Part shown: one piece after another, positions 1 through 64,000 of the stretch
Numbering within the stretch: the stretch's first letter is position 1
How the letters are laid out: every line of letters starts with the position of its first letter
Assembly (NCBI RefSeq): GCF_041381155.1
Contig: NC_091135.1
Location: 50,542,086 to 50,606,085 of the forward strand
Direction: 5' to 3'
Length of the DNA stretch: 64,000 nt
Source of the DNA: Argopecten irradians
Lineage: Eukaryota; Mollusca; Bivalvia; Pectinida; Pectinidae
The notes under the pieces: generated by a model
The model's input: only the letters and a program-made list of their open reading frames with translations
Databases searched by the model: none
What the model was told of the DNA's origin: nothing
Position numbers and translations under genes: made by a program

Positions 1-2839
1 TTTGTGTAGAAATATGACGTTATGCTCACAAAAAACGACGTAATAATCGCAAAGGCATATAAAACGGTGAAATACAATGGCGGAGCTAGTAGAGATGGTC
101 TTCTGTATATGGAAGCGAGAAAACGAATGTAATAAATAGCACTCGTTAAAATATCAATAACTGGTATTCATCAAGAAAAAAGGAATATCCTCTATATATG
201 TTGCCTACAAAATGCAAAGTATGAATGTATCATTTACTCTTGCTTGTAATAATCATTTCACTTAAAATATTATTTCATAAAAACGTAAAAATGAGGCCGA
301 TGAGTGTAACGTTACATTGATACAACAGCGTAGATATACCTTGAAAGAAAAGTTTTCGTCAAGAAATTTGGAAAACTTTAAGGTTTAATTACAATAATTA
401 CACATTGAATAGATTTTTTATTACGAATCTGTATATCACACAGATGAACATTAAGTAATCTTACCACATCATACTGTCTACATAAAGATATCAATAACAA
501 TTTCCATTAATATTACAATAATATAAATAAAAATGTCCATGTTGTGAGACTCGATGTTATTTTTATGCATTAAAAAGAAATAGATTTAAACAATAAGGTA
601 TCTTGTAACGTAATAAATTTTGATCGATTTTTAATTTTCCCATTATTACCATTGTACCTACTTTTTCATATGATTGTTGCATTTTGAACATTTAATAATT
701 CAAAACTCTTTCAGCGTGTACCAAAATATAGAAAGTATTTTAGAACGCATTATTTAATGTATGTTTTAAAAGCTGTAACATTGCTGATGTTCGTTTAGCC
801 CTAAATGATAATAGTTATCGAAAGGCCGTTAAACAAAAACATACAACATATAAAAATGAATGTAAAAGTACCTGAATTCGCTTTATTAAGTCAAAAATAA
901 ATTAAAATGAGTATTGATATGATTGGTCGAAAATAAGCATGATAACATTATAAAACTTACGATTTATAATTATCTTCACAACAGTCACTGTCACAACATC
1001 CAGAACTACATGTACGGACTAACGTTGTGGCACTGCTGTAAAAAGTACAGCTTTCGGCAATAACTGTAATAAAGAGAATATCCAACAATGGAATATGAAA
1101 ATATTTGCTTGCAAAAGGTTTTAAAATCTGCGTACTGTTTTACACATCAAGTTCGACGAAATAAAACATTATTTATTCTCTTCGAGTTTATTACTTTGAA
1201 CAAAACGTTTATTGTTCGAATTTCATTTAAATAAAAGTAAAATATTGTCTAACGGTAGCATCCAAAGCAAAACTTACCTAAGCTTACACACAGAAGTAAT
1301 AATGATAAAGAAAATAAAATGTTTATTAAATCCATATCTTTCTTCACTAGAAACGGTCGTTAACCACTACATATTACATTACACTGCTAGAAGGTCCATG
1401 ATCACATGTATATATTGAGTTGATACGTTATGACCTTCGTATCATTCAAATGCAACGACCACAAATCGCTTCTTAAAATAGCTCATGAAAAGCCATCCTT
1501 TGTAGTAAACACACGTTTCACATGAGCACTAATCGTTACCATAGCGACAGTAAACAACGGCATCCAGCTGTGAAATCGAAAAACATTTCAGAGTCAATTT
1601 CAAACACAGCATTTAAAAAATCTACAATTCGAATCTTTAACCCGACAGACGCCGGTGTCCCACACAACTAGAAATAAACAGTATTCTGAATTTTGATTAC
1701 CCTTGTGTATTTATGCATCTATTTGCGAAATTCAATTACACTTAGCCTTGATCTTTCCTGCGTCGTTTGATCCGAATAATGATAAGTGTTTCAGAAAAAA
1801 CCTACTCTATGAACTACCTTGAGCCTAACACTGTGCCAATTAATTACAGTATTGTGATGAAAATGAAATATTTTATCTGCATTTCCATGGCCAAACTTTT
1901 GGCATCGCCAATTGTATCAGTTTCAATTTTGTTTGTAAATACGTCTGGTTCAAATAGTTTTAAGCTGCCAATGCAATATACGATAAGCATAACGGAAGAA
2001 GCATTAGACCACTAAATGTATTGACGGTTCGAATAGAACACACCTTGTGTGATTGTTTTGTAATTGCCATAATAAACCTAACCAAAGAACGCCTTTATCA
2101 CTACAGTGTATCGATGGGATACTCTAGTGTGATTGAATACCTCCAGCATTATTCAGCAGTGCAGAACTGAACGATGTCAAATCATATGTAAATAAATTTA
2201 CCATCGACAAAAGACGAACTCCGTCACCTTACTTCACTAGTAACGTTGTGTATTGAGTCCTGCCAACCCTAATTTATATCGTCTGTATTCTCTTTCCATT
2301 TCTATTTGTATGTACTCTTTCAGAATAAATGAACGGTATGTCTACCGTGTTAAATTATGAATCCCATATCAAAATAAGAATAAACGTTATTGGGGTTATT
2401 AATATATGTATTTCTGAAATTCATATGATACGTATACATGTACTGGATAAAACTATTGTGCTTGATACTTAAAAAAACATAGCAAATATAACAGTGCTAT
2501 GTATATGGCTACACGAAGGCGCATATTGAACTTGTTTGAAAAGATTCTATATACAATAATTATATGATACTACGATTTTCAGTACGGATATACTGACACG
2601 CTTATTTGACTTCTGCAGAATAAAATGTGAACTCTAAAATGGAAATTAGATTTCTATAAATTTGATGATGATCACAATACAGAATGCCGTCCACAGCGTG
2701 AGTGTAGGTAATAATTGCAGGTATTGTTTTGGGATGTTGTACTTCCCTCTGAATTGTCCTGTTATAGTAAAGGCAAATAAATTGCATCACGGGTACTAGT
2801 GGTGTAACTGTTTTAAGTGCCCGACTTTGGTCAGCTTTT
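1..2839. other. AT-rich intergenic DNA, no gene recognised
   Basis: This stretch is AT-rich, with only short open frames (up to 82 codons) whose translations show no domain, signal peptide or repeat. No RNA gene, mobile-element terminus or tandem repeat was recognised before the minisatellite that begins near 2840. Confidence 0.6.
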
Positions 2840-3722
2840 ACGTGCTAAGGTCAATAACTTCGATCACTTGCCCCTACCTGCTGAGGCCAATAATTTGATC
2901 ACTTGCCCGTTCCTGCTAAGGCCAATAATTTGATCACTTGCCCCTTCCTGCTAAAGCCAATAAATGTGATCACTTGCCCCTTCCTGCTAAGGCCAATGAT
3001 TTGATAACTTAACCCTACCTGCTAAGGCCAATAATTTGATCACTTTCCCCTTCCTGCTAAGGCCAATGATTTGATAACTTAACCCTACCTGCTAAGGCCA
3101 ATAATTTGATCATTTGCCCCTTCCTGCTAAGGTCAGTAATTTGATCACTTGCTCCTTCCTGCTAAGGGCAATAATTTGATCACTTGCTCCTTCCTGCTAA
3201 GGGCAATAATTTGATCACTTGCGCCTACCTGCTAAGGGCAATAATTTGATCACTTGCCCCTACCTGCTAAGGCCAATAATTTGATCACTTGCTCCTTCCT
3301 GCTAAGGGCAATAATTTGATCACTTGCTCCTTCCTGCTAAGGGCAATAATTTGATCACTTGCGCCTACCTGCTAAGGGCAATAATTTGATCACTTGCCCC
3401 TACCTGCTAAGGCCAATAATTTGATCACTTGCCCTTCCTGCTAAGGCCAATAATTTGATAACTTAACCCTACCTGCTAAGGCCAATAATTTGTTCAATTG
3501 CCCCTACCTGCTAAGGCCAATAATTTGATCACTTGCCCCTTCCTGCTAAGGCTAATAATTTGATCATTTGCCCCTACCGGCTAAAGCCAATACTTTGATC
3601 ACTTGCCCCTTCCTTCTAAGGCCAATAATTTGATCAATTGCCCCCACCTGCTAAGGCTAATAATTGGATCACTTGCTCCTTCATACTATTGCCAATAATT
3701 GTGATGACTTCCCCCTACCTGC
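2840..3722. repeat. 35-bp minisatellite, about 25 units
   Basis: Tandem units of 35 bp contain a TTTGATCACTTGCCCC half followed by CCTGCTAAGGCCAATAA. Units vary mainly in the C-run and in the AAGGCC/AAGGGC position. Higher-order structure is visible: 3141-3280 and 3281-3420 are identical four-unit (140 bp) blocks, and 2991-3060 and 3061-3130 are near-identical two-unit (70 bp) blocks. The last units towards 3720 are more diverged, as is usual at array edges. There are no unique spacers, so it is not a CRISPR array. Confidence 0.92.
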
Positions 3723-4515
3723 GATGTACAAACGTAGTAACAGTAGCTACACATTTACAATATAATCGTGTAAATTTACATTGTGATAACTTACCTAATA
3801 TACCTAAACATAGTGAAATTTGGCAGACTGTCTCAACATGATACTGACTATGGGCGACCATGCAAATATGTTGTATATTTTAAATGTATAAACACTTACG
3901 TTCCATAATGGTTAGAAATACACGATATAAAAGTACCTGATATAGACCTGCCCAATCTACTCATTATTTTGGTACTTTTTAAACATCTGAAACCACCTAA
4001 GGCTTACTTGTAAACCTACAGAGTAAACTAGTGCTGTTTTAGATTTGGGACACTCCCGACTTGTTGAGCATTGCTGAATTACTTTGAATAAGTACGACCG
4101 CTTAATTAGCAGATATAACTGGACGTATATTAACGTCTTTATGCCTTTTTAACGACAAATGACATTAAATGCATCTTTTCTGTAAGTAATGTTGAATGGT
4201 TGAGAATGTCCTGTATTAAAGTACCACCGTAATGAAAAGTTCTATGGCAGACATCGTGCGAGGCACACTCGATATTTGATAACGAGAAATACATGTCCAT
4301 TTCCCTATTTGATTAATGCGCACCGGAAAAAAGCGGGACACCACACATTATCCACAAGTCCAGCTGATACTATACCGTGTAGACGTACATTTTTACGAGT
4401 TTGACTTGAATCCGGAAAATCATATTTTCACGAATCAAACCAACGTGATCTTATCTATACCAGAGTATATTCAACCCCTATTTATTTCTCCCACAATTCA
4501 CTGATTTGTCACCGG
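3723..4515. other. Intergenic DNA, nothing recognised
   Basis: AT-rich non-repetitive DNA between the minisatellite and a GC-richer block. The only ORFs are about 60 codons long and look like chance. Confidence 0.5.
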
Positions 4516-4891
4516 TTTAAGCCGTGGGAGATTTCTCTCTGTCAACCCCTAGGGTATGACAGATTGCGCGCGCTAGCCTTTTGAACCTGAAGAAAATTAC
4601 GTAACGTCTTCATGCAGTGACGGTGGCGTGCAATGTCGATGACGTCATCAATGTTAACGTGCAAACGCCGGAGCCATATTGATATTGCAGTGAAATTGCT
4701 TCTTTTTGGCTATTATCTCTTCTTTATCCTTTGTATGTGGGAGAAAATATATCATTCCCAACCTATGAGGGAGTGACAACAAAATCACAACCCTCGAGGA
4801 ATTTCCTCATATCAAACCCTCGGAAGCCTCGGGTTAGACGTTCATGAATTTACCCCTTGGGTGGTGATTCAATTAATCTCCGAGACTTAAA
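4516..4891. mobile_element. Candidate MITE or GC-richer dispersed repeat
   Basis: A block of clearly higher GC than its surroundings contains GCGCGCGC and several CpG-rich stretches. Its ends are imperfectly inverted: TTTAAGCCGTGGGAGATTT at the left, and the reverse complement of the right end reads TTTAAGTCTCGGAGATTA. No open frame is present. A non-autonomous DNA transposon is the best guess; target duplications are not clear. Confidence 0.35.
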
Positions 4892-5453
4892 TTGTTGCGA
4901 CCACAGTAATGCCCCGCGAAAAAATATTCCAGCGAAAACTATGTGCTCTACGGTATGTTTTACTATCTTCTATGTATCAGATACCTGCCACAAAATCATG
5001 ATGTTCTAATACCATTTCAGTAGTCAGATTTATTCATCTCAATTTCCTTAAGTTATAGATTCAAATAGAACAATATAGATAACATAAAAGACAATAATGC
5101 ATAACCCTTTTTAATATACATGTATCATACTGAGTGACAATATACCTGATCGTTATTGTAATGCCAATGATGTAAAAACAGTTTTGGTAGTTTACGTTGT
5201 TAAAGGACAATATCCTTGTTGTGGTATATGTATATGTTAATCTCTCCTACGTGCCAGTTCATTTTCATGTCAAATCGAAAACGTCAAATTTTAATTAAAT
5301 AGCCGAAACACAAATCAAATTTATCCTAGAAAAATTCCAACTAATCTCCTCCTTTGGTTCTATTTGGTACCTTTGTCCTTGAGGGAAGCCCCAAAAGGAA
5401 ATCCAAATGTACGCGTGAAAGGCCCCCAAAGTTAATTATGCTGATAGGAAAAT

Positions 5454-5523
5454 CTGATTGGCTTTAAATAGAAATCAAAATTCCGGTTTCAATCCAATTA
5501 AGTGGGACAAAAGGACATATAAG
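5454..5523 (+). promoter_or_regulatory. Candidate CCAAT and TATA elements of gene 1
   Basis: CTGATTGG at 5454-5461 is an inverted CCAATCAG box, and TATAAG at 5518-5523 lies 45 bp before the ATG at 5568. A start site about 30 bp after the TATA element would give a 5' UTR of roughly 20 nt. Gene 3 has the same CCAATCAG word near its own TATA element. This is motif reading only. Confidence 0.4.
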
Positions 5524-5567
5524 TGTGATAGAGCTATTGAGTATCTGATCATACTTTACACTTGAAG

Positions 5568-6791
5568 ATGTCTATTTTTAAGGCCTGCCTGAGGTTTGTG
5601 ATGCTGATGTCAATACTTGAATCGGCTCAACTAAACAGACTCCTGCCCCGTCATTGGAATAAAATATGCAAGGTAAAGAGTGGAGTGACATGCCTACATC
5701 CATCCACAAGCAAAAGCATTGTCAGTCGAATGAGGGAGTTACAGCCATCTTGCGTCTCCTGTGAGGTTGGTCCAGATGATATTTGGAACTTTCATGATCT
5801 TCGAAGTTTTCTGCACAAGTCAAATAAGACATTTGCGATGAACGTTCACTGTCACGACGAAGGTAACATTACTCTGCCGTTTCCAATACGTGCAGCTGGT
5901 TTGAAGTATTTTTCTGTCACGAACTGTCTGATAGTCGGTTACATGTCGGAGTATTTTGATCGTACCATCGATGCCATTCCTGATACTTTGATTTACAACA
6001 GTCTTGCAGATTCGACAATATATGTCGATATAATGAAAATGATGGAAGCTTCAAATGGAATGAATAACATGACCAAAGCGGCTAAATGTGGACCTGAGAA
6101 AAGTATCGCCGTGTCCATTGCAAGAAATATTTCCTATGCATTTTCAGACCTTCCTGAATCAACCTTAAATGACATTTTTACCACATTTACTACACGTACG
6201 TCTACAAAATACATCAAAGGCCTTCTTTCCTCTTCCCACACCTGTGCTTACCGAAAGCTTACCGAAATGGACTTAAGCCTATCAAATACCCGTGGGGCAA
6301 ATTTTGACAGTATTCTGGTAAATAATGCGGTTTATCCGGCATTGAAGACATTGGACGTTTCAGATTCTTTACTGAGAAGAATACCAGATAAATTCAATGA
6401 TTGGAGACTGTATTTTCCTCGCCTGACTATGCTTGATCTATCACATAATTATATCCAGAAATTTAGTACAGTGCTTGATTATGGAAATTCGTCTGTTGAA
6501 CAAAGTATCGGAACTATAAATCTTCAGTATAACCTCATATCTACTATAGCAATGGGTGAGTTAAAGTCCTTTACAGGTCACAGGTTCGTAAAAGTAGATA
6601 TTAGAAATAATCCAATCAAGTGTGACTGTAAAATGCTTGACTTCATCGACTTTTTCAGTCAACCAAACGAACTTACAAAAGGCGGTAATGCGAGTCAATA
6701 TAGTTACTTAAGACATCTAAAATGTAAGGAACCGCTTTCATTAAAAGGTCGAACAATTGTAGATTTGAGTCGTGAAGATATTGGTTGTTAG
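5568..6791 (+). CDS. Secreted LRR ectodomain protein (TLR-like paralogue without membrane or TIR segments)
   Basis: 407 residues in one exon. The frame is open from a TTG at 5562, but the first ATG is 5568 and is followed directly by a hydrophobic signal peptide (residues 1-20, cleavage near SA|Q). Twelve cysteines (34, 42, 62, 65, 95, 120, 174, 226, 352, 354, 386, 407) match those of the two downstream paralogues in order and almost exactly in spacing. Residues about 258-345 hold recognisable LRRs (LDLSHNYI, VDIRNNPI); 349-407 form an LRR C-terminal cap (KCDC...LKC...DIGC). Residues 21-255 are cysteine-rich without clear LRRs. Sequons at N100 and N187 are conserved in all three genes. The protein ends on the final cap cysteine, and (TA)n DNA follows the stop, so it should be secreted. 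A role as a soluble pattern-binding or decoy protein is inferred; splicing to a downstream membrane exon cannot be excluded. Confidence 0.9.
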   Translation: MSIFKACLRFVMLMSILESAQLNRLLPRHWNKICKVKSGVTCLHPSTSKSIVSRMRELQPSCVSCEVGPDDIWNFHDLRSFLHKSNKTFAMNVHCHDEGNITLPFPIRAAGLKYFSVTNCLIVGYMSEYFDRTIDAIPDTLIYNSLADSTIYVDIMKMMEASNGMNNMTKAAKCGPEKSIAVSIARNISYAFSDLPESTLNDIFTTFTTRTSTKYIKGLLSSSHTCAYRKLTEMDLSLSNTRGANFDSILVNNAVYPALKTLDVSDSLLRRIPDKFNDWRLYFPRLTMLDLSHNYIQKFSTVLDYGNSSVEQSIGTINLQYNLISTIAMGELKSFTGHRFVKVDIRNNPIKCDCKMLDFIDFFSQPNELTKGGNASQYSYLRHLKCKEPLSLKGRTIVDLSREDIGC

Positions 6792-8297
6792 ATATATATA
6801 TATATACATATAGTTTATTTTCCAAAAAGAGAGAATGAAATAGTTAAAGTAAATATAATACAAATATATGTAATTGTGAGTTATCAAATTGGCTGAGATT
6901 TTGGTGTTGTGATAATTTATTATTTATTGTTTCTCCCAGCTGTTAGATCGATATGACATGCATACCCGTACATAAGTACCAGTAATGATAAATTTTATAT
7001 TCGTAACAGCCCAACTAGTATCGTAATTTTTGGCAGATAACGGAGACTTTAGGAGTATTTTAAATATATGTTTTATATTAAGATCACCTACAGAATCCCT
7101 TGGGTGACTTCCGCGAAATTCTGAAAAAAATATACCTTTTTGAATGATATCGACGAAAATAACTTTTATTTTGTAAAACGAATACTAATTTTGATATACG
7201 GAAAAAAATGAAGTATTTGCTTGACATGCCCACGCAAAATATTTTATGCATAAAATGTTTGTACGTTCATCCCACACGCTGAAAAATGCTGTTCATCATA
7301 CAGAATAGAAAGCATTTCTTGTCCTAAATAAAATATTTGCCTTATCATGTAAAAAAAATCTTTTCAAACTTATCACATTTACAGTAAACGCCGGATAATG
7401 TAAAATATGTACATGCAAGCTTAATACAAATAGGTCGAAAAGTTTGACCTTGGCCCGGCACAATAAAACTATTCTCAGACAGATTTTTTACTCAAGCATA
7501 TGTTTTCACATAGACCTGAGTAAAAATCTGTTTTTATGATGCCAGGCACTGTTATTTTCCCTTCAGTAATAAATTGCAACCGATGCGGTTTAATGAATTT
7601 AGCAGTGAAAATCATTGAAAGGCACATAGCAAAATGTAGGAGGCTTGTTGGTACATTGCTTACACTACATAATTTCTTACACTATGAAAGTTCTTATTTT
7701 TTATGTTTTATATATGTTTAAACGAAAGATACACTAGCATTCATTCAATTATTTAAAATACTTTGCATATGTGATATGGGATTGTAGATCACTGTCTGGT
7801 TGCATCTTTTAATCATGCATATTCATTTTACTGCACGGTAGATGTAAATATCACGAGTGTCAGGAATGTCAGTCTGAACTCGTACTTCACTTTGATATAT
7901 AAAACATATACATTGTAAATCTTATAATTCTCAAAATATTGATGACTTGTGATGCATGCTATATCATAAAAAGGTCGCCTTGCTTCATTAGTGTAGATAT
8001 ACCGTTTACTATAGCTTTAATATCATTATATCAAATCCAATAATTAAGTTAATGTTGAAACGTTGAAAATAATTTTTGAAAAACATGTTTTGGTAATTTT
8101 TATTTGATAAATGAACTTAACATTTGAATTGTGTTATTTATTTTTTTCAATTGAATGAGACATTGACATTCACTCTTATATTTAATCTATGAACATTTTT
8201 CTCCAGCTGGTCTGCCGATAAGGTTGAAGTGCTGTTAAAAATGCACTAGGTTGTCTTGTGGCGGAGGTAATTTATTGTTACGAGAATGACCATGTTG
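6789..8297. other. Intergenic DNA after gene 1, with a short (TA)n run
   Basis: A TA microsatellite starts at the stop codon of gene 1 (about 6790-6806). No remnant of a transmembrane or TIR sequence was found downstream. An AATAAA occurs near 7326, about 540 bp after the stop; no closer canonical poly(A) signal was seen. The rest is AT-rich with no recognised feature. Confidence 0.5.
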
Positions 8298-8522
8298 GTT
8301 TTTGGTTTTTATAAGTTTATCGTCCTATTAAAAGCCATGGTCATTTAAGAACGTGCCATGTATGTTGGAAGAGGAAAGCAGGAGTACCCGGAGAAAATAC
8401 ATCGACAAACGGTCAGTACCTGGCAACTGCCCAACTTGGGATTCGAACTCACGACACAGAGGTGGATGGCTTGTGGTAACATGTCGAGACATCTTAAACA
8501 CTTGGATACCTCGGCCCCATAG
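8298..8522 (-). mobile_element. tRNA-Ser/Leu-derived SINE (family S1 of this window)
   Basis: On the minus strand the element starts with a tRNA-Ser-like head: GGCCGAGGTATCCAAGTG, then TTTAAG, covers the A box, and AGTTCGAATCCC is a near-consensus B box. The body follows, with the words GCCAGGTACTGACCG and TTTTCTCCGGGTACTC. It ends in a tail matching AGGACGTTAAT-type sequence and an A/C-rich run near 8298. Truncated copies are at 16335-16452 and 54035-54140. SINEs are non-coding and are mobilised by a LINE; short ORFs here are accidental. Confidence 0.75.
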
Positions 8523-8768
8523 ACCATGCTGGTACAAGTTTTTGAAATACTACCTGTAATTCAGAATACATCCATTGGTGTAGATTACTTTAAGATGAAA
8601 AGCGTTTTACTTATTGATATAATTCACACGCTCGCGTTCAGCCATACAATAAGATTTTACATATCATAATTGAAAAAAAAATCCGAATTTGAGAATGTAT
8701 GAAGAGTTTTGTAGAAAAAGAAAACAAATTAGTCAATTGTGATAATTAAGTTGTTACTTATCACTTTA
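8523..8768. other. Spacer between SINE and MITE
   Basis: AT-rich spacer between two mobile elements; no independent feature was recognised. Confidence 0.5.
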
Positions 8769-8772
8769 TTAA

Positions 8773-9314
8773 AGGGACAAATCAGTGAGACTAATTCGTT
8801 ACACCACCACGAAGCAAAATATGACATAAATATATTGTTCTACATTCCTTATGAAACATATGACAAGAAATAGTGACAAATTTTAAAACATTGTTAAGTA
8901 TTTTGATTAATACCATTGAAATTCCAAATCGTTGATCAATACGATTAAGCATGTATAACATGTACGCTGTACCCTTCCCCGAGTCAAAGTCGCGCACGTT
9001 AAACAAATGCAATGCATAACCACTGAGGAGTTGATGAAATTATTTTTAGACAAGAACATGTATCTAATAATATTAACACAACTGTAAGAGCGATTTGAGT
9101 AGTTCTTGACAAAAAATTCTTTACTACACAGGCAAGGGTCAGGGTTCGGCATACAAGGCTATGTGTAATGGCGATTGAACATCTCACATACATTTGACTA
9201 CAGTGGGCTTTTCTGACATATCACAGTAAAACCAACTAATCTAATTCCCATTAGAACTGGCTAGCTTCCGAAATATGTGCAAGTTTTAATGTACTCTTAG
9301 ACTGAATTGTCCCT
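8773..9314. mobile_element. TTAA-flanked MITE, piggyBac-type (542 bp)
   Basis: Terminal inverted repeats AGGGACAAATCAGT at 8773-8786 and ACTGAATTGTCCCT at 9301-9314 are flanked by TTAA at 8769-8772 and 9315-9318. TTAA target duplication is the hallmark of piggyBac-superfamily transposition. No transposase frame is present, so it is non-autonomous. A lone terminus of the same type (CACTGAATTGTCCCTTT) occurs near 63097-63114. Confidence 0.75.
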
Positions 9315-9318
9315 TTAA

Positions 9319-11006
9319 GGATGATTATTATTTGTTTGTTGTTTAATGGTGTGTAAACTGTATTTGTATTTATATCTTAAATGACGCACATTAGCAAATA
9401 ACTTAAGGTGAAATATTTGTGCCGGTTTAAACATGTGTACACGTTTATATCTGGTTTGCTGACCCAAATTAACAAAATGAAAAACAATGGAAGATAAATC
9501 ACTCAAAATGTGTCATCTTCAATAAGAACACATACTACATTTTTAGCACAAAGGACAGGTGTGAAGATGTCAACCATTGTGTAACATTTATTTAATTCCA
9601 AACGTGACAAGCTCTTCACAAAACTTTAACAGCTGACAAAGACAGCTTGTATGCATATGCTAATATGGTTCAATGCATATTTATTGACCGCCTCTTACAA
9701 GCAACTTCATCCATTATTTAAATATTCTTCCTAATATACAGAATCTATGGATATTATGAAGGTATATAGCGAATAATATCCGGATATGTTAAAATATGTT
9801 ATCATGTATTTATTATTTTTGCATATTATTAATAAAAATTAAAGAAATTTACCTGGAATCAAATCATACTAATGATACATTACTGCCGACAAATGTAGCA
9901 TCGTATCAATATCTTCGACTTTTCAGGGTTACATAGTACAAAGTGTGTTCAAAAGATATTTGCGTCTGAAAATATTGGTCTGGCCCCGTTTGCACAAAAA
10001 CTTCTTAAATTGGGATTTATCTCAACTTTATATTTGACCTCAATGTTTATCTCAATATTGGCAGACTCCGAAAATGTCATCTTAACTTTGCGAACTTCAC
10101 TGAAATAATCTGAAATCTGAGATGGCAAGTCCCGTCACGATTCGTCGACATTATCGTTGATCTTTTTGTCTAGTAGAGTCACATTTATAAAACAGTGATT
10201 CGACACGGAGTGACGGTACACTCTTTTACATTATTGTGAGGCAAATACACCGTATTAACAGTCTGGATGTTGTGCAATGGGTTGTGGTGTGTGAATGTCT
10301 GCATGCTTTGGGAGGCTGCGGTATAGCGGACATCATTTTATTTTACAGTGTTATCCCACTGACACAAGTCGCCGAAGACAACAGACAAACACACCTACCA
10401 ACCCAGGAGATGTTAGTTAGATAAAAGCCAAGAAGAAAAGAAAATACAAAATCCTAAACTAAGGGATAAATGGGATTTAAGTAATAGTGGGACAGAGAAA
10501 AACATCACAGCATATATGTATAAAATGAGTTGCAATATTCATGTGCATGTATGGAATCCTCTGATTCAATCTGAGTTGCTAACGCGATTTGCATATCTTG
10601 TCTTTAACATATTTATGTTCTGGAATAAGCACTATGATTTAAACCTGGTAAATGCACCAAGGGACATTTACACGTATACGTAAAAGTTATTGTGGTATTG
10701 CCTAGGACGTATATTATCCCGACAGAATATAAATACAATTTTGTATTTCAATTGGTCACCATTGTCCTTGACATTCATTTGACTTTTATAATTAATATGC
10801 GGCTGTCAAATCCATGGACATCGGTTGTAGCCCTTTCACATTTTACTTATATATCCTGCCTACCTGTCTCTGTGGATACAATACTTACTTTCATGGAAAA
10901 TCATGTGTGCGTGTTGTTCCAAGAATTAAGACAAGTCAGTTTACAATAAGATTGTCATTTTCTGTTTTAACAAAAGGCTTGTGGACATGATATAAACGGG
11001 ATCAGA
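9319..11006. other. Intergenic DNA upstream of gene 2, with an old R-family fragment
   Basis: Mostly AT-rich unique DNA. About 10243-10404 is a diverged antisense fragment of the R repeat: TGGGAGGCTGCGGTAT, a C-ACTGACACAAG stretch and GCCGAAGACA words occur in the family order. ATATAAAC at 10989-10996 is TATA-like but only 10 bp before the ATG of gene 2, too close to be its core promoter unless translation starts further in. The sequence GATCAG directly before the ATG would also fit a splice acceptor. Confidence 0.5.
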
Positions 11007-12560
11007 ATGTGGACGGTATATGAATTCTGTTTTATATTTATGACATTTTGGATGATAACTTTATGCGTACCAATGAAAGAAAATGAACCGGAGATGGAGT
11101 TTTCATTGAAAAATCCTAATTCGGCGAAAACTAATTTCTCAATCACACATTCTAGAATTGTTGAAGATGCACAAGCTAATATGATGCCATACCAATGGAG
11201 ACACATCTGCCGAATCAAGCCAGTTTATACATGTATGGATTCATCGATGGTTGACCGTGTTTTTGCTATGATAAGAAATGAATCCCCGATATGCCTCCTA
11301 TGTGATGTCAGGCCGGGGTATGATTGGGATTTTCATGAGTTACGAAGGTTTCTGCACAACCAACGTGATAGTAAGAGCTACGCCATCAAGGTCCGGTGTA
11401 GTAAAGGAGGGAACGTAACACTGCAATGGCCACTTCGGGCAAAAGGACTGAACTATATATCCGTCAGCAAATGCCTGCTTGTGAACTATACTGCAGATTA
11501 CTTTGACAACTCCATCAACAATTTCCCTGATACTTTAGTATACTACAGCATCACAGATTGTGTGATGTATATCGATGTGATAGATTTCATGAACGTCACA
11601 AATAACGTTAATAAAATGTCAAAGGCAGCGAGATGTGGGCCTGAAAAACACCTGGTGTCGTCTATCAATAGGAATGTTTCATACCAGTTCAAGACCATCC
11701 CAGAGAGTCTGATCGAGGAGGTCAGTGCCAATATATCGGGCCATACAGCTCGAAATTATCAGAGAGGAGTGTCAGTGTCTCCAATCACATGTAATTACAC
11801 AAATCTACTACAAATAGACCAAAGTGAAGCGAAACATCTTGGGCCAAAACATGACAGCGTCTTACTTCAGAACTCTGACTACCCCGTGCTACGGTTGTTA
11901 AATCTTTCTAGTACAATGCTGACAGACTTACCGGAACACTTGGACGATTGGCGGTTATATCTTCCCAGACTTAAACTTTTAGACTTAACGCATAATTTTA
12001 TAAAAGAATTCAAATCAGTAATGGATTATGGGATCGGCAGTGAGGATCCGAGTGTTGGTATTATCGATTTGAGATACAATGCGATTACAACAATAACTTT
12101 AAATGAACTCAAAATCTTGCAAAATCACAAATTTGTAAAAGTTGACATACGAAACAATCCTTTTGTTTGTGATTGTGCTATGGCAGAATTTGTACATTAT
12201 TTTCAGCAATCAACATCCCTCGCAAAATTCGGTGTTTCGGGTCAGTACAAATATTTGTTATCTTTAAAATGCGAGAGCCCACAGTCGTTGAAAGGAAGAA
12301 TCATCGCGGATTTAGATCAAAGAGACCTCGGCTGTGCCACATCTCACCCAACTGATAATAAGATGTATCTGATTGTTGTACTGGCTGTAACAACGGGTAT
12401 TCTTGTGATCTACGTATTGCTAACAATGCCTCAACAACTGAAACTGATACTGTCATTAGTGAAGAAAATCAAAAACCTTGGTTTCAAACCCCAATCTCAT
12501 CATGAACAAGTGAGGGAGGCGCACATGATAGCTTTAGAAACTTCGTTAACCTCCAAGTGA
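11007..12560 (+). CDS. Single-pass membrane LRR protein, TLR-like ectodomain without TIR domain
   Basis: 517 residues in one exon. Residues 1-21 are a hydrophobic signal peptide; 22-60 a variable spacer; then the 12-cysteine scaffold at 68, 76, 96, 99, 131, 156, 210, 262, 388, 390, 422 and 443, with one extra cysteine at 185. LRRs lie at about 293-381 (LDLTHNFI, IDLRYNAI, VDIRNNPF) and the C-terminal cap at 383-443. Residues 453-474 form a transmembrane helix, followed by a 43-residue tail rich in lysine (QQLKLILSLVKKIKNLGF) and no TIR box. Sequons N136 and N223 match the paralogues. It is closer to gene 3 than to gene 1 (shared KHDSVLLQNSD and DLRYN). It probably cannot signal through a TIR adaptor by itself; a decoy or co-receptor role is inferred. 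ATTAAA at 12715-12720 may be its poly(A) signal. Confidence 0.9.
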   Translation: MWTVYEFCFIFMTFWMITLCVPMKENEPEMEFSLKNPNSAKTNFSITHSRIVEDAQANMMPYQWRHICRIKPVYTCMDSSMVDRVFAMIRNESPICLLCDVRPGYDWDFHELRRFLHNQRDSKSYAIKVRCSKGGNVTLQWPLRAKGLNYISVSKCLLVNYTADYFDNSINNFPDTLVYYSITDCVMYIDVIDFMNVTNNVNKMSKAARCGPEKHLVSSINRNVSYQFKTIPESLIEEVSANISGHTARNYQRGVSVSPITCNYTNLLQIDQSEAKHLGPKHDSVLLQNSDYPVLRLLNLSSTMLTDLPEHLDDWRLYLPRLKLLDLTHNFIKEFKSVMDYGIGSEDPSVGIIDLRYNAITTITLNELKILQNHKFVKVDIRNNPFVCDCAMAEFVHYFQQSTSLAKFGVSGQYKYLLSLKCESPQSLKGRIIADLDQRDLGCATSHPTDNKMYLIVVLAVTTGILVIYVLLTMPQQLKLILSLVKKIKNLGFKPQSHHEQVREAHMIALETSLTSK

Positions 12561-13160
12561 TTAAACATTTAGTATAGCTCAGAGATTGACCTGTCGCCTG
12601 GAAATCAAAACTGTTCATATTATCTACGACAACAAGGGCTTATTACAGATGCATTATATGCAAGAGTGATCAAGAACTTACCAATGTATTGGCGACATTA
12701 CTTATGGTATCAATATTAAACATCAATATGCTTCGTATAATTCTGCATGTCTTTTGTGTCCGTATTTACCGAGTATATATATGCATGTATTTCTCATGTT
12801 TACCGATATGCCTTGCTATGTTTCTCATTTAAGACATATATAACATCTGAAATATAGGCCCATTTCACATTAGCTTTATGAATATACATTTTTTATTTTG
12901 ATATGTACCTTCATGTGAAACGAACACCAACTTGATACATTTTGTAATACAGCTATTAATATTTAATAAAAATAACAATGGATGGAAGTAACAGACGCAG
13001 GCGTCATACTTTTTATCATTCCCTGACGTCAAGTCATTGTAAATATTTTTGGTATAAATTGGAATTGAACTCAGTATAACTACGGTATAAATAGTTCCAG
13101 GTGACATTACGCTAGTGACGATAGCTAACAATATATAATTATCTAAACAAAGCACGTGCT
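12561..13160. other. 3' region of gene 2 and spacer
   Basis: AT-rich DNA with candidate poly(A) signals ATTAAA (12715-12720) and AATAAA (12965-12970). No TIR-like remnant was found after the gene 2 stop, and no other feature was seen. Confidence 0.5.
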
Positions 13161-13560
13161 AACAAGCGGACAATACAACTGAATTTGGAAATTGTACAGT
13201 TTGTTCATTTGATTAACGTCATATTGACGGCCAGGACACTTAATTTCAGGACAGCCCCCAATGTGTTGTGGTGTGAAGGTGTGTATGTTTTGAGAGTATG
13301 TGGCATAATCATGTTGTGTCTGTATTGTGTTAAGCATTGATGTCAATATTTTTTAATATCATCGGGGTATGAGATAAATTTTATTTACAAACCGTGAGAA
13401 TCCGATGATTCCCACAAACGTTTTATAACAAAATTTATTTCATAACCTGATAAACTTAAAAAATAGTGACATCAATGCTTATAACTAATTTTCCATACTA
13501 CTTGATAAGATAAAACTGCATTTACACCTATGATTCCATTGATTGTACAAGGAATATTTT
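13161..13560 (-). repeat. Composite repeat, copy A: R tail plus 151-bp hairpin
   Basis: The first part (about 13190-13330) is an antisense piece of the R repeat, GATTAACGTCATATTGACGG through TGTTGTGTC. It is interrupted by a foldback at 13331-13481, whose arms begin TAAGCATTGATGTCA and end TGACATCAATGCTTA and pair imperfectly over about 70 bp each. R-like sequence resumes at about 13697-13790 (GGGGAACTCTTGTCC, GCCGCCGAAGACACC). The same composite, with a shortened left hairpin arm, is found at 15429-15782. Confidence 0.65.
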
Positions 13561-14928
13561 TTTCCGAATCAATACGCAAAGTCTATATTTCTATAGTGAC
13601 GTTACGATAACGTCGGGTTTTCGCGCCATTCTTTTTCGCGAAAAAAATCGGTCAATCAGGAGGCCAGTTTTAGTAAACAAAAAATTGATTGTTAGATAAT
13701 AGGGGAACTCTTGTCCTTTTGATAGTGCTATCTCACCAAAGTTTGCCGCCGAAGACACCGACCATGCTCACAGCATTAGTACAGTGCAGTATTCGTGATG
13801 GCAAGGATAGTTATTCTGCAACTACAATCTTGTCTATTTGGCCCCAAAATGATTCTGAACAAGTGTATCGTTTGTTTTTTGTTTTTTATGATATTTAATG
13901 TGTTCTAAGAATCGTCACAGATTTCAACTACTGACTGCAATTCACAGTAGTCAACTGTATTGTTATTCTAAACTGTAACTCTATTCATTTTATTATGTAG
14001 CAATGCAATACATACATTATTGTTAATTAAGAATTCAAGAATTTGGAATGAAGAATATATTCCATAGAATTTATTTTGATTTTACTTTGAATTTATTTTG
14101 GCCTTTTACTTCGAATTATTAATATACTAGCTTTAGACCTTGTTTATCTCATGATGAAGTCAAGACTATTTATTTGGTTTCATTTAATACTCTGAAAGCT
14201 TATCTTCTAATTGTTATATGTACCGTACCAAAACTTTCTCTGTCTTATATAATACGATAATGTTACAAATAAATTTACATATAATGTACACAGATATACA
14301 CAGTTTAAAATCTCTCTATTTCTTCCTTGAATGAAAATTTTGAAAACAACGGATCTTCCTTCTAAAAGCAAGCCTGACAATGGATGTATCACACTGACAT
14401 CTGTATGTATTATTACCTTCCGTTAAGGAAATCAGCCTAATCTTATGTTGGGAAATCCCTGTCTGTAAAACATGTGTATGACAGGCTGATAAACAGTAAT
14501 GCATCATGTTGTAAATAGATTTGTATAACTAAACAGGTAAGGTAGGCTACATTTCAAACAATCCGAACAGACCGTACTGACGCGATGACAGCCGTATATA
14601 AATAACAACTTCACGGTCAGTATATAATAACCCAATGTAGTTTACATTACACGTATTCATGTCCATAGTGGCGTTTATACACAAAACAACTTCTACAGTG
14701 TATGATACAAATAACTTGTTTTGTTGTAACAATGTCCTAAAACCATACATTGCAACATAGTTTGATAAAGTTCAACAAGACTAATCTTTATCCGTTTGAA
14801 AACTAACTGATGTGAATGACAGGTCAATGAAATACGATCAATATTTTCTGACAACTTTATAAACCGTATCACATGAATTGTCTGATTAACACTGAAAACA
14901 CCGATGTGACCGACCAAGCACACCAGCA
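13561..14928. other. Intergenic DNA with R remnant, otherwise nothing recognised
   Basis: GACGTTACGATAACGTCGGG near 13599 and a TTTTCGCGCC stretch also occur, inverted and diverged, near 26318-26360. The R remnant at 13697-13790 continues copy A. From 13800 on the DNA is AT-rich and nothing was recognised. Confidence 0.45.
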
Positions 14929-15100
14929 AATCACATTATACTAACAACAGGCTAACCAGTAGTCCCACTCCTATAATATTGAGTGCTAAGCAGGAACATA
15001 AACTACCGCTTTTATAGACTATGGTGCGTTTCGGCCAGGGGACAGAACCCACAGAGGCGAGCGCTCAACTCCATTCCAAACATGAGGCGGTGTTATTTTT
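14929..15100 (-). repeat. R-family fragment
   Basis: Antisense fragment with family words in order: CACATTATACTAACAACAGG, TTGAGTGCTAAGCAGGA, CATAAACTACCGCTTTTATA, TTTCGGCCAGGGGACAGAAC and ATGAGGCGGTG. Both ends are truncated. Confidence 0.65.
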
Positions 15101-15428
15101 TAAAAATCTAGATTAAGCTATAAAACCTTGAAGTGCTGGATACGACATTGAAATATTCACACAATTATATATACGCCAGAACATTATAGCAGTACCTGTT
15201 TCATTTCAAACTATATTTGTACTTATACACTAAACATTGCAAATACCGCATAATTTTAATGAAGTCATCATAAAGAAACACATATTTCATTTCAATAAAA
15301 GAAATCTGATTCCGTTATCTCACAACTTTGAATTATATGGAAATACTACGATCTAAGTTCTGGCTTTAAATGTTGATTTCTGATTTGAATATTATTTACC
15401 CAGGAACCCTCACAAGAATGGATGGCAT
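15101..15428. other. Intergenic spacer with one arm of a 40-bp direct repeat
   Basis: AT-rich. 15374-15416 (TTTGAATATTATTTACCCAG inside) is repeated in diverged form at 15785-15825, so the composite repeat copy B lies between the two. Confidence 0.5.
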
Positions 15429-15782
15429 AACTAGTGGACAATGTAACTGGATTAAGAAATTTTACAGTTTGATCATTTGATTAACGTCATATTAACGGCC
15501 AGGACATTTAATGTTAGGACGACCCCCAATTGTGTGTATTTTTGGGAGGATGTGGCATATTATGTTGTGTATTTTTTAATTTAATCGGGTTGTGAAATAA
15601 TTTTTGTTTGCAAACTGTGAGAATCCGCTGATTCTCAAAAACGTTTGCTAATAAAATTTATTTCATAATTCGAAAAAAATGAAAAATAGTGACATCATTG
15701 CCTATAATTAATTTTCCAGACTACGTGATAAGGTAAAAATGCATTTACACATATGATTTCATTGATTTTACAAGGAATGTTT
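15429..15782 (-). repeat. Composite repeat, copy B
   Basis: Collinear with 13161-13560: GATTAACGTCATATTAACGG, a shortened hairpin with its loop region GTGAGAATCCGCTGATTCTC, then GTGACATCATTGCC and the same AT-rich downstream segment ending TTACAAGGAAT. It lacks about 28 bp of the left hairpin arm present in copy A. It is flanked by imperfect 40-bp direct repeats (15374-15416 and 15785-15825). Confidence 0.65.
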
Positions 15783-15918
15783 CTGATTTCTTATTTGAAT
15801 ATTATTTACTCAGAAACCCTCAAACATGTAATGATATGCATTCCTTATGTATATGGTTGGTTTATATGGTTGTGTGGAGGGAGTATGTGATGTGTATGGT
15901 GAGGTACATACTGTATGT

Positions 15919-16545
15919 TTGTTTGTTTGTTTGATTAATTTATGTAATATTTAAAGCCAGTTCCATGGAAGGACGGCCTCCCATGTATGCGGTGTGTTGT
16001 GTGTATGAAGTGCATGTATGTGCATAGGGAGACTGCGGTTTATTCATTTTGTGTCTTCTTGTATAGTGGAACTCTTGCCCTTGTTATACATATGTAGTAA
16101 TACGTGTGAATCGGGGAACTGCATTAAAATTGTGCTGTATCGTTATACAATATTGATACTTTTTTTCAGTTTACTGAAACATTCTGCGAAAGACTCCGAA
16201 CAGCATAATCATTGGATTGGTTTAGTTTTTTTTACATGTTCTGTCTTGTTATAGTGCTATCTTACTGAAGCATGCCATCAATACCATCGAACAAGCCAGA
16301 ACCCAGACACTTCTTCGCAAAGGAGACATTAGGATTAAAAAAATGTTTTTTTTTATTAAATTAACACCTTATTAACAGCCAGGGTCATGTAAGGACGTGT
16401 CAGGTTTGTTGATGAAGGCAAGCCGAAGTAACCGGAGAAAAACCAGCGGTCAGTAGCATTAGGAAGAAGAGAGTCAATTAGGAAGAAGAGAAAACTAGAT
16501 CCTTATAGTCACCATTTCCTGATCATGCAATAGGAACAGCGGGTA
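15919..16545 (-). mobile_element. R-family SINE-like copy interrupted by an S1 fragment
   Basis: Antisense copy starting in (GTTT)n at 15919 and running through CCATGGAAGGACGGCCTCCC, GTGTCTTCTTGTATAGTGGA and CTGAAGCATGCC. At about 16335-16452 a 5'-truncated S1 SINE is inserted (TATTAACAGCCAGGGTCATG, GTAACCGGAGAAAAACCAGC). R resumes with GCATTAGGAAGAAGAG and ends at about 16545 with GATCATGCAATAGGAACAGC. CATTAGGA on both sides of the S1 piece may be its target duplication. Confidence 0.65.
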
Positions 16546-19001
16546 CAATTCATAAGAACATTCAACACAATTTGAATTTCTCTGTTTAGCTTCATTCGGG
16601 GCAACTTGTATTTCTGTGAACTTTGCCAGCATAGTGTTTCAGATGAACGTGATGGATTCTCAATAACATCAGTTTGGTTACACATTTGGAATCTAGTTAA
16701 GCTCACCTCGAGACGAGCATGATGGTTTATCTCTATGACCGAAGCTAAAACATAATTTGATTCACACGCACTAATTAGCACAATCGTGTATTGCAGATAA
16801 CATTTAAAACCAAAACAATGAACGCCATAAATATACTTACACCAAGCTTTATTCATTATCGGTATCTTACAACTACGAACTAGTGCCTGCAAAACATACC
16901 TTCTCCCATGAAAAACCACAATTTAATATAAGGTACACTTAATCTTCCCCCTTACCATATTTGCACATATATAGGCCATAGCAATGTCAGGAAGGATCCT
17001 AAGAACACTGAACTGACCGCCTGTGTATAACATACACTTAATGGCACATCAGCACCCCACAGGTAAAGCACGGGTTGGTCTCATATCTCCCCGAAGTAAT
17101 TTTGAGTGAGAGCAATCCTACGACAATCCAGTTGATGCACTGCCATTTTGTGCATATCAGCACTGTGCATGTAAGCCTTGTATCTATATACATGTATCAC
17201 ATTATATAGCTATCCCTTCTATAAATCTGTTGCTGTCCCCTGGGTAAATCATATAACATATGATTTTTCCATGGTGAACAAGAACTCCCAAGTGGTAATT
17301 AGCACCAGTGAAGTTACTAGGTCGTCCCACCTGGTGCATCAGGAGTGAACTAATTTTAGTTTTAAACTAAAATTCCTGTCTCCCCATGGTAAACATGGAT
17401 GAGACCCAACAGAGCCTACCATGTCCCACCCGGTTTTTTTCGGGAGTGGACTAAAATTCCTGTCCCCCATGGATGAGATCTAACCTAGAACTACATTGAA
17501 GTCACTTTTGATTGCATGCGAGTCCGAATACCGAGGAACCTGCCACAAGAGACGGTCTATACCGACTCTCCCAATGCAATCAAGGCCTCCTATTTCACAT
17601 ACCCCTGCCTGAAAGGGCTGAAAACATATTAGCAAAACAAAACACAATGTTTATGTTTCAAGTTCTGCTATCTACATGATAATGAATCAACACATCTTGA
17701 AAAGGTGTAATTATAGATATACATGTATATACCACAAATTCTAAACGTTTCTACAGTATTGACAACTCAATACCAACAAATAAATTACATTAAGACATTC
17801 CCAAAAAACTTACAAAATGAACACCTTGACATACCAGTGACCATTGAAGTTGTAAAAAACATGCAAATTTTACATGCCTTTACTCTAACACTGTGACTGA
17901 TGAAGGTAATGAGTATCGAAACCAGCATCATAAATGAAATCATAATCAGCACTATTTCATTGTTGCCCTGCATGCATGAATATGTGCGACTCATATAATG
18001 AAAGTAGAATGACAGAAAATTGAATCACATAGAATATAACTTAACCTTATAATTTTAATTGACCTTTAATAATTAGTTGTTAAACTGAGAAATTACAATG
18101 CAATTATATACTTTAAATCCCATATGTATATTTATTTCATGTATTTATTGAAGGAAAGAGGAAGTGTGTGCCTTAAATACAGGTAATTATAGCTATTACA
18201 TAATAGAGTTGTAACTGTGTCATTTCCTGAACTGTGAATCAAGGTTAATATATAAGGTCCCATGATGTAACTGTTATAGTTAAAAATTCGAATTTGTCCA
18301 AATAAGTAGAACACAAAATGATTGAGGTGATTATACAATTTACTATCTCGTGCTTGTTGGTAAATCCTTTGCTGTTAAGATTTAAATTTGTTCATGTATG
18401 TACACGTCTGTTATACCTCTACTTATTGTGCTTGTATTATATAAAACACAAGACCTGGCACATAAATGCTCTAGTCAAAGTATTACGTCACATATTGAGA
18501 TCAATGCACATGCATAGCATTTATTCATTTTAAATTCATGTTTTTAAATTATTATTTATAATGGAAATACTTAACTTGCTATCTAAATATGATTATCACT
18601 TTAATATATGATTTTTATCACCTGAGAGTAACTCTGTCCCTGTAAGTGTTTAACACAGCTGTCCTAATATTGAGAATTTATTAATGAGATCTCCAATTGC
18701 TAGAACATAAAATTATTTAATTATTAACGAGGGTTGACTTATATAATTACTTTATTTGGAGTTGAAATGTCTGTTAATGGTGTCATGCATTAGTTTGAAT
18801 GATAGTTGTAATAGGAACACTGTGATTTAATTTTAAAACTATTAATTCTTTACCTGTAGAATTATGTTCCTTAAAACAGCAAATATCAAACTATGAATTC
18901 AATGACTACATCAATATTTAATATTTATAATTCAATGACTACATATATATATTTAATATTTATAATTATAATTATATATCATATATATATCCTACAATTA
19001 A
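16546..19001. other. Intergenic DNA with a small internal duplication
   Basis: A 136-codon minus-strand ORF (16509-16919) has no recognisable domain and overlaps the R copy, so it is not called. 16950-17630 is GC-richer and probably repetitive; within it 17323-17411 and 17422-17473 are partial tandem copies (GTCCCACC, GGAGTG, CTAAAATTCCTGTC, CCATGG in the same order), with a palindrome AATTTTAG...CTAAAATT at 17352-17374. From 17640 to 19001 the DNA is AT-rich, with TA-rich runs near 18930-18990 and no recognised feature. Confidence 0.45.
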
Positions 19002-19338
19002 AGTGAACAGTCGGGCAAGGATGGCTAAAGTCGGTAAAAATGGTGTGAATGTATCTAGTATAATTTCTTATGAAATAGAAAAATAAAATCTCTCGCCAAA
19101 ATTGTATGCGTACGAAGAAATTAATTTAAAGTATAGGAATCCTAAAACGTCCTCCCGGCTGACTATGTCCGTGGTTACATTTACACGTAGTCTCGCTTTC
19201 AATGCTTTCAACTTTCCTTTACTTTAATAGTCAGAACTGGGAAACGTAAACAGAACTAGACAGTCGTTTTGATATGTAATAACTTTTGGAAGGCCAATGA
19301 ACGCATTTAGACTGGTTTTCTTTGCCCGACTATTCACT
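19002..19338. mobile_element. Short MITE with 17-bp terminal inverted repeats, TTAA-like target
   Basis: The left end AGTGAACAGTCGGGCAA (19002-19018) and the inverted right end AGTGAATAGTCGGGCAA (from 19338 leftwards) differ by one base. TTAA precedes the left end (18998-19001) and TGAA, one change from TTAA, follows the right. There is no coding capacity. A piggyBac-type MITE fits best. Confidence 0.65.
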
Positions 19339-20573
19339 TGAATACCAATTTCTTCCTTCGTTTTAACTTTATATTAATAAAGTACTACATTTAAAAATAC
19401 ATGTATATAATAACAATTACAATCTAGCTAGGAATACATGTACCGGTACGTCCATTTCAATTATAGTTTGAATCTGGTAGAACAAGTGAATCAAATTGGT
19501 CAAAATTAATCTCTGCTGAAAATTGGAGAATGTTGTATAAAGTGGTTTCAGGTTATAAGTTGATACTTATTTATATGCATAAATGCATGTTTTGGTAAAG
19601 TCATTCATGAGACTTAGTGTACTTGAAAACATACAAATATTGGCAAATTTAGGCATAAAAAGATAAATGCATAATAATTGTCATATAAAGTAAAGTAAAG
19701 GTATAATTAATACAAATTGTCCCCATGCTGCCTGTCACTGTCATCAAACTTTACCCATAAGTTTGCATCAGTTTTATGATATTTTTTTAATTTGTTGTTG
19801 ATAGTCTATATATTGCTATTGGTATGTATTTACTTAAACATCTTTAATTCCTTCCTGTTCTGGAACATCTAATTACTGGAATACAGTGTATGTATAAATA
19901 TAAAAGTAGGCTCGGCACTACACTAAGTAATTATTATCACCTAACAGCCAGCATATATAGCACTCCCAATGCTAACAAATATATATCCCAGAGTTACCTC
20001 CCTTCTTTTGAATGTTGTTAATATTATTAAATATTTTTACTCGTTGTTTGTATCGATTTAAAGTTGATGAAATATTCCATGGTAGTAATTCAATTACATT
20101 CCTAAATAAGCATTATTTACAAAAAAATCATGTTCTTTTGTTTACGTAAGATACTTCGCCCGAACCAGCGACAGCGTGATCAATCAACTTATCACGATAT
20201 TAAACGATAGATATTATTTAAGTCCATTAAGCCTATATTTTGGTCACATTATCAATTAACCAATTAACATTACCTATTGTATCGACTACCGACGATCATT
20301 GAGAAGTTGTAGATCTCATTGCCGAGGCTATTTCGGGGGTTTGGTGCTTTCACTCTGGCATCCAATTCTCGCCGTAAAAAGTGGCATGTGTCGTCGCCTG
20401 GCAGTTCTGTTGATGCTATATTTTGCTGTGATATTCTTGGCATGCTGAAACATCAACGACAGAAATGTTTTGCTCTCCGATGGAGACAAGATTGCACCAA
20501 AAAAAAATGCACTGCCATAGACTATACAGATGGGCTCCAAAAGTGAAACAAGCATCCAGGTCAAAACGGACAC
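19339..20573. other. Intergenic DNA, nothing certain
   Basis: AT-rich unique DNA. About 20300-20560 has more balanced composition and overlapping 75- to 81-codon ORFs on both strands, none with a recognisable domain; it may be a remnant of something coding but cannot be named. Confidence 0.4.
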
Positions 20574-20577
20574 TTAA

Positions 20578-21589
20578 GGATGTACACCTATGAGAAATTT
20601 TCTTGTATTAAACTTTTTTTCTCATATAGATGTTTGGAAATAGGAGTTCATAACATACAAGAAAATGGAAGAAAAAGCATATGTCGGTGAGCTTGTTTTA
20701 GAGCTATTGTCACTCAAAGATACCAAGTTGACAAAATCTTAGATTTTTTGGGATTTTTGCCGTTTTGACCATATACACAAGAGTTTAAAGCCATAATTTC
20801 CTAATGAGATGTTTGATATGAATGGAAGTTTGAAGAATTTATTTTCCTGAAGTCTTCTTAAAAATATACAAGTTTTGATTAATAAGACTCATATTTTTTC
20901 TCAGAATAACAACATATGCTACCCCAACCCCTTAATTTTGAGCTACAAAATACACCATTTTCAGCCATTTTTGCCAAATTTAACCCTTTATAGAAACCGT
21001 TGTGGTATTAAACTTTTGTTAATATTTTGCATATCAATAGGGAATGGGTTGGTCTTTCTAAATTAGGCAGAAAATGGGGGGGGGGGGGGGGGGTGTCAGT
21101 GTGCTTACTCTTTTGCCTCATTTGAATATGTGTTATTTTTCAGTATTTTAGAGTAAAATATAAAAGTGCTCTAATTACCATTAAATGTAAAAATAAAGTT
21201 ACAAAAGCGTATCACTTCACGCAATAATGCTCAATATTTTAATAACCACGAATCTAGTAAAGATTAACAGCAAAAATTAGCTCGATACAACTAAAAAAGC
21301 TGGTGCAGTGATGATTTAAGTAAAAACAATTTCAGTAAAAAATGGTTAAACTATGGCTCTACTCAAAGAGGAAAAAGACACAATTTCAAAATGGCCGCCA
21401 AATGGGCCATTTCTTAAAATCCCTGTATAAAAAAACATCTACTGAAAATAGAAATGTATTTTTTTGACAAAATTTGCATCTGGCAACTTGCTACAGATAT
21501 TGATAAAATATATTTGAAAATCTCATAACTTCTTTGATCTTTGTCGAAACGAGACTTCAACGGGACTGAAACCTCAAAATAATACATCC
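20578..21589. mobile_element. TTAA-flanked MITE, about 1.0 kb
   Basis: Short inverted ends GGATGTA (20578) and TACATCC (21583-21589) are flanked by perfect TTAA at 20574-20577 and 21590-21593. The interior is AT-rich without a transposase frame and contains a run of 18 G at 21076-21093. It lies about 0.75 kb upstream of gene 3. Confidence 0.6.
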
Positions 21590-21713
21590 TTAAGATACAT
21601 GTAACTGTAATCCTATTAATAAACACTGCAACAATCAGAGTCAGTGAGATGCTTAACTGCATAAAATCTTAAAGGGACTTGTTCTGTGGATATTAAGGAC
21701 GCACCCCCGGTAA

Positions 21714-21748
21714 TCTGGGACAGCTTATCGGCGATCAGCTGTCCCAGA
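21714..21748. other. Perfect 12-bp-stem inverted repeat upstream of gene 3
   Basis: TCTGGGACAGCT at 21714-21725 and AGCTGTCCCAGA at 21737-21748 are exact reverse complements around an 11-nt loop. The hairpin stands out as GC-rich in AT-rich DNA, about 240 bp before the CCAAT box of gene 3. It could be a factor-binding palindrome or part of a further TTAA element; TTAAGGACGCACCCCC directly precedes it. Confidence 0.55.
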
Positions 21749-21984
21749 GACTTGTTTGTTTTTAACCGGCATTTATCATTTATAATTGGATAAATGCATT
21801 TAAGTCATATACTTTAGATAACTGAAGCGATTCAGTATTTGCAGCAATTTCGAAAGAAAAAGACTTTCATTATGACCTTTAGCATTTGAACTTGCTCTAT
21901 CTCTACAAAATGAACAATTTGTTAGCAGTTCAATAGTTTAATGCTTTTGGAGTGCTATGTGGCTTTTCCATTTATGTAAAGTCA

Positions 21985-22022
21985 ACCAATCAGAGCATCT
22001 GTGCAAACGTGATATTATAAAT
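21985..22022 (+). promoter_or_regulatory. Candidate CCAAT box and TATA box of gene 3
   Basis: ACCAATCAGA at 21985-21994 is a full NF-Y-type CCAAT box, and TATTATAAAT at 22013-22022 is a good TATA element 18 bp further on. Transcription would start near 22045, giving a 5' leader of about 300 nt to the preferred ATG at 22342. That leader would contain the ATG at 22147, unless an intron removes it. Confidence 0.5.
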
Positions 22023-22341
22023 CCTGCATATGACCTGCACTTACTGCAGGACTTGTGACAAGCACATTGGAACCTTCCGTATCGCCGGGACGTTTATGTT
22101 GTATGTTTTATCTGATTAACAAGGAAAGGGTCTGTAGGTTACCAGTATGATGTGCTTGTTACTTGAGAAAACGATCAAAGTGAACATACGCAGTCAACCG
22201 CGGTTTGTAATCCATCATGTTTGTCTGCGCGTGCGTACAGGATGCCAAAATATTTCTTATAAAATATCTGTCTTCTCTAAACACTCAAGATGTGTAGTTT
22301 ATATTTCTAGACCTGATAGATTGTTGAAATCAACGTTCAGT

Positions 22342-24363
22342 ATGCTGTTATCTTCCCTTTTGGTGATGATATCAGCTGCATTTAACACGATTAACTCCAC
22401 GAATATATTTCACAACAATTCAGAGCTTTCATTTGGATTTGATAACAGTATTAACATTACAGTAGATGGTATAACATTCATGGGTACTCAACCACAGGAT
22501 GTATCCAGTTCTCTGCCACCGGAATGGTCCAGAATCTGCAGAATTCAACCAGGATTAGGATGTATTCATCCGTCTACCAAGCAAATTGTAGTAGATACCC
22601 TGGCAAAAGTACATCCAACTTGTATACTGTGCTCCGTCAGACGAGGGGAGGTATTGAGATTTGAAAGCTTAAGACATATTTTGCAAATTTCTGTGGTAAG
22701 GAAACATTATGCAGTGACGATTGGATGTGCGCCCGGAGGGAACATCACACTTCCGTACCCAATGCGTGCTGTCGGACTAAAGTATATACACGTTCAAGAC
22801 TGCTTGATCCGGGACTCTATGGCGGACTATTTCAACACCGATATCAATATGATTCCAGACACATTGGTATATTACGCCATAATAGACTCTAGATTCTACG
22901 TCGATTCATCTGAGTTTGCAGTTACGGTACAAAACCTTCAATTCATGACGAAAGCGGCGAAATGCGGTCCAGAGAAAGAGCTAATGGTGGCGATCAGTAG
23001 AAATATTTCTTATGTATTCAGCAAGATTGTTTTACCCCGCGTTGAACGAATGAAAGGCGAGGAAACGCCTAATGCAGCACGTGCATTCTATCGCGGTGTA
23101 TCGAGAGCTGCGTTCACATGTAATTATACAAAACTAATCGAACTTGACCGAAGTTTTGCGAGGAGCCTTGGTTCGAAGCATGATAGTGTCCTTTTGCAAA
23201 ACTCAGATTTTCCAGCATTGCTTGTGTTTAATTTATCATATTCACTATTGCGGGAAGTACCAGGAAAATTCGATGACTGGCGACTATATTTCCCGCGTAT
23301 GAAAATCATGGATTTAACACATAACAGGATAAATGATTTCAAAAGTGTACTAGACTATGGGACGAAGACTGAGGACCCTAGCATGGGTACACTAGATCTG
23401 CGCTATAACAATATAACTACAATAACGTTGAAGCAGCTCCGTGCATTACAACATCACAAGTATGTGAAGGTTGACATCCGGAACAACCCATTTGTATGTG
23501 ATTGTGGTATGAAGGACTTCGTCGAGTTTTTTCATCACGACAACAACTTAACAATCGATACTGCAATAGGTCAGTATATGTATTTGCAAGATCTTAAATG
23601 CCACAAACCAGACAAATTGAAAGGTCGTAAAATTGCTGGCGTCACCATCAGAGAGCTAGGCTGTGAACTAGAAACGACAACATTACTCGCCGCACCAATC
23701 ATTGTATTGTGTTTAATTGTCGCGATTCTAATTGTTTTTATTATCATCATGATAAAATACAGAAAGGAAATAGTCATTCTGGCTTTTACTAGATTAAACA
23801 TAATACTCCCCTGCCAACGATTTGAAGACAATGCCGGTAAGAAATTTGACGCATTTGTCTCCTACAGTCAGCACGACTCTAATTGGGTATTGAATACATT
23901 GGTTCCGGGTTTAGAACGCCCTAACGGGCTTGATCCATTTAAACTTTGTCTTCATCAACGAGACTTTGCTGTTGGAACTGCTATTGCAGAAAATATCGTT
24001 AACAGCGTGGAGGCTAGTCGTCATACGATTCTCGTTATTTCACGGAAGTTCCTGGAGAGTGAATGGTGTTTGATGGAATTTCGAACGGCATTTCACCAAA
24101 GTTTGTTAGAAAAAAAGAAACATCTGATACTCGTTACTGTAGAACAGTTGGCACCAGAAGAACTTGATGCAGATTTGAAGCGTTGTATGCAGACATTGAC
24201 CTATGTTCATATCAATGACAGGCTTTTTTGGGACAAAATTATATTTTCATTGTCGAATAAAAGGAAAAGGAACAAAGATGGCCATTTTTTCGACAACTTG
24301 AAGCATTGTTTCCGGCATCGACAACACCACCACGCCAACGGCAATAACAATCAGGCTAAATGA
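22342..24363 (+). CDS. Toll-like receptor: short LRR ectodomain, transmembrane helix, cytoplasmic TIR domain
   Basis: 673 residues from ATG 22342, chosen because a signal peptide (MLLSSLLVMISAAF) starts there. The frame is open from ATG 22147, which would add 65 residues that do not look like a signal; CGTTCAG before 22341 could be a splice acceptor. Cysteines 66, 74, 94, 97, 129, 154, 208, 260, 386, 388, 420 and 441 repeat the scaffold of the two paralogues. LRRs are at about 290-380, the C-terminal cap at 382-441, the transmembrane helix at 446-471. The TIR domain (about 501-640) has box 1 FDAFVSY, box 2 RDFAVG, WC..E at 575-579 and box 3 FW at 629-630; valine replaces the vertebrate BB-loop proline, as in Drosophila Toll. 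A basic, His-rich tail ends the protein. By family it should dimerise on ligand and recruit TIR adaptors such as MyD88 in innate immunity; the ligand is unknown. The ectodomain is much shorter than in typical TLRs. Confidence 0.93.
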   Translation: MLLSSLLVMISAAFNTINSTNIFHNNSELSFGFDNSINITVDGITFMGTQPQDVSSSLPPEWSRICRIQPGLGCIHPSTKQIVVDTLAKVHPTCILCSVRRGEVLRFESLRHILQISVVRKHYAVTIGCAPGGNITLPYPMRAVGLKYIHVQDCLIRDSMADYFNTDINMIPDTLVYYAIIDSRFYVDSSEFAVTVQNLQFMTKAAKCGPEKELMVAISRNISYVFSKIVLPRVERMKGEETPNAARAFYRGVSRAAFTCNYTKLIELDRSFARSLGSKHDSVLLQNSDFPALLVFNLSYSLLREVPGKFDDWRLYFPRMKIMDLTHNRINDFKSVLDYGTKTEDPSMGTLDLRYNNITTITLKQLRALQHHKYVKVDIRNNPFVCDCGMKDFVEFFHHDNNLTIDTAIGQYMYLQDLKCHKPDKLKGRKIAGVTIRELGCELETTTLLAAPIIVLCLIVAILIVFIIIMIKYRKEIVILAFTRLNIILPCQRFEDNAGKKFDAFVSYSQHDSNWVLNTLVPGLERPNGLDPFKLCLHQRDFAVGTAIAENIVNSVEASRHTILVISRKFLESEWCLMEFRTAFHQSLLEKKKHLILVTVEQLAPEELDADLKRCMQTLTYVHINDRLFWDKIIFSLSNKRKRNKDGHFFDNLKHCFRHRQHHHANGNNNQAK

Positions 24364-24845
24364 TTTTATTTTTTGTGTTGTTCCATTTAGTTATATTGCA
24401 ATTTAACTATTTGCATTGCTATGATAAAATTTATACAATAAAGCACTTGGTTATCACTAATATTTCGGAAAAAGGGCCTCATTTATGCCGATATTCATAT
24501 TGTATATATAAAATAAAATAAAAAAGTACGGTTAAACATAATGTTAGCTATACATTGTACTGGTAAGCATTAACATTAGTTAGAAACACGTGTCGAATTA
24601 TAGCTAAATACTACGTATTGGTCATACTACAAAACCACATACAACATCAATCCTTTGAAGAATGACTTTGTCAGCTTTATCAGATCACTATGAAATTGAT
24701 GGAAACTCACAAGTGTGATTAATTGTCGGTTTTATGACATATGCTACGCACTATTTAATAGCAATTGGCGTAATGAATAAAGTTCATGTAAAATGTCACT
24801 GTTGTGCGTGTTAGAAACGAATCAATATTTGGATGTGAATCTTGG
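24364..24845 (+). promoter_or_regulatory. 3' region of gene 3 with poly(A) signal
   Basis: AATAAA at 24437-24442 lies 74 bp after the stop codon and is the likely poly(A) signal. The remaining spacer up to the R copy is AT-rich and featureless. Confidence 0.65.
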
Positions 24846-25298
24846 CCCAGCAAGTAGGGTGTTAGAATTGTACATTTTGTAACTGCTGCATAATCGTAAA
24901 TGGATTTAGGATCTTATATATTTTCTTCTTCCTAAGTAACTTTGTTCTTCCTAACGTCTCTCTAAAAACCGCCTCACTTTTGGCTTTCTGTTGATCGCTT
25001 GTCCCGGCTTATAGATTTCGTCTCCTGATCGAGACACACCAAAGTCTATAAAAGTGGTAGTTTCTGTTCTTTCTTAGCACTCAGTATAACGGGAGTGTGA
25101 CGACTGGTTCGTCCGTTGTCAGTATAATGTGACAGGTTGGGTTGTGTGGCTTGGTGTCTTCGGCAGCATGTGTCAGTGATATAACACTATAAATAAACAC
25201 GCACCTCGCACAACACGTATGCTACACACCGCTTACGTGGGAGGCTGTTCTTACATGACCCATAATAGGACGTTAATGAATCAAACAAACAAACAAGC
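24846..25298 (+). mobile_element. R-family SINE-like element, near full length, sense
   Basis: It begins AGTAGGGTGTTAGAATTGTA, passes through GACACACCAAAGTCTATAAA, GGTAGTTTCTG, GTCAGTATAATGTGACAGG and GTCAGTGATATAACACTATA, and ends AGGACGTTAATGAATC followed by (AAAC)n. Across the family, copies of about 450-510 bp share both ends, and 5'-truncated copies carry short target duplications next to the (CAAA)n tail, as expected for LINE-mobilised SINEs. A weak B-box-like GGTTCTGTCCC is seen in the better copies. Confidence 0.7.
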
Positions 25299-26084
25299 CT
25301 GCAAATCTGTAATAAAACTTTGATTCGGTGTTTTTTGTATTTTTTGGCGTTACAAAGCCTTATAAAAATCTAGCACGTCGTGTGTATTTGTGGTCTGTTA
25401 ATATACACTACGTACACATCACAATGAATGATAGGAATGGATGGCGGACGATAATATATCAAAAACCTCCTGTACTGTTACCTATGTATATAAAATATTG
25501 ATGGTTCGTAGGATACTGATAATACGGTATGTTCTCTATCTTAACGTAAATGTTCTTTTACAATCATCGCAATAGAGTGTTAGGTTTTCTTAGGTGGTGT
25601 GTTAATGTCGCGTATCTTGGTAAAACTGGACAGTGTTGATTATTTTTCTCATCAGCTTACCAGACAAGTCGGAAATCTGCTGATTTTAAATATATTCAAT
25701 TGAAATGTATAGTGTTCATTATCTAGTTTCTTCGAATGACGAGATTGACATAGCAATTTTGCATTTCTTGTTCTTAATCGCACCGAAGTGCACCAATTTA
25801 GGAATTATACTTCATCTGTACAAGGAAGTAATCATGCGACTGCTTGGACTAAATAAAGCCTGTTTATTGGTTTTGAAGACATACCAAGGTAGACATTTTT
25901 ATCGTGGTGTGAAATGCAATTTATTCCATAATCCAAAACCTGTCTATAGCCTTCGGCCGTTTTGTAACCTATCTTTCTTCATCGACTAATGTATACGATC
26001 TAACGGCTTTTAAGATGGCGAAATGGTCTTAGATAAGTGTTCCAATTTACGTAAACGAACTTCGTTCACGAGAAAAATCGCATA
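25299..26084. other. Intergenic DNA, nothing recognised
   Basis: AT-rich. A 94-codon ORF (25705-25989) has no signal of being a gene. Confidence 0.5.
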
Positions 26085-26262
26085 TTGTAAATGGCGACTA
26101 CATTTAGGATCGTCCCTTTTCTCTATCCTAACCTACTTTATTCTTACTTATGGCTCCCTTGACACCGCCTCAGTTTTGGCCTTCTTTAAGGTAGGCTCTG
26201 GATTCTGTACCCGGGTCGAAGACAACCCAAAGTCTATAAAAGTGGCAGTTTCTGCACAATTT
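26085..26262 (+). repeat. R-family fragment, sense
   Basis: The family order is preserved: GCGACTACATTTAGGAT, CGCCTCAGTTTTGGCCTTC, CTCTGGATTCTGTACCCGGG, AAAGTCTATAAAAGTGGCAG. The 3' half is missing. A 93-codon ORF that overlaps it is accidental. Confidence 0.6.
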
Positions 26263-26879
26263 ATTCAATGTTATTTCTGTATGATCTATCCTTTTACACA
26301 TTGAAATCAAAGAATGACGCGACAACCCGACGCTTTCGTGACGTTACGATAGAAACATTGACGTTGCGTGTAGATTTAAAAACTTTCATTTCAAAATAAA
26401 TGAAATTATACGTTAATATGTACTTTATTTTATTAGGTAGTCTGAAAAAGTAATTATAAGCACTGATGTTACTGTTAAGTTAAAAATTGTTTGCACATCC
26501 TTTGGGAGAATTCTTTTACGTAAATAGAGACTTCAGTGCTAAATTGACAAGTTGTTGAAAACATAAAAACAAAGAAAAAAATAACAAAGTAAGAACATTA
26601 TGCCAGTAGGATCCACAGCACTCACCAAGGTTTTTCGAAGTGCTTCGTTCCCCAAATCAGTCCGAACCCTCTTGTCCAACATCGAGTAAAATATATACAG
26701 ATATATGAAGTGTTTTGATGATATTACGATCCTAGTTACGATCTAGCTACAGATGGCTTACTGATCTGGTCGCCGATGATCGCCTCCCAGTGAATACCGC
26801 TACATAAACATAGGGATCATTTTGAAATCTGAAGGAGTCTGAAAAGTGTTCGGCATAGGTACTATTGGCAAAAGACTTC
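26263..26879. repeat. Diverged inverted remnant of the composite repeat, then spacer
   Basis: CGTGACGTTACGATAGAAAC near 26337 and AGTAATTATAAGCACTGATG near 26448, read on the minus strand, match the segment after the hairpin in copies A and B. 26506-26879 shows nothing recognisable. Confidence 0.4.
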
Positions 26880-27850
26880 AAAAGCATGTACGCCTTAGGT
26901 TAATCATCTGTGAACAATGCGCCAGAGGAAAACATTCCAACTCGACGAGGAAGGCACCTATGTACAGATAAGTAATGCAAAGCTGCAACCCAATGGAACG
27001 TATAGCGTCGACTATTAAAGGGTCATTGCCTAGGACTGACGACGGGATGGGAACCAATACGTCTTGGTGGTCGGAGATCACTTGACAAAATGGACAGAAT
27101 CCTTCGCAATACCAAATCAAGAGACTTTGACAGTAGCAAACGTTCTGGTAGAAGGCCTATGTCAATAAAAACCAAACCGACTGGGACGTCCAATGGCCGT
27201 ATTTAATGATGGCGTAATGGTCTTCAGTGCACGATTCAACGAATTTTACGCTAAACTATCTGATGTTTGGTAGAGAACTCTTAATCCTATCAGACCTAAG
27301 GTAATCACGGTATAATGATAAGAGGACCTCCAGCGGGAAGCTGAAGAAAAAGTATCATGTGTGGGTTTATTTTCCGAAATTAACGTCCTTTTGGCGCAGT
27401 CCGTGCCTGGCACGAAACGTTGTCTGATGCAACGTACAAAATTTCTCCATTTGGCGGTGGAAGAAAATAAGTGGTCTATGTGGATAGACTGCAGGTGAGA
27501 TTTATTCAGATTCATCTGGTATCTTGCTCAGTTGCACAGAATGCTTCGAAGGAGACTTACAGTCCACGTGGCAGGTGAATGGAGTCGTGTAAGAAGCCGA
27601 ACTCCACAAAGGAAATACTCTTGTTATTAGTGCAACAGAACATGTGGGAGGAAAGCAGACTTGGAGCGTCACAAGAATTGCTTTCATTCAACTGAAAAAA
27701 AGCTCCACGGCGTTCCACAAACGGTAGCAGAGAAGTCAGTGTCGTCGGGAAGGGCTACGGAGACGATCACATCAGAGGCAGTTGGCACCACAGCAGCGAA
27801 GCCCTCGTCAACGACGACGACAGCCCCGTCATTGGACGCTTAGTTAGGGC
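26880..27850. mobile_element. Ty3/gypsy LTR-retrotransposon fossil (integrase region)
   Basis: A clearly higher-GC block. On the + strand about 27000-27170 reads like the integrase core of Ty3/gypsy elements (words such as VGDHLTKWTE and PNQETLTVANVLVE), and about 27240-27300 like the downstream integrase end (MFGREL). 27660-27843 resembles a low-complexity end of the polyprotein. Only the 3' part of the pol region is seen; gag, protease and reverse transcriptase were not found, and no LTR pair was recognised. It is broken in several places and appears old. Confidence 0.6.
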
Positions 27851-30164
27851 CTGATCCATATGTGTCTATCACGAGTGTGACTAGGCATTGTCAGGTAGGA
27901 CCTCAGATACACCTCTACCCTTAAATTTCAGTTCCCCAAAGAAGATCATCTATATATCTCTGAATACGGAAACTGAACCGCCGACAGTACCAATACTGAC
28001 TTCCGAGGATAGCTGTTACCAGATACAGTGTTGTACATGTATGTAACAAGGGGAACGCAGACGTACTGTAGAGTAAAGCACCACATAGGCAAAATAAGTC
28101 AACTGTGAGGACAACCGTGAATGATGGCGCAACAATCCAAAGTTCGAGTGTGCATGTGACCATATGTGATAAATGGGATGGATGGAAGCAAAGTGAATGA
28201 ATAGGTGAGATTAGAACTGAACATTTCTGTGCTATTCGAGTAAGAAATAGTTATTCATTGTGAACATGAATTAAAGAGTTATTAGGTAGTATGTAGTGTA
28301 ACCAGGAATGTGAGGGCGTACGTAGTGTTATTATGTGTCACTGAGAGTAAATGTTGCGGAATATATGAATGAGTGAATGTAGTATTATCAATATTTGTCA
28401 TTGTTTTCAACGTTGGTCGAAGCGTCCAATCCGGAGGCGTGGGTAATGTAATGTCCGTAGGTTTCATATATGTATTATAAAACATATTATATATCGCTTA
28501 TATATGTATCAGTCAATTATTATTCGTCTGTATAAAGTTCCAGTATTATTGTTACCTGTCTGTATTGTACATGGACGTTAAAAGTGTTCAGTAGACGTCT
28601 ATTAACACACATGGACGTTAAAAGTGTTCAGTAGACGGGTCGGTGGTTCGTAGTCTCGGGCTATACATGGGTGAATACGACGTCATTAGTTGGGTTGGTT
28701 TACGGGTATGTAAATGAAAGGACGGCGTGACAGTGTACCGGTGCTAGTACCCGTAAACAAAGTACGTTAAACTCCTTAACTTTACCCCGTGTACCGGCCC
28801 TGCCGCTCGTCCACTGGAGCTAGAGACAAGAGGTGGATTAATATTATGTTTGAAATGTTAGTGACTCTGTAGGGACAACCCACATTGCCCAACACACAAG
28901 CTTAAGGTTGCAGAAAAGATAGGGGAGGCGCGTACGGCAGGAATTGGGTGGACGGGGCGACAGGACGCCGGGGAAGTTGGCGTAGGGTTGCCGGAGCGTC
29001 AGGTTTACCTGTAGGAGTATAGTAGAGCGTTGACAATGTCGGTTGCGCCTTACTGAGTTGCCAGAGTTTCCGCTCATATAACATTCATGTTGCCCCAGAT
29101 CATGCTAAGACGATGAATCCCTTACAATATATATTTTAATTAATACTTGAGACATTGTAAATATGCTACTGGACTGGCAACAAGGAAAACATGTTAAAAT
29201 GATCCATGTGGTGGAGGTGTTCATTTTAATTGTCCGGGCCGGTTGTTCAAAAGGTGATTAGGCTAATAACTGTTTAACGACAAGTTTCAATTATAGATTA
29301 ACATCTTCTTGTAATATTAACTTTACAAATAACATTCTTAAGAACTTTCTGTTCACACTTGTTGTTTCTTGTGATATAATCATGTCATAAAAATTGTACT
29401 TCTAAACTGACGACTTTTTCTTGAGACTTGTACATGACTTGCGGTTCAGAACTACAGAACTATCACTATTTTTTAATTGAACGACATCACGTTGTATTAT
29501 ATTTTAAATATATAATTCACAATGATTTAATGTTACCTAAGTGGACTAGATACGAATAAACGAATTTGTCGCGATATGTAGTAATGTTTCTTACAGAGCA
29601 TAAAATAATCGCATTTTAGTTTTGATTTTAATCACTCCTGATTTGGGGTTGATCTAATTGATCTAAGAACAAACTAAATAATTTTATAAAAAAAAGTTTC
29701 ATGGCAAATATTCGTCATTAGCACGTGCCGGTGGCATGAACTAAGGTCTTCATAACGTAATCTTAAACACAACCTATAAGCTAGTCCAAACGTAGGGCGT
29801 GTAACGCCATTGGTCTTCATCAATATTTTAATTACTGTCTTTTCTAACTCCCAATATATAACATATATATTATTGAATCCGATTATTTTTATCAACTACA
29901 ATTAGGTACGGAAGACGATGAAGTACATGGTACATGTAATATCCTTTAGGTAATATACTGTGTACCCCAATATTATCGAAAATGTGCCTATACACCACAA
30001 GAGCTTGTCAGTGAGTAGAGATTTGTGTTTTGAAATGCAGCTATATTGTATATAATTGGTTGTTTGTTCAGTATTATTATTCTTAAAACAGTATTGTATA
30101 ACAAATTAAAATTATTCGAAAAGTGTTGATATAGAATATGTCCATTGGTATCGCTTATAAGGGT
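27851..30164. other. Unassigned DNA downstream of the gypsy fossil
   Basis: 27851 to about 29090 stays GC-richer than its surroundings and may include terminal or leader sequence of the same old element, though no LTR pair was confirmed. A 29-bp sequence starting ACATGGACGTTAAAAGTG is directly repeated at about 28568-28597 and 28610-28638. From 29100 to 30164 the DNA is AT-rich with nothing recognised. Confidence 0.4.
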
Positions 30165-30596
30165 AAAGACCAAGGATTATAATTGCATTTTGTAGTATCC
30201 ATGTAGTAAAAACCAAGGATCATAATTGTATTTTGTAGTATCCATGTAGTAAAAACAAAGGATCATAATTGTATGTAGTAGTATCCATGTAGTAAAAACC
30301 AAGGATTATAATTGTATTTTGTAGTATCCATGTAGTAAAAACCAAGGATTATAATTGCATTTTGTAGTATCCATGTTGTAAAAACCAAGGATTATAATTG
30401 TATGAAGTAGTATCCATGTAGTAAAAACCAAGGATTATAATTGCATTTTGTAGTATCCATGTAGTAAAAACCAAGGATCATAATTGTATGTAGTAGTATC
30501 CATGTAGTAAAAACCAAGGATTATAATTGTATTTTGTAGTATCCATGAAGTAAAAACCAAGGATTATAATTTCATGTAGTAGTATCCATGTAGTAA
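30165..30596. repeat. 43-bp minisatellite, left part (about 10 units)
   Basis: 43-bp units contain AACCAAGGATTATAATTG, then TATGTAGTAG or TATTTTGTAG, then TATCCATGTAGTAAA. The array stops abruptly inside a unit at 30596, where a 3.9-kb mobile element begins, and resumes at 34511. Confidence 0.95.
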
Positions 30597-33500
30597 CAAG
30601 AGGCCCAAGGGCCTTAACGGTCATCTGACTACCTTGGCAATAGCTGTATAGGGAATTAGATATATGGTGTCATGGTTAAAAAATAAAAACACTTGGTCAT
30701 GGCCATGTAAGGATCATTTCATGCAAGTTTCAGTCAAACTGCATGGGTAGAACTTTAGAAGAAGTTCAAAATGTGTTTTCAAGATGGCAGCTTTGGTGGC
30801 CATCTTGGTTTTTGGGTCAACCCGTCAAACAACAACACTTTGTTGGGACAATGTCAGTATCCTTAAAATTAATCAGACAGGTTCCAGCAAAATCGCACTG
30901 GAAGAACTTAAGAATAAGTTCAAAATATATTTTCAAGATGGCGGGAGTGGTGGCCATCTTGGATTTCAGATCAACATCAAAATATAAAAACACTTGGTCA
31001 GGACCATGACAAGGATCATTTCATATGCAAGTAAGTATCAGCTAAATCACACTGGCAGAATTTGAGAAGTTCAAAATTCAAGATATAAGCCTAATTGACC
31101 CCTGATCTTGAAAGAAAGTCAAGGTCATTCATTTCAATAACTTTGGTAACCCTTCATCCCAGCATGCCACAGGCCAAATATGAGTACCCTGGACCTTTCG
31201 GTTAGTTACAAGAAGTCATTCAAAGAATTGAGCCTATTTGACCCCTGTGACTTAGAAAATAAGTCAAGGTAATCCATTTTCACACCTTTAGTAGGCCTTC
31301 ATTACAGCATGAAACGGGCAAAATATGAGTACTCTGGGCCTTACGGTTATTGAGAAGAAAACGTTCAAAGATCTTAGCCTTTTTTACCCTTGTGACCTTG
31401 ACAGCAGGTCAAAGCCATTCATCTTCATAAATTTGGTAACTCTTTATCCCAGCATGCTACAGGCCAAATATAAGTACTCTGAGCCTTACAGTTATTGAGA
31501 AGTCGTTCAAAGATTTAAGCCTATTTAACCCCTGTGACCTTGAAAGTAGGTCAAGGTCATAAATTTTTACAACTTTATTAGCCTTTCATCCCCGCATACT
31601 ACAGGCCAAATATGAGTACTCTGAGCCTCATGGTTATAGAGAAGAAGTCGTTCAAAGATTTTAGACTTTTTGACCCCTGTGACCTTGAAAGTAGGTCAAG
31701 GTCATTCCTTTTCACAACTTTTGTAGCTCTTCATCCCAGCATGCTACGGGCCAAACATGAGTACTCTGGGCCTTATGGCTATTGAGAAGAAGTCGTTCAA
31801 AGATTTGAGCCTATTTGACCCCTGTGACCTTGAAAGTAGGTCAAGGTCATTAATTTTCACAAAATTGGTAGCCCTTCATACCAGCATGCTACAGGCCATA
31901 TATGAGTACTCTGGGCTTTACAGTTATTGAGAAGAAGTCGTTCAAAGATTTGAGCCTATTTGAGCCCTGTGACCTTGAAAGTAGGTCAAGGTCAATAATG
32001 TTCACAACTTTGGTAGCCCTACATCCCAGCATGCTACAGGCCAAATATGAGTACTCTGGGCCTTATGGTTATTGAGAAGAAGTCGTTCAAAGATTTGAGC
32101 CTATTTGACCCCTGTGACCTTGAAGTAGGCCAAGGTAATTAATTTTCACAACTTTTGTAGCTCTTCATACCAGCATGCTACGGCCAAATATGAGTTCTTT
32201 AGGCCTTATGGCTATTGAGAAGAAGTCGTTCAAAGATTTGGGCCTATTTGACCCCTGTGACCATGAAAGTACGTCCAGGTCATTAATTTTCACAAAATTG
32301 GTAGCCCTTCATACCAGCATGCTACAGGCCATATATGAGTACTCTGGGCTTTACAGTTATTGAGAAGAAGTCGTTCAAAGATTTGAGCCTATTTGAGCCC
32401 TGTGACCTTGAAAGTAGGTCAAGGTCAATAATGTTCACAACTTTGGTAGCCCTACATCCCAGCATGCTACAGGCCAAATATGAGTACTCTGGGCCTTATG
32501 GTTATTGAGAAGAAGTCGTTCAAAGATTTGAGCCTATTTGACCCCTGTGACCTTGAAAGTAGGTCTAGGTCATTAATTTTCACAACTTTAGTAGTCCTTA
32601 ATCCCAGCATGCTACAGGCAAAATATGAGTACTCTGGGCCTTATGGTTATTGAGAAGAAGTCGTTCAAAGATTTGAGCCTATTTGACCCCTGTGACCTTG
32701 AAGTAGGCCAAGGTAATTAATTTTCACAACTTTTGTAGCTCTTCATACCAGCATGCTACGGCCAAATATGAGTTCTTTAGGCCTTATGGCTATTGAGAAG
32801 AAGTCGTTCAAAGATTTGGGCCTATTTGACCCCTGTGACCTTGAAAGTACGTCCAGGTCATTAATTTTCACAAAATTGGTAGCCCTTCATACCAGCATGC
32901 TACAGGCCATATATGAGTACTCTGGGCTTTACAGTTATTGAGAAGAAGTCGTTCAAAGATTTGAGCCTATTTGAGCCCTGTGACCTTGAAAGTAGGTCAA
33001 GGTCAATAATGTTCACAACTTTGGTAGCCCTACATCCCAGCATGCTACAGGCCAAATATGAGTACTCTGGGCCTTATGGTTATTGAGAAGAAGTCGTTCA
33101 AAGATTTGAGCCTATTTGACCCCTGTGACCTTGAAAGTAGGTCTAGGTCATTAATTTTCACAACTTTAGTAGTCCTTAATCCCAGCATGCTACAGGCAAA
33201 ATATGAGTACTCTGGGCCTTATGGTTATTGAGAAGAAGTCGTTTACAGATTTTAGCCTTTTTGACCCCTGTGACCTTGAAAGTAGGTCAAGGTCATTCTT
33301 TTCCACAACTTTTGTAGCTTTTCATCCCAGCATGCTACGGGCTAAATATGAGTACTCTGGGCCTTATGGTTATTGAGCAGAAGTCGTTCAAAGATTTGAG
33401 CCTATTTGACCCCTGTGACCTTGAAAGTTGGTCAAGGTCATTAATTTTCACAACTTTGGTAGACCTTTATCCCAGCATGCTACGGACCAAACATGCGTAC

Positions 33501-34510
33501 TCTGGGCGTTATGGCTATTGAGAAGAAGTCGTTCAAAGACTTGAGCCTATTTGACCTCTGTGACCTTGAAAGTAGGTCAAGGTCATAAATTTTCACAACT
33601 TTGGTAGTCCTTAATCCCAGCATGCTACAGGCAAAATATGAGTACTCTGAGCCTTATGGTTATTGAGAAGAAGTCGTTCAAAGATATAAACCTTTTTGAC
33701 CCCTGTGACCTTGAAAGTAGGTCAAGGTCATTCTTTTTCACAACTTTTGTAGCTCTTCATCCCAGCATGCTACGGGCTAAATATGAGTACTCTGGGCCTT
33801 ATGGTTATTGAGAAGAAGTCGTTCAAAGATTTGAGCCTATTTGACCCCTGTGACCTTGAAAGTTGGTCAAGGTCATGAATTTTTAAAACTTTGTAGCCCT
33901 TTATCCCAGCATGCTACAGGCCAAATATGAGTACTCTGGGCCTTATGGTTATTGAGAAGAAGTCGTTCAAAGATTTTAGCCTTTTTGACCCCTGTGACCT
34001 TGAAAGTAGGTCAAGGTAATTCTTTTTCACAACTTTTGTAGCTCTTCATCCCAGCATGCTACGGGCTAAATATAAGTACTCTGGGCCTTATGGCTATTGA
34101 GAAGAAGTCGTTTAAAGATTTGAGCCTATTTGACCCCTGTGACCATGAAAGTAGGTCTAGGTCATTAATTTTCACAACTTTGGTAGCCCTTCATCCCAGC
34201 ATGCTACAGGCCAAATATGAGTACTCTGAGCTTTACAGTTCTTAGTCGTTCAAAGATTTCAGCCTATTTGAGCCCTGTGACCTTGAAAGTAGGTCAAGGT
34301 CATAAATTTTCACAACTTTAGTAGCCCTTCATCCCAGCATGCTACAGGCCAAATATGAGTACTTTAGGCCTTATGGTGATTGAGAAGAAGTCGTTTGAAT
34401 GGAAAGTTTACGCACGGCGCACGGCGGACGGCGGACGGCGGACGGCGGACGCCGACGGACGGTGCATGATGACTATAGGTCATCCTGACCTTTCGGGTCA
34501 GATGACCTAA
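30597..34510 (+). mobile_element. 3.9-kb Helitron/pearl-like non-autonomous element with 145-bp tandem core
   Basis: It begins CAAGAGGCCCAAGGGCC, then TTAACGGTCATCTGAC, and ends with a hairpin (AGGTCATCCTGACC / GGTCAGATGACCT, one bulge) running into CTAA. Before the end is a GGCGGAC-repeat stretch. About 31080-34385 is roughly 23 units of 145 bp (GACCCCTGTGACCTTGAAAG, CAGCATGCTACAGGCC, GAGAAGAAGTCGTTCAAAG). A four-unit block is duplicated almost perfectly with offset 578 bp (about 32100-32678 and 32678-33256). The hairpin plus CTRR end suggests a Helitron, and tandem-repeat cores are known in bivalve pearl elements, but the left end lacks the canonical TC, so the class is tentative. No coding capacity. 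Confidence 0.7.
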
Positions 34511-35460
34511 AAGCCAAGGATTATAATTGTATTTTGTAGTATCCATGTAGTAAAAACCAATGATTATAATTGTATTTTGTAGTATCCATGTAGTAAAAAC
34601 CAAGGATCATAATTGTATGTAGTAGTATCCATGTAGTAAAAACCAAGGATTATAATTGTATGTAGTAGTATCCATGTAGTAAAAACCAAGGATTATAATT
34701 GTATGTAATTTAGTATTCATGTAGTAAAAACCAAGGATTATAATTGTATGTAGTAGTATCCATGTAGTAAAAACCAAGGATCATAATTGTATGTAGTAGT
34801 ATCCATGTAGTAAAAACCAAGGATTTTAATTGTAGGTAGTAGTAATCATGTAGTAAAAACTAAGGATTATAATTGTATGTAGTAGTATCCATGTAGTAAA
34901 AACCAAGTATTATAAATGTATGTAGTAGTATGCATGTAGTAAAAACTAAGGATTATAATTGTATGTAGTAGTATCCATGTAGTAAAAGCCAAGGATTATA
35001 ATTGTATGTAATTTAGTATCCATGTAGTAAAAACTAAGGATTATAATTGCATGTAGTAGTATCCATGTAGTAAAAACCAAGGATTATAATTGTATGTAAT
35101 TTATTATCCATGTAGTAAAAACCAAGGATCATAATTGTATGTAGTAATATCCATGTAGTAAAAACCAAGGATTACAATTGTATGTAGTAGTATCCATGTA
35201 GTAAAAACCAAGGATTATAATTGTATGTAGTAGTATCCATGTAGTAAAAACCAAGGATTATAATTGTATGTAGTAGTATTCATGTAGTAAAAACCAAGGA
35301 TTATAATTGTATGTAGTAGTATCCATGTAGTAAAAACCAAGGATTATAATTGTATATAGTAGTATCCATGAAGTAAAAAACAAGGATTATGATTGTATGT
35401 AGTGGTATCCATGTAGTAAAAACCAAGGATTATAATTGTATGTAGTAGTATCCAAGTAGT
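34511..35460. repeat. 43-bp minisatellite, right part (about 22 units)
   Basis: Continuation of the 30165-30596 array with the same unit. The units next to the junction on both sides carry the TATTTTGTAG variant, which supports one ancestral array split by the insertion. Some units carry a GTAATTTAGTAT variant. Confidence 0.95.
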
Positions 35461-36705
35461 AGACAAACCGACATATCATGTGAGTAAAGCGTGCTTTAAA
35501 GCTTTTAACATATACATTTTAACGTCTTTCTCATATGAAAGACAGATCTTGAAAAATGAGATCCAGAAGTATACCAGGACGGCTAATAAAACAATCCGAT
35601 ATTCATCTAAATGTCTAGGTTCATACTGTGAAATGAAGACCTTGAAATAAGATAACTTTTAATAGCATCAATATACACTGAATTATGTTTTATTTAAGTG
35701 ATCCCGATTGACAATTTGCATCTCAAAAACGACGCTAAAATCATTTTCGGTTAGAGAATGTTTGTCAAACGACTAAGTGGAAGTAAGATAGCTTTAAAAT
35801 GAGCAATATAAATACAAAAAAACACAGTTCTCAACAGCCTACTTCGGAAGACTGAACGACGTCATAAACAATATGTCTGGGCTATACACTACAATATTTA
35901 CACACTACCGTATGATATACGACTTCTCTGTGATAAACAAGTCATGTATGGACAAATTCAATACTAAATGAGATCATTTTTAACTCTGAATTCCATATCC
36001 GACTAAAATGTTTTACTTTCACAGCCATTAAATGTGCACTTAGCGACAAATGTCATCTTCGTAATAAGTTAGATATATCGGTACAGTCAGCAATGATAGA
36101 GTACGTCAAATGGTCATCCAGATTCGTTAGCAGTTACGATTGTTAAGACACTTCCATCGTGCATTTGGTATTACGCAATGGCGATATGATGATGGAAACA
36201 TTTCACATTTCGTTTAAACGACAGCCATTTCTGATAGAATTCAGTGTCCATAAGGTGACTGTGATTTGCAAGACATTATGTTGTACGACAATTGTGGGAC
36301 TCGAAAAATTTCTCGCATCCTCATAACTGAATGCATATTTTGAAAACACATAAATAATTGTTTATTGAGTTATTTCTAGCATGAAAGGAAGAACAGATGT
36401 CCATTGGGACATTAGAAAAGAGAGATGCCTCTGAAAAAGCAATAAAAACTAGTTGAAATTGCGGAAACTAATCAATTCAGTTGTTTCGTTAATATCCCAG
36501 ATGGTAGATCGTTAGGCCATATTAAATTGTCGAGAGTTGAACTAATGCAAGACAATATTTAATTACCAACCTGTGTCCCTGTACCCCACACCAAATATGA
36601 TTTTATGAAGAATATATAAAAAAAACCCTACTAAAACAGTTTCTGTTTATATGTTGAATCTATCAGTCTGTCCTTCGAGGAGGATGTTCTTGGAGACTGT
36701 GGTAT
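35461..36705. other. Intergenic DNA, nothing recognised
   Basis: AT-rich unique DNA without a long ORF, repeat or RNA-gene signal. Confidence 0.5.
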
Positions 36706-37255
36706 TCTAATTGTGTCTTCCAGTATTATAGAACTCTAGTACTGTATCACTGAAGATATGCCTCAGTGATATAGCACTATAAACATGACAACAGTTCCAC
36801 TATACCAGAAGACACACAACGAACATACCGCAGTCTCCCAAAACACGCCCCTCGCACTACACACACGTTACCGTTCTTCCATGATACTGTCTGCTAATAG
36901 GACGTTAAATATTAATCAAACAAACAAGTATCATTGAAGCATGCCGCCGACGACACCAAGCAAGATTCTCCACCTGGTCACATTATACTGACAGTACCGT
37001 AGTCGCACAACTTTCTTAATGCTGAGTACTAAGCATGATCAGCAAGTACCACTTTAATAGACAATGGAGTGTCTCAGACAGGGGACAGAATGCGGAGCCT
37101 ACCTCACAGGGGCGAGCACTCAAGCAACGTCCAAAAATGAGTGGGTGTCACAGGAAGACGAAGGGAAGACGAAAAAATTAAGATTCTAAATGTAGCAGCC
37201 TTTTACGATTATGTAATAGTGGGTTAAGGTGCAATTTTAACGCCCTACCTGATGG
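36706..37255 (-). mobile_element. R copy (antisense) carrying an inverted R insertion
   Basis: The outer antisense copy runs 36706-36755 and resumes at 36928 to about 37255 (CATGCCGCCGACGACACCAA, GTCACATTATACTGACAG, CTTTTACGATTATGTAATAG). Between them, 36756-36927 is a 5'-truncated sense R copy ending in AATCAAACAAACAA. GTATCACTGAAG (36744-36755) and GTATCATTGAAG (36928-36939) flank it as a 12-bp target duplication with one mismatch. Confidence 0.7.
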
Positions 37256-38035
37256 TCAAGTAAACCTTTCATGTGCGACTTTATTGTGATTAATTGATGT
37301 ATTGTCAGTTCCATAGTTTCCATTATTTGACTTCATGTTGAGCCTTTAATACTCCATGTCCTTAAGACATCTGACGATATCAGTCAACTAATAAGACCGA
37401 CACTAAATAGTGGAAATCAATGATGTCGACGTGCTGTCATTCCTGGATACAAACTGTAAAATACTTTTACGAGTTACTAACACATTTGCACTGCACACCT
37501 AAAGGTGTTAATTTGTGTAAGAGGACTCGATGACGCGCTTTTGCACTCCATGAAGGATCAGTAAACCGAATAATTGATAGAGACCTATCTTAAGGATCAT
37601 ATTGTTAAAAGTGACAACGATTTGCGAGGGAGGAAACCTCCGTATACGGTAAATGTTACAAGATTATATAATTACGAACTTTTTTGGACTGATATGTATT
37701 TCTATACAGAAACAGATCCTGTCATGTTTTAGAAACCTTCATTAAATATATTTTTTAAATAACTAATTTCTGCTGAAGATTTCTACATATCTAAATACCA
37801 TCGTACCAAATATATTTCAGATATGTTCTTACCACCTTCAACTCGCATACATGTCCTTGTCCTTTAAAGGTCAATGATACTTAACATAGGGACACTTCAG
37901 TTAATTTGACCACAAGGACGACATAAAATGATGAGCACACGATAGTCTAAGGGAGATAACTCACTCAATTTATGAAGCCAAATCACGTGTCTCTCTCAGG
38001 TACAAGTTTAGTATGATATCTGCAGATACAAAACA
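37256..38035. other. Intergenic DNA, nothing recognised
   Basis: AT-rich unique sequence between two mobile elements. Confidence 0.5.
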
Positions 38036-38842
38036 CAACAGGTTCAAGGGCATTACAGGTTACCTGATAATTTCATACATGTTGCAAAGCTTTCATTAGG
38101 ACTGTTTCATTAAATTTTCACGAGTTACTGACAAACCATTTATATTTTTAAATTCTTCCAATATTTTCTAGAGCTTTTGGAGCATACAGTCTCATTGAGC
38201 ACCAGTAAATGTCTACTCAAGTTAATATATTGACCATGTTAAAAACAAATACATTACAAAGGTTAATAATTGTAGGTAACTGTAACAATTTCTATATGAA
38301 TTTGAACTTCTTTAAAATATTAGACTGTCAACAAAGTTAATTAAATATTTACTGACAAGGTTGATCACTATATAACTACTGTCCGATAGATCTCTGATGT
38401 GTCCGTAATCTTACAGAACCTAGGCAGTACACTCATAAGGCTCGGTAAGTTCTTACACACACTATCGTGACCACAAGGTCCAATAATAATGTTATTGCAA
38501 AGAGAAATAACTGTCAAGTGAGTTTTTTCCAACCCTTCCGAGATCATTCTAATGTTAGCTGCATATAAACCTTCATTATTCTTGATGGATATTTACACCA
38601 ATTATTGTATTCAAAAGGTCCATCAATAATTAGTATTGCAAAGGCAATAACTCCGTAAGTTACGATGGAATAATCACTTTTTACCGAACTCGTTCGAGAT
38701 CATTGGAATATTTAGCTAAATACTAAGTTTCATATTGGTGTATATTTATTCAAGTTATCATGTTCATAAGGAAATATTAATGGACGAGGACGGACAAAAG
38801 GCTATCACAATATGTCGTCATGACCAATGCTAGGTGACCTAA
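38036..38842 (+). mobile_element. Diverged short member of the CTAA-ended element family
   Basis: The start CAACAGGTTCAAGGGCATTA and a GGTTACCTGAT stretch correspond to the CAAGAGGCCCAAGGGCC start of the 30.6-kb element, and the end GGACGAGGACGGACAAAAGG through TAGGTGACCTAA corresponds to its right end. About 807 bp, no tandem core, no coding capacity. Confidence 0.55.
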
Positions 38843-39874
38843 AAAGAAAATTATTTGTTATAAATGTATTCTCATCCCGGTCAGTGGTCAGCGCGTGACC
38901 AAGCATTTTCATTGGGAAATGAAGTCATCGGAGTTTACTAGTTCATTGAGGCGGAGCGAAGTAAAAAAGGTAAATATTACTCTTTGGATTGAATATTAGT
39001 CGACAATGTTCCCTATTAAATACATTGTTTTGCTACATTCTGTGATACGGAGATTGGAATATTGACTTCAAAAGGTTTGCAATGTGCTCAGCAATATTTT
39101 CCCTTTATTCATACATCTAACATTCTATTTAAGTTTGTTCAAAATGATTAATGATTCCCCTGTTTTATCGTTATAAGGGCTTTCATACATCAAGGATATG
39201 TTGTCGAATTAGAGTTCGTTCACCAAGAACTACTTTTTTACGTCAATCTGATTTGGTTTTTTGGAACTGTTTTACGATTATGTAGCTTTTCGGAAGTCGA
39301 TTTTGAAGGAAAGGGCCACCAGATATATAGAATGATGCTTTATCATGACCGCATCAAAACGTTTGCGCAATCACCAAAGACATATCTCGAGTAGTTGGTG
39401 TGTTTCATGCTTGGATCACAACTTTATAACCCACACGAGGTATTTATCATATTACTGATTGTTACTCTGAGGGTTACGAAGGCGTCCTGTCTCTCCCTTA
39501 ACCTTGTACACTGCCAAACCACCCTTGCTCTTTATACGTTTTTAAAAAATATAGACCTATAGTAAGAACAGGCGTAAGCTCCATTTCATCTCCCGAACAA
39601 GCTTCGATTTGATTATTCACAGTTTATGACGACGTGGTGGTAAGAAAAGCCTTTTTCTCGATAAGATAACATATTGCTCCAAACATGGCATAAGTGTAAC
39701 TTAAATGTCAGTCGCCATTTACACTCTTGTATTTTTCAAAAAGAATCACATCAGCAAGCTTTGTTTCGCTGACCAGTCATGTAAACCAATTGACCTTCAA
39801 GGCCTTACGAAGTCATTCAAACTAATTAAGACCAAATTAATATGTAAAGCACAATAAATCAATATCATTAGAAA
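38843..39874. other. Intergenic DNA, nothing recognised
   Basis: AT-rich unique sequence; no ORF above about 60 codons and no recognised repeat. Confidence 0.5.
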
Positions 39875-42115
39875 CAAGGGGCCCATGGGCCTTAACGGTC
39901 ATCCGAGTTCAGATACAGAAAGAAACAAAGACATGCATATAAACACTATATATTGGCCCATCATGCCCTTGAAGTCAGTAAGTAATTTTATTAATTTGAC
40001 TTTTTAATCTATGAAGATTATTGGTTCCATCAAATCTGTGAATTCAGAAGAAAGATTTTTGAAATGTTATCCATTTTGAGTTTTTGACCCATTTTGGCCC
40101 CACCCCTCTGGACCCTGGGGGTCGGCCAGGACCAATATGGATATGATGTTAAAATGCTATCTCAGGCTAATAATTCTAACCCAGATTGACTAATTTCCTA
40201 TGAAAACTAAGCAAATAATGGTCCTGAATGTGTTTTTCCCATATAGACTATAGTTAATTTGACCCCCTCCCAAGGGGAAAATTGGAGATCCCAGGGCCAT
40301 AAAATTCACAATTTTTTTGTGAAGGGCCTTAAGTCCTTCCAATCTATCAAGAGTATCTGGTTCCATCAAAACTGTAAATTCAAATAGAAGATTTTTGAAA
40401 TGTTATCCATTTTGAGTTTTTGACCCCTTTTGGCCCCACCCCTCTGGCCCCTGGGGGTCGGCCAGGACCAATATGGATATGATGTTAAAATGCTATCTCA
40501 GGCTATTAATTCTAACCCGGATTGACTCATTGCCTATGAAAACTAAGCAAATAATGGTCCTAAATGTGTTTTCCTATATAAACTATAAATAATTTGACCC
40601 CCTCCCCAGTGGAAAATCGGAGATCCCAGGGCTATGAAATTCACATTTTTTTGTAAAGGGCCTTAAGTCCTTCCAATCTATCAAGAGTATCTGGTTCCAT
40701 CAAAACTGTAAATTCAAAAAGAAGATTTTTGAAATTACCATTTTGACCCCATTTGGCTCCGCCCATCTGGCCCCTGGGGGTCGGCCATGACTAATATGGA
40801 TATGATGTGAAAGTGCTATTTCAGGCTAATAATTCTAACCCAGTTTGACTTATTTCCTATGAAAAATAGGCAAATAATGTTGATAAATGTGGTTTTCCTA
40901 TATAATCTAAAGTAAACTTGACCCCCTCCCCAGGGGGAAACATGAGACCCCAGGATCATATAATTCACAATTTATGTGAAGGACTTTAAGATCTTTCCAT
41001 CTATGTAGAGTATTTGATTGTACCAGTTCCAGAATTTCAGAAGAAGATTTTTGAAGTTTTAGCCTATTTGACCCGTTTTGGCCCCGCCCCTAAGGCCCCT
41101 GAGGATCAGTCATGGAAAATTTGTTAATAAGATTCAATGGTCATTACATAGGGATAATTCTGGCTGCAATTGACTAATTTCCTATTATAATGACTAAATA
41201 ATGCTCAAAAATGTGTTTTCCCTATATAAACTATAGTAAACTTAACCCCCTCCCCAGGGGGAAACCTGAGACCCAACGGTCATATAATTCACAATTTTCA
41301 TAAAACACCTTACGACCTGTCCATCTATGAAGAGTATTTGATTCTACTATTTGCAGTATTAAAGAAGAAGATTTTTAAAGTTTTAGCCTATTTGCCCCCG
41401 CCCCTCTGCCCCGAGGGGGTTGACCAGGACCAATATAGATAGGATATTAAAATGTTATCTCAGGCTAATAATTCCAAACAAGTTTGACTCATTTCCTATG
41501 AAAATGGAGCAAAAAATGCTCGCAAATGTGGTTTTCCCTATATAAACTATAGTAAACCTGACCACCTCCCCAGGGGGAAACTCGAGACCCCAGGGTCATC
41601 AACTTCGCTAGCCATATAATTCACAATTTTTGTAAAGGACCTCAAGACCGTTCCATCTGATCAAATAATACTCAAAAATGTGTTTTCCCTATATAAACTA
41701 TAGTAAACTTAACCCCCTCCCCAGGGGGGAACCTGAGATCCCAGGGTCCTATAATTCACAATTTTTGTAAAGGACCTTAGGAACTTTCTATCTATGAAGA
41801 GTATTTAATTCCATCACATCTGTGAGTGGAGAAGACGATTTTTGAAATTTTAGTCAGTTTTACCCCTTTTGGCCCCTCCCATAGCTCCCTGGGGGGTGGT
41901 GACCATATAATTCACAATTTTGATTGGCCTTTTGCCTTAGAAGGTTTGTGCAAAATTTCATTGAAATTGCTTCAGCAGTTTTGGAGAAGAAGTCGAAAAT
42001 GTAATTTGTTTACGGACACACGACGGACGACTCACGAAGGACGACGCACGACGGACGACGACGGACAAAAGGCGATTAAAAAAGGTCACTTAAGACTTCG
42101 TCTCAGGTGACCTAA
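39875..42115 (+). mobile_element. 2.2-kb CTAA-ended element with about 330-bp internal repeats
   Basis: It starts CAAGGGGCCCATGGGCC, then TTAACGGTCAT, and ends with a hairpin (AGGTCACTTAAGAC / GTCTCAGGTGACCT, 12 of 14 paired) into CTAA at 42112-42115, just after GACGACGGACAAAAGGCG. Internally about six diverged units of roughly 330 bp repeat words such as GGTTCCATCAAAACTGTAAA, TTGGCCCCACCCCTCTGG and CCTCCCCAGGGGGAAA. It belongs to the same family as the elements at 30597 and 38036, in the same orientation. A 94-codon ORF over its 3' end is accidental. Confidence 0.7.
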
Positions 42116-44154
42116 AAAGCCAGCACGCCACCCACTTGTGTGTTTCGTGATCGGTTTTTCCATTATGTGATGGTTCCATGTGGCGTCCTCAACGATTAAA
42201 CGTACCAGATACACGGAGGATCGGTATCGTTAATACGTTGTGGTGATCACACATATAGTGTTGTCCGTTAGGAGCTAACTATTCGCGCTTATGTTCCGTC
42301 GATTGCATGTTAATGTATTGCTAATGCCTCTAGATATTTGAAGTATTTCACAATGTATCGCGTTTTTATTTTGTTCATACAATGTATATATCTCATTAGA
42401 TCAAATGTGATTCTTTCCAGAAGCTATTTGATATTTAACGTATCATTTTATTGTAGAGTATCAGTTATTGTTTTCTCACTTTAATAATGGTTTACATTCT
42501 AAAATGTCGTTGGGATAACGCTATAAAAGTTCATTGAATTATTGAGCAGTTCGTATAAATCAATCTTTATTTCTGTTTAAAACACTTTCTCTATAAACAC
42601 ATTATTTACATAAGTTTTTACTGAAGTAGTTGTCAATTCGTTATACAGAAAAGCAACCTAATGAATCCTGCGATAGCATGTGCACCCTTCTTGTGTACAC
42701 TGTGATGTTTGCGCCAGCGGATCTTCCTGTAATTCGCTAAGTAACTAGAAATGTAAGACAATGGCTAACTATGCACCATTATTTATGAAACAGTTTCCTG
42801 CAAATCACTTTCTATTATCCTGTCTTCGAATAAACAAAAACTAATCACATGGGAATCTATTCCAAGGGAGGATACTCCGACTAAATATATGTGTTTCAAT
42901 ACAGACATCCGACACTCAGACTAACATACACATCCGCATATAACGGAATACTTTACAACGCAAACAATTGAATACCAAGTGAAATGCATATAGGGCTTTG
43001 TAGGTTAATTATCACAATTTTATGAATACACAATCGGGATACAACCAAAATCTTATGTAAGATTGTTTTTTGTGAGGGTAAATAAAATGTGCACACATTG
43101 ATCAATCTCTATCTTAAGGGCCATGCAGTATACTTGTCCCGTGATCACGCAGCATCAATCTGCATCAGAATGGTCTTTTTAATCTGGCTGCAGTCAGTAT
43201 ATACTGATTACCACGCCGTGAAATAGAAAAGGAAATTAAAAGTCTAAGTCTGTGTGATTAGAATATAACATTCATGTCCATCAGACGTATAACACCTCAG
43301 ATTTCGCTTTGATCCACCTGAAACATGACAAGAACATGTCAGCGGGAAACACTGTTCTGAACTGTGAAAGCCCAACCCACGCATGAAGTAACTGGTCTCT
43401 GCCTAGATATATCAATGATAAATAAAAAAAAAATAAAGCAATACATATGTATATAATTCATATATACAGTATATGTGCACGTATATGACTGTTTGGGGAA
43501 AACAGAATAAAAAGAAAACTAGCACAAACCTTGTATAATCATACTAGACTACAAGCAGGGAAGGACAGTGTTTACATGCCTGCTTAATTGAGCTAAACAG
43601 ATATTGGTTATACTCTTCAATTAACAATCGGTAAATCAGCAACCTATGTGATGATCGCGAATTATTTCTTGAAATAATTTAGAACAATCAGCATTGCCTT
43701 AGGGCAGGTAATGGTCTTCCACCTATTCGAATTCAGCTTTAACCTGAAGTGGAGATAAACCATCAATTGTCTAACGATTTTGTACCTATACGTACGGATG
43801 ACGAGATAATACATTTGATACTTGTCCTCATTTATCATGTCATAGACACATCGTAATTATTATAAGGCCACCAGACGAATTGTGTCAGACAAAATAAGCG
43901 GTGCAGTAAATATACTTAAATACATAAGGAAGCGAATCAATCAGGCTTATTGTTTGTACACGTGCACGTGATTGTCCATGGTCTTGTAAAGGGTAACGTT
44001 GTGTCAGAAGGACTTTGTGTTAGAAATTAAAACAAAACTTGTTTGTTACTTTCGGTATTCTGCAATGAGTCTACAGACTTACATCGCATTGTCAGTCGAA
44101 GTTGCAGTCTTTCACGATAGTTGAGATATCCCTATTACATATACTTTTGTTGTT
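42116..44154. other. Intergenic DNA, nothing recognised
   Basis: AT-rich unique sequence before the large minisatellite. No ORF, RNA gene or element end was recognised. Confidence 0.5.
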
Positions 44155-47100
44155 CACAGGGGTGTCGTATAGACAGAGGAGTGTATTCCCTACCATCACA
44201 GGGGTGTCGTATAGACAGAGGAGTATATTCCCTACCATCACAGGGGTGTCGTATTGACAGAGGAGTGTAGTCCCTACCATCACAGGGGTGTCGTATAGAC
44301 AGAGGAGTGTAGTCCCTACCATCACAGGAGTGTCGTATAGACAGAGGAGTGTATTCCATACCATCACAGGGGTGTCGTATTGACAGAGGAGTGTAGTCCC
44401 TACCATCACAGGGTTGTCGTATTGACAGAGGAGTGTTGTCCATACCATCACAGGGGTGTCGTATAGACAGGGGAGTGTAGTCCCTACCATCACAGGGGTG
44501 TCGTATAGACAGAGGAATGTAGTCCCTACCATCACAAGAGTGTCGTTTAAACAGAGGAGTGTAGTCCCTACCATCACAGGGGTGTCGTATTGACAGAGGA
44601 GTGTAGTCCCTACCATCACAGAGGTGTCGTATTTACGGAGGAGTGTAGTCCCTACCATCACAGGGGTGTCGTATAGACAGAGGAGTGTAGTCCCTACCAT
44701 CACAGGGGTGTCGTATAGACAGAGGAGTGTAGTCCTTACCATCACAAGGGTGTCGTATAGACAGAGGAGTGTAGTCCCTACCATCACAGGGGTGTCGTAT
44801 AGACAGAGGAGTGTAGTCCCTACCATCACAGGGGTGTCGTATAGACAGAGGAGTGTAGTCCCTACCATCACAGGGGTGTCGTATAGACAGAGGAGTGTAG
44901 TCCTTACCATCACAAGGGTGTCGTATAGACAGAGGAGTGTAGTCCCTACCATCACAGGGGTGTCGTATAGACAGAGGAGTGTAGTCCCTACCATCACAGG
45001 GGCGTCGTATTGACAGAGGAGTGTAGTCCCTACAATCACAGGGTTGTCGTATTGACAGAGGAGTGTAGTCCCTACCATCACAGGAGTGTCGTATAGACAG
45101 AGGAGTGTAGTCCCTACCATCACAGGGGTGTCGTATAGACAGAGGAGTGTAGTCCAAACCATCACAGGGGTGTCGTATTGACAGAGGAGTGTAGTCCCTA
45201 CCATCACAGGGTTGTCGTATTGACAGAGGAGTGTAGTCCCTACCATCACAGGGGTGTCGTATAGACAGACGAGTGTAGTCCCTACCATCACAGGGGTGTC
45301 GTATAGACAGAGGAGTGTAGTCCCTACCATCACAGGGGTGTCGTATAGACAGAGGAGTGTAGTCCCTACCATCACAGGGGTGTCGTATTGACAGAGGAGT
45401 GTAGTCCCTACCATCACAGGGTTGTCGTATTGACAGAGGAGTGTAGTCCCTATCATCACAGGGGTGTCGTATAGACAGAGGAGTGTAGTCCCTACCATCA
45501 CAGGGGTGTCGTATTGACAGAGGAGTGTAGTCCCTACCATCACAGGGTTGTCGTATTGACAGAGGAGTGTAGTCCCTACCATCACAGAGGTGTCGTATAG
45601 ACAGAGGAGTGTATTCCCTACCATCACAGGGGTGTCGTATAGACAGAGGAGTGTATTCCCTACCATCACAGGGGTGTCGTATAGACAGAGGAGTGTATTC
45701 CCTACCATCACAGGGGTGTCGTATAGACAGAGGAGTGTAGTCCCTAACATCACAGGGGTGTCGTATAGACAGAGGAGTGTAGTCCCTACCATCACAGGGG
45801 TGTCGTATAGACAGAGGAGTGTAGTCCCTACCATCACAGGGGCGTCGTATTGACAGAGGAGTGTAGTCCCTACCATCACAGGGGTGTCGTATAGACAGAG
45901 GAGTGTAGTCCCTACCATCACAGGGGTGTCGTATAGACAGAGGAGTGTAGTCCCTACCATCACAGGGGTGTCGTATTGACAGAGGAGTGTAGTCCCTACC
46001 ATCACAGGAGTGTCGTATAGACAGAGGAGTGTAGTCCCTACCATCACAGGGTTGTCGTATTGACAGAGGAGTGTAGTCCCTACCATCACAGGAGTGTCGT
46101 GTAGACAGAGGAGTGTAGTCCCTACCATCACAGGGGTGTCGTATAGATAGAGGAGTGTAGTCCCTACCATCACAGGAGTGTCGTGTAGACAGAGGAGTGT
46201 AGTCCCTACTATCACAGGGGTGTCGTATAGACAGAGGAGTGTAGTCCCTACCATCACAGGGGTGTCGTATAGACAGAGGAGTGTAGTCCCTACCATCACA
46301 GGGGTGTCGTATAGACAGAGGAGTGTAGTCCCTACCATCACAGGGGTGTCGGATAGACAGAGGAGTGTAGTCCCTACCATCACAGGGGTGTCGTATAGAC
46401 AGAGGAGTGTAGTCCCTACCATCACAGGGTTGTCGTATAGACAGAGGAGTGTAGTCCCTACCATCACAGGGTTGTCGTATTGACAGAGGAGTGTAGTCCC
46501 TACCATCACAGGAGTGTCGTATTGACAGAGGAGTGTAGTCCCTACCATCACAGGAGTGTCGTATTGACAGAGGAGTGTAGTCCCTACCATCACAGGGGTG
46601 TCGTATAGACAGAGGAGTGTAGTCCCTACCATCACAGGGGTGTCGTATAGACAGAGGAGTGTAGTCCCTACCATCACAGGGGTGTCGTATAGACACAGGA
46701 GTGTAGTCCCTACCATCACAGGGGTGTCGTATAGACAGAGGAGTGTAGTCCCTACCATCACAGGGTTGTCGTATTGACAGAGGAGTGTAGTCCCTACCAT
46801 CACAGGAGTGTCGTATTGACAGAGGAGTGTAGTCCCTACCATCACAGGGTGTCGTATAGACAGAGGAGTGTAGTCCCTACCATCACAGGGGTGTCGTATA
46901 GACAGAGGAGTGTAGTCTCTACCATCACAGGGGTGTCGTATTGACAGAGGAGTGTAGTCCCTACCATCACAGGGGTGTCGTATTGACAGAGGAGTGTAGT
47001 CCCTACCATCACAGGGTTGTCGTATTGACAGAGGAGTGTAGTCCCTACCATCACAGGAGTGTCGTATTGACAGAGGAGTGTAGTCCCTACCATCACAGGG

Positions 47101-50075
47101 GTGTCGTATAGACAGAGGAGTGTAGTCCCTACCATCACAGGGGTGTCGTATTGACAGAGGAGTGTAGTCCCTACCATCACAGGGGTGTCGTATTGACAGA
47201 GGAGTGTAGTCCCTACCATCACAGGGTTGTCGTATTGACAGAGGAGTGTAGTCCCTACCATCACAGGAGTGTCGTATTGACAGAGGAGTGTAGTCCCTAC
47301 CATCACAGGGTGTCGTATAGACAGAGGAGTGTAGTCCCTACCATCACAGGGGTGTCGTATAGACAGAGGAGTGTAGTCCCTACCATCACAGGGGTGTCGT
47401 ATTGACAGAGGAGTGTAGTCCCTACCATCACAGGGGTGTCGTATATACAGAGGAGTGTAGTCCCTACCATCACAGGGTGTCGTATAGACAGAGGAGTGTA
47501 GTCCCTACCATCACAGGGGGGTCGTATTGACAGAGGCGTGTAGTCCCTACCATCACAGAGGTGTCGTATAGACAGAGGAGTGTAGTCCCTACCATCACAG
47601 GGGTGTCGTATAGACAGAGGAGTGTAGTCCCTACCATCACAGGGGTGTCGTATAGACAGAGGAGTGTAGTCCCTACCATCACAGGGGTGTCGTATTGACA
47701 GAGGAGTGTAGTCCCTACCATCACAGGCGTGTCGTATAGATAGAGGAGTGTAGTCCCTACCATCACAGGGGTGTCGTATAGACAGAGGAGTGTAGTCCCT
47801 ACCATCACAGGGGTGTCGTATAGACAGAGGAGTGTAGTCCCTACCATCACAGGGGTGTCGTATAGACAGAGGAGTGTATTCCCTACCATCACAGGGGTGT
47901 CGTATTGACAGAGGAGTGTAGTCCCTACCATCACAGGGGTGTCGTATAGACAGAGGAGTGTAGTCAATACCATCACAGGAGTGTCGTGTAGACAGAGGAG
48001 TGTAGTCCCTACCATCACAGGGGTGTCGTATAGACAGAGGAGTATACTCCCTACCATCACATGGGTGTCGTATAGACATAGGAGTGTAGTCCCTACCATC
48101 TCAGGGGTGTCGTATAGACAGAGGAGTGTAGTCCCTACCATCACAGGGGTGTCGTATTGACAGAGGAGTGTAGTCCCTACCATCACATGGTTGTCGTATT
48201 GACAGAGGAGTGTAGTCCCTACCATCACAGGGGTGTCGTATAGACAGAGAAGTTTAGTCCCTACCATCACAGGGGTGTCGTATAGACAGAGGAGTGTAGA
48301 CCCTACCATCACAGGGGTGTCGTATAGAAAGAGGAGTGTAGTCCCTACCATCACAGGAGTGTCGTATAGACAGAGGAGTGTAGTCCCTACCATCACAGGG
48401 GTGTCGTATTGACAGAGGAGTGTAGTCCCTACCATCACAGGGGTGTCGTATTGACAGAGGAGTGTAGTCCCTACCATCACAGGGGTGTCGTTCCCTACCA
48501 TCACAGGGGTGTCGTATAGACAGAGGAGTGTAGTCCCTACCATCACAGGGGGTCGTATAGACAGAGGAGTGTAGTCCCTACCATCACAGGGGTGTCGTAT
48601 AGACAGAGGAGTGTAGTCCCTACCATCACAGGGGTGTCGTATAGACAGAGGAGTGTAGTCCCTACCATCACAGGGGTGTCGTATAGACAGAGGAGTGTAG
48701 TCCCTACCATCACAGGGTTGTCGTATAGACAGAGGAATGTAGTTCCTACCATCACAGGGGTGTCGTATAGACAGAGGAGTGTAGTCAATACCATCACAGG
48801 GGTGTCGTGTAGACAGAGGAGTGTAGTCCCTACCATCACAGGGGTGTCGTATAGACAGAGGAGTATACTCCCTACCATCACATGGGTGTCGTATAGACAG
48901 AGGAGTGTAGTCCCTACCATCACAGGGGTGTCGTATAGACAGAGGAGTGTAGTCCCTACCATCACAGGGGTGTCGTATTGACAGAGAAGTGTAGTCCCTA
49001 CCATCACAGGGGTGTCGTATTGACAGAGGAGTGTAGTCCCTACCATCACAGGGGTGTCGTATAGACAGAGAAGTTTAGTCCCTACCATCACAGGGGTGTC
49101 GTATAGAAAGAGGAGTGTAGACCCTACCATCACAGGGGTGTCGTATAGAAAGAGGAGTGTAGTCCCTACCATCACAGGAGTGTCGTATAGACAGAGGAGT
49201 GTAGTCCCTACCATCACAGGGGTGTCGTATTGACAGAGGAGTGTAGTCCCTACCATCACAGGGGTGTCGTTCCCTACCATCACAGGGGTGTCGTATAGAC
49301 AGAGGAGTGTAGTCCCTACCATCACAGGGGTGTCGTATAGACAGAGGAGTGTAGTCCCTACCATCACAGGGGTGTCGTATAGACAGAGGAGTGTAGTCCC
49401 TACCATCACAGGGGTGTCGTATAGACAGAGGAGTGTAGTCCCTACCATCACAGGGGTGTCGTATAGACAGAGGAGTGTAGTCCCTACCATCACAGGGGTG
49501 TCGTATAGACAGAGGAGTGTAGTCCCTACCATCACAGGAGTGTCGTATAGACAGAGGAGTGTAGTCCCTACCATCACAGGGATGTCGTATAGACAGAGGA
49601 GTGTAGTCCCTATCATCACAGGGGTGTCGTATAGACAGAGGAATGTAGTTCCTACCATCACAGGGATGTCGTATTGACAGAGGAGTGTAGTCCCTACCAT
49701 CACAGGGGTGTCGTATAGACAGAGGAGTGTAGTCCCTACCATCACAGGGGTGTCGTATAGACAGAGGAGTGTATTCCCTACCATCACAGGGTTGTCGTAT
49801 TGACAGAGGAGTGTAGTCCCTACCATCACAGGGGTGTCGTATTGACAAAGGAGTGTAGTCCCTACCATCACAGGGGTGTCGTATAGACAGAGGAGTGTAG
49901 TCCCTACCATCACAGGGGTGTCGTATTGACAAAGGAGTGTAGTCCCTACCATCACAGGGGTGTCGTATTGACAGAGGAGTGTAGTCCCTACCATCACAGG
50001 GGTGTCGTATTGACAGAGGAGTGTAGTCCCTACCATCACAGGGGTGTCGTATAGACATAGGAGTGTATTTCCTTC
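44155..50075. repeat. 42-bp minisatellite, about 140 units (5.9 kb)
   Basis: Units of 42 bp read GGGGTGTCGTATAGACAG, AGGAGTGTAGTCCCTACC, ATCACA. Frequent variants are TATTGAC for TATAGAC, GGGTTG or GGAGTG for GGGGTG, and TATTCCC for TAGTCCC. Because 42 is divisible by 3, several frames stay open for hundreds of codons, giving 14-residue peptide repeats. Frames break where a unit is 41 bp (near 46848, 47308, 47474) or truncated (48491, 49270). Higher-order copies are visible: shared rare variants recur 821 bp apart (47961/48782) and 461 bp apart (46848/47308). No frame behaves as if selected, so it is treated as non-coding. Confidence 0.95.
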
Positions 50076-52308
50076 CAGTATGGAAGTAAAACACTTGCAT
50101 TATTCCCCCACGATATGCGACAATTTGTATGTATAGACATTCCATATGTAATTAATCAACATATTAAGATTGGTATTCCGTTGGTTCCATGACGACAAAA
50201 GGCTATCCTGTTAGTTTTACTTTTTTGGTAGGAAATTATTTTACTCAAACTTAACTGTGATATATTTTATTTACCTAAACTAGACAGTTGATATTTATAT
50301 CAAATTTTGGAAATTTACACCCGTTTGGATATTGTGCAAATGCCAGAAATATTGTAACTTTTAACTACTTTGTTATAACTACCAATCGATATTGTTAGGT
50401 TTTGGTCTCGCTGTCTCTAATCAACATTTTCATTTCAGTTTCATCCTTTGATAAGTCTTCAAACCACAGTTGATTAACGCATTCAAATTCGTTATACATT
50501 TGTACAATATGTCTTTAATGTATACATTATGAATTGTTTTGAAACGGATATATCAGCAAAATGAATGAAAATTTCAAAGATCAAACGAAAGATATATGGA
50601 TAATTTCATCTGAAACAAATGGCAAGGTGTCATATTCTCTTCCATGCGATGACATATACTTTATTGAAATGCACGGAAAACTTTATATATACATGTAGAT
50701 ATGTCTGTATCCCATTGCGTTCATACCACCTTTAACGCAATCAAAACACTGTTTAATCTATATATTTACATAAATAAATCTACTTTTACGTAAAATTTAA
50801 AACGGTGATGGTTGCTAAGTTGGGTAACTACGGTAGTCAGGATGACCGAAGATATAGTTCCGATTGTTGAATGTTATAGCTGCAGTTTGGTTTGAAATAC
50901 AACAATGACACTTTTCAATTATTTTCAACATATATTTTTTTTCAATTTGATAATATATCAATAATGTCCATTTCGAATAAAAATTGAGATAACCAAGGCG
51001 GAACGACTACCGGTATGTATCGTTGTCAGGGTAGGGATGCGGTCCGAAGTGGAGCGAGCCGCCATATTTGATTTTCAACCGAAGAAAGTGACTGTGATAT
51101 AGCCTTTTGATGGTATGACCGTTGAGCTGCTGAATGTTTGTCATGTATGTATCGGTCTTAGAACGCGATTTAGACTAAATTCTTCATAGTCATGACTTTT
51201 AGTTTATTGTACCGAGGATAGACAAGTGTTTTCGTGTGTGTAGGCCTATTTTGAATGCCAAGACGCCCTCCATTTAAGCTGATGATACTTTTCGGATAGG
51301 CTACCTGTAATGTTTTTTTTCTGGAAACCTGTATATGAACTGTTAACCTATTGCTCGCTTAGACGCTCCCAGAATTGTTCACCGACAATCAGATGTTCTG
51401 TTTATTTAGGAGAAATAAGTGGCCGTACACACATGTACAACTGACTTAACTATGGGATTCACCGAACATTCCTGAGGAAAACCCCGGTTGTAGCCCTGAC
51501 CAGCGATTCATTTTGTAGTTTATTACCGTTACAATGCTTGAACCCATGTTTTGTTTTGATGTCAAATACATATCTAATTGGATGTAATAAAACTCATTAT
51601 TGTTATTTTAAAATCCGTCAACTTATGACGCAAAATCTTATCGAAGCGTGAACTAGAAGTAGTCCGAACCTGCACTGCTTTTGTATTCATACGTCATTGC
51701 GCTTACGCTAATTTGAACGCAACTCCCCTCCCTTTGACTATATAGGGACATATGTAAATATACTTCATTGATCAACAAATACTTTAATACCAAGTCGATA
51801 TTTTAGATTGAATGTACATGCATAAAATCAGGAAAACGAAATAATAAAGCTTCAGTTTGCTTGACGATATATCTTAAGACACATATAAAATTGTTGACAT
51901 GCGATATAATATAAACGAAAGCCTAGACTAATTTTCTTTCATATTTATACACAGAACGCCGCAAACGTTCATGGAATCTTTAACATAAAAGAGGAGTGTC
52001 AATTTGGGCCTCTGGCGGCCATGGCCGTTAAGCACTTTAAAAAAGAGGTCACAGTAACAGAATTTTGTTAAATGTTTATTATTCAAGAATAAGTTAATCT
52101 GGTGCCATGATATACCAGAAAAAAAACCCAGACAATGAACATTGTGGATGAGTTAAGATTGGGGAGGGGGGGGGGGGCAGGGGGCGTTGGGGTAATTTTC
52201 TGTATTGCCAGTTTTGTTGGAACTAAATGAATTTTTCATGAATTGTAATGCATTTATATAATTATTGAAAATAAAATATTTTGGAAGTATAGCTTGGTTA
52301 CTTTTTAA
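50076..52308. other. Intergenic DNA with a short G-rich run
   Basis: AT-rich unique DNA. 52161-52177 is a near-pure G run. 51990-52040 (GGGCCTCTGGCGGCCATGGCC, split here as a GC-rich palindromic patch) faintly resembles the left end of the CTAA-ended family. Nothing else was recognised. Confidence 0.45.
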
Positions 52309-52578
52309 ACTTTAAAACACCAATTACATACGGAGGCTAACGAGCTAGTTAAAGTTTATCTAACAGACGACTCACGACCCTCTGTCGACATTTTGGGAGA
52401 TATTATTGCACAATTTGTAGGAGAACGTTGTCTGCATTTGAACAGTGATCTTTATCAGTCTCTTGGATCTTCGATTGCTTTCACCATCAAAACTGATAGA
52501 TCATTTACAGAGGAATATTTTAGGTCGCTCACAAAGGGTTATCTTTATGTAGGTAGTAAAATTGCTTCTATCAGATGA
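52309..52578 (+). CDS. Unrecognised protein-like ORF, possible exon or remnant
   Basis: The frame is open from 52309 to a TGA at 52576-52578 without a convincing ATG; its only initiation-like codon is the TTG at 52393. The translation has balanced, protein-like composition (ANELVKVYLTDDSRPSVDIL, later TDRSFTEEYFRSLTKGYLYV) that is unusual for this AT-rich DNA. A second open frame follows at about 52600-52854 in another phase (LMTRGYVYVLSYGNKSSKI), with a perfect GTAAGT donor-like site near 52591 between them. No family was recognised. It could be an exon, a decayed gene or a mobile-element fragment, or chance. Confidence 0.2.
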   Translation, partial: TLKHQLHTEANELVKVYLTDDSRPSVDILGDIIAQFVGERCLHLNSDLYQSLGSSIAFTIKTDRSFTEEYFRSLTKGYLYVGSKIASIR

Positions 52579-52854
52579 ACGTTTTAGTAAAAAAGTAAGT
52601 TGATGACCCGAGGATATGTCTATGTACTTTCTTATGGGAACAAAAGTTCTAAGATAATTTTAAGATCACCTTATCTCTTCAATCACACTCTGTATGGAAC
52701 TGCTTCACTTAAAACGCTTCATGTGAATATCCGAGCACTGGATGAATACTGTGAAGAGCTAATGCAAGAACTCTTATGTAAATCAATTATCTGGTGCTGT
52801 GTACTCGCAGTCAGCGGTAGGGCTTCCAAGTGCGATCCTCTCTTTCTTTAATGA

Positions 52855-54034
52855 TTATGCAATAGCCTAATGCTTCTCTAACAGACTTGTAGTAACGGCT
52901 TGACCTGAGGCCATTAACCTGACTTAGGTATTATACCAGTATGGATTTTTGTGACCGGATCAGCTGAAATGTTTATTAGCGTAAAATTTCCTAAATAATT
53001 ATGCTTAATTAGTTAGAAATGTTCGATGATTTATTTCATTTGTGTACACAAAGTTAAAACAATGTAAATACACATAATACAATGTCTTCGTTGAAGCTAA
53101 AGCACTGAGAATGCCAAATATCAGAAATTAAATATAATACAAAAACGTTATCTAACGCCCTACAACAGAGGCAGTTGGACAGTTACATGAATTACCATTA
53201 CCATCGCCGTGTTAATTTGAACTTGAACCCACATGGTAGCTGGCTAAGGGTAGGCTGTGAAAGCGGTATGTACAATGCAGTACGAGATGTACTTAACGAA
53301 AATGTACACCGATAATGATAAAATATATTGAAGAAAGTTAGCCTATTTTATTTCAACAGCATCCCCCACAAGACAATTTAATCCGAAATACTTCACAAGG
53401 AACGGGAGTAGAAATATAGCAACTCTCTGCAAACATGATTATCATATCAAAGCGAGTATACTTGACACTTGTACATGTACAAGAATGAAGGGACTACTTT
53501 TACCAATAATCTGATGAAAAACGTGGTCGTACATGTTTCTTCTAATGCCTATTCATGAAGTGGCTCAATATGTGACCTCTTCTGTTTTATGAATAGAAAT
53601 TGTTACATACATATCTGCTTATAGATCATGTAGGCAACGGTAATGCTGTTATAACATAAAATATCCTTAATGGTAACAAAACACGAAGACAGGAAATCAT
53701 TCAAAGGGCAAACCTTTGTAAGTTGACTGGTTATAGGCGTTCGAATATAAAGAGCCCTATATAATTCCTTATCGACTTTCTGCCAGATATGATATAGCAT
53801 ATCATAATCAGAAACCTAGAACGAATTGGGATTTGCCTTGCCTTACAGCGGCATTCATATTTCCTGACACTAGCATTTCATTTAAAATGAAAAGTAGATA
53901 TTTTAAAATAATTAGTGTTTTAGGACATATGTCCAACATTTGTTATTAATTGTGTAATTCGTGTCAAATATGCATTACAATTAAACTTGGGATCGAGTTG
54001 TTAATATGTTCCGACTGATCCTTCTCCTATGGGT
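52855..54034. other. Intergenic DNA, nothing recognised
   Basis: AT-rich unique sequence without long ORFs or recognised repeats. Confidence 0.5.
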
Positions 54035-54140
54035 TGCGACTTCGATTTGCCAGGTACTGACCGCAGGTTCGTGGATTTTTCCTCCAACATATCACCCAAT
54101 CTTCCCTAGCTGCTAATACGGCGTTTGTCTAATCAAACCA
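54035..54140 (+). mobile_element. Degenerate S1 SINE fragment
   Basis: TTGCCAGGTACTGACCGCAG followed by GGATTTTTCCTCC matches the body of the S1 SINE at 8298-8522 in sense orientation. The tRNA-like head is too diverged to be certain. Confidence 0.45.
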
Positions 54141-54278
54141 AACTATAAAGTTTGATGACATGGAAGATTAATCGAATGTATGCACTTTCCTTTGTATATG
54201 CTATGGCAAAAATATTTAATTTGCTACGGTCCCGCCATTAAATGCAATTCAAGGAGATACGTTTTTGTATCAACATCA

Positions 54279-54316
<38 letters not shown>

Positions 54317-54904
54317 AGCTTATATAAAATAATTTCATTTTCATGAAGCCTATTCGGTTAACTCATCTTTAAGATTACATTTCATTGGTTGTAAAGTTTT
54401 CTATAAAAGGTAGTGGGACAATAATGACGCAACTGAAAATAAAACTATTGCGTATCATCATATGTATGATGAAGCTAAGCTTGGTGATCCGTATGGCGGT
54501 GAGAGTATCTCTGTCTTACATATTAGGAATGTATTCGGTCATTGTTCACCTAGATATTTCCTTGTTTGCTTATACATTCCTAATTAGCTTTTTCTGTTTC
54601 ACAATACACTTCAAATATCCGAGCCAAAGTACCCAATTTCAGTTTGTTTTATTCCCATGTAATTTCTAAGACATCCATGCGGTAAATGCGTCTACACCAC
54701 TTCGTCGACAGATATTTGAATAAATAAATCATACATGTTGGCTCTGCATACCAAATAACAGGTTAAAACACCCATACAATCGTCTACATGGCGGCAAAGT
54801 AAAATGATGTCATGGTAATAATTTGTTTTTGTATGTAGATCGCTTGAGTGGTATCTGTTATCCCGATTGCGTAATTGTGAAAGATGACTAAGCTAGGGAT
54901 ATTA
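54141..54904. other. Intergenic DNA with A30 run
   Basis: 54285-54314 is 30 consecutive A. A 94-codon ORF at 54385-54669 shows no domain and is taken as chance. Confidence 0.5.
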
Positions 54905-56690
54905 TCTGTTCCCTTCTTCCCAATTGACTTCCTTCATCATATAGTCTCCCTTGATACCGCCTCACTTTGGATGAAGGCGCTAGGTTCTGCTCTCTGGCCG
55001 AGGTACACCATAGTCTAATTTGTTTGTTTGTTTGATTAATTAACGTCCTATTGATAGGCAGGGTCATATAAGGACGGCCTCCCATGTATGTGGGGTGTGC
55101 CCCTGCGAGATGGTATTCATGACCTGCGATATGGTATTCATGAACTTTCAAGAATATTAGCAGATTGTGGTTCATGAATATTCATCAAATGACTTTCATG
55201 AACTCTTCATGAAGTTGTATGATTCCATGAAACATTCATGATTGTTCATGTTCAATGTGTCAAGAATTATCCATTAAGTTTTATGCATGACTGATATTAT
55301 TTAAATTCTGAAGATGTTTCATTCATGTTTAAGAATTTTAATGAATATCAGTTATGCATAAAACTTCATGAATGATTCTTGATGTGCTATTTCATTCATT
55401 TTGATGAATTTTAATAAATATCCACTGAAGTCACATGACTTGTCACATGACCACATGAGTCACGTGACTTCTATATACATTTCCCGCCAAAACAGTCACA
55501 ATCCAAAATGGATGCTGTATCTGATGGCGTGTGGAAGGGGAAACATTATTCATCTTAAAATGGAAGTTTTGGCACATTAGTGAACGAATTATTCCATTCC
55601 CGGATTTCTTTTAGCACAGATGAACACTTTTCAGTAAGTTTGTTTTTATTTATATGCAGTTCTTTTTAACATGATATTGCATATAATAATTATGCATAGA
55701 TATTGGTTTGTGAAATTTGTCAAATGTTATTGAATTAAATTGCCCATATAAACTATCATGCTTTACATTTATAGGTTAATTTTGGTCATATACTTATTAA
55801 TTTCGAATGTATTATGAAATTGATTGCTGCCTATCACTGATTTTGCTAGCACTTATCTGTGGCAGTATGAAAATATAATGAACACAGTAAACTGTTGGCG
55901 ATCTCATGTTAAATTCTTCTCATGTTATATATCAATATATATTACACCTATTGTCATAACAATTTTGTTTCGTCAAATATTGAATTGATTCTAATAGAAT
56001 TTTCATTGTTTTGAAAATTTTAATTCTGGACCCTCAGTAGAGTAATGAAATTCAGATACCGCTGACTCCTACATGCATTCATTAAACTTCATGAATTGTT
56101 CCAGTTCATGAAGTTTCATGAATATCCATGAATTGTTTGTGCATACTGCTGCGAGTTGTAGTTAATGAATATTCATGATCATTCATAATGGTTTTAAGTT
56201 CATGAATATTCTTAAAATATTCATGAACTTTTTATGAATGTTCATGAAGGGGTGGTTCATGAATGGTCATGATTTCATGAATAAAATGATTCATGAATGT
56301 TCATGAAATATTTTTTCCTAAATTATTCATGAGGTTTTAAGTTCATGAATTGCATGAAAACATTCATGAATAATTGAAGAATATTCTTGAATCTTATTTT
56401 ATTTTTTATTTGATTTTTTTCCTGAATAATATGAATGTTCGTGAATTATTCATCAAAGTCTCGCAGGGGCAGCTTGTATGTAGTGTGCGGTGTGTGTTTT
56501 GGGAGGCTGCGGTACATTCGTGCTGTGTCTTCTTGAATGTTTGAACTGTTGCCCTTTTTATAGTGATATATCACTGAAGCATGTTGCCGATTGACACCAC
56601 GCAACACAACCAACATCATACCGATAACGGACATAGTCGAAAGTGGTAGTTTCTGCTTCTACTTAGTGCTCACTATATAGGGCCTGTCAT
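54905..56690 (+). mobile_element. Three-level nest: R (sense) containing R (antisense) containing a MITE
   Basis: The outer sense R copy runs 54905-55015 and resumes at 56632 (AAAGTGGTAGTTTCTGC, TTAGTGCTCACTATA). CATAGTC at 55009-55015 and 56632-56638 is a 7-bp target duplication around the inner antisense R copy (55016-56631), which is 5'-truncated and has its (TTTG)n tail at 55018-55035. The inner copy is itself interrupted at 55098-56471 by a separate element; its two halves join smoothly to the family sequence around CCCATGTATG and GTTTTGGGAGGCTGCGGT. Confidence 0.75.
55098..56471. mobile_element. 1.37-kb MITE with 13-bp inverted ends and ATTCATGAAT-rich arms
   Basis: TGCCCCTGCGAGA at 55098-55110 and TCTCGCAGGGGCA at 56459-56471 are exact inverted repeats. 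About 55115-55440 and 56090-56458 are packed with TTCATGAA and ATTCATGAAT palindromes, while the 650-bp centre is ordinary AT-rich DNA with a short GC patch (GTCACGTGACTTC). No transposase frame is present. No target duplication could be defined, so the superfamily is open. Confidence 0.7.
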
Positions 56691-57160
56691 TAGTTGTTGA
56701 CCTTGAGCCTTTAATTTCCACGTTTATTTACTGGAAGATGTAGACCATGTACATTATATCAAAACTAACATACGATCTTCTGTAAAATGTGTTACCCTGG
56801 CCAATATCAATAAATCTTGTATGGTAGCAAATTAAGAAAGATCTAAAGCTTGTAACATTTAGATGGCTTTAGTACGTTACAACTCTTCAGTATTCAGGTC
56901 GTGTAAACTAGGTAACGCTTCACAGCTTATTTAACACCACGTCCTCTCACTTAACACTCCAAACAAGTTACTAAGAACAACATTGGTGATTTTCTTTGAT
57001 ACATTTTATTACAATTAAACTGTAACCTGCAAGAGCGATATGTGATCATGTATGCGTCACTTTTGATGCATCTCTTATCTCACACAGAAGGTGTTTCTAA
57101 TTATATGTATAAAAACAGATCAGTTATGAATTATGACAATTTTATTTTTTTATCCCTTTT
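56691..57160. other. Intergenic DNA, nothing recognised
   Basis: AT-rich spacer between two R-family loci. Confidence 0.5.
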
Positions 57161-57670
57161 TGTGTGTTTGTCTGATTGATTAACGTCCTATTAACAGCTA
57201 TGGCCATGTAAGGACGGCCTCCCATGCATACTGTGTGTTGCGTGTATGTTGTGCGAGGTGCGTGTTTTGGGAGATTTCGGTATATCCGTGTAGTGTCTTC
57301 TTGTATAATGGAAATGATGCTCTTTTTATAGTGCTATATCACTGAAGCATGCCGCCGAAGACACCAAGCAACACACCCAACCCGGTCACATTATACTGAC
57401 AACGGGCGAACCAGTCGTCTGACTCCCTGTCTGCTGAGCGCTAAGCAGGAGCAGAAACTACCACTATATTAGTGTGTCTCGGCCAGGGGACAGAACCTAG
57501 AGCCTTCCTCACAGGGGCAAACGCTCAACTCAAGGCCAAAAGTGAGGCGTTGCCAATGGAGGCATTAGGAAAGATAGTCAGTTAGGAAGAAGAGAAAAGA
57601 TAATATCCTAAATTTAGTCGCCTTTTACGATCATGCAATAGGGACAGTAGGTACAATTCTAACGCCCTAC
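57161..57670 (-). mobile_element. R-family SINE-like element, near full length
   Basis: The best-preserved antisense copy. On the minus strand it starts GGTAGGGCGTTAGAATTGTA, has a B-box-like GGTTCTGTCCC with GAGCG upstream, continues through GTCAGTATAATGTGACCGGG and CAGTGATATAGCACTATAAA, and ends ATAGGACGTTAATCAATC with a CAAAC tail. The last 40 bp match the tail of the S1 SINE. Confidence 0.75.
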
Positions 57671-58902
57671 CTACAAGGCCATTTTGAATCCCCCCCCCAA
57701 AAAAAAAAAAAAAAAAATCAACAAAAAAACAACAAATTGACAATATTTTTATCAATACATCATATAAATAAGGATTCATTTTGCTTTTGCAGGAGGATTC
57801 TCATAACATTTTTCATATTAAATCACCATGTATTTCATTTTCAGGCTTAACTCACTCTTTACTACAAACCATTTAACGATCATTATTAAAATATCCGCAT
57901 TGTTGACCAGATCAGGCAATTTAAATAGAATTATTGATGGAATTTTACGATTCTGAAACCCATATATAGGAGCATAATTGTTATCGTACTTATTGGACCA
58001 GCACTCGAGTATGAAAACCTGATTGCGACGTCACACTGCAAGATATATTTTTAGCAAATTAATCTCTATTAAATGATGTACATGTAATATGATATACTCA
58101 TAATGCTTGTTATAACGGATAGTGGTATTTGACACCACGGGTAGAATATCAGACCGAAGGTTTTTATATCCCTACCGTTCAAATCTTCATATAAAAGAAC
58201 ATTATAATCATTGTGGGAGGATACCGAATACGTATATAAAAATATCGTCATTGATCCAAACAATATCCTGGAAGTTATAAGCATAAAAAAGAGAAGTCAT
58301 AACGCATCTGGAATGGCGCTTGTTATGTCTTAAATTTGATACGAAAGAAATATGGGGGCACATTCTAGTCTGTACATTAAAATTATCCAAGTTATAAATG
58401 TATTAAATAACAACCCTTGACAGCAAGTAAATAAATTCGGGAATATTTAGAAAGACGCGAATATTACATTTGCGAAATCAAATTAACGGTCACAATATAG
58501 TGTGCAACGTATTGGTTTGGTGTTTTCCCATACAACCTCCAGTCATATGAGTGACTAGTGTCGACAGAAGAATCACTTTTTCACTCAACACTGATTTCGA
58601 CTTTGCAGTGGTACTAATATGAAATGACTAGAAACTCGTTAACATACATAATACATATTATGTCGATATTACAAAACTGTATCGCGACATCGTAATACAT
58701 GTATATATGAAAGAGGAGGAATACATACACATAAGGTCCATGTGAGCATACAGGTCAGAACATAAACATGCTATACTTTACGTTTTTCACTGTATCACGC
58801 CATGCAGAAAATACATCGAGCACCCAAATCGCATAGCAATGCAAGTGACATTGACTATTCAAAGTCATTTGCAACAGATAAGTGCAGGCTTTTATATAAT
58901 AT
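57671..58902. other. Intergenic DNA with a C/A homopolymer run
   Basis: About 57690-57718 is a C run followed by a long A run. The rest is AT-rich with nothing recognised. Confidence 0.5.
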
Positions 58903-58972
58903 TTGTCTCCGACAGGAATCGAAATAGGGACGTTTAGATTACTAGTCTGACGCTCAACCGATCGAGCAAAAT
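58903..58972 (-). repeat. tRNA-Thr-like fragment, probably a SINE head
   Basis: The minus strand reads GCTCGATCGGTTGAGCG, then CAGACTAGTAATCTAA with AGT in the anticodon position, then TTTCGATTCCTGTCGGAGAC with a recognisable B box. The acceptor stem does not pair, so it is a decayed tRNA copy or the 5' head of a tRNA-derived SINE, not a working tRNA gene. Confidence 0.5.
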
Positions 58973-60739
58973 GTTCTTGTTCCTTCTATCCCAGATAAAT
59001 GTATATTATGCCTAGTATTAACCAGGTTTACACAATGTTAAATTAAACGCTGCCAACATGTTTAAACACATAATAAACATACTCTACATACATAGAATGA
59101 AATACAAGGAAAAATAAAAGCTAGGCAAGATAACCAATAGAGGTCAAAGGTCAAAGTGAAGCGAGTGACCAATCATTTTCTTTGTGATATAGTATAGGTT
59201 ATTCAAGCGTAGCGTATCCTGTATTTATTTGATATAAATGTATGTGGTAATAGGGCCGTTTGTTTTAGACTGTAAAATAACTTGTGTTTGCTCACTTGCG
59301 ATAGGGGAAACGTGTGTCATTTTTGGCTGTATTTATGGTGCTTTAATGAAAACATTTCATATTTCGCCTTCTTATTGGCGTTTCGTGAAAAAAAATACCC
59401 TCAGTACACATTTCCGAAGATGAACGAGGAACTACATTGTACCGTTGATGACAAGTAATCTTAGATTATTTATCTCAATTTTCGGAACGCTGCCCACGGC
59501 GACCGCTTGAATGAGCTGTGCGAGCATTTGTCTTATAATTTATTGCTTACTGTTCATTTTGACAAATTATCAATCGGAAAATCCGGATAATGTTTTCTGG
59601 AAATTAGCGGAAATCATCTATTTTTTTCTAATTGATTACCCCACTCCAACGAAAAGGAGTAACATAATAAGTGTGTTTAAATAATGTTTATTTAGTTTGT
59701 AAATCCGACAAAGGACGAAGATGAAAATTCTCCAAAATGTATTTGATGTAGTTTATTTTCTTTCAAGTCTAATAATTATGCTCAGAATTATTCGTTAATG
59801 ATATCGGCCAAGTCATAGTATGTATGCTTACAAAACTCATCAATCGATAAAGAGTTCGCTTTGTAATACGAAAACAGATGATATTAGGAAAACAATTGAT
59901 TAAAGCATATAAAGATAACAATTTTGATGTGCATTATTAATCATATTCTTATATAACTGTATCACGTTCTTTGTGTGTACTTGTTTACTCTAAAAAAATT
60001 TGAACGATCAATTTTAAGTTGATATCAACCTGCGTTTAATTTGATGACAAACTTTATGTAGAATAATTTCGATACGTTTGATCTGTGATGAGGTATCTCC
60101 TGAAAGAGAAAGTGCGATAAAGCAAGAACGATACTTCTAGTTGCATCAATAACTAGAAGTCATAGGAATCAATAACAAAAACCAGTGATGCAGCGAAATA
60201 TCAATTATAAGTTTGCATTGACACAGCCTACGGCTGCAAAGTCTAAATATTCAAAGCGAGGATATGATTAACTATTCAGGTTTTTTTTCTCTCGTTTTCA
60301 ATACTACTTTTCACTATTGATTTGTTCATTATAAATATCATTCAGATTGCTCTTTAAACAAATTGTGTATGTGTCGTATCATTAGGCGGTAACACAGTGT
60401 TGATTAACCAGACGTAACATGGTCAGCATGTTGTCGATGTTAAGTTCATCCTGATTACTCGTATGGTGATGACTGAACCTGTTTTGGAACTCAAGGCATA
60501 TCTGAGTTTGATATATTTGGAAGACTAATGTAAAGACGTGGGAGTAAAAAGCGTGACTTCGATATAAAACAATCGTGTCTCTGTGCATACAATTATAGAC
60601 TCCAAAATCGTCCTAATTATTTCGTAGGTTCCCCTACACTTATGTGACGTCACTTTTTTGTGCGGTTAAGTAGAAAGGTTTTATCTTCTATGTATTTTGG
60701 CTTATAGGTATAGTACCCCTTTATCCCCCTGCCTTTAGA
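58973..60739. other. Intergenic DNA, nothing recognised
   Basis: AT-rich unique sequence; ORFs do not exceed about 70 codons. Confidence 0.5.
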
Positions 60740-61452
60740 TGTGATTTAACAACCTCAGATATATGCGTTTGTTGTAAGTGACTGAGTGGTGAATGTGGTA
60801 TGGGGGTCCAGTATACAGTGTACCTCACTGATGTATGCCGCTAAAGACGCCAAAGAGCACACTTTATCATTTCAAAATCGACTACCAGTCGCTCCACTCC
60901 ATTTCTATTAAACATTGATTCGATGTTGACTCTCAGTTTTATATACCAGAGTTGGCCTTACAAGTAGGGCGTTAAAGTTATATTTGCCGACTATGAAAGG
61001 TGACAAAATGTAGGATCATATCTTCTAACTGACCTCCTTTCTAAAGCCTCTCTTGGCACTGTCTCTCTTAGTCTTTTGACCATAAGTTGAGCGCCGCTTG
61101 CCCTTTTGAGGAAAGCTCTGGATTCTATTCCCTGTCCATCATACATGTGTTTTGTATATAAAAAGTAGTAGTTTCTGTTCCTGTTCTGCGCACGACATTA
61201 CAGGAGTGGGGCGACCAGTTCGCCTGTTGTCAGTATAATGTGACAAGGAGGGATTGTTGGTGTCTTCTGTGATATGCTTCAGTGACATAGCACTATAAAA
61301 GGGGCAAGCTTTCCGCTATACAAGAAGACACAACATGAAATTACAAACCTCTCCCAAAAAACCCACCTCGCAATTCACACATACAAGATAATTCATACAT
61401 GGGATGTTGCCCATGACCTTGGCTGTTAATAGAACGTAAATATAGTAACTAA
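60740..61452 (+). mobile_element. R-family locus: decayed antisense fragment followed by a long sense copy
   Basis: 60800-60955 carries diverged antisense R words (ACCTCACTGATGTATGCCGC, AAAGACGCCAAAGAGCAC). 60962-61452 is a near full-length sense copy: AAGTAGGGCGTTAAAG, TTGAGCGCCGCTTGCCC, GTCAGTATAATGTGACAAGG, CAGTGACATAGCACTATAAA, CTGTTAATAGAACGTAAATA, with a decayed A-rich tail. Confidence 0.65.
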
Positions 61453-62090
61453 AAAACTAAACCAAATCTGGCCAGGATCGAATGTCAAACATCCGATGAA
61501 AGGAAACTTCCTTCAGAAGTAGGAGAATTCTCATAATTTGCTACATTTCCCCAACCAGGCCCTCCGTTTATACAACATTGGTTTCCCTTCACCCATCAGA
61601 CCAAATTAAAACCTAGTCACTTTATTCCAACAGAAAGAAAAAAAGAATTTTTAAGAATTTGCAATATTTACCCTCCACCACTCAAGCCCCAGGGGAACCA
61701 GGCCCACCGTTTATACAAAATTGTTTCCCCTTCACCAAGGGAAGCTTCCGACCAAATTAGAGCAAAATCCCTTCATTCCTACATAAGAAGATGAATGTGT
61801 AAGCATTTATTACTTTTCTCCTTTAGGGCCCCGCCATTCAGGCCCCCGAGGGTCCATACACTCCTTTCATTCAAAATTGGTTTGTTTCCCTTTACCGAAG
61901 GAAGCTTTAGATCAAATTAAAACCAAATCCGTTCACTCAAACATGAGGAGGAATTTTAAAGAACTTGCAATATTTCCGTTATTGGTCCCGCCCCTCAGGC
62001 TCCTACAGTGACAGGCCCACTGTTTATAATACAAGATTGGTTCCCCTTCAGCCAACCAAGCTACAGAACACAGGACTACATGTACATATG
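61453..62090. repeat. Degenerate tandem repeat, about four units of 140-150 bp
   Basis: Recurring words in order are CAGGCCC followed by CCGTTTATACAA, TTGGTTTCCCTTCACC, ACCAAATTA-AACC and a stretch near GCCCCGCC. The units are strongly diverged. They resemble internal units of the CTAA-ended elements in their GCCCC-rich style, but no element ends were found here. Confidence 0.5.
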
Positions 62091-63504
62091 GTTTGGGTTC
62101 TTTTAGTTCCAAATCTCTCACATTTTCAAAACTGTTATTTAGTACTTAAATTGTTGTGTTTGATATATCTATTTTATCCCTAATTTATTTTTTTAAAGAT
62201 AGTTTTCTAATTTTGCAGTTCAGTTACCATGGTAATCACTCGAAATATGCATAAATTATGAAAATGTGAAAAAAAGTTTTTTATTTTAGAAATCAAACAG
62301 CGCATCCCTAGACAAACTTTATATTTCCCCTCAAGATGTATTTGAAGAGCATTCATATTCTCAGTTCAGTTTATTCAAGGATGCGCTCTATGGTTTCAAA
62401 GACAAAAAACAATTGACTAAAATTGTCCAAATTCGTCATTGTCATAATTTATGGGTATTTTGGATGGTTACCCTGGCGATTACAGCTACAATATAAAAAA
62501 GTAGTCATTCTAGCTGAATACGAAATTTACAAAATATTTAAAATACTTAAAAAACGTTAATCACTAAATAGTGTTTTGAATATTTCATGGAGTTTTGAGC
62601 CAAAAAAGGCCCAAACCATACATATTCCTTTGGTCAAAATCCATTCATCAATTAGTGACAAGTAGGGATATGTTTTTTGAAAAGTTGACCGACGACGGAA
62701 CATAAGATCACCAGCCCTTAAGATAAGCAAAATGCTATCCACATGTAGACCTGTAGTAGGCTCTATGTATATGTAACGTGGATATGGCGAAAGTGATGTG
62801 GTACCAGCGATATTCGTTTTCAATTTGAATGTTTGACAACATGTCTTTTATGTTGGCCATGATCCCACTATAACAACTCTGAGTCAAGTGTTGCAATTAA
62901 CATTTCACATGCATCTATATGTTACATGTGGACATCAGACTTGGTTAATTGCAATGTTATATTATGAGGAATTTTAACGATATCAGTTAAGAATCTTAGC
63001 ATGAAATTCGCCAATATTTTTGTTTATTATTCAGTTATATAGAACAATAGTTTTATGTAATAATTTTCTTCCTGGTGAGGTGTGAAAAATTGCTTCACTG
63101 AATTGTCCCTTTGTCACCGACTCGGCCGCAATAATATGCCATGAATGTAATGTGGTTAATTAGGTAACAGCTATTCCAGTCTACTATGTTTTATACAGAC
63201 GACAACAATATCTGTCCGGTTGAATGAAGAACAACACTATTGTAGCTACTTCTGAAAGAATAGCGTTGGAATAGTAGCAGCTGCCTCACTGCATAATAAT
63301 GAGAGAAATTTCAAATTTTAAATTTTGTACCTTTCCGTACTTAGCAGACAATGTCAGAAGTTATTTGTAGGTGGGCATTGCAATCACGGATTAAAACGGA
63401 TGTTGAATGTCTGTCGTATGACATTGTATCAGCCGAGGACAATCAGAGTATCACACCTAATACTGTGCGTTCCTTTATGATTTGTTATTCTACATGATAG
63501 CAAC
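62091..63504. other. Intergenic DNA with one orphan MITE terminus
   Basis: CACTGAATTGTCCCTTT near 63097-63114 matches the right end of the MITE at 8773-9314, but no partner terminus or TTAA was found. Otherwise AT-rich and featureless. Confidence 0.45.
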
Positions 63505-63842
63505 ATAGTTAACAGTCAGCGTCATGTAAGGACGACCTTCCATGTATATGTGCTGTTTTGCGTGTGTGTAGTGCGAGTTGCGTGTTTTTGCAGACCGCGA
63601 TATATTCATGTTGTGTCTTCTTGAATAGTGAGGCTCTTTATAGTGCTATATCACTGAAACATGCTTCCTAATGCAACACAGTCATATTGTACTGACAACA
63701 AGCAAACCAGCCGTCCAACTTCAGGTGTGCTGAGCGCTAAGCAGGAGCAGAAACTACTACTTTTAAAAACTTTGGTGTGTCTCGGCCATGGGAAAGAACC
63801 TAGAGCTTTCCTCACATGGGCGAACTCTGAACTCAAGGCCAA
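63505..63842 (-). mobile_element. R-family copy, truncated
   Basis: The antisense family order is clear: AACAGTCAGCGTCATGTAAG, TTGTGTCTTCTTGAATAGTG, GTGCTATATCACTGAAACAT, TGAGCGCTAAGCAGGAGCAG, GTGTGTCTCGGCCATGGG, CTCAAGGCCAAAG. The far end is missing. The remaining 158 bp of the window show nothing. Confidence 0.7.
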
Positions 63843-64000
63843 AGAAGCATTCCAAGTGCATATATTTACACTTGCTAGGCTTGTTTACTATACGCAAGTA
63901 CTAGCCGATTTTGTTTACCATAACTGCATGGTAACATTGAACATTGAACTTGTGTATGAAAATGTTCTATGCAACGTAAAGGGGCTACTATTACTAGAAG

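Follow-up and report, generated by a model that had tools for sequence, protein, structure and literature searches.

Three linked Toll-like receptor paralogues of Argopecten irradians with graded architecture: ectodomain, ectodomain with membrane helix, and complete receptor

Soluble and TIR-less forms of Toll-like receptors (TLRs) are already known in vertebrates. The locus described here, in which a complete receptor gene lies beside two paralogues that end earlier, raises the question of whether the short copies arose from a receptor by loss of its output modules and whether they still serve it. The window (the whole stretch of DNA analysed, 64,000 nucleotides, C2:50542086-50606085 in the 846-Mb assembly) does not contain a single N. 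Its plus strand carries three ATG-to-stop frames of 407, 517 and 738 aa (counted from the first ATG), and the claim of the sequence-only reading that three same-strand genes lie within 19 kb is confirmed. The three are paralogues, with similarities well above chance (E values from 2.6e-130 to 9.2e-110). Their features are as follows.

5568..6791, plus strand: gene 1, signal-like start and ectodomain, without helix and without TIR domain (407 aa, stop TAG)
5640..6788, plus strand: ectodomain part of gene 1 entering the alignments
11007..12560, plus strand: gene 2, ectodomain, membrane helix and short tail, without TIR domain (517 aa)
11181..12335, plus strand: ectodomain part of gene 2 entering the alignments
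12369..12425, plus strand: predicted membrane helix of gene 2, residues 455-473 (Kyte-Doolittle 19-mer mean 2.71)
12426..12557, plus strand: short cytoplasmic tail of gene 2, residues 474-517
22147..24363, plus strand: open frame of gene 3, ectodomain, helix and TIR domain (likelier start 22342)
22510..23664, plus strand: ectodomain part of gene 3 entering the alignments
23698..23754, plus strand: predicted membrane helix of gene 3, residues 518-536 (Kyte-Doolittle 19-mer mean 3.87)
23845..24159, plus strand: TIR domain of gene 3, residues 567-671 (Pfam PF01582, 65.9 bits)
23959..23976, plus strand: BB-loop stretch RDFAVG of gene 3, with Val for the Pro of human TLR2

The three genes had been read as secreted, membrane-bound and membrane-bound with a TIR domain, and both hydropathy and Pfam agree with this gradation, the secretion of gene 1 being a prediction. 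In gene 1 the stop codon TAG stands directly 3' of the last ectodomain cysteine codon, and a scan of the whole protein returned no 19-residue segment with a Kyte-Doolittle mean of at least 1.5. Its signal-like start, judged by hydropathy alone, is the weakest among the seven members of the family described below (best 9-mer 2.07 versus 2.18-2.90). Past the ectodomain, hydropathy peaks at residue 455 in gene 2, after which about 44 residues follow, and at residue 518 in gene 3, where the TIR domain then follows. The Pfam TIR match belongs to gene 3 only, among the three genes. For gene 3, the first ATG adds 65 residues that match nothing in genes 1 and 2, and the in-frame ATG at 22342 (Met66) begins a signal-like stretch; since the protein would then open on a signal-like segment and the preceding 65 residues are unmatched, a start at 22342 appears likelier than one at 22147.

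By the criteria given in PMC8609888, a TLR must hold its TIR domain together with a membrane helix and at least one leucine-rich repeat (LRR) in a single protein. Gene 3 combines all three, its LRR_8 match scoring 21.2 bits, under the Pfam cut-off of 27 bits. Neither Pfam nor the TIR searches found a TIR domain in genes 1 and 2, which, by their predicted domains, are to be classed as LRR-only, TLR-like.

The ectodomain had been described as one and the same in the three genes. It is indeed homologous throughout, but far from near-identical, at 43-50% identity: BLASTP gave 44.7% for genes 1 and 2, 43.5% for genes 1 and 3 and 47.6% for genes 2 and 3, and the corresponding fractions across 383-385 aligned codons were 0.446, 0.436 and 0.501. 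The Pfam LRRs of genes 1-3 are all under cut-off, as is the one match to the LRRCT cap (gene 2 only, 14.0 bits against a 20-bit cut-off). The cap cysteines align in all seven family members, and the family may conform to the oyster Ls type, in which an LRRCT is the only cap. A profile built from the seven members aligns with the final LRRs and the cysteine cap in Toll/TLR structures (7b1b, 1.7e-24; 4lxr, 9.3e-23) and TLR3 chains (E from 6.5e-21); its top-scoring structure is 8suf, a TIR domain-containing protein (1.8e-25). The N-terminal half, some 200 residues long, has as many as eight conserved cysteines, and a domain search assigned it no named domain. Two structure models were of low quality (mean pLDDT 52.5 and 50.7), and the N-terminal half is not placeable from either. 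At their degree of identity, the three ectodomains may bind different ligands.

In order to place the trio among its relatives, the genome was searched with its own proteins, only the best candidates being scored and introns being ignored. Gene 2 gave 12 matches. These include the trio and four further loci (L012, L013, L014 and L015), all of them open frames that encode a helix and a TIR domain, as well as L016, a broken, near-identical copy of L013. The four weaker matches (L017-L020) are confined to LRR parts of other proteins; a TIR match accompanies L018 and L019 but not L017 and L020, and the latter two are of a different look. Searches with gene 1 (14 matches), L012 (8) and L013 (20) brought nothing new beyond pieces of these loci, more distant LRR proteins and fragments stemming from the broken copies on C10. 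Seven intact loci thus carry the trio-type ectodomain, five with a TIR domain and two, genes 1 and 2, without; the closest relatives beyond the trio reach at most 29% identity. Maximum likelihood, applied to the seven ectodomains, joined the trio in a clade (95/99) with the TIR-bearing L012 as its sister (99/98), the program having warned of long branches. Omission of the longest row, L015, gave 99/99 for the trio and 100/99 for the trio with L012. Since L012, L013, L014 and L015 all carry a TIR domain, loss is the parsimonious reading, and genes 1 and 2 most likely descend from a TIR-bearing ancestor. Branching inside the trio is unsupported (45/4; alternative groupings p-AU 0.399 and 0.400), and the sequences support no order between one TIR loss followed by helix loss and two separate losses.

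As a control we used part-ectodomains of two other TLRs of the genome, L001 (33 match rows) and L002 (9 rows), at E 1e-10. Compared by eye, 41 of the 42 rows, which are not to be equated with genes, have a TIR match no more than about 2 kb away on their contig, some of these in broken frames (C2:70.516, C4:27.784 and C4:27.884 Mb). The lone exception, L046 on C11, is a 674-aa frame in which the start of the TIR is cut by a stop and the next TIR-like piece lies in another frame. Genes 1 and 2 look different, with clean ends and no remnant.

Within the trio, synonymous sites are saturated (NG86 pS 0.76-0.80), as against dN of 0.45-0.52. Simulated neutral decay of the 385-codon ectodomain of gene 3 produced a mean of 11.4 stops at 0.25 substitutions per site and left none of 500 runs open. 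Of 24 columns invariant across the five TIR-bearing members, genes 1 and 2 retain 22 each; of 45 looser columns (conserved in four of the five) they retain 38 and 40, respectively. None of the 12 cysteine columns of the trio has been lost in any of its genes. Tajima tests against L012 gave no sign of acceleration (chi2 0.67 for genes 1 and 3, 0.33 for genes 2 and 3, third value 0.06). Because synonymous sites are saturated, the frames open, the cysteines and core kept and the rates equal to that of gene 3, the short copies do not resemble pseudogenes, and the ectodomain fold of both is probably under constraint. These tests span the whole period after duplication; a bound on the period after the loss presupposes that the TIR decayed where it stood. 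The view of genes 1 and 2 as separate genes without a TIR domain is thus borne out, their frames being intact and their ectodomains as conserved as that of the TIR-bearing copy.

No TIR remnant was found near genes 1 and 2 when the window and 30 kb of flank were searched with the helix-TIR part of gene 3, the best non-self match reaching 23.5 bits (E 0.49). The power of this search was gauged with the L012 tail as proxy. After simulated decay it was recovered by the gene 3 tail in 60 of 60 runs at 0.1 substitutions per site, 53 at 0.2, 30 at 0.3, 4 at 0.4, 2 at 0.5 and none at 0.7 and 1.0, an argument that covers decay in place, loss by deletion being not datable.

The TIR domain of gene 3 is closest by sequence, among solved structures, to those of TLR2, TLR1, TLR10 and TLR6 (E 2.2e-23 to 3.7e-22), and its BB loop lacks the usual proline. 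Such a proline occurs in 12 of 14 distinct TIR places caught by a BB-loop pattern in the loci analysed, the exceptions being gene 3, with Val, and L012, its sister, with Ala; the pattern missed the TIRs or TIR pieces of L016, L019 and L046, and a minority of the 90 matches from a TIR search of the genome were read. Among human TLRs the proline is reported in all except TLR3, the receptor that uses TRIF (PMC3634009); it is a typical rather than a defining feature. The signalling capacity of gene 3 is not certain given this loop, but signalling is still possible, since the P681A mutant of TLR2 is described as retaining part of its responses (PMC3634009). As the change sits in the clade that holds the trio, signalling in this clade may have shifted before or during the loss of the TIR domain in the copies.

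Taken together, the observations suggest the following scenario. The starting point would be a short-ectodomain TLR that was duplicated in tandem; in it, an N-terminal part rich in cysteines would have been followed by a few LRRs capped C-terminally by cysteines, then by the helix and the TIR domain. Gene 3 would have retained the complete receptor, gene 2 would have lost the TIR domain and kept the anchor, and gene 1 would have lost both, which predicts a secreted product. The architecture of the trio would follow from one or two such losses, and genes 1 and 2 would afterwards have been constrained on the ectodomain fold. Gene 3 would be the sole member able to signal through a TIR domain. 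Gene 2 would act as a non-signalling membrane partner, capable of binding and of pairing in the membrane, and gene 1 as a soluble pattern-binding protein, binding being its sole capacity if it is secreted. Both might tune gene 3 through a common ligand or through ectodomain pairing, in either direction: by damping, as decoy or dead partner, or by feeding ligand to it. The structural and evolutionary part of this scenario (anatomy, homology, polarity by parsimony and constraint) we hold with high confidence. That the short copies modulate gene 3, a proposal made by analogy, we consider an even prospect, and we are equally divided over the explanation as a whole, from tandem duplication through module losses and constraint to the tuning of gene 3. 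The set that the sequence-only reading had proposed (a receptor, a membrane decoy or co-receptor, and a soluble decoy or pattern-binding protein) accordingly stays plausible by analogy. In a bolder version, which we offer tentatively and think rather doubtful, stepwise loss of output modules from tandem TLRs would produce a standing, co-regulated three-tier set with a receptor whose BB loop, like that of TLR3, is without proline; gene 3 would then perhaps signal without the usual MyD88 contact.

A possible alternative, though a clearly less probable one, is that genes 1 and 2 encode pattern-binding proteins in their own right (a soluble opsonin or agglutinin, and a membrane LRR receptor for adhesion or uptake) that are by now unconnected with the ligand or the signalling of gene 3. 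Their identity of 43-50% and saturated synonymous sites imply a long divergence, and LRR-only immune proteins are described as a recognised class (PMC10178686). The upstream regions of the trio also speak for it: a motif scan revealed no clear common signal. KappaB-like sites precede gene 1 only (2 kb scanned per gene, chance expectation not being part of the comparison), and TATA-like sites genes 2 and 3 only (600 bases scanned, no chance baseline), a pattern that does not favour co-induction. However, tandem linkage and the equal constraint on core and cysteines would suit a common job at least equally well.

It is unlikely that gene 2 instead partners a separate TIR protein, as in Hydra, where an LRR protein without TIR domain is reported to take part in Toll-type signalling together with TIR-only proteins (PMC8609888). 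Besides this precedent, gene 2 has the ectodomain and helix that such a role would call for, and TIR matches in short open frames of the genome are candidate TIR-only genes. However, the partner in Hydra is a TIR-only protein, whereas here a full TLR adjoins, a complete TIR-bearing paralogue lying 9.6 kb away, and gene 1 would be left unexplained.

A very improbable reading takes genes 1 and 2 for recently truncated genes that are turning into pseudogenes, or their ends for errors of the assembly. The assembly does contain other TLRs in broken copies (L016 and L046), and a loss by deletion could be of any age; against this stand the open frames, the saturated pS, the retained core and cysteines and the absence of acceleration, and, in contrast to L016 and L046, no TIR remnant lies nearby in any frame.

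The claim that the genes are intronless holds for the coding frames; introns in the 5' UTR are possible, with acceptor-like sites within 500 bases upstream of genes 1 and 3. Poly(A)-type hexamers follow each gene (from +536 in gene 1, ATTAAA at +155 and AATAAA at +405 in gene 2, from +74 in gene 3). Least probable of all is that genes 1 and 2 are incomplete models spliced to helix or TIR exons, for example those of gene 3: no splice donor with at least 8 of 9 consensus bases occurs in the three frames plus 100 bases (a weak argument, as shuffles average only 0.42-0.68), the nearest other TIR match on the contig is about 1.9 Mb distant, and gene 3 and its relatives hold ectodomain and TIR domain in a single frame.

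The proposed tuning of gene 3 by its shorter neighbours may be compared with several known systems. We found no three-tier tandem set in an invertebrate in the literature searched, which lay mostly outside subscription journals. A wide TLR survey required the TIR domain and by this criterion excluded TIR-less paralogues derived from receptors (PMC8609888). In oyster, the classes sP, sPP and Ls are described as short TLRs, partly in tandem and in one class with a C-terminal cap only; these classes were drawn on TIR trees, so that TIR-less copies like genes 1 and 2 fall outside them (PMC4346834). Oyster TLR homologues, some of which lack transmembrane domains, are reported in a review to rise on infection with the herpesvirus OsHV-1 (PMC12521104); like gene 1 these are molluscan TLR-like products without an anchor, and their induction keeps open the possibility that anchor-less forms act in molluscan immunity. 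In Ciona, 'TLR3, 6 and 7' are TIR-less LRR proteins formerly called TLRs, and the authors report that their phylogeny gave no sign of an origin of CiTLR7 through duplication of other CiTLRs (PMC12816324). The trio differs in that its descent inside a TIR-bearing clade is supported.

RP105 (CD180), kin of TLR4 that operates with MD-1, has a TLR-type ectodomain and a helix but no TIR domain. Gene 2 shares this arrangement, with a short tail in place of the TIR domain, and CD180 chains match the seven-member profile over LRR and cap (3b2d, 45.2 bits), the tie to gene 2 being one of LRR similarity only. For gene 1 the nearest parallel is found in teleosts and lamprey, where the gene for soluble TLR5S is described as distinct from that for TLR5M (PMC12816324); in trout both proteins are reported to bind flagellin, and negative as well as positive feedback roles have been argued for the soluble form of fish (PMC6333709). 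In both cases a TIR-bearing membrane TLR is accompanied by a paralogous soluble gene without helix and TIR domain, so that gene 1 resembles TLR5S in predicted layout and may work like it without being a TLR5; the systems differ in that TLR5 is a vertebrate receptor and has two tiers against three here. It is because of this precedent, with separate genes, both binding flagellin, and feedback argued both ways, that we favour modulation of gene 3 over independent binding proteins. The linked and constrained trio would offer a natural test of whether soluble and membrane-bound non-signalling TLR forms have repeatedly evolved as regulators outside vertebrates, and it would allow the question raised by fish TLR5S, whether such a form damps or boosts its receptor, to be put in an invertebrate.

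Between genes 2 and 3 of the TLR-like trio (ectodomain with membrane helix, and ectodomain with helix and TIR domain, respectively), a short element that contains a palindrome is present twice, at 13160-13559 and 15428-15782. The two copies are 76% alike, and the element is perhaps a non-autonomous transposon. The window also carries the following tandem repeats, the last of which produces the long ORFs found on its - strand.

Tandem repeats in the window
2839-3722, array, 35 bp x 25
30163-30596, array, 43 bp x 10
31080-34395, array, 145 bp x 23
34508-35461, array, 43 bp x 22, unit of the same kind as at 30163-30596
40006-41606, array, 324 bp x 5
44154-50067, minisatellite, 42-bp unit, ~141 copies

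Elsewhere in the genome, two TLR frames, L002 and L005, lie in tandem at C2:45.017-45.023 Mb and share 99% identity across 281 ectodomain residues; either the duplication happened very recently or the pair is an artefact of assembly. Copies near-identical to the intact TLR L013 but broken (L016 and C10:16.149-16.155 Mb) are located ~39-44 kb from L013, and are either recent pseudogenes or assembly duplicates. In another TLR, L046 (692-3073; C11), a stop cuts the TIR domain and the following TIR piece sits in a different frame.

Among the loci collected from this genome, a sequence pattern caught 14 distinct TIR places, and 12 of them keep the BB-loop proline. This proline is replaced by Ala in L012, the sister of the trio, and in gene 3 the loop (RDFAVG; 23959-23976, +) displays Val at the position occupied by Pro in human TLR2.
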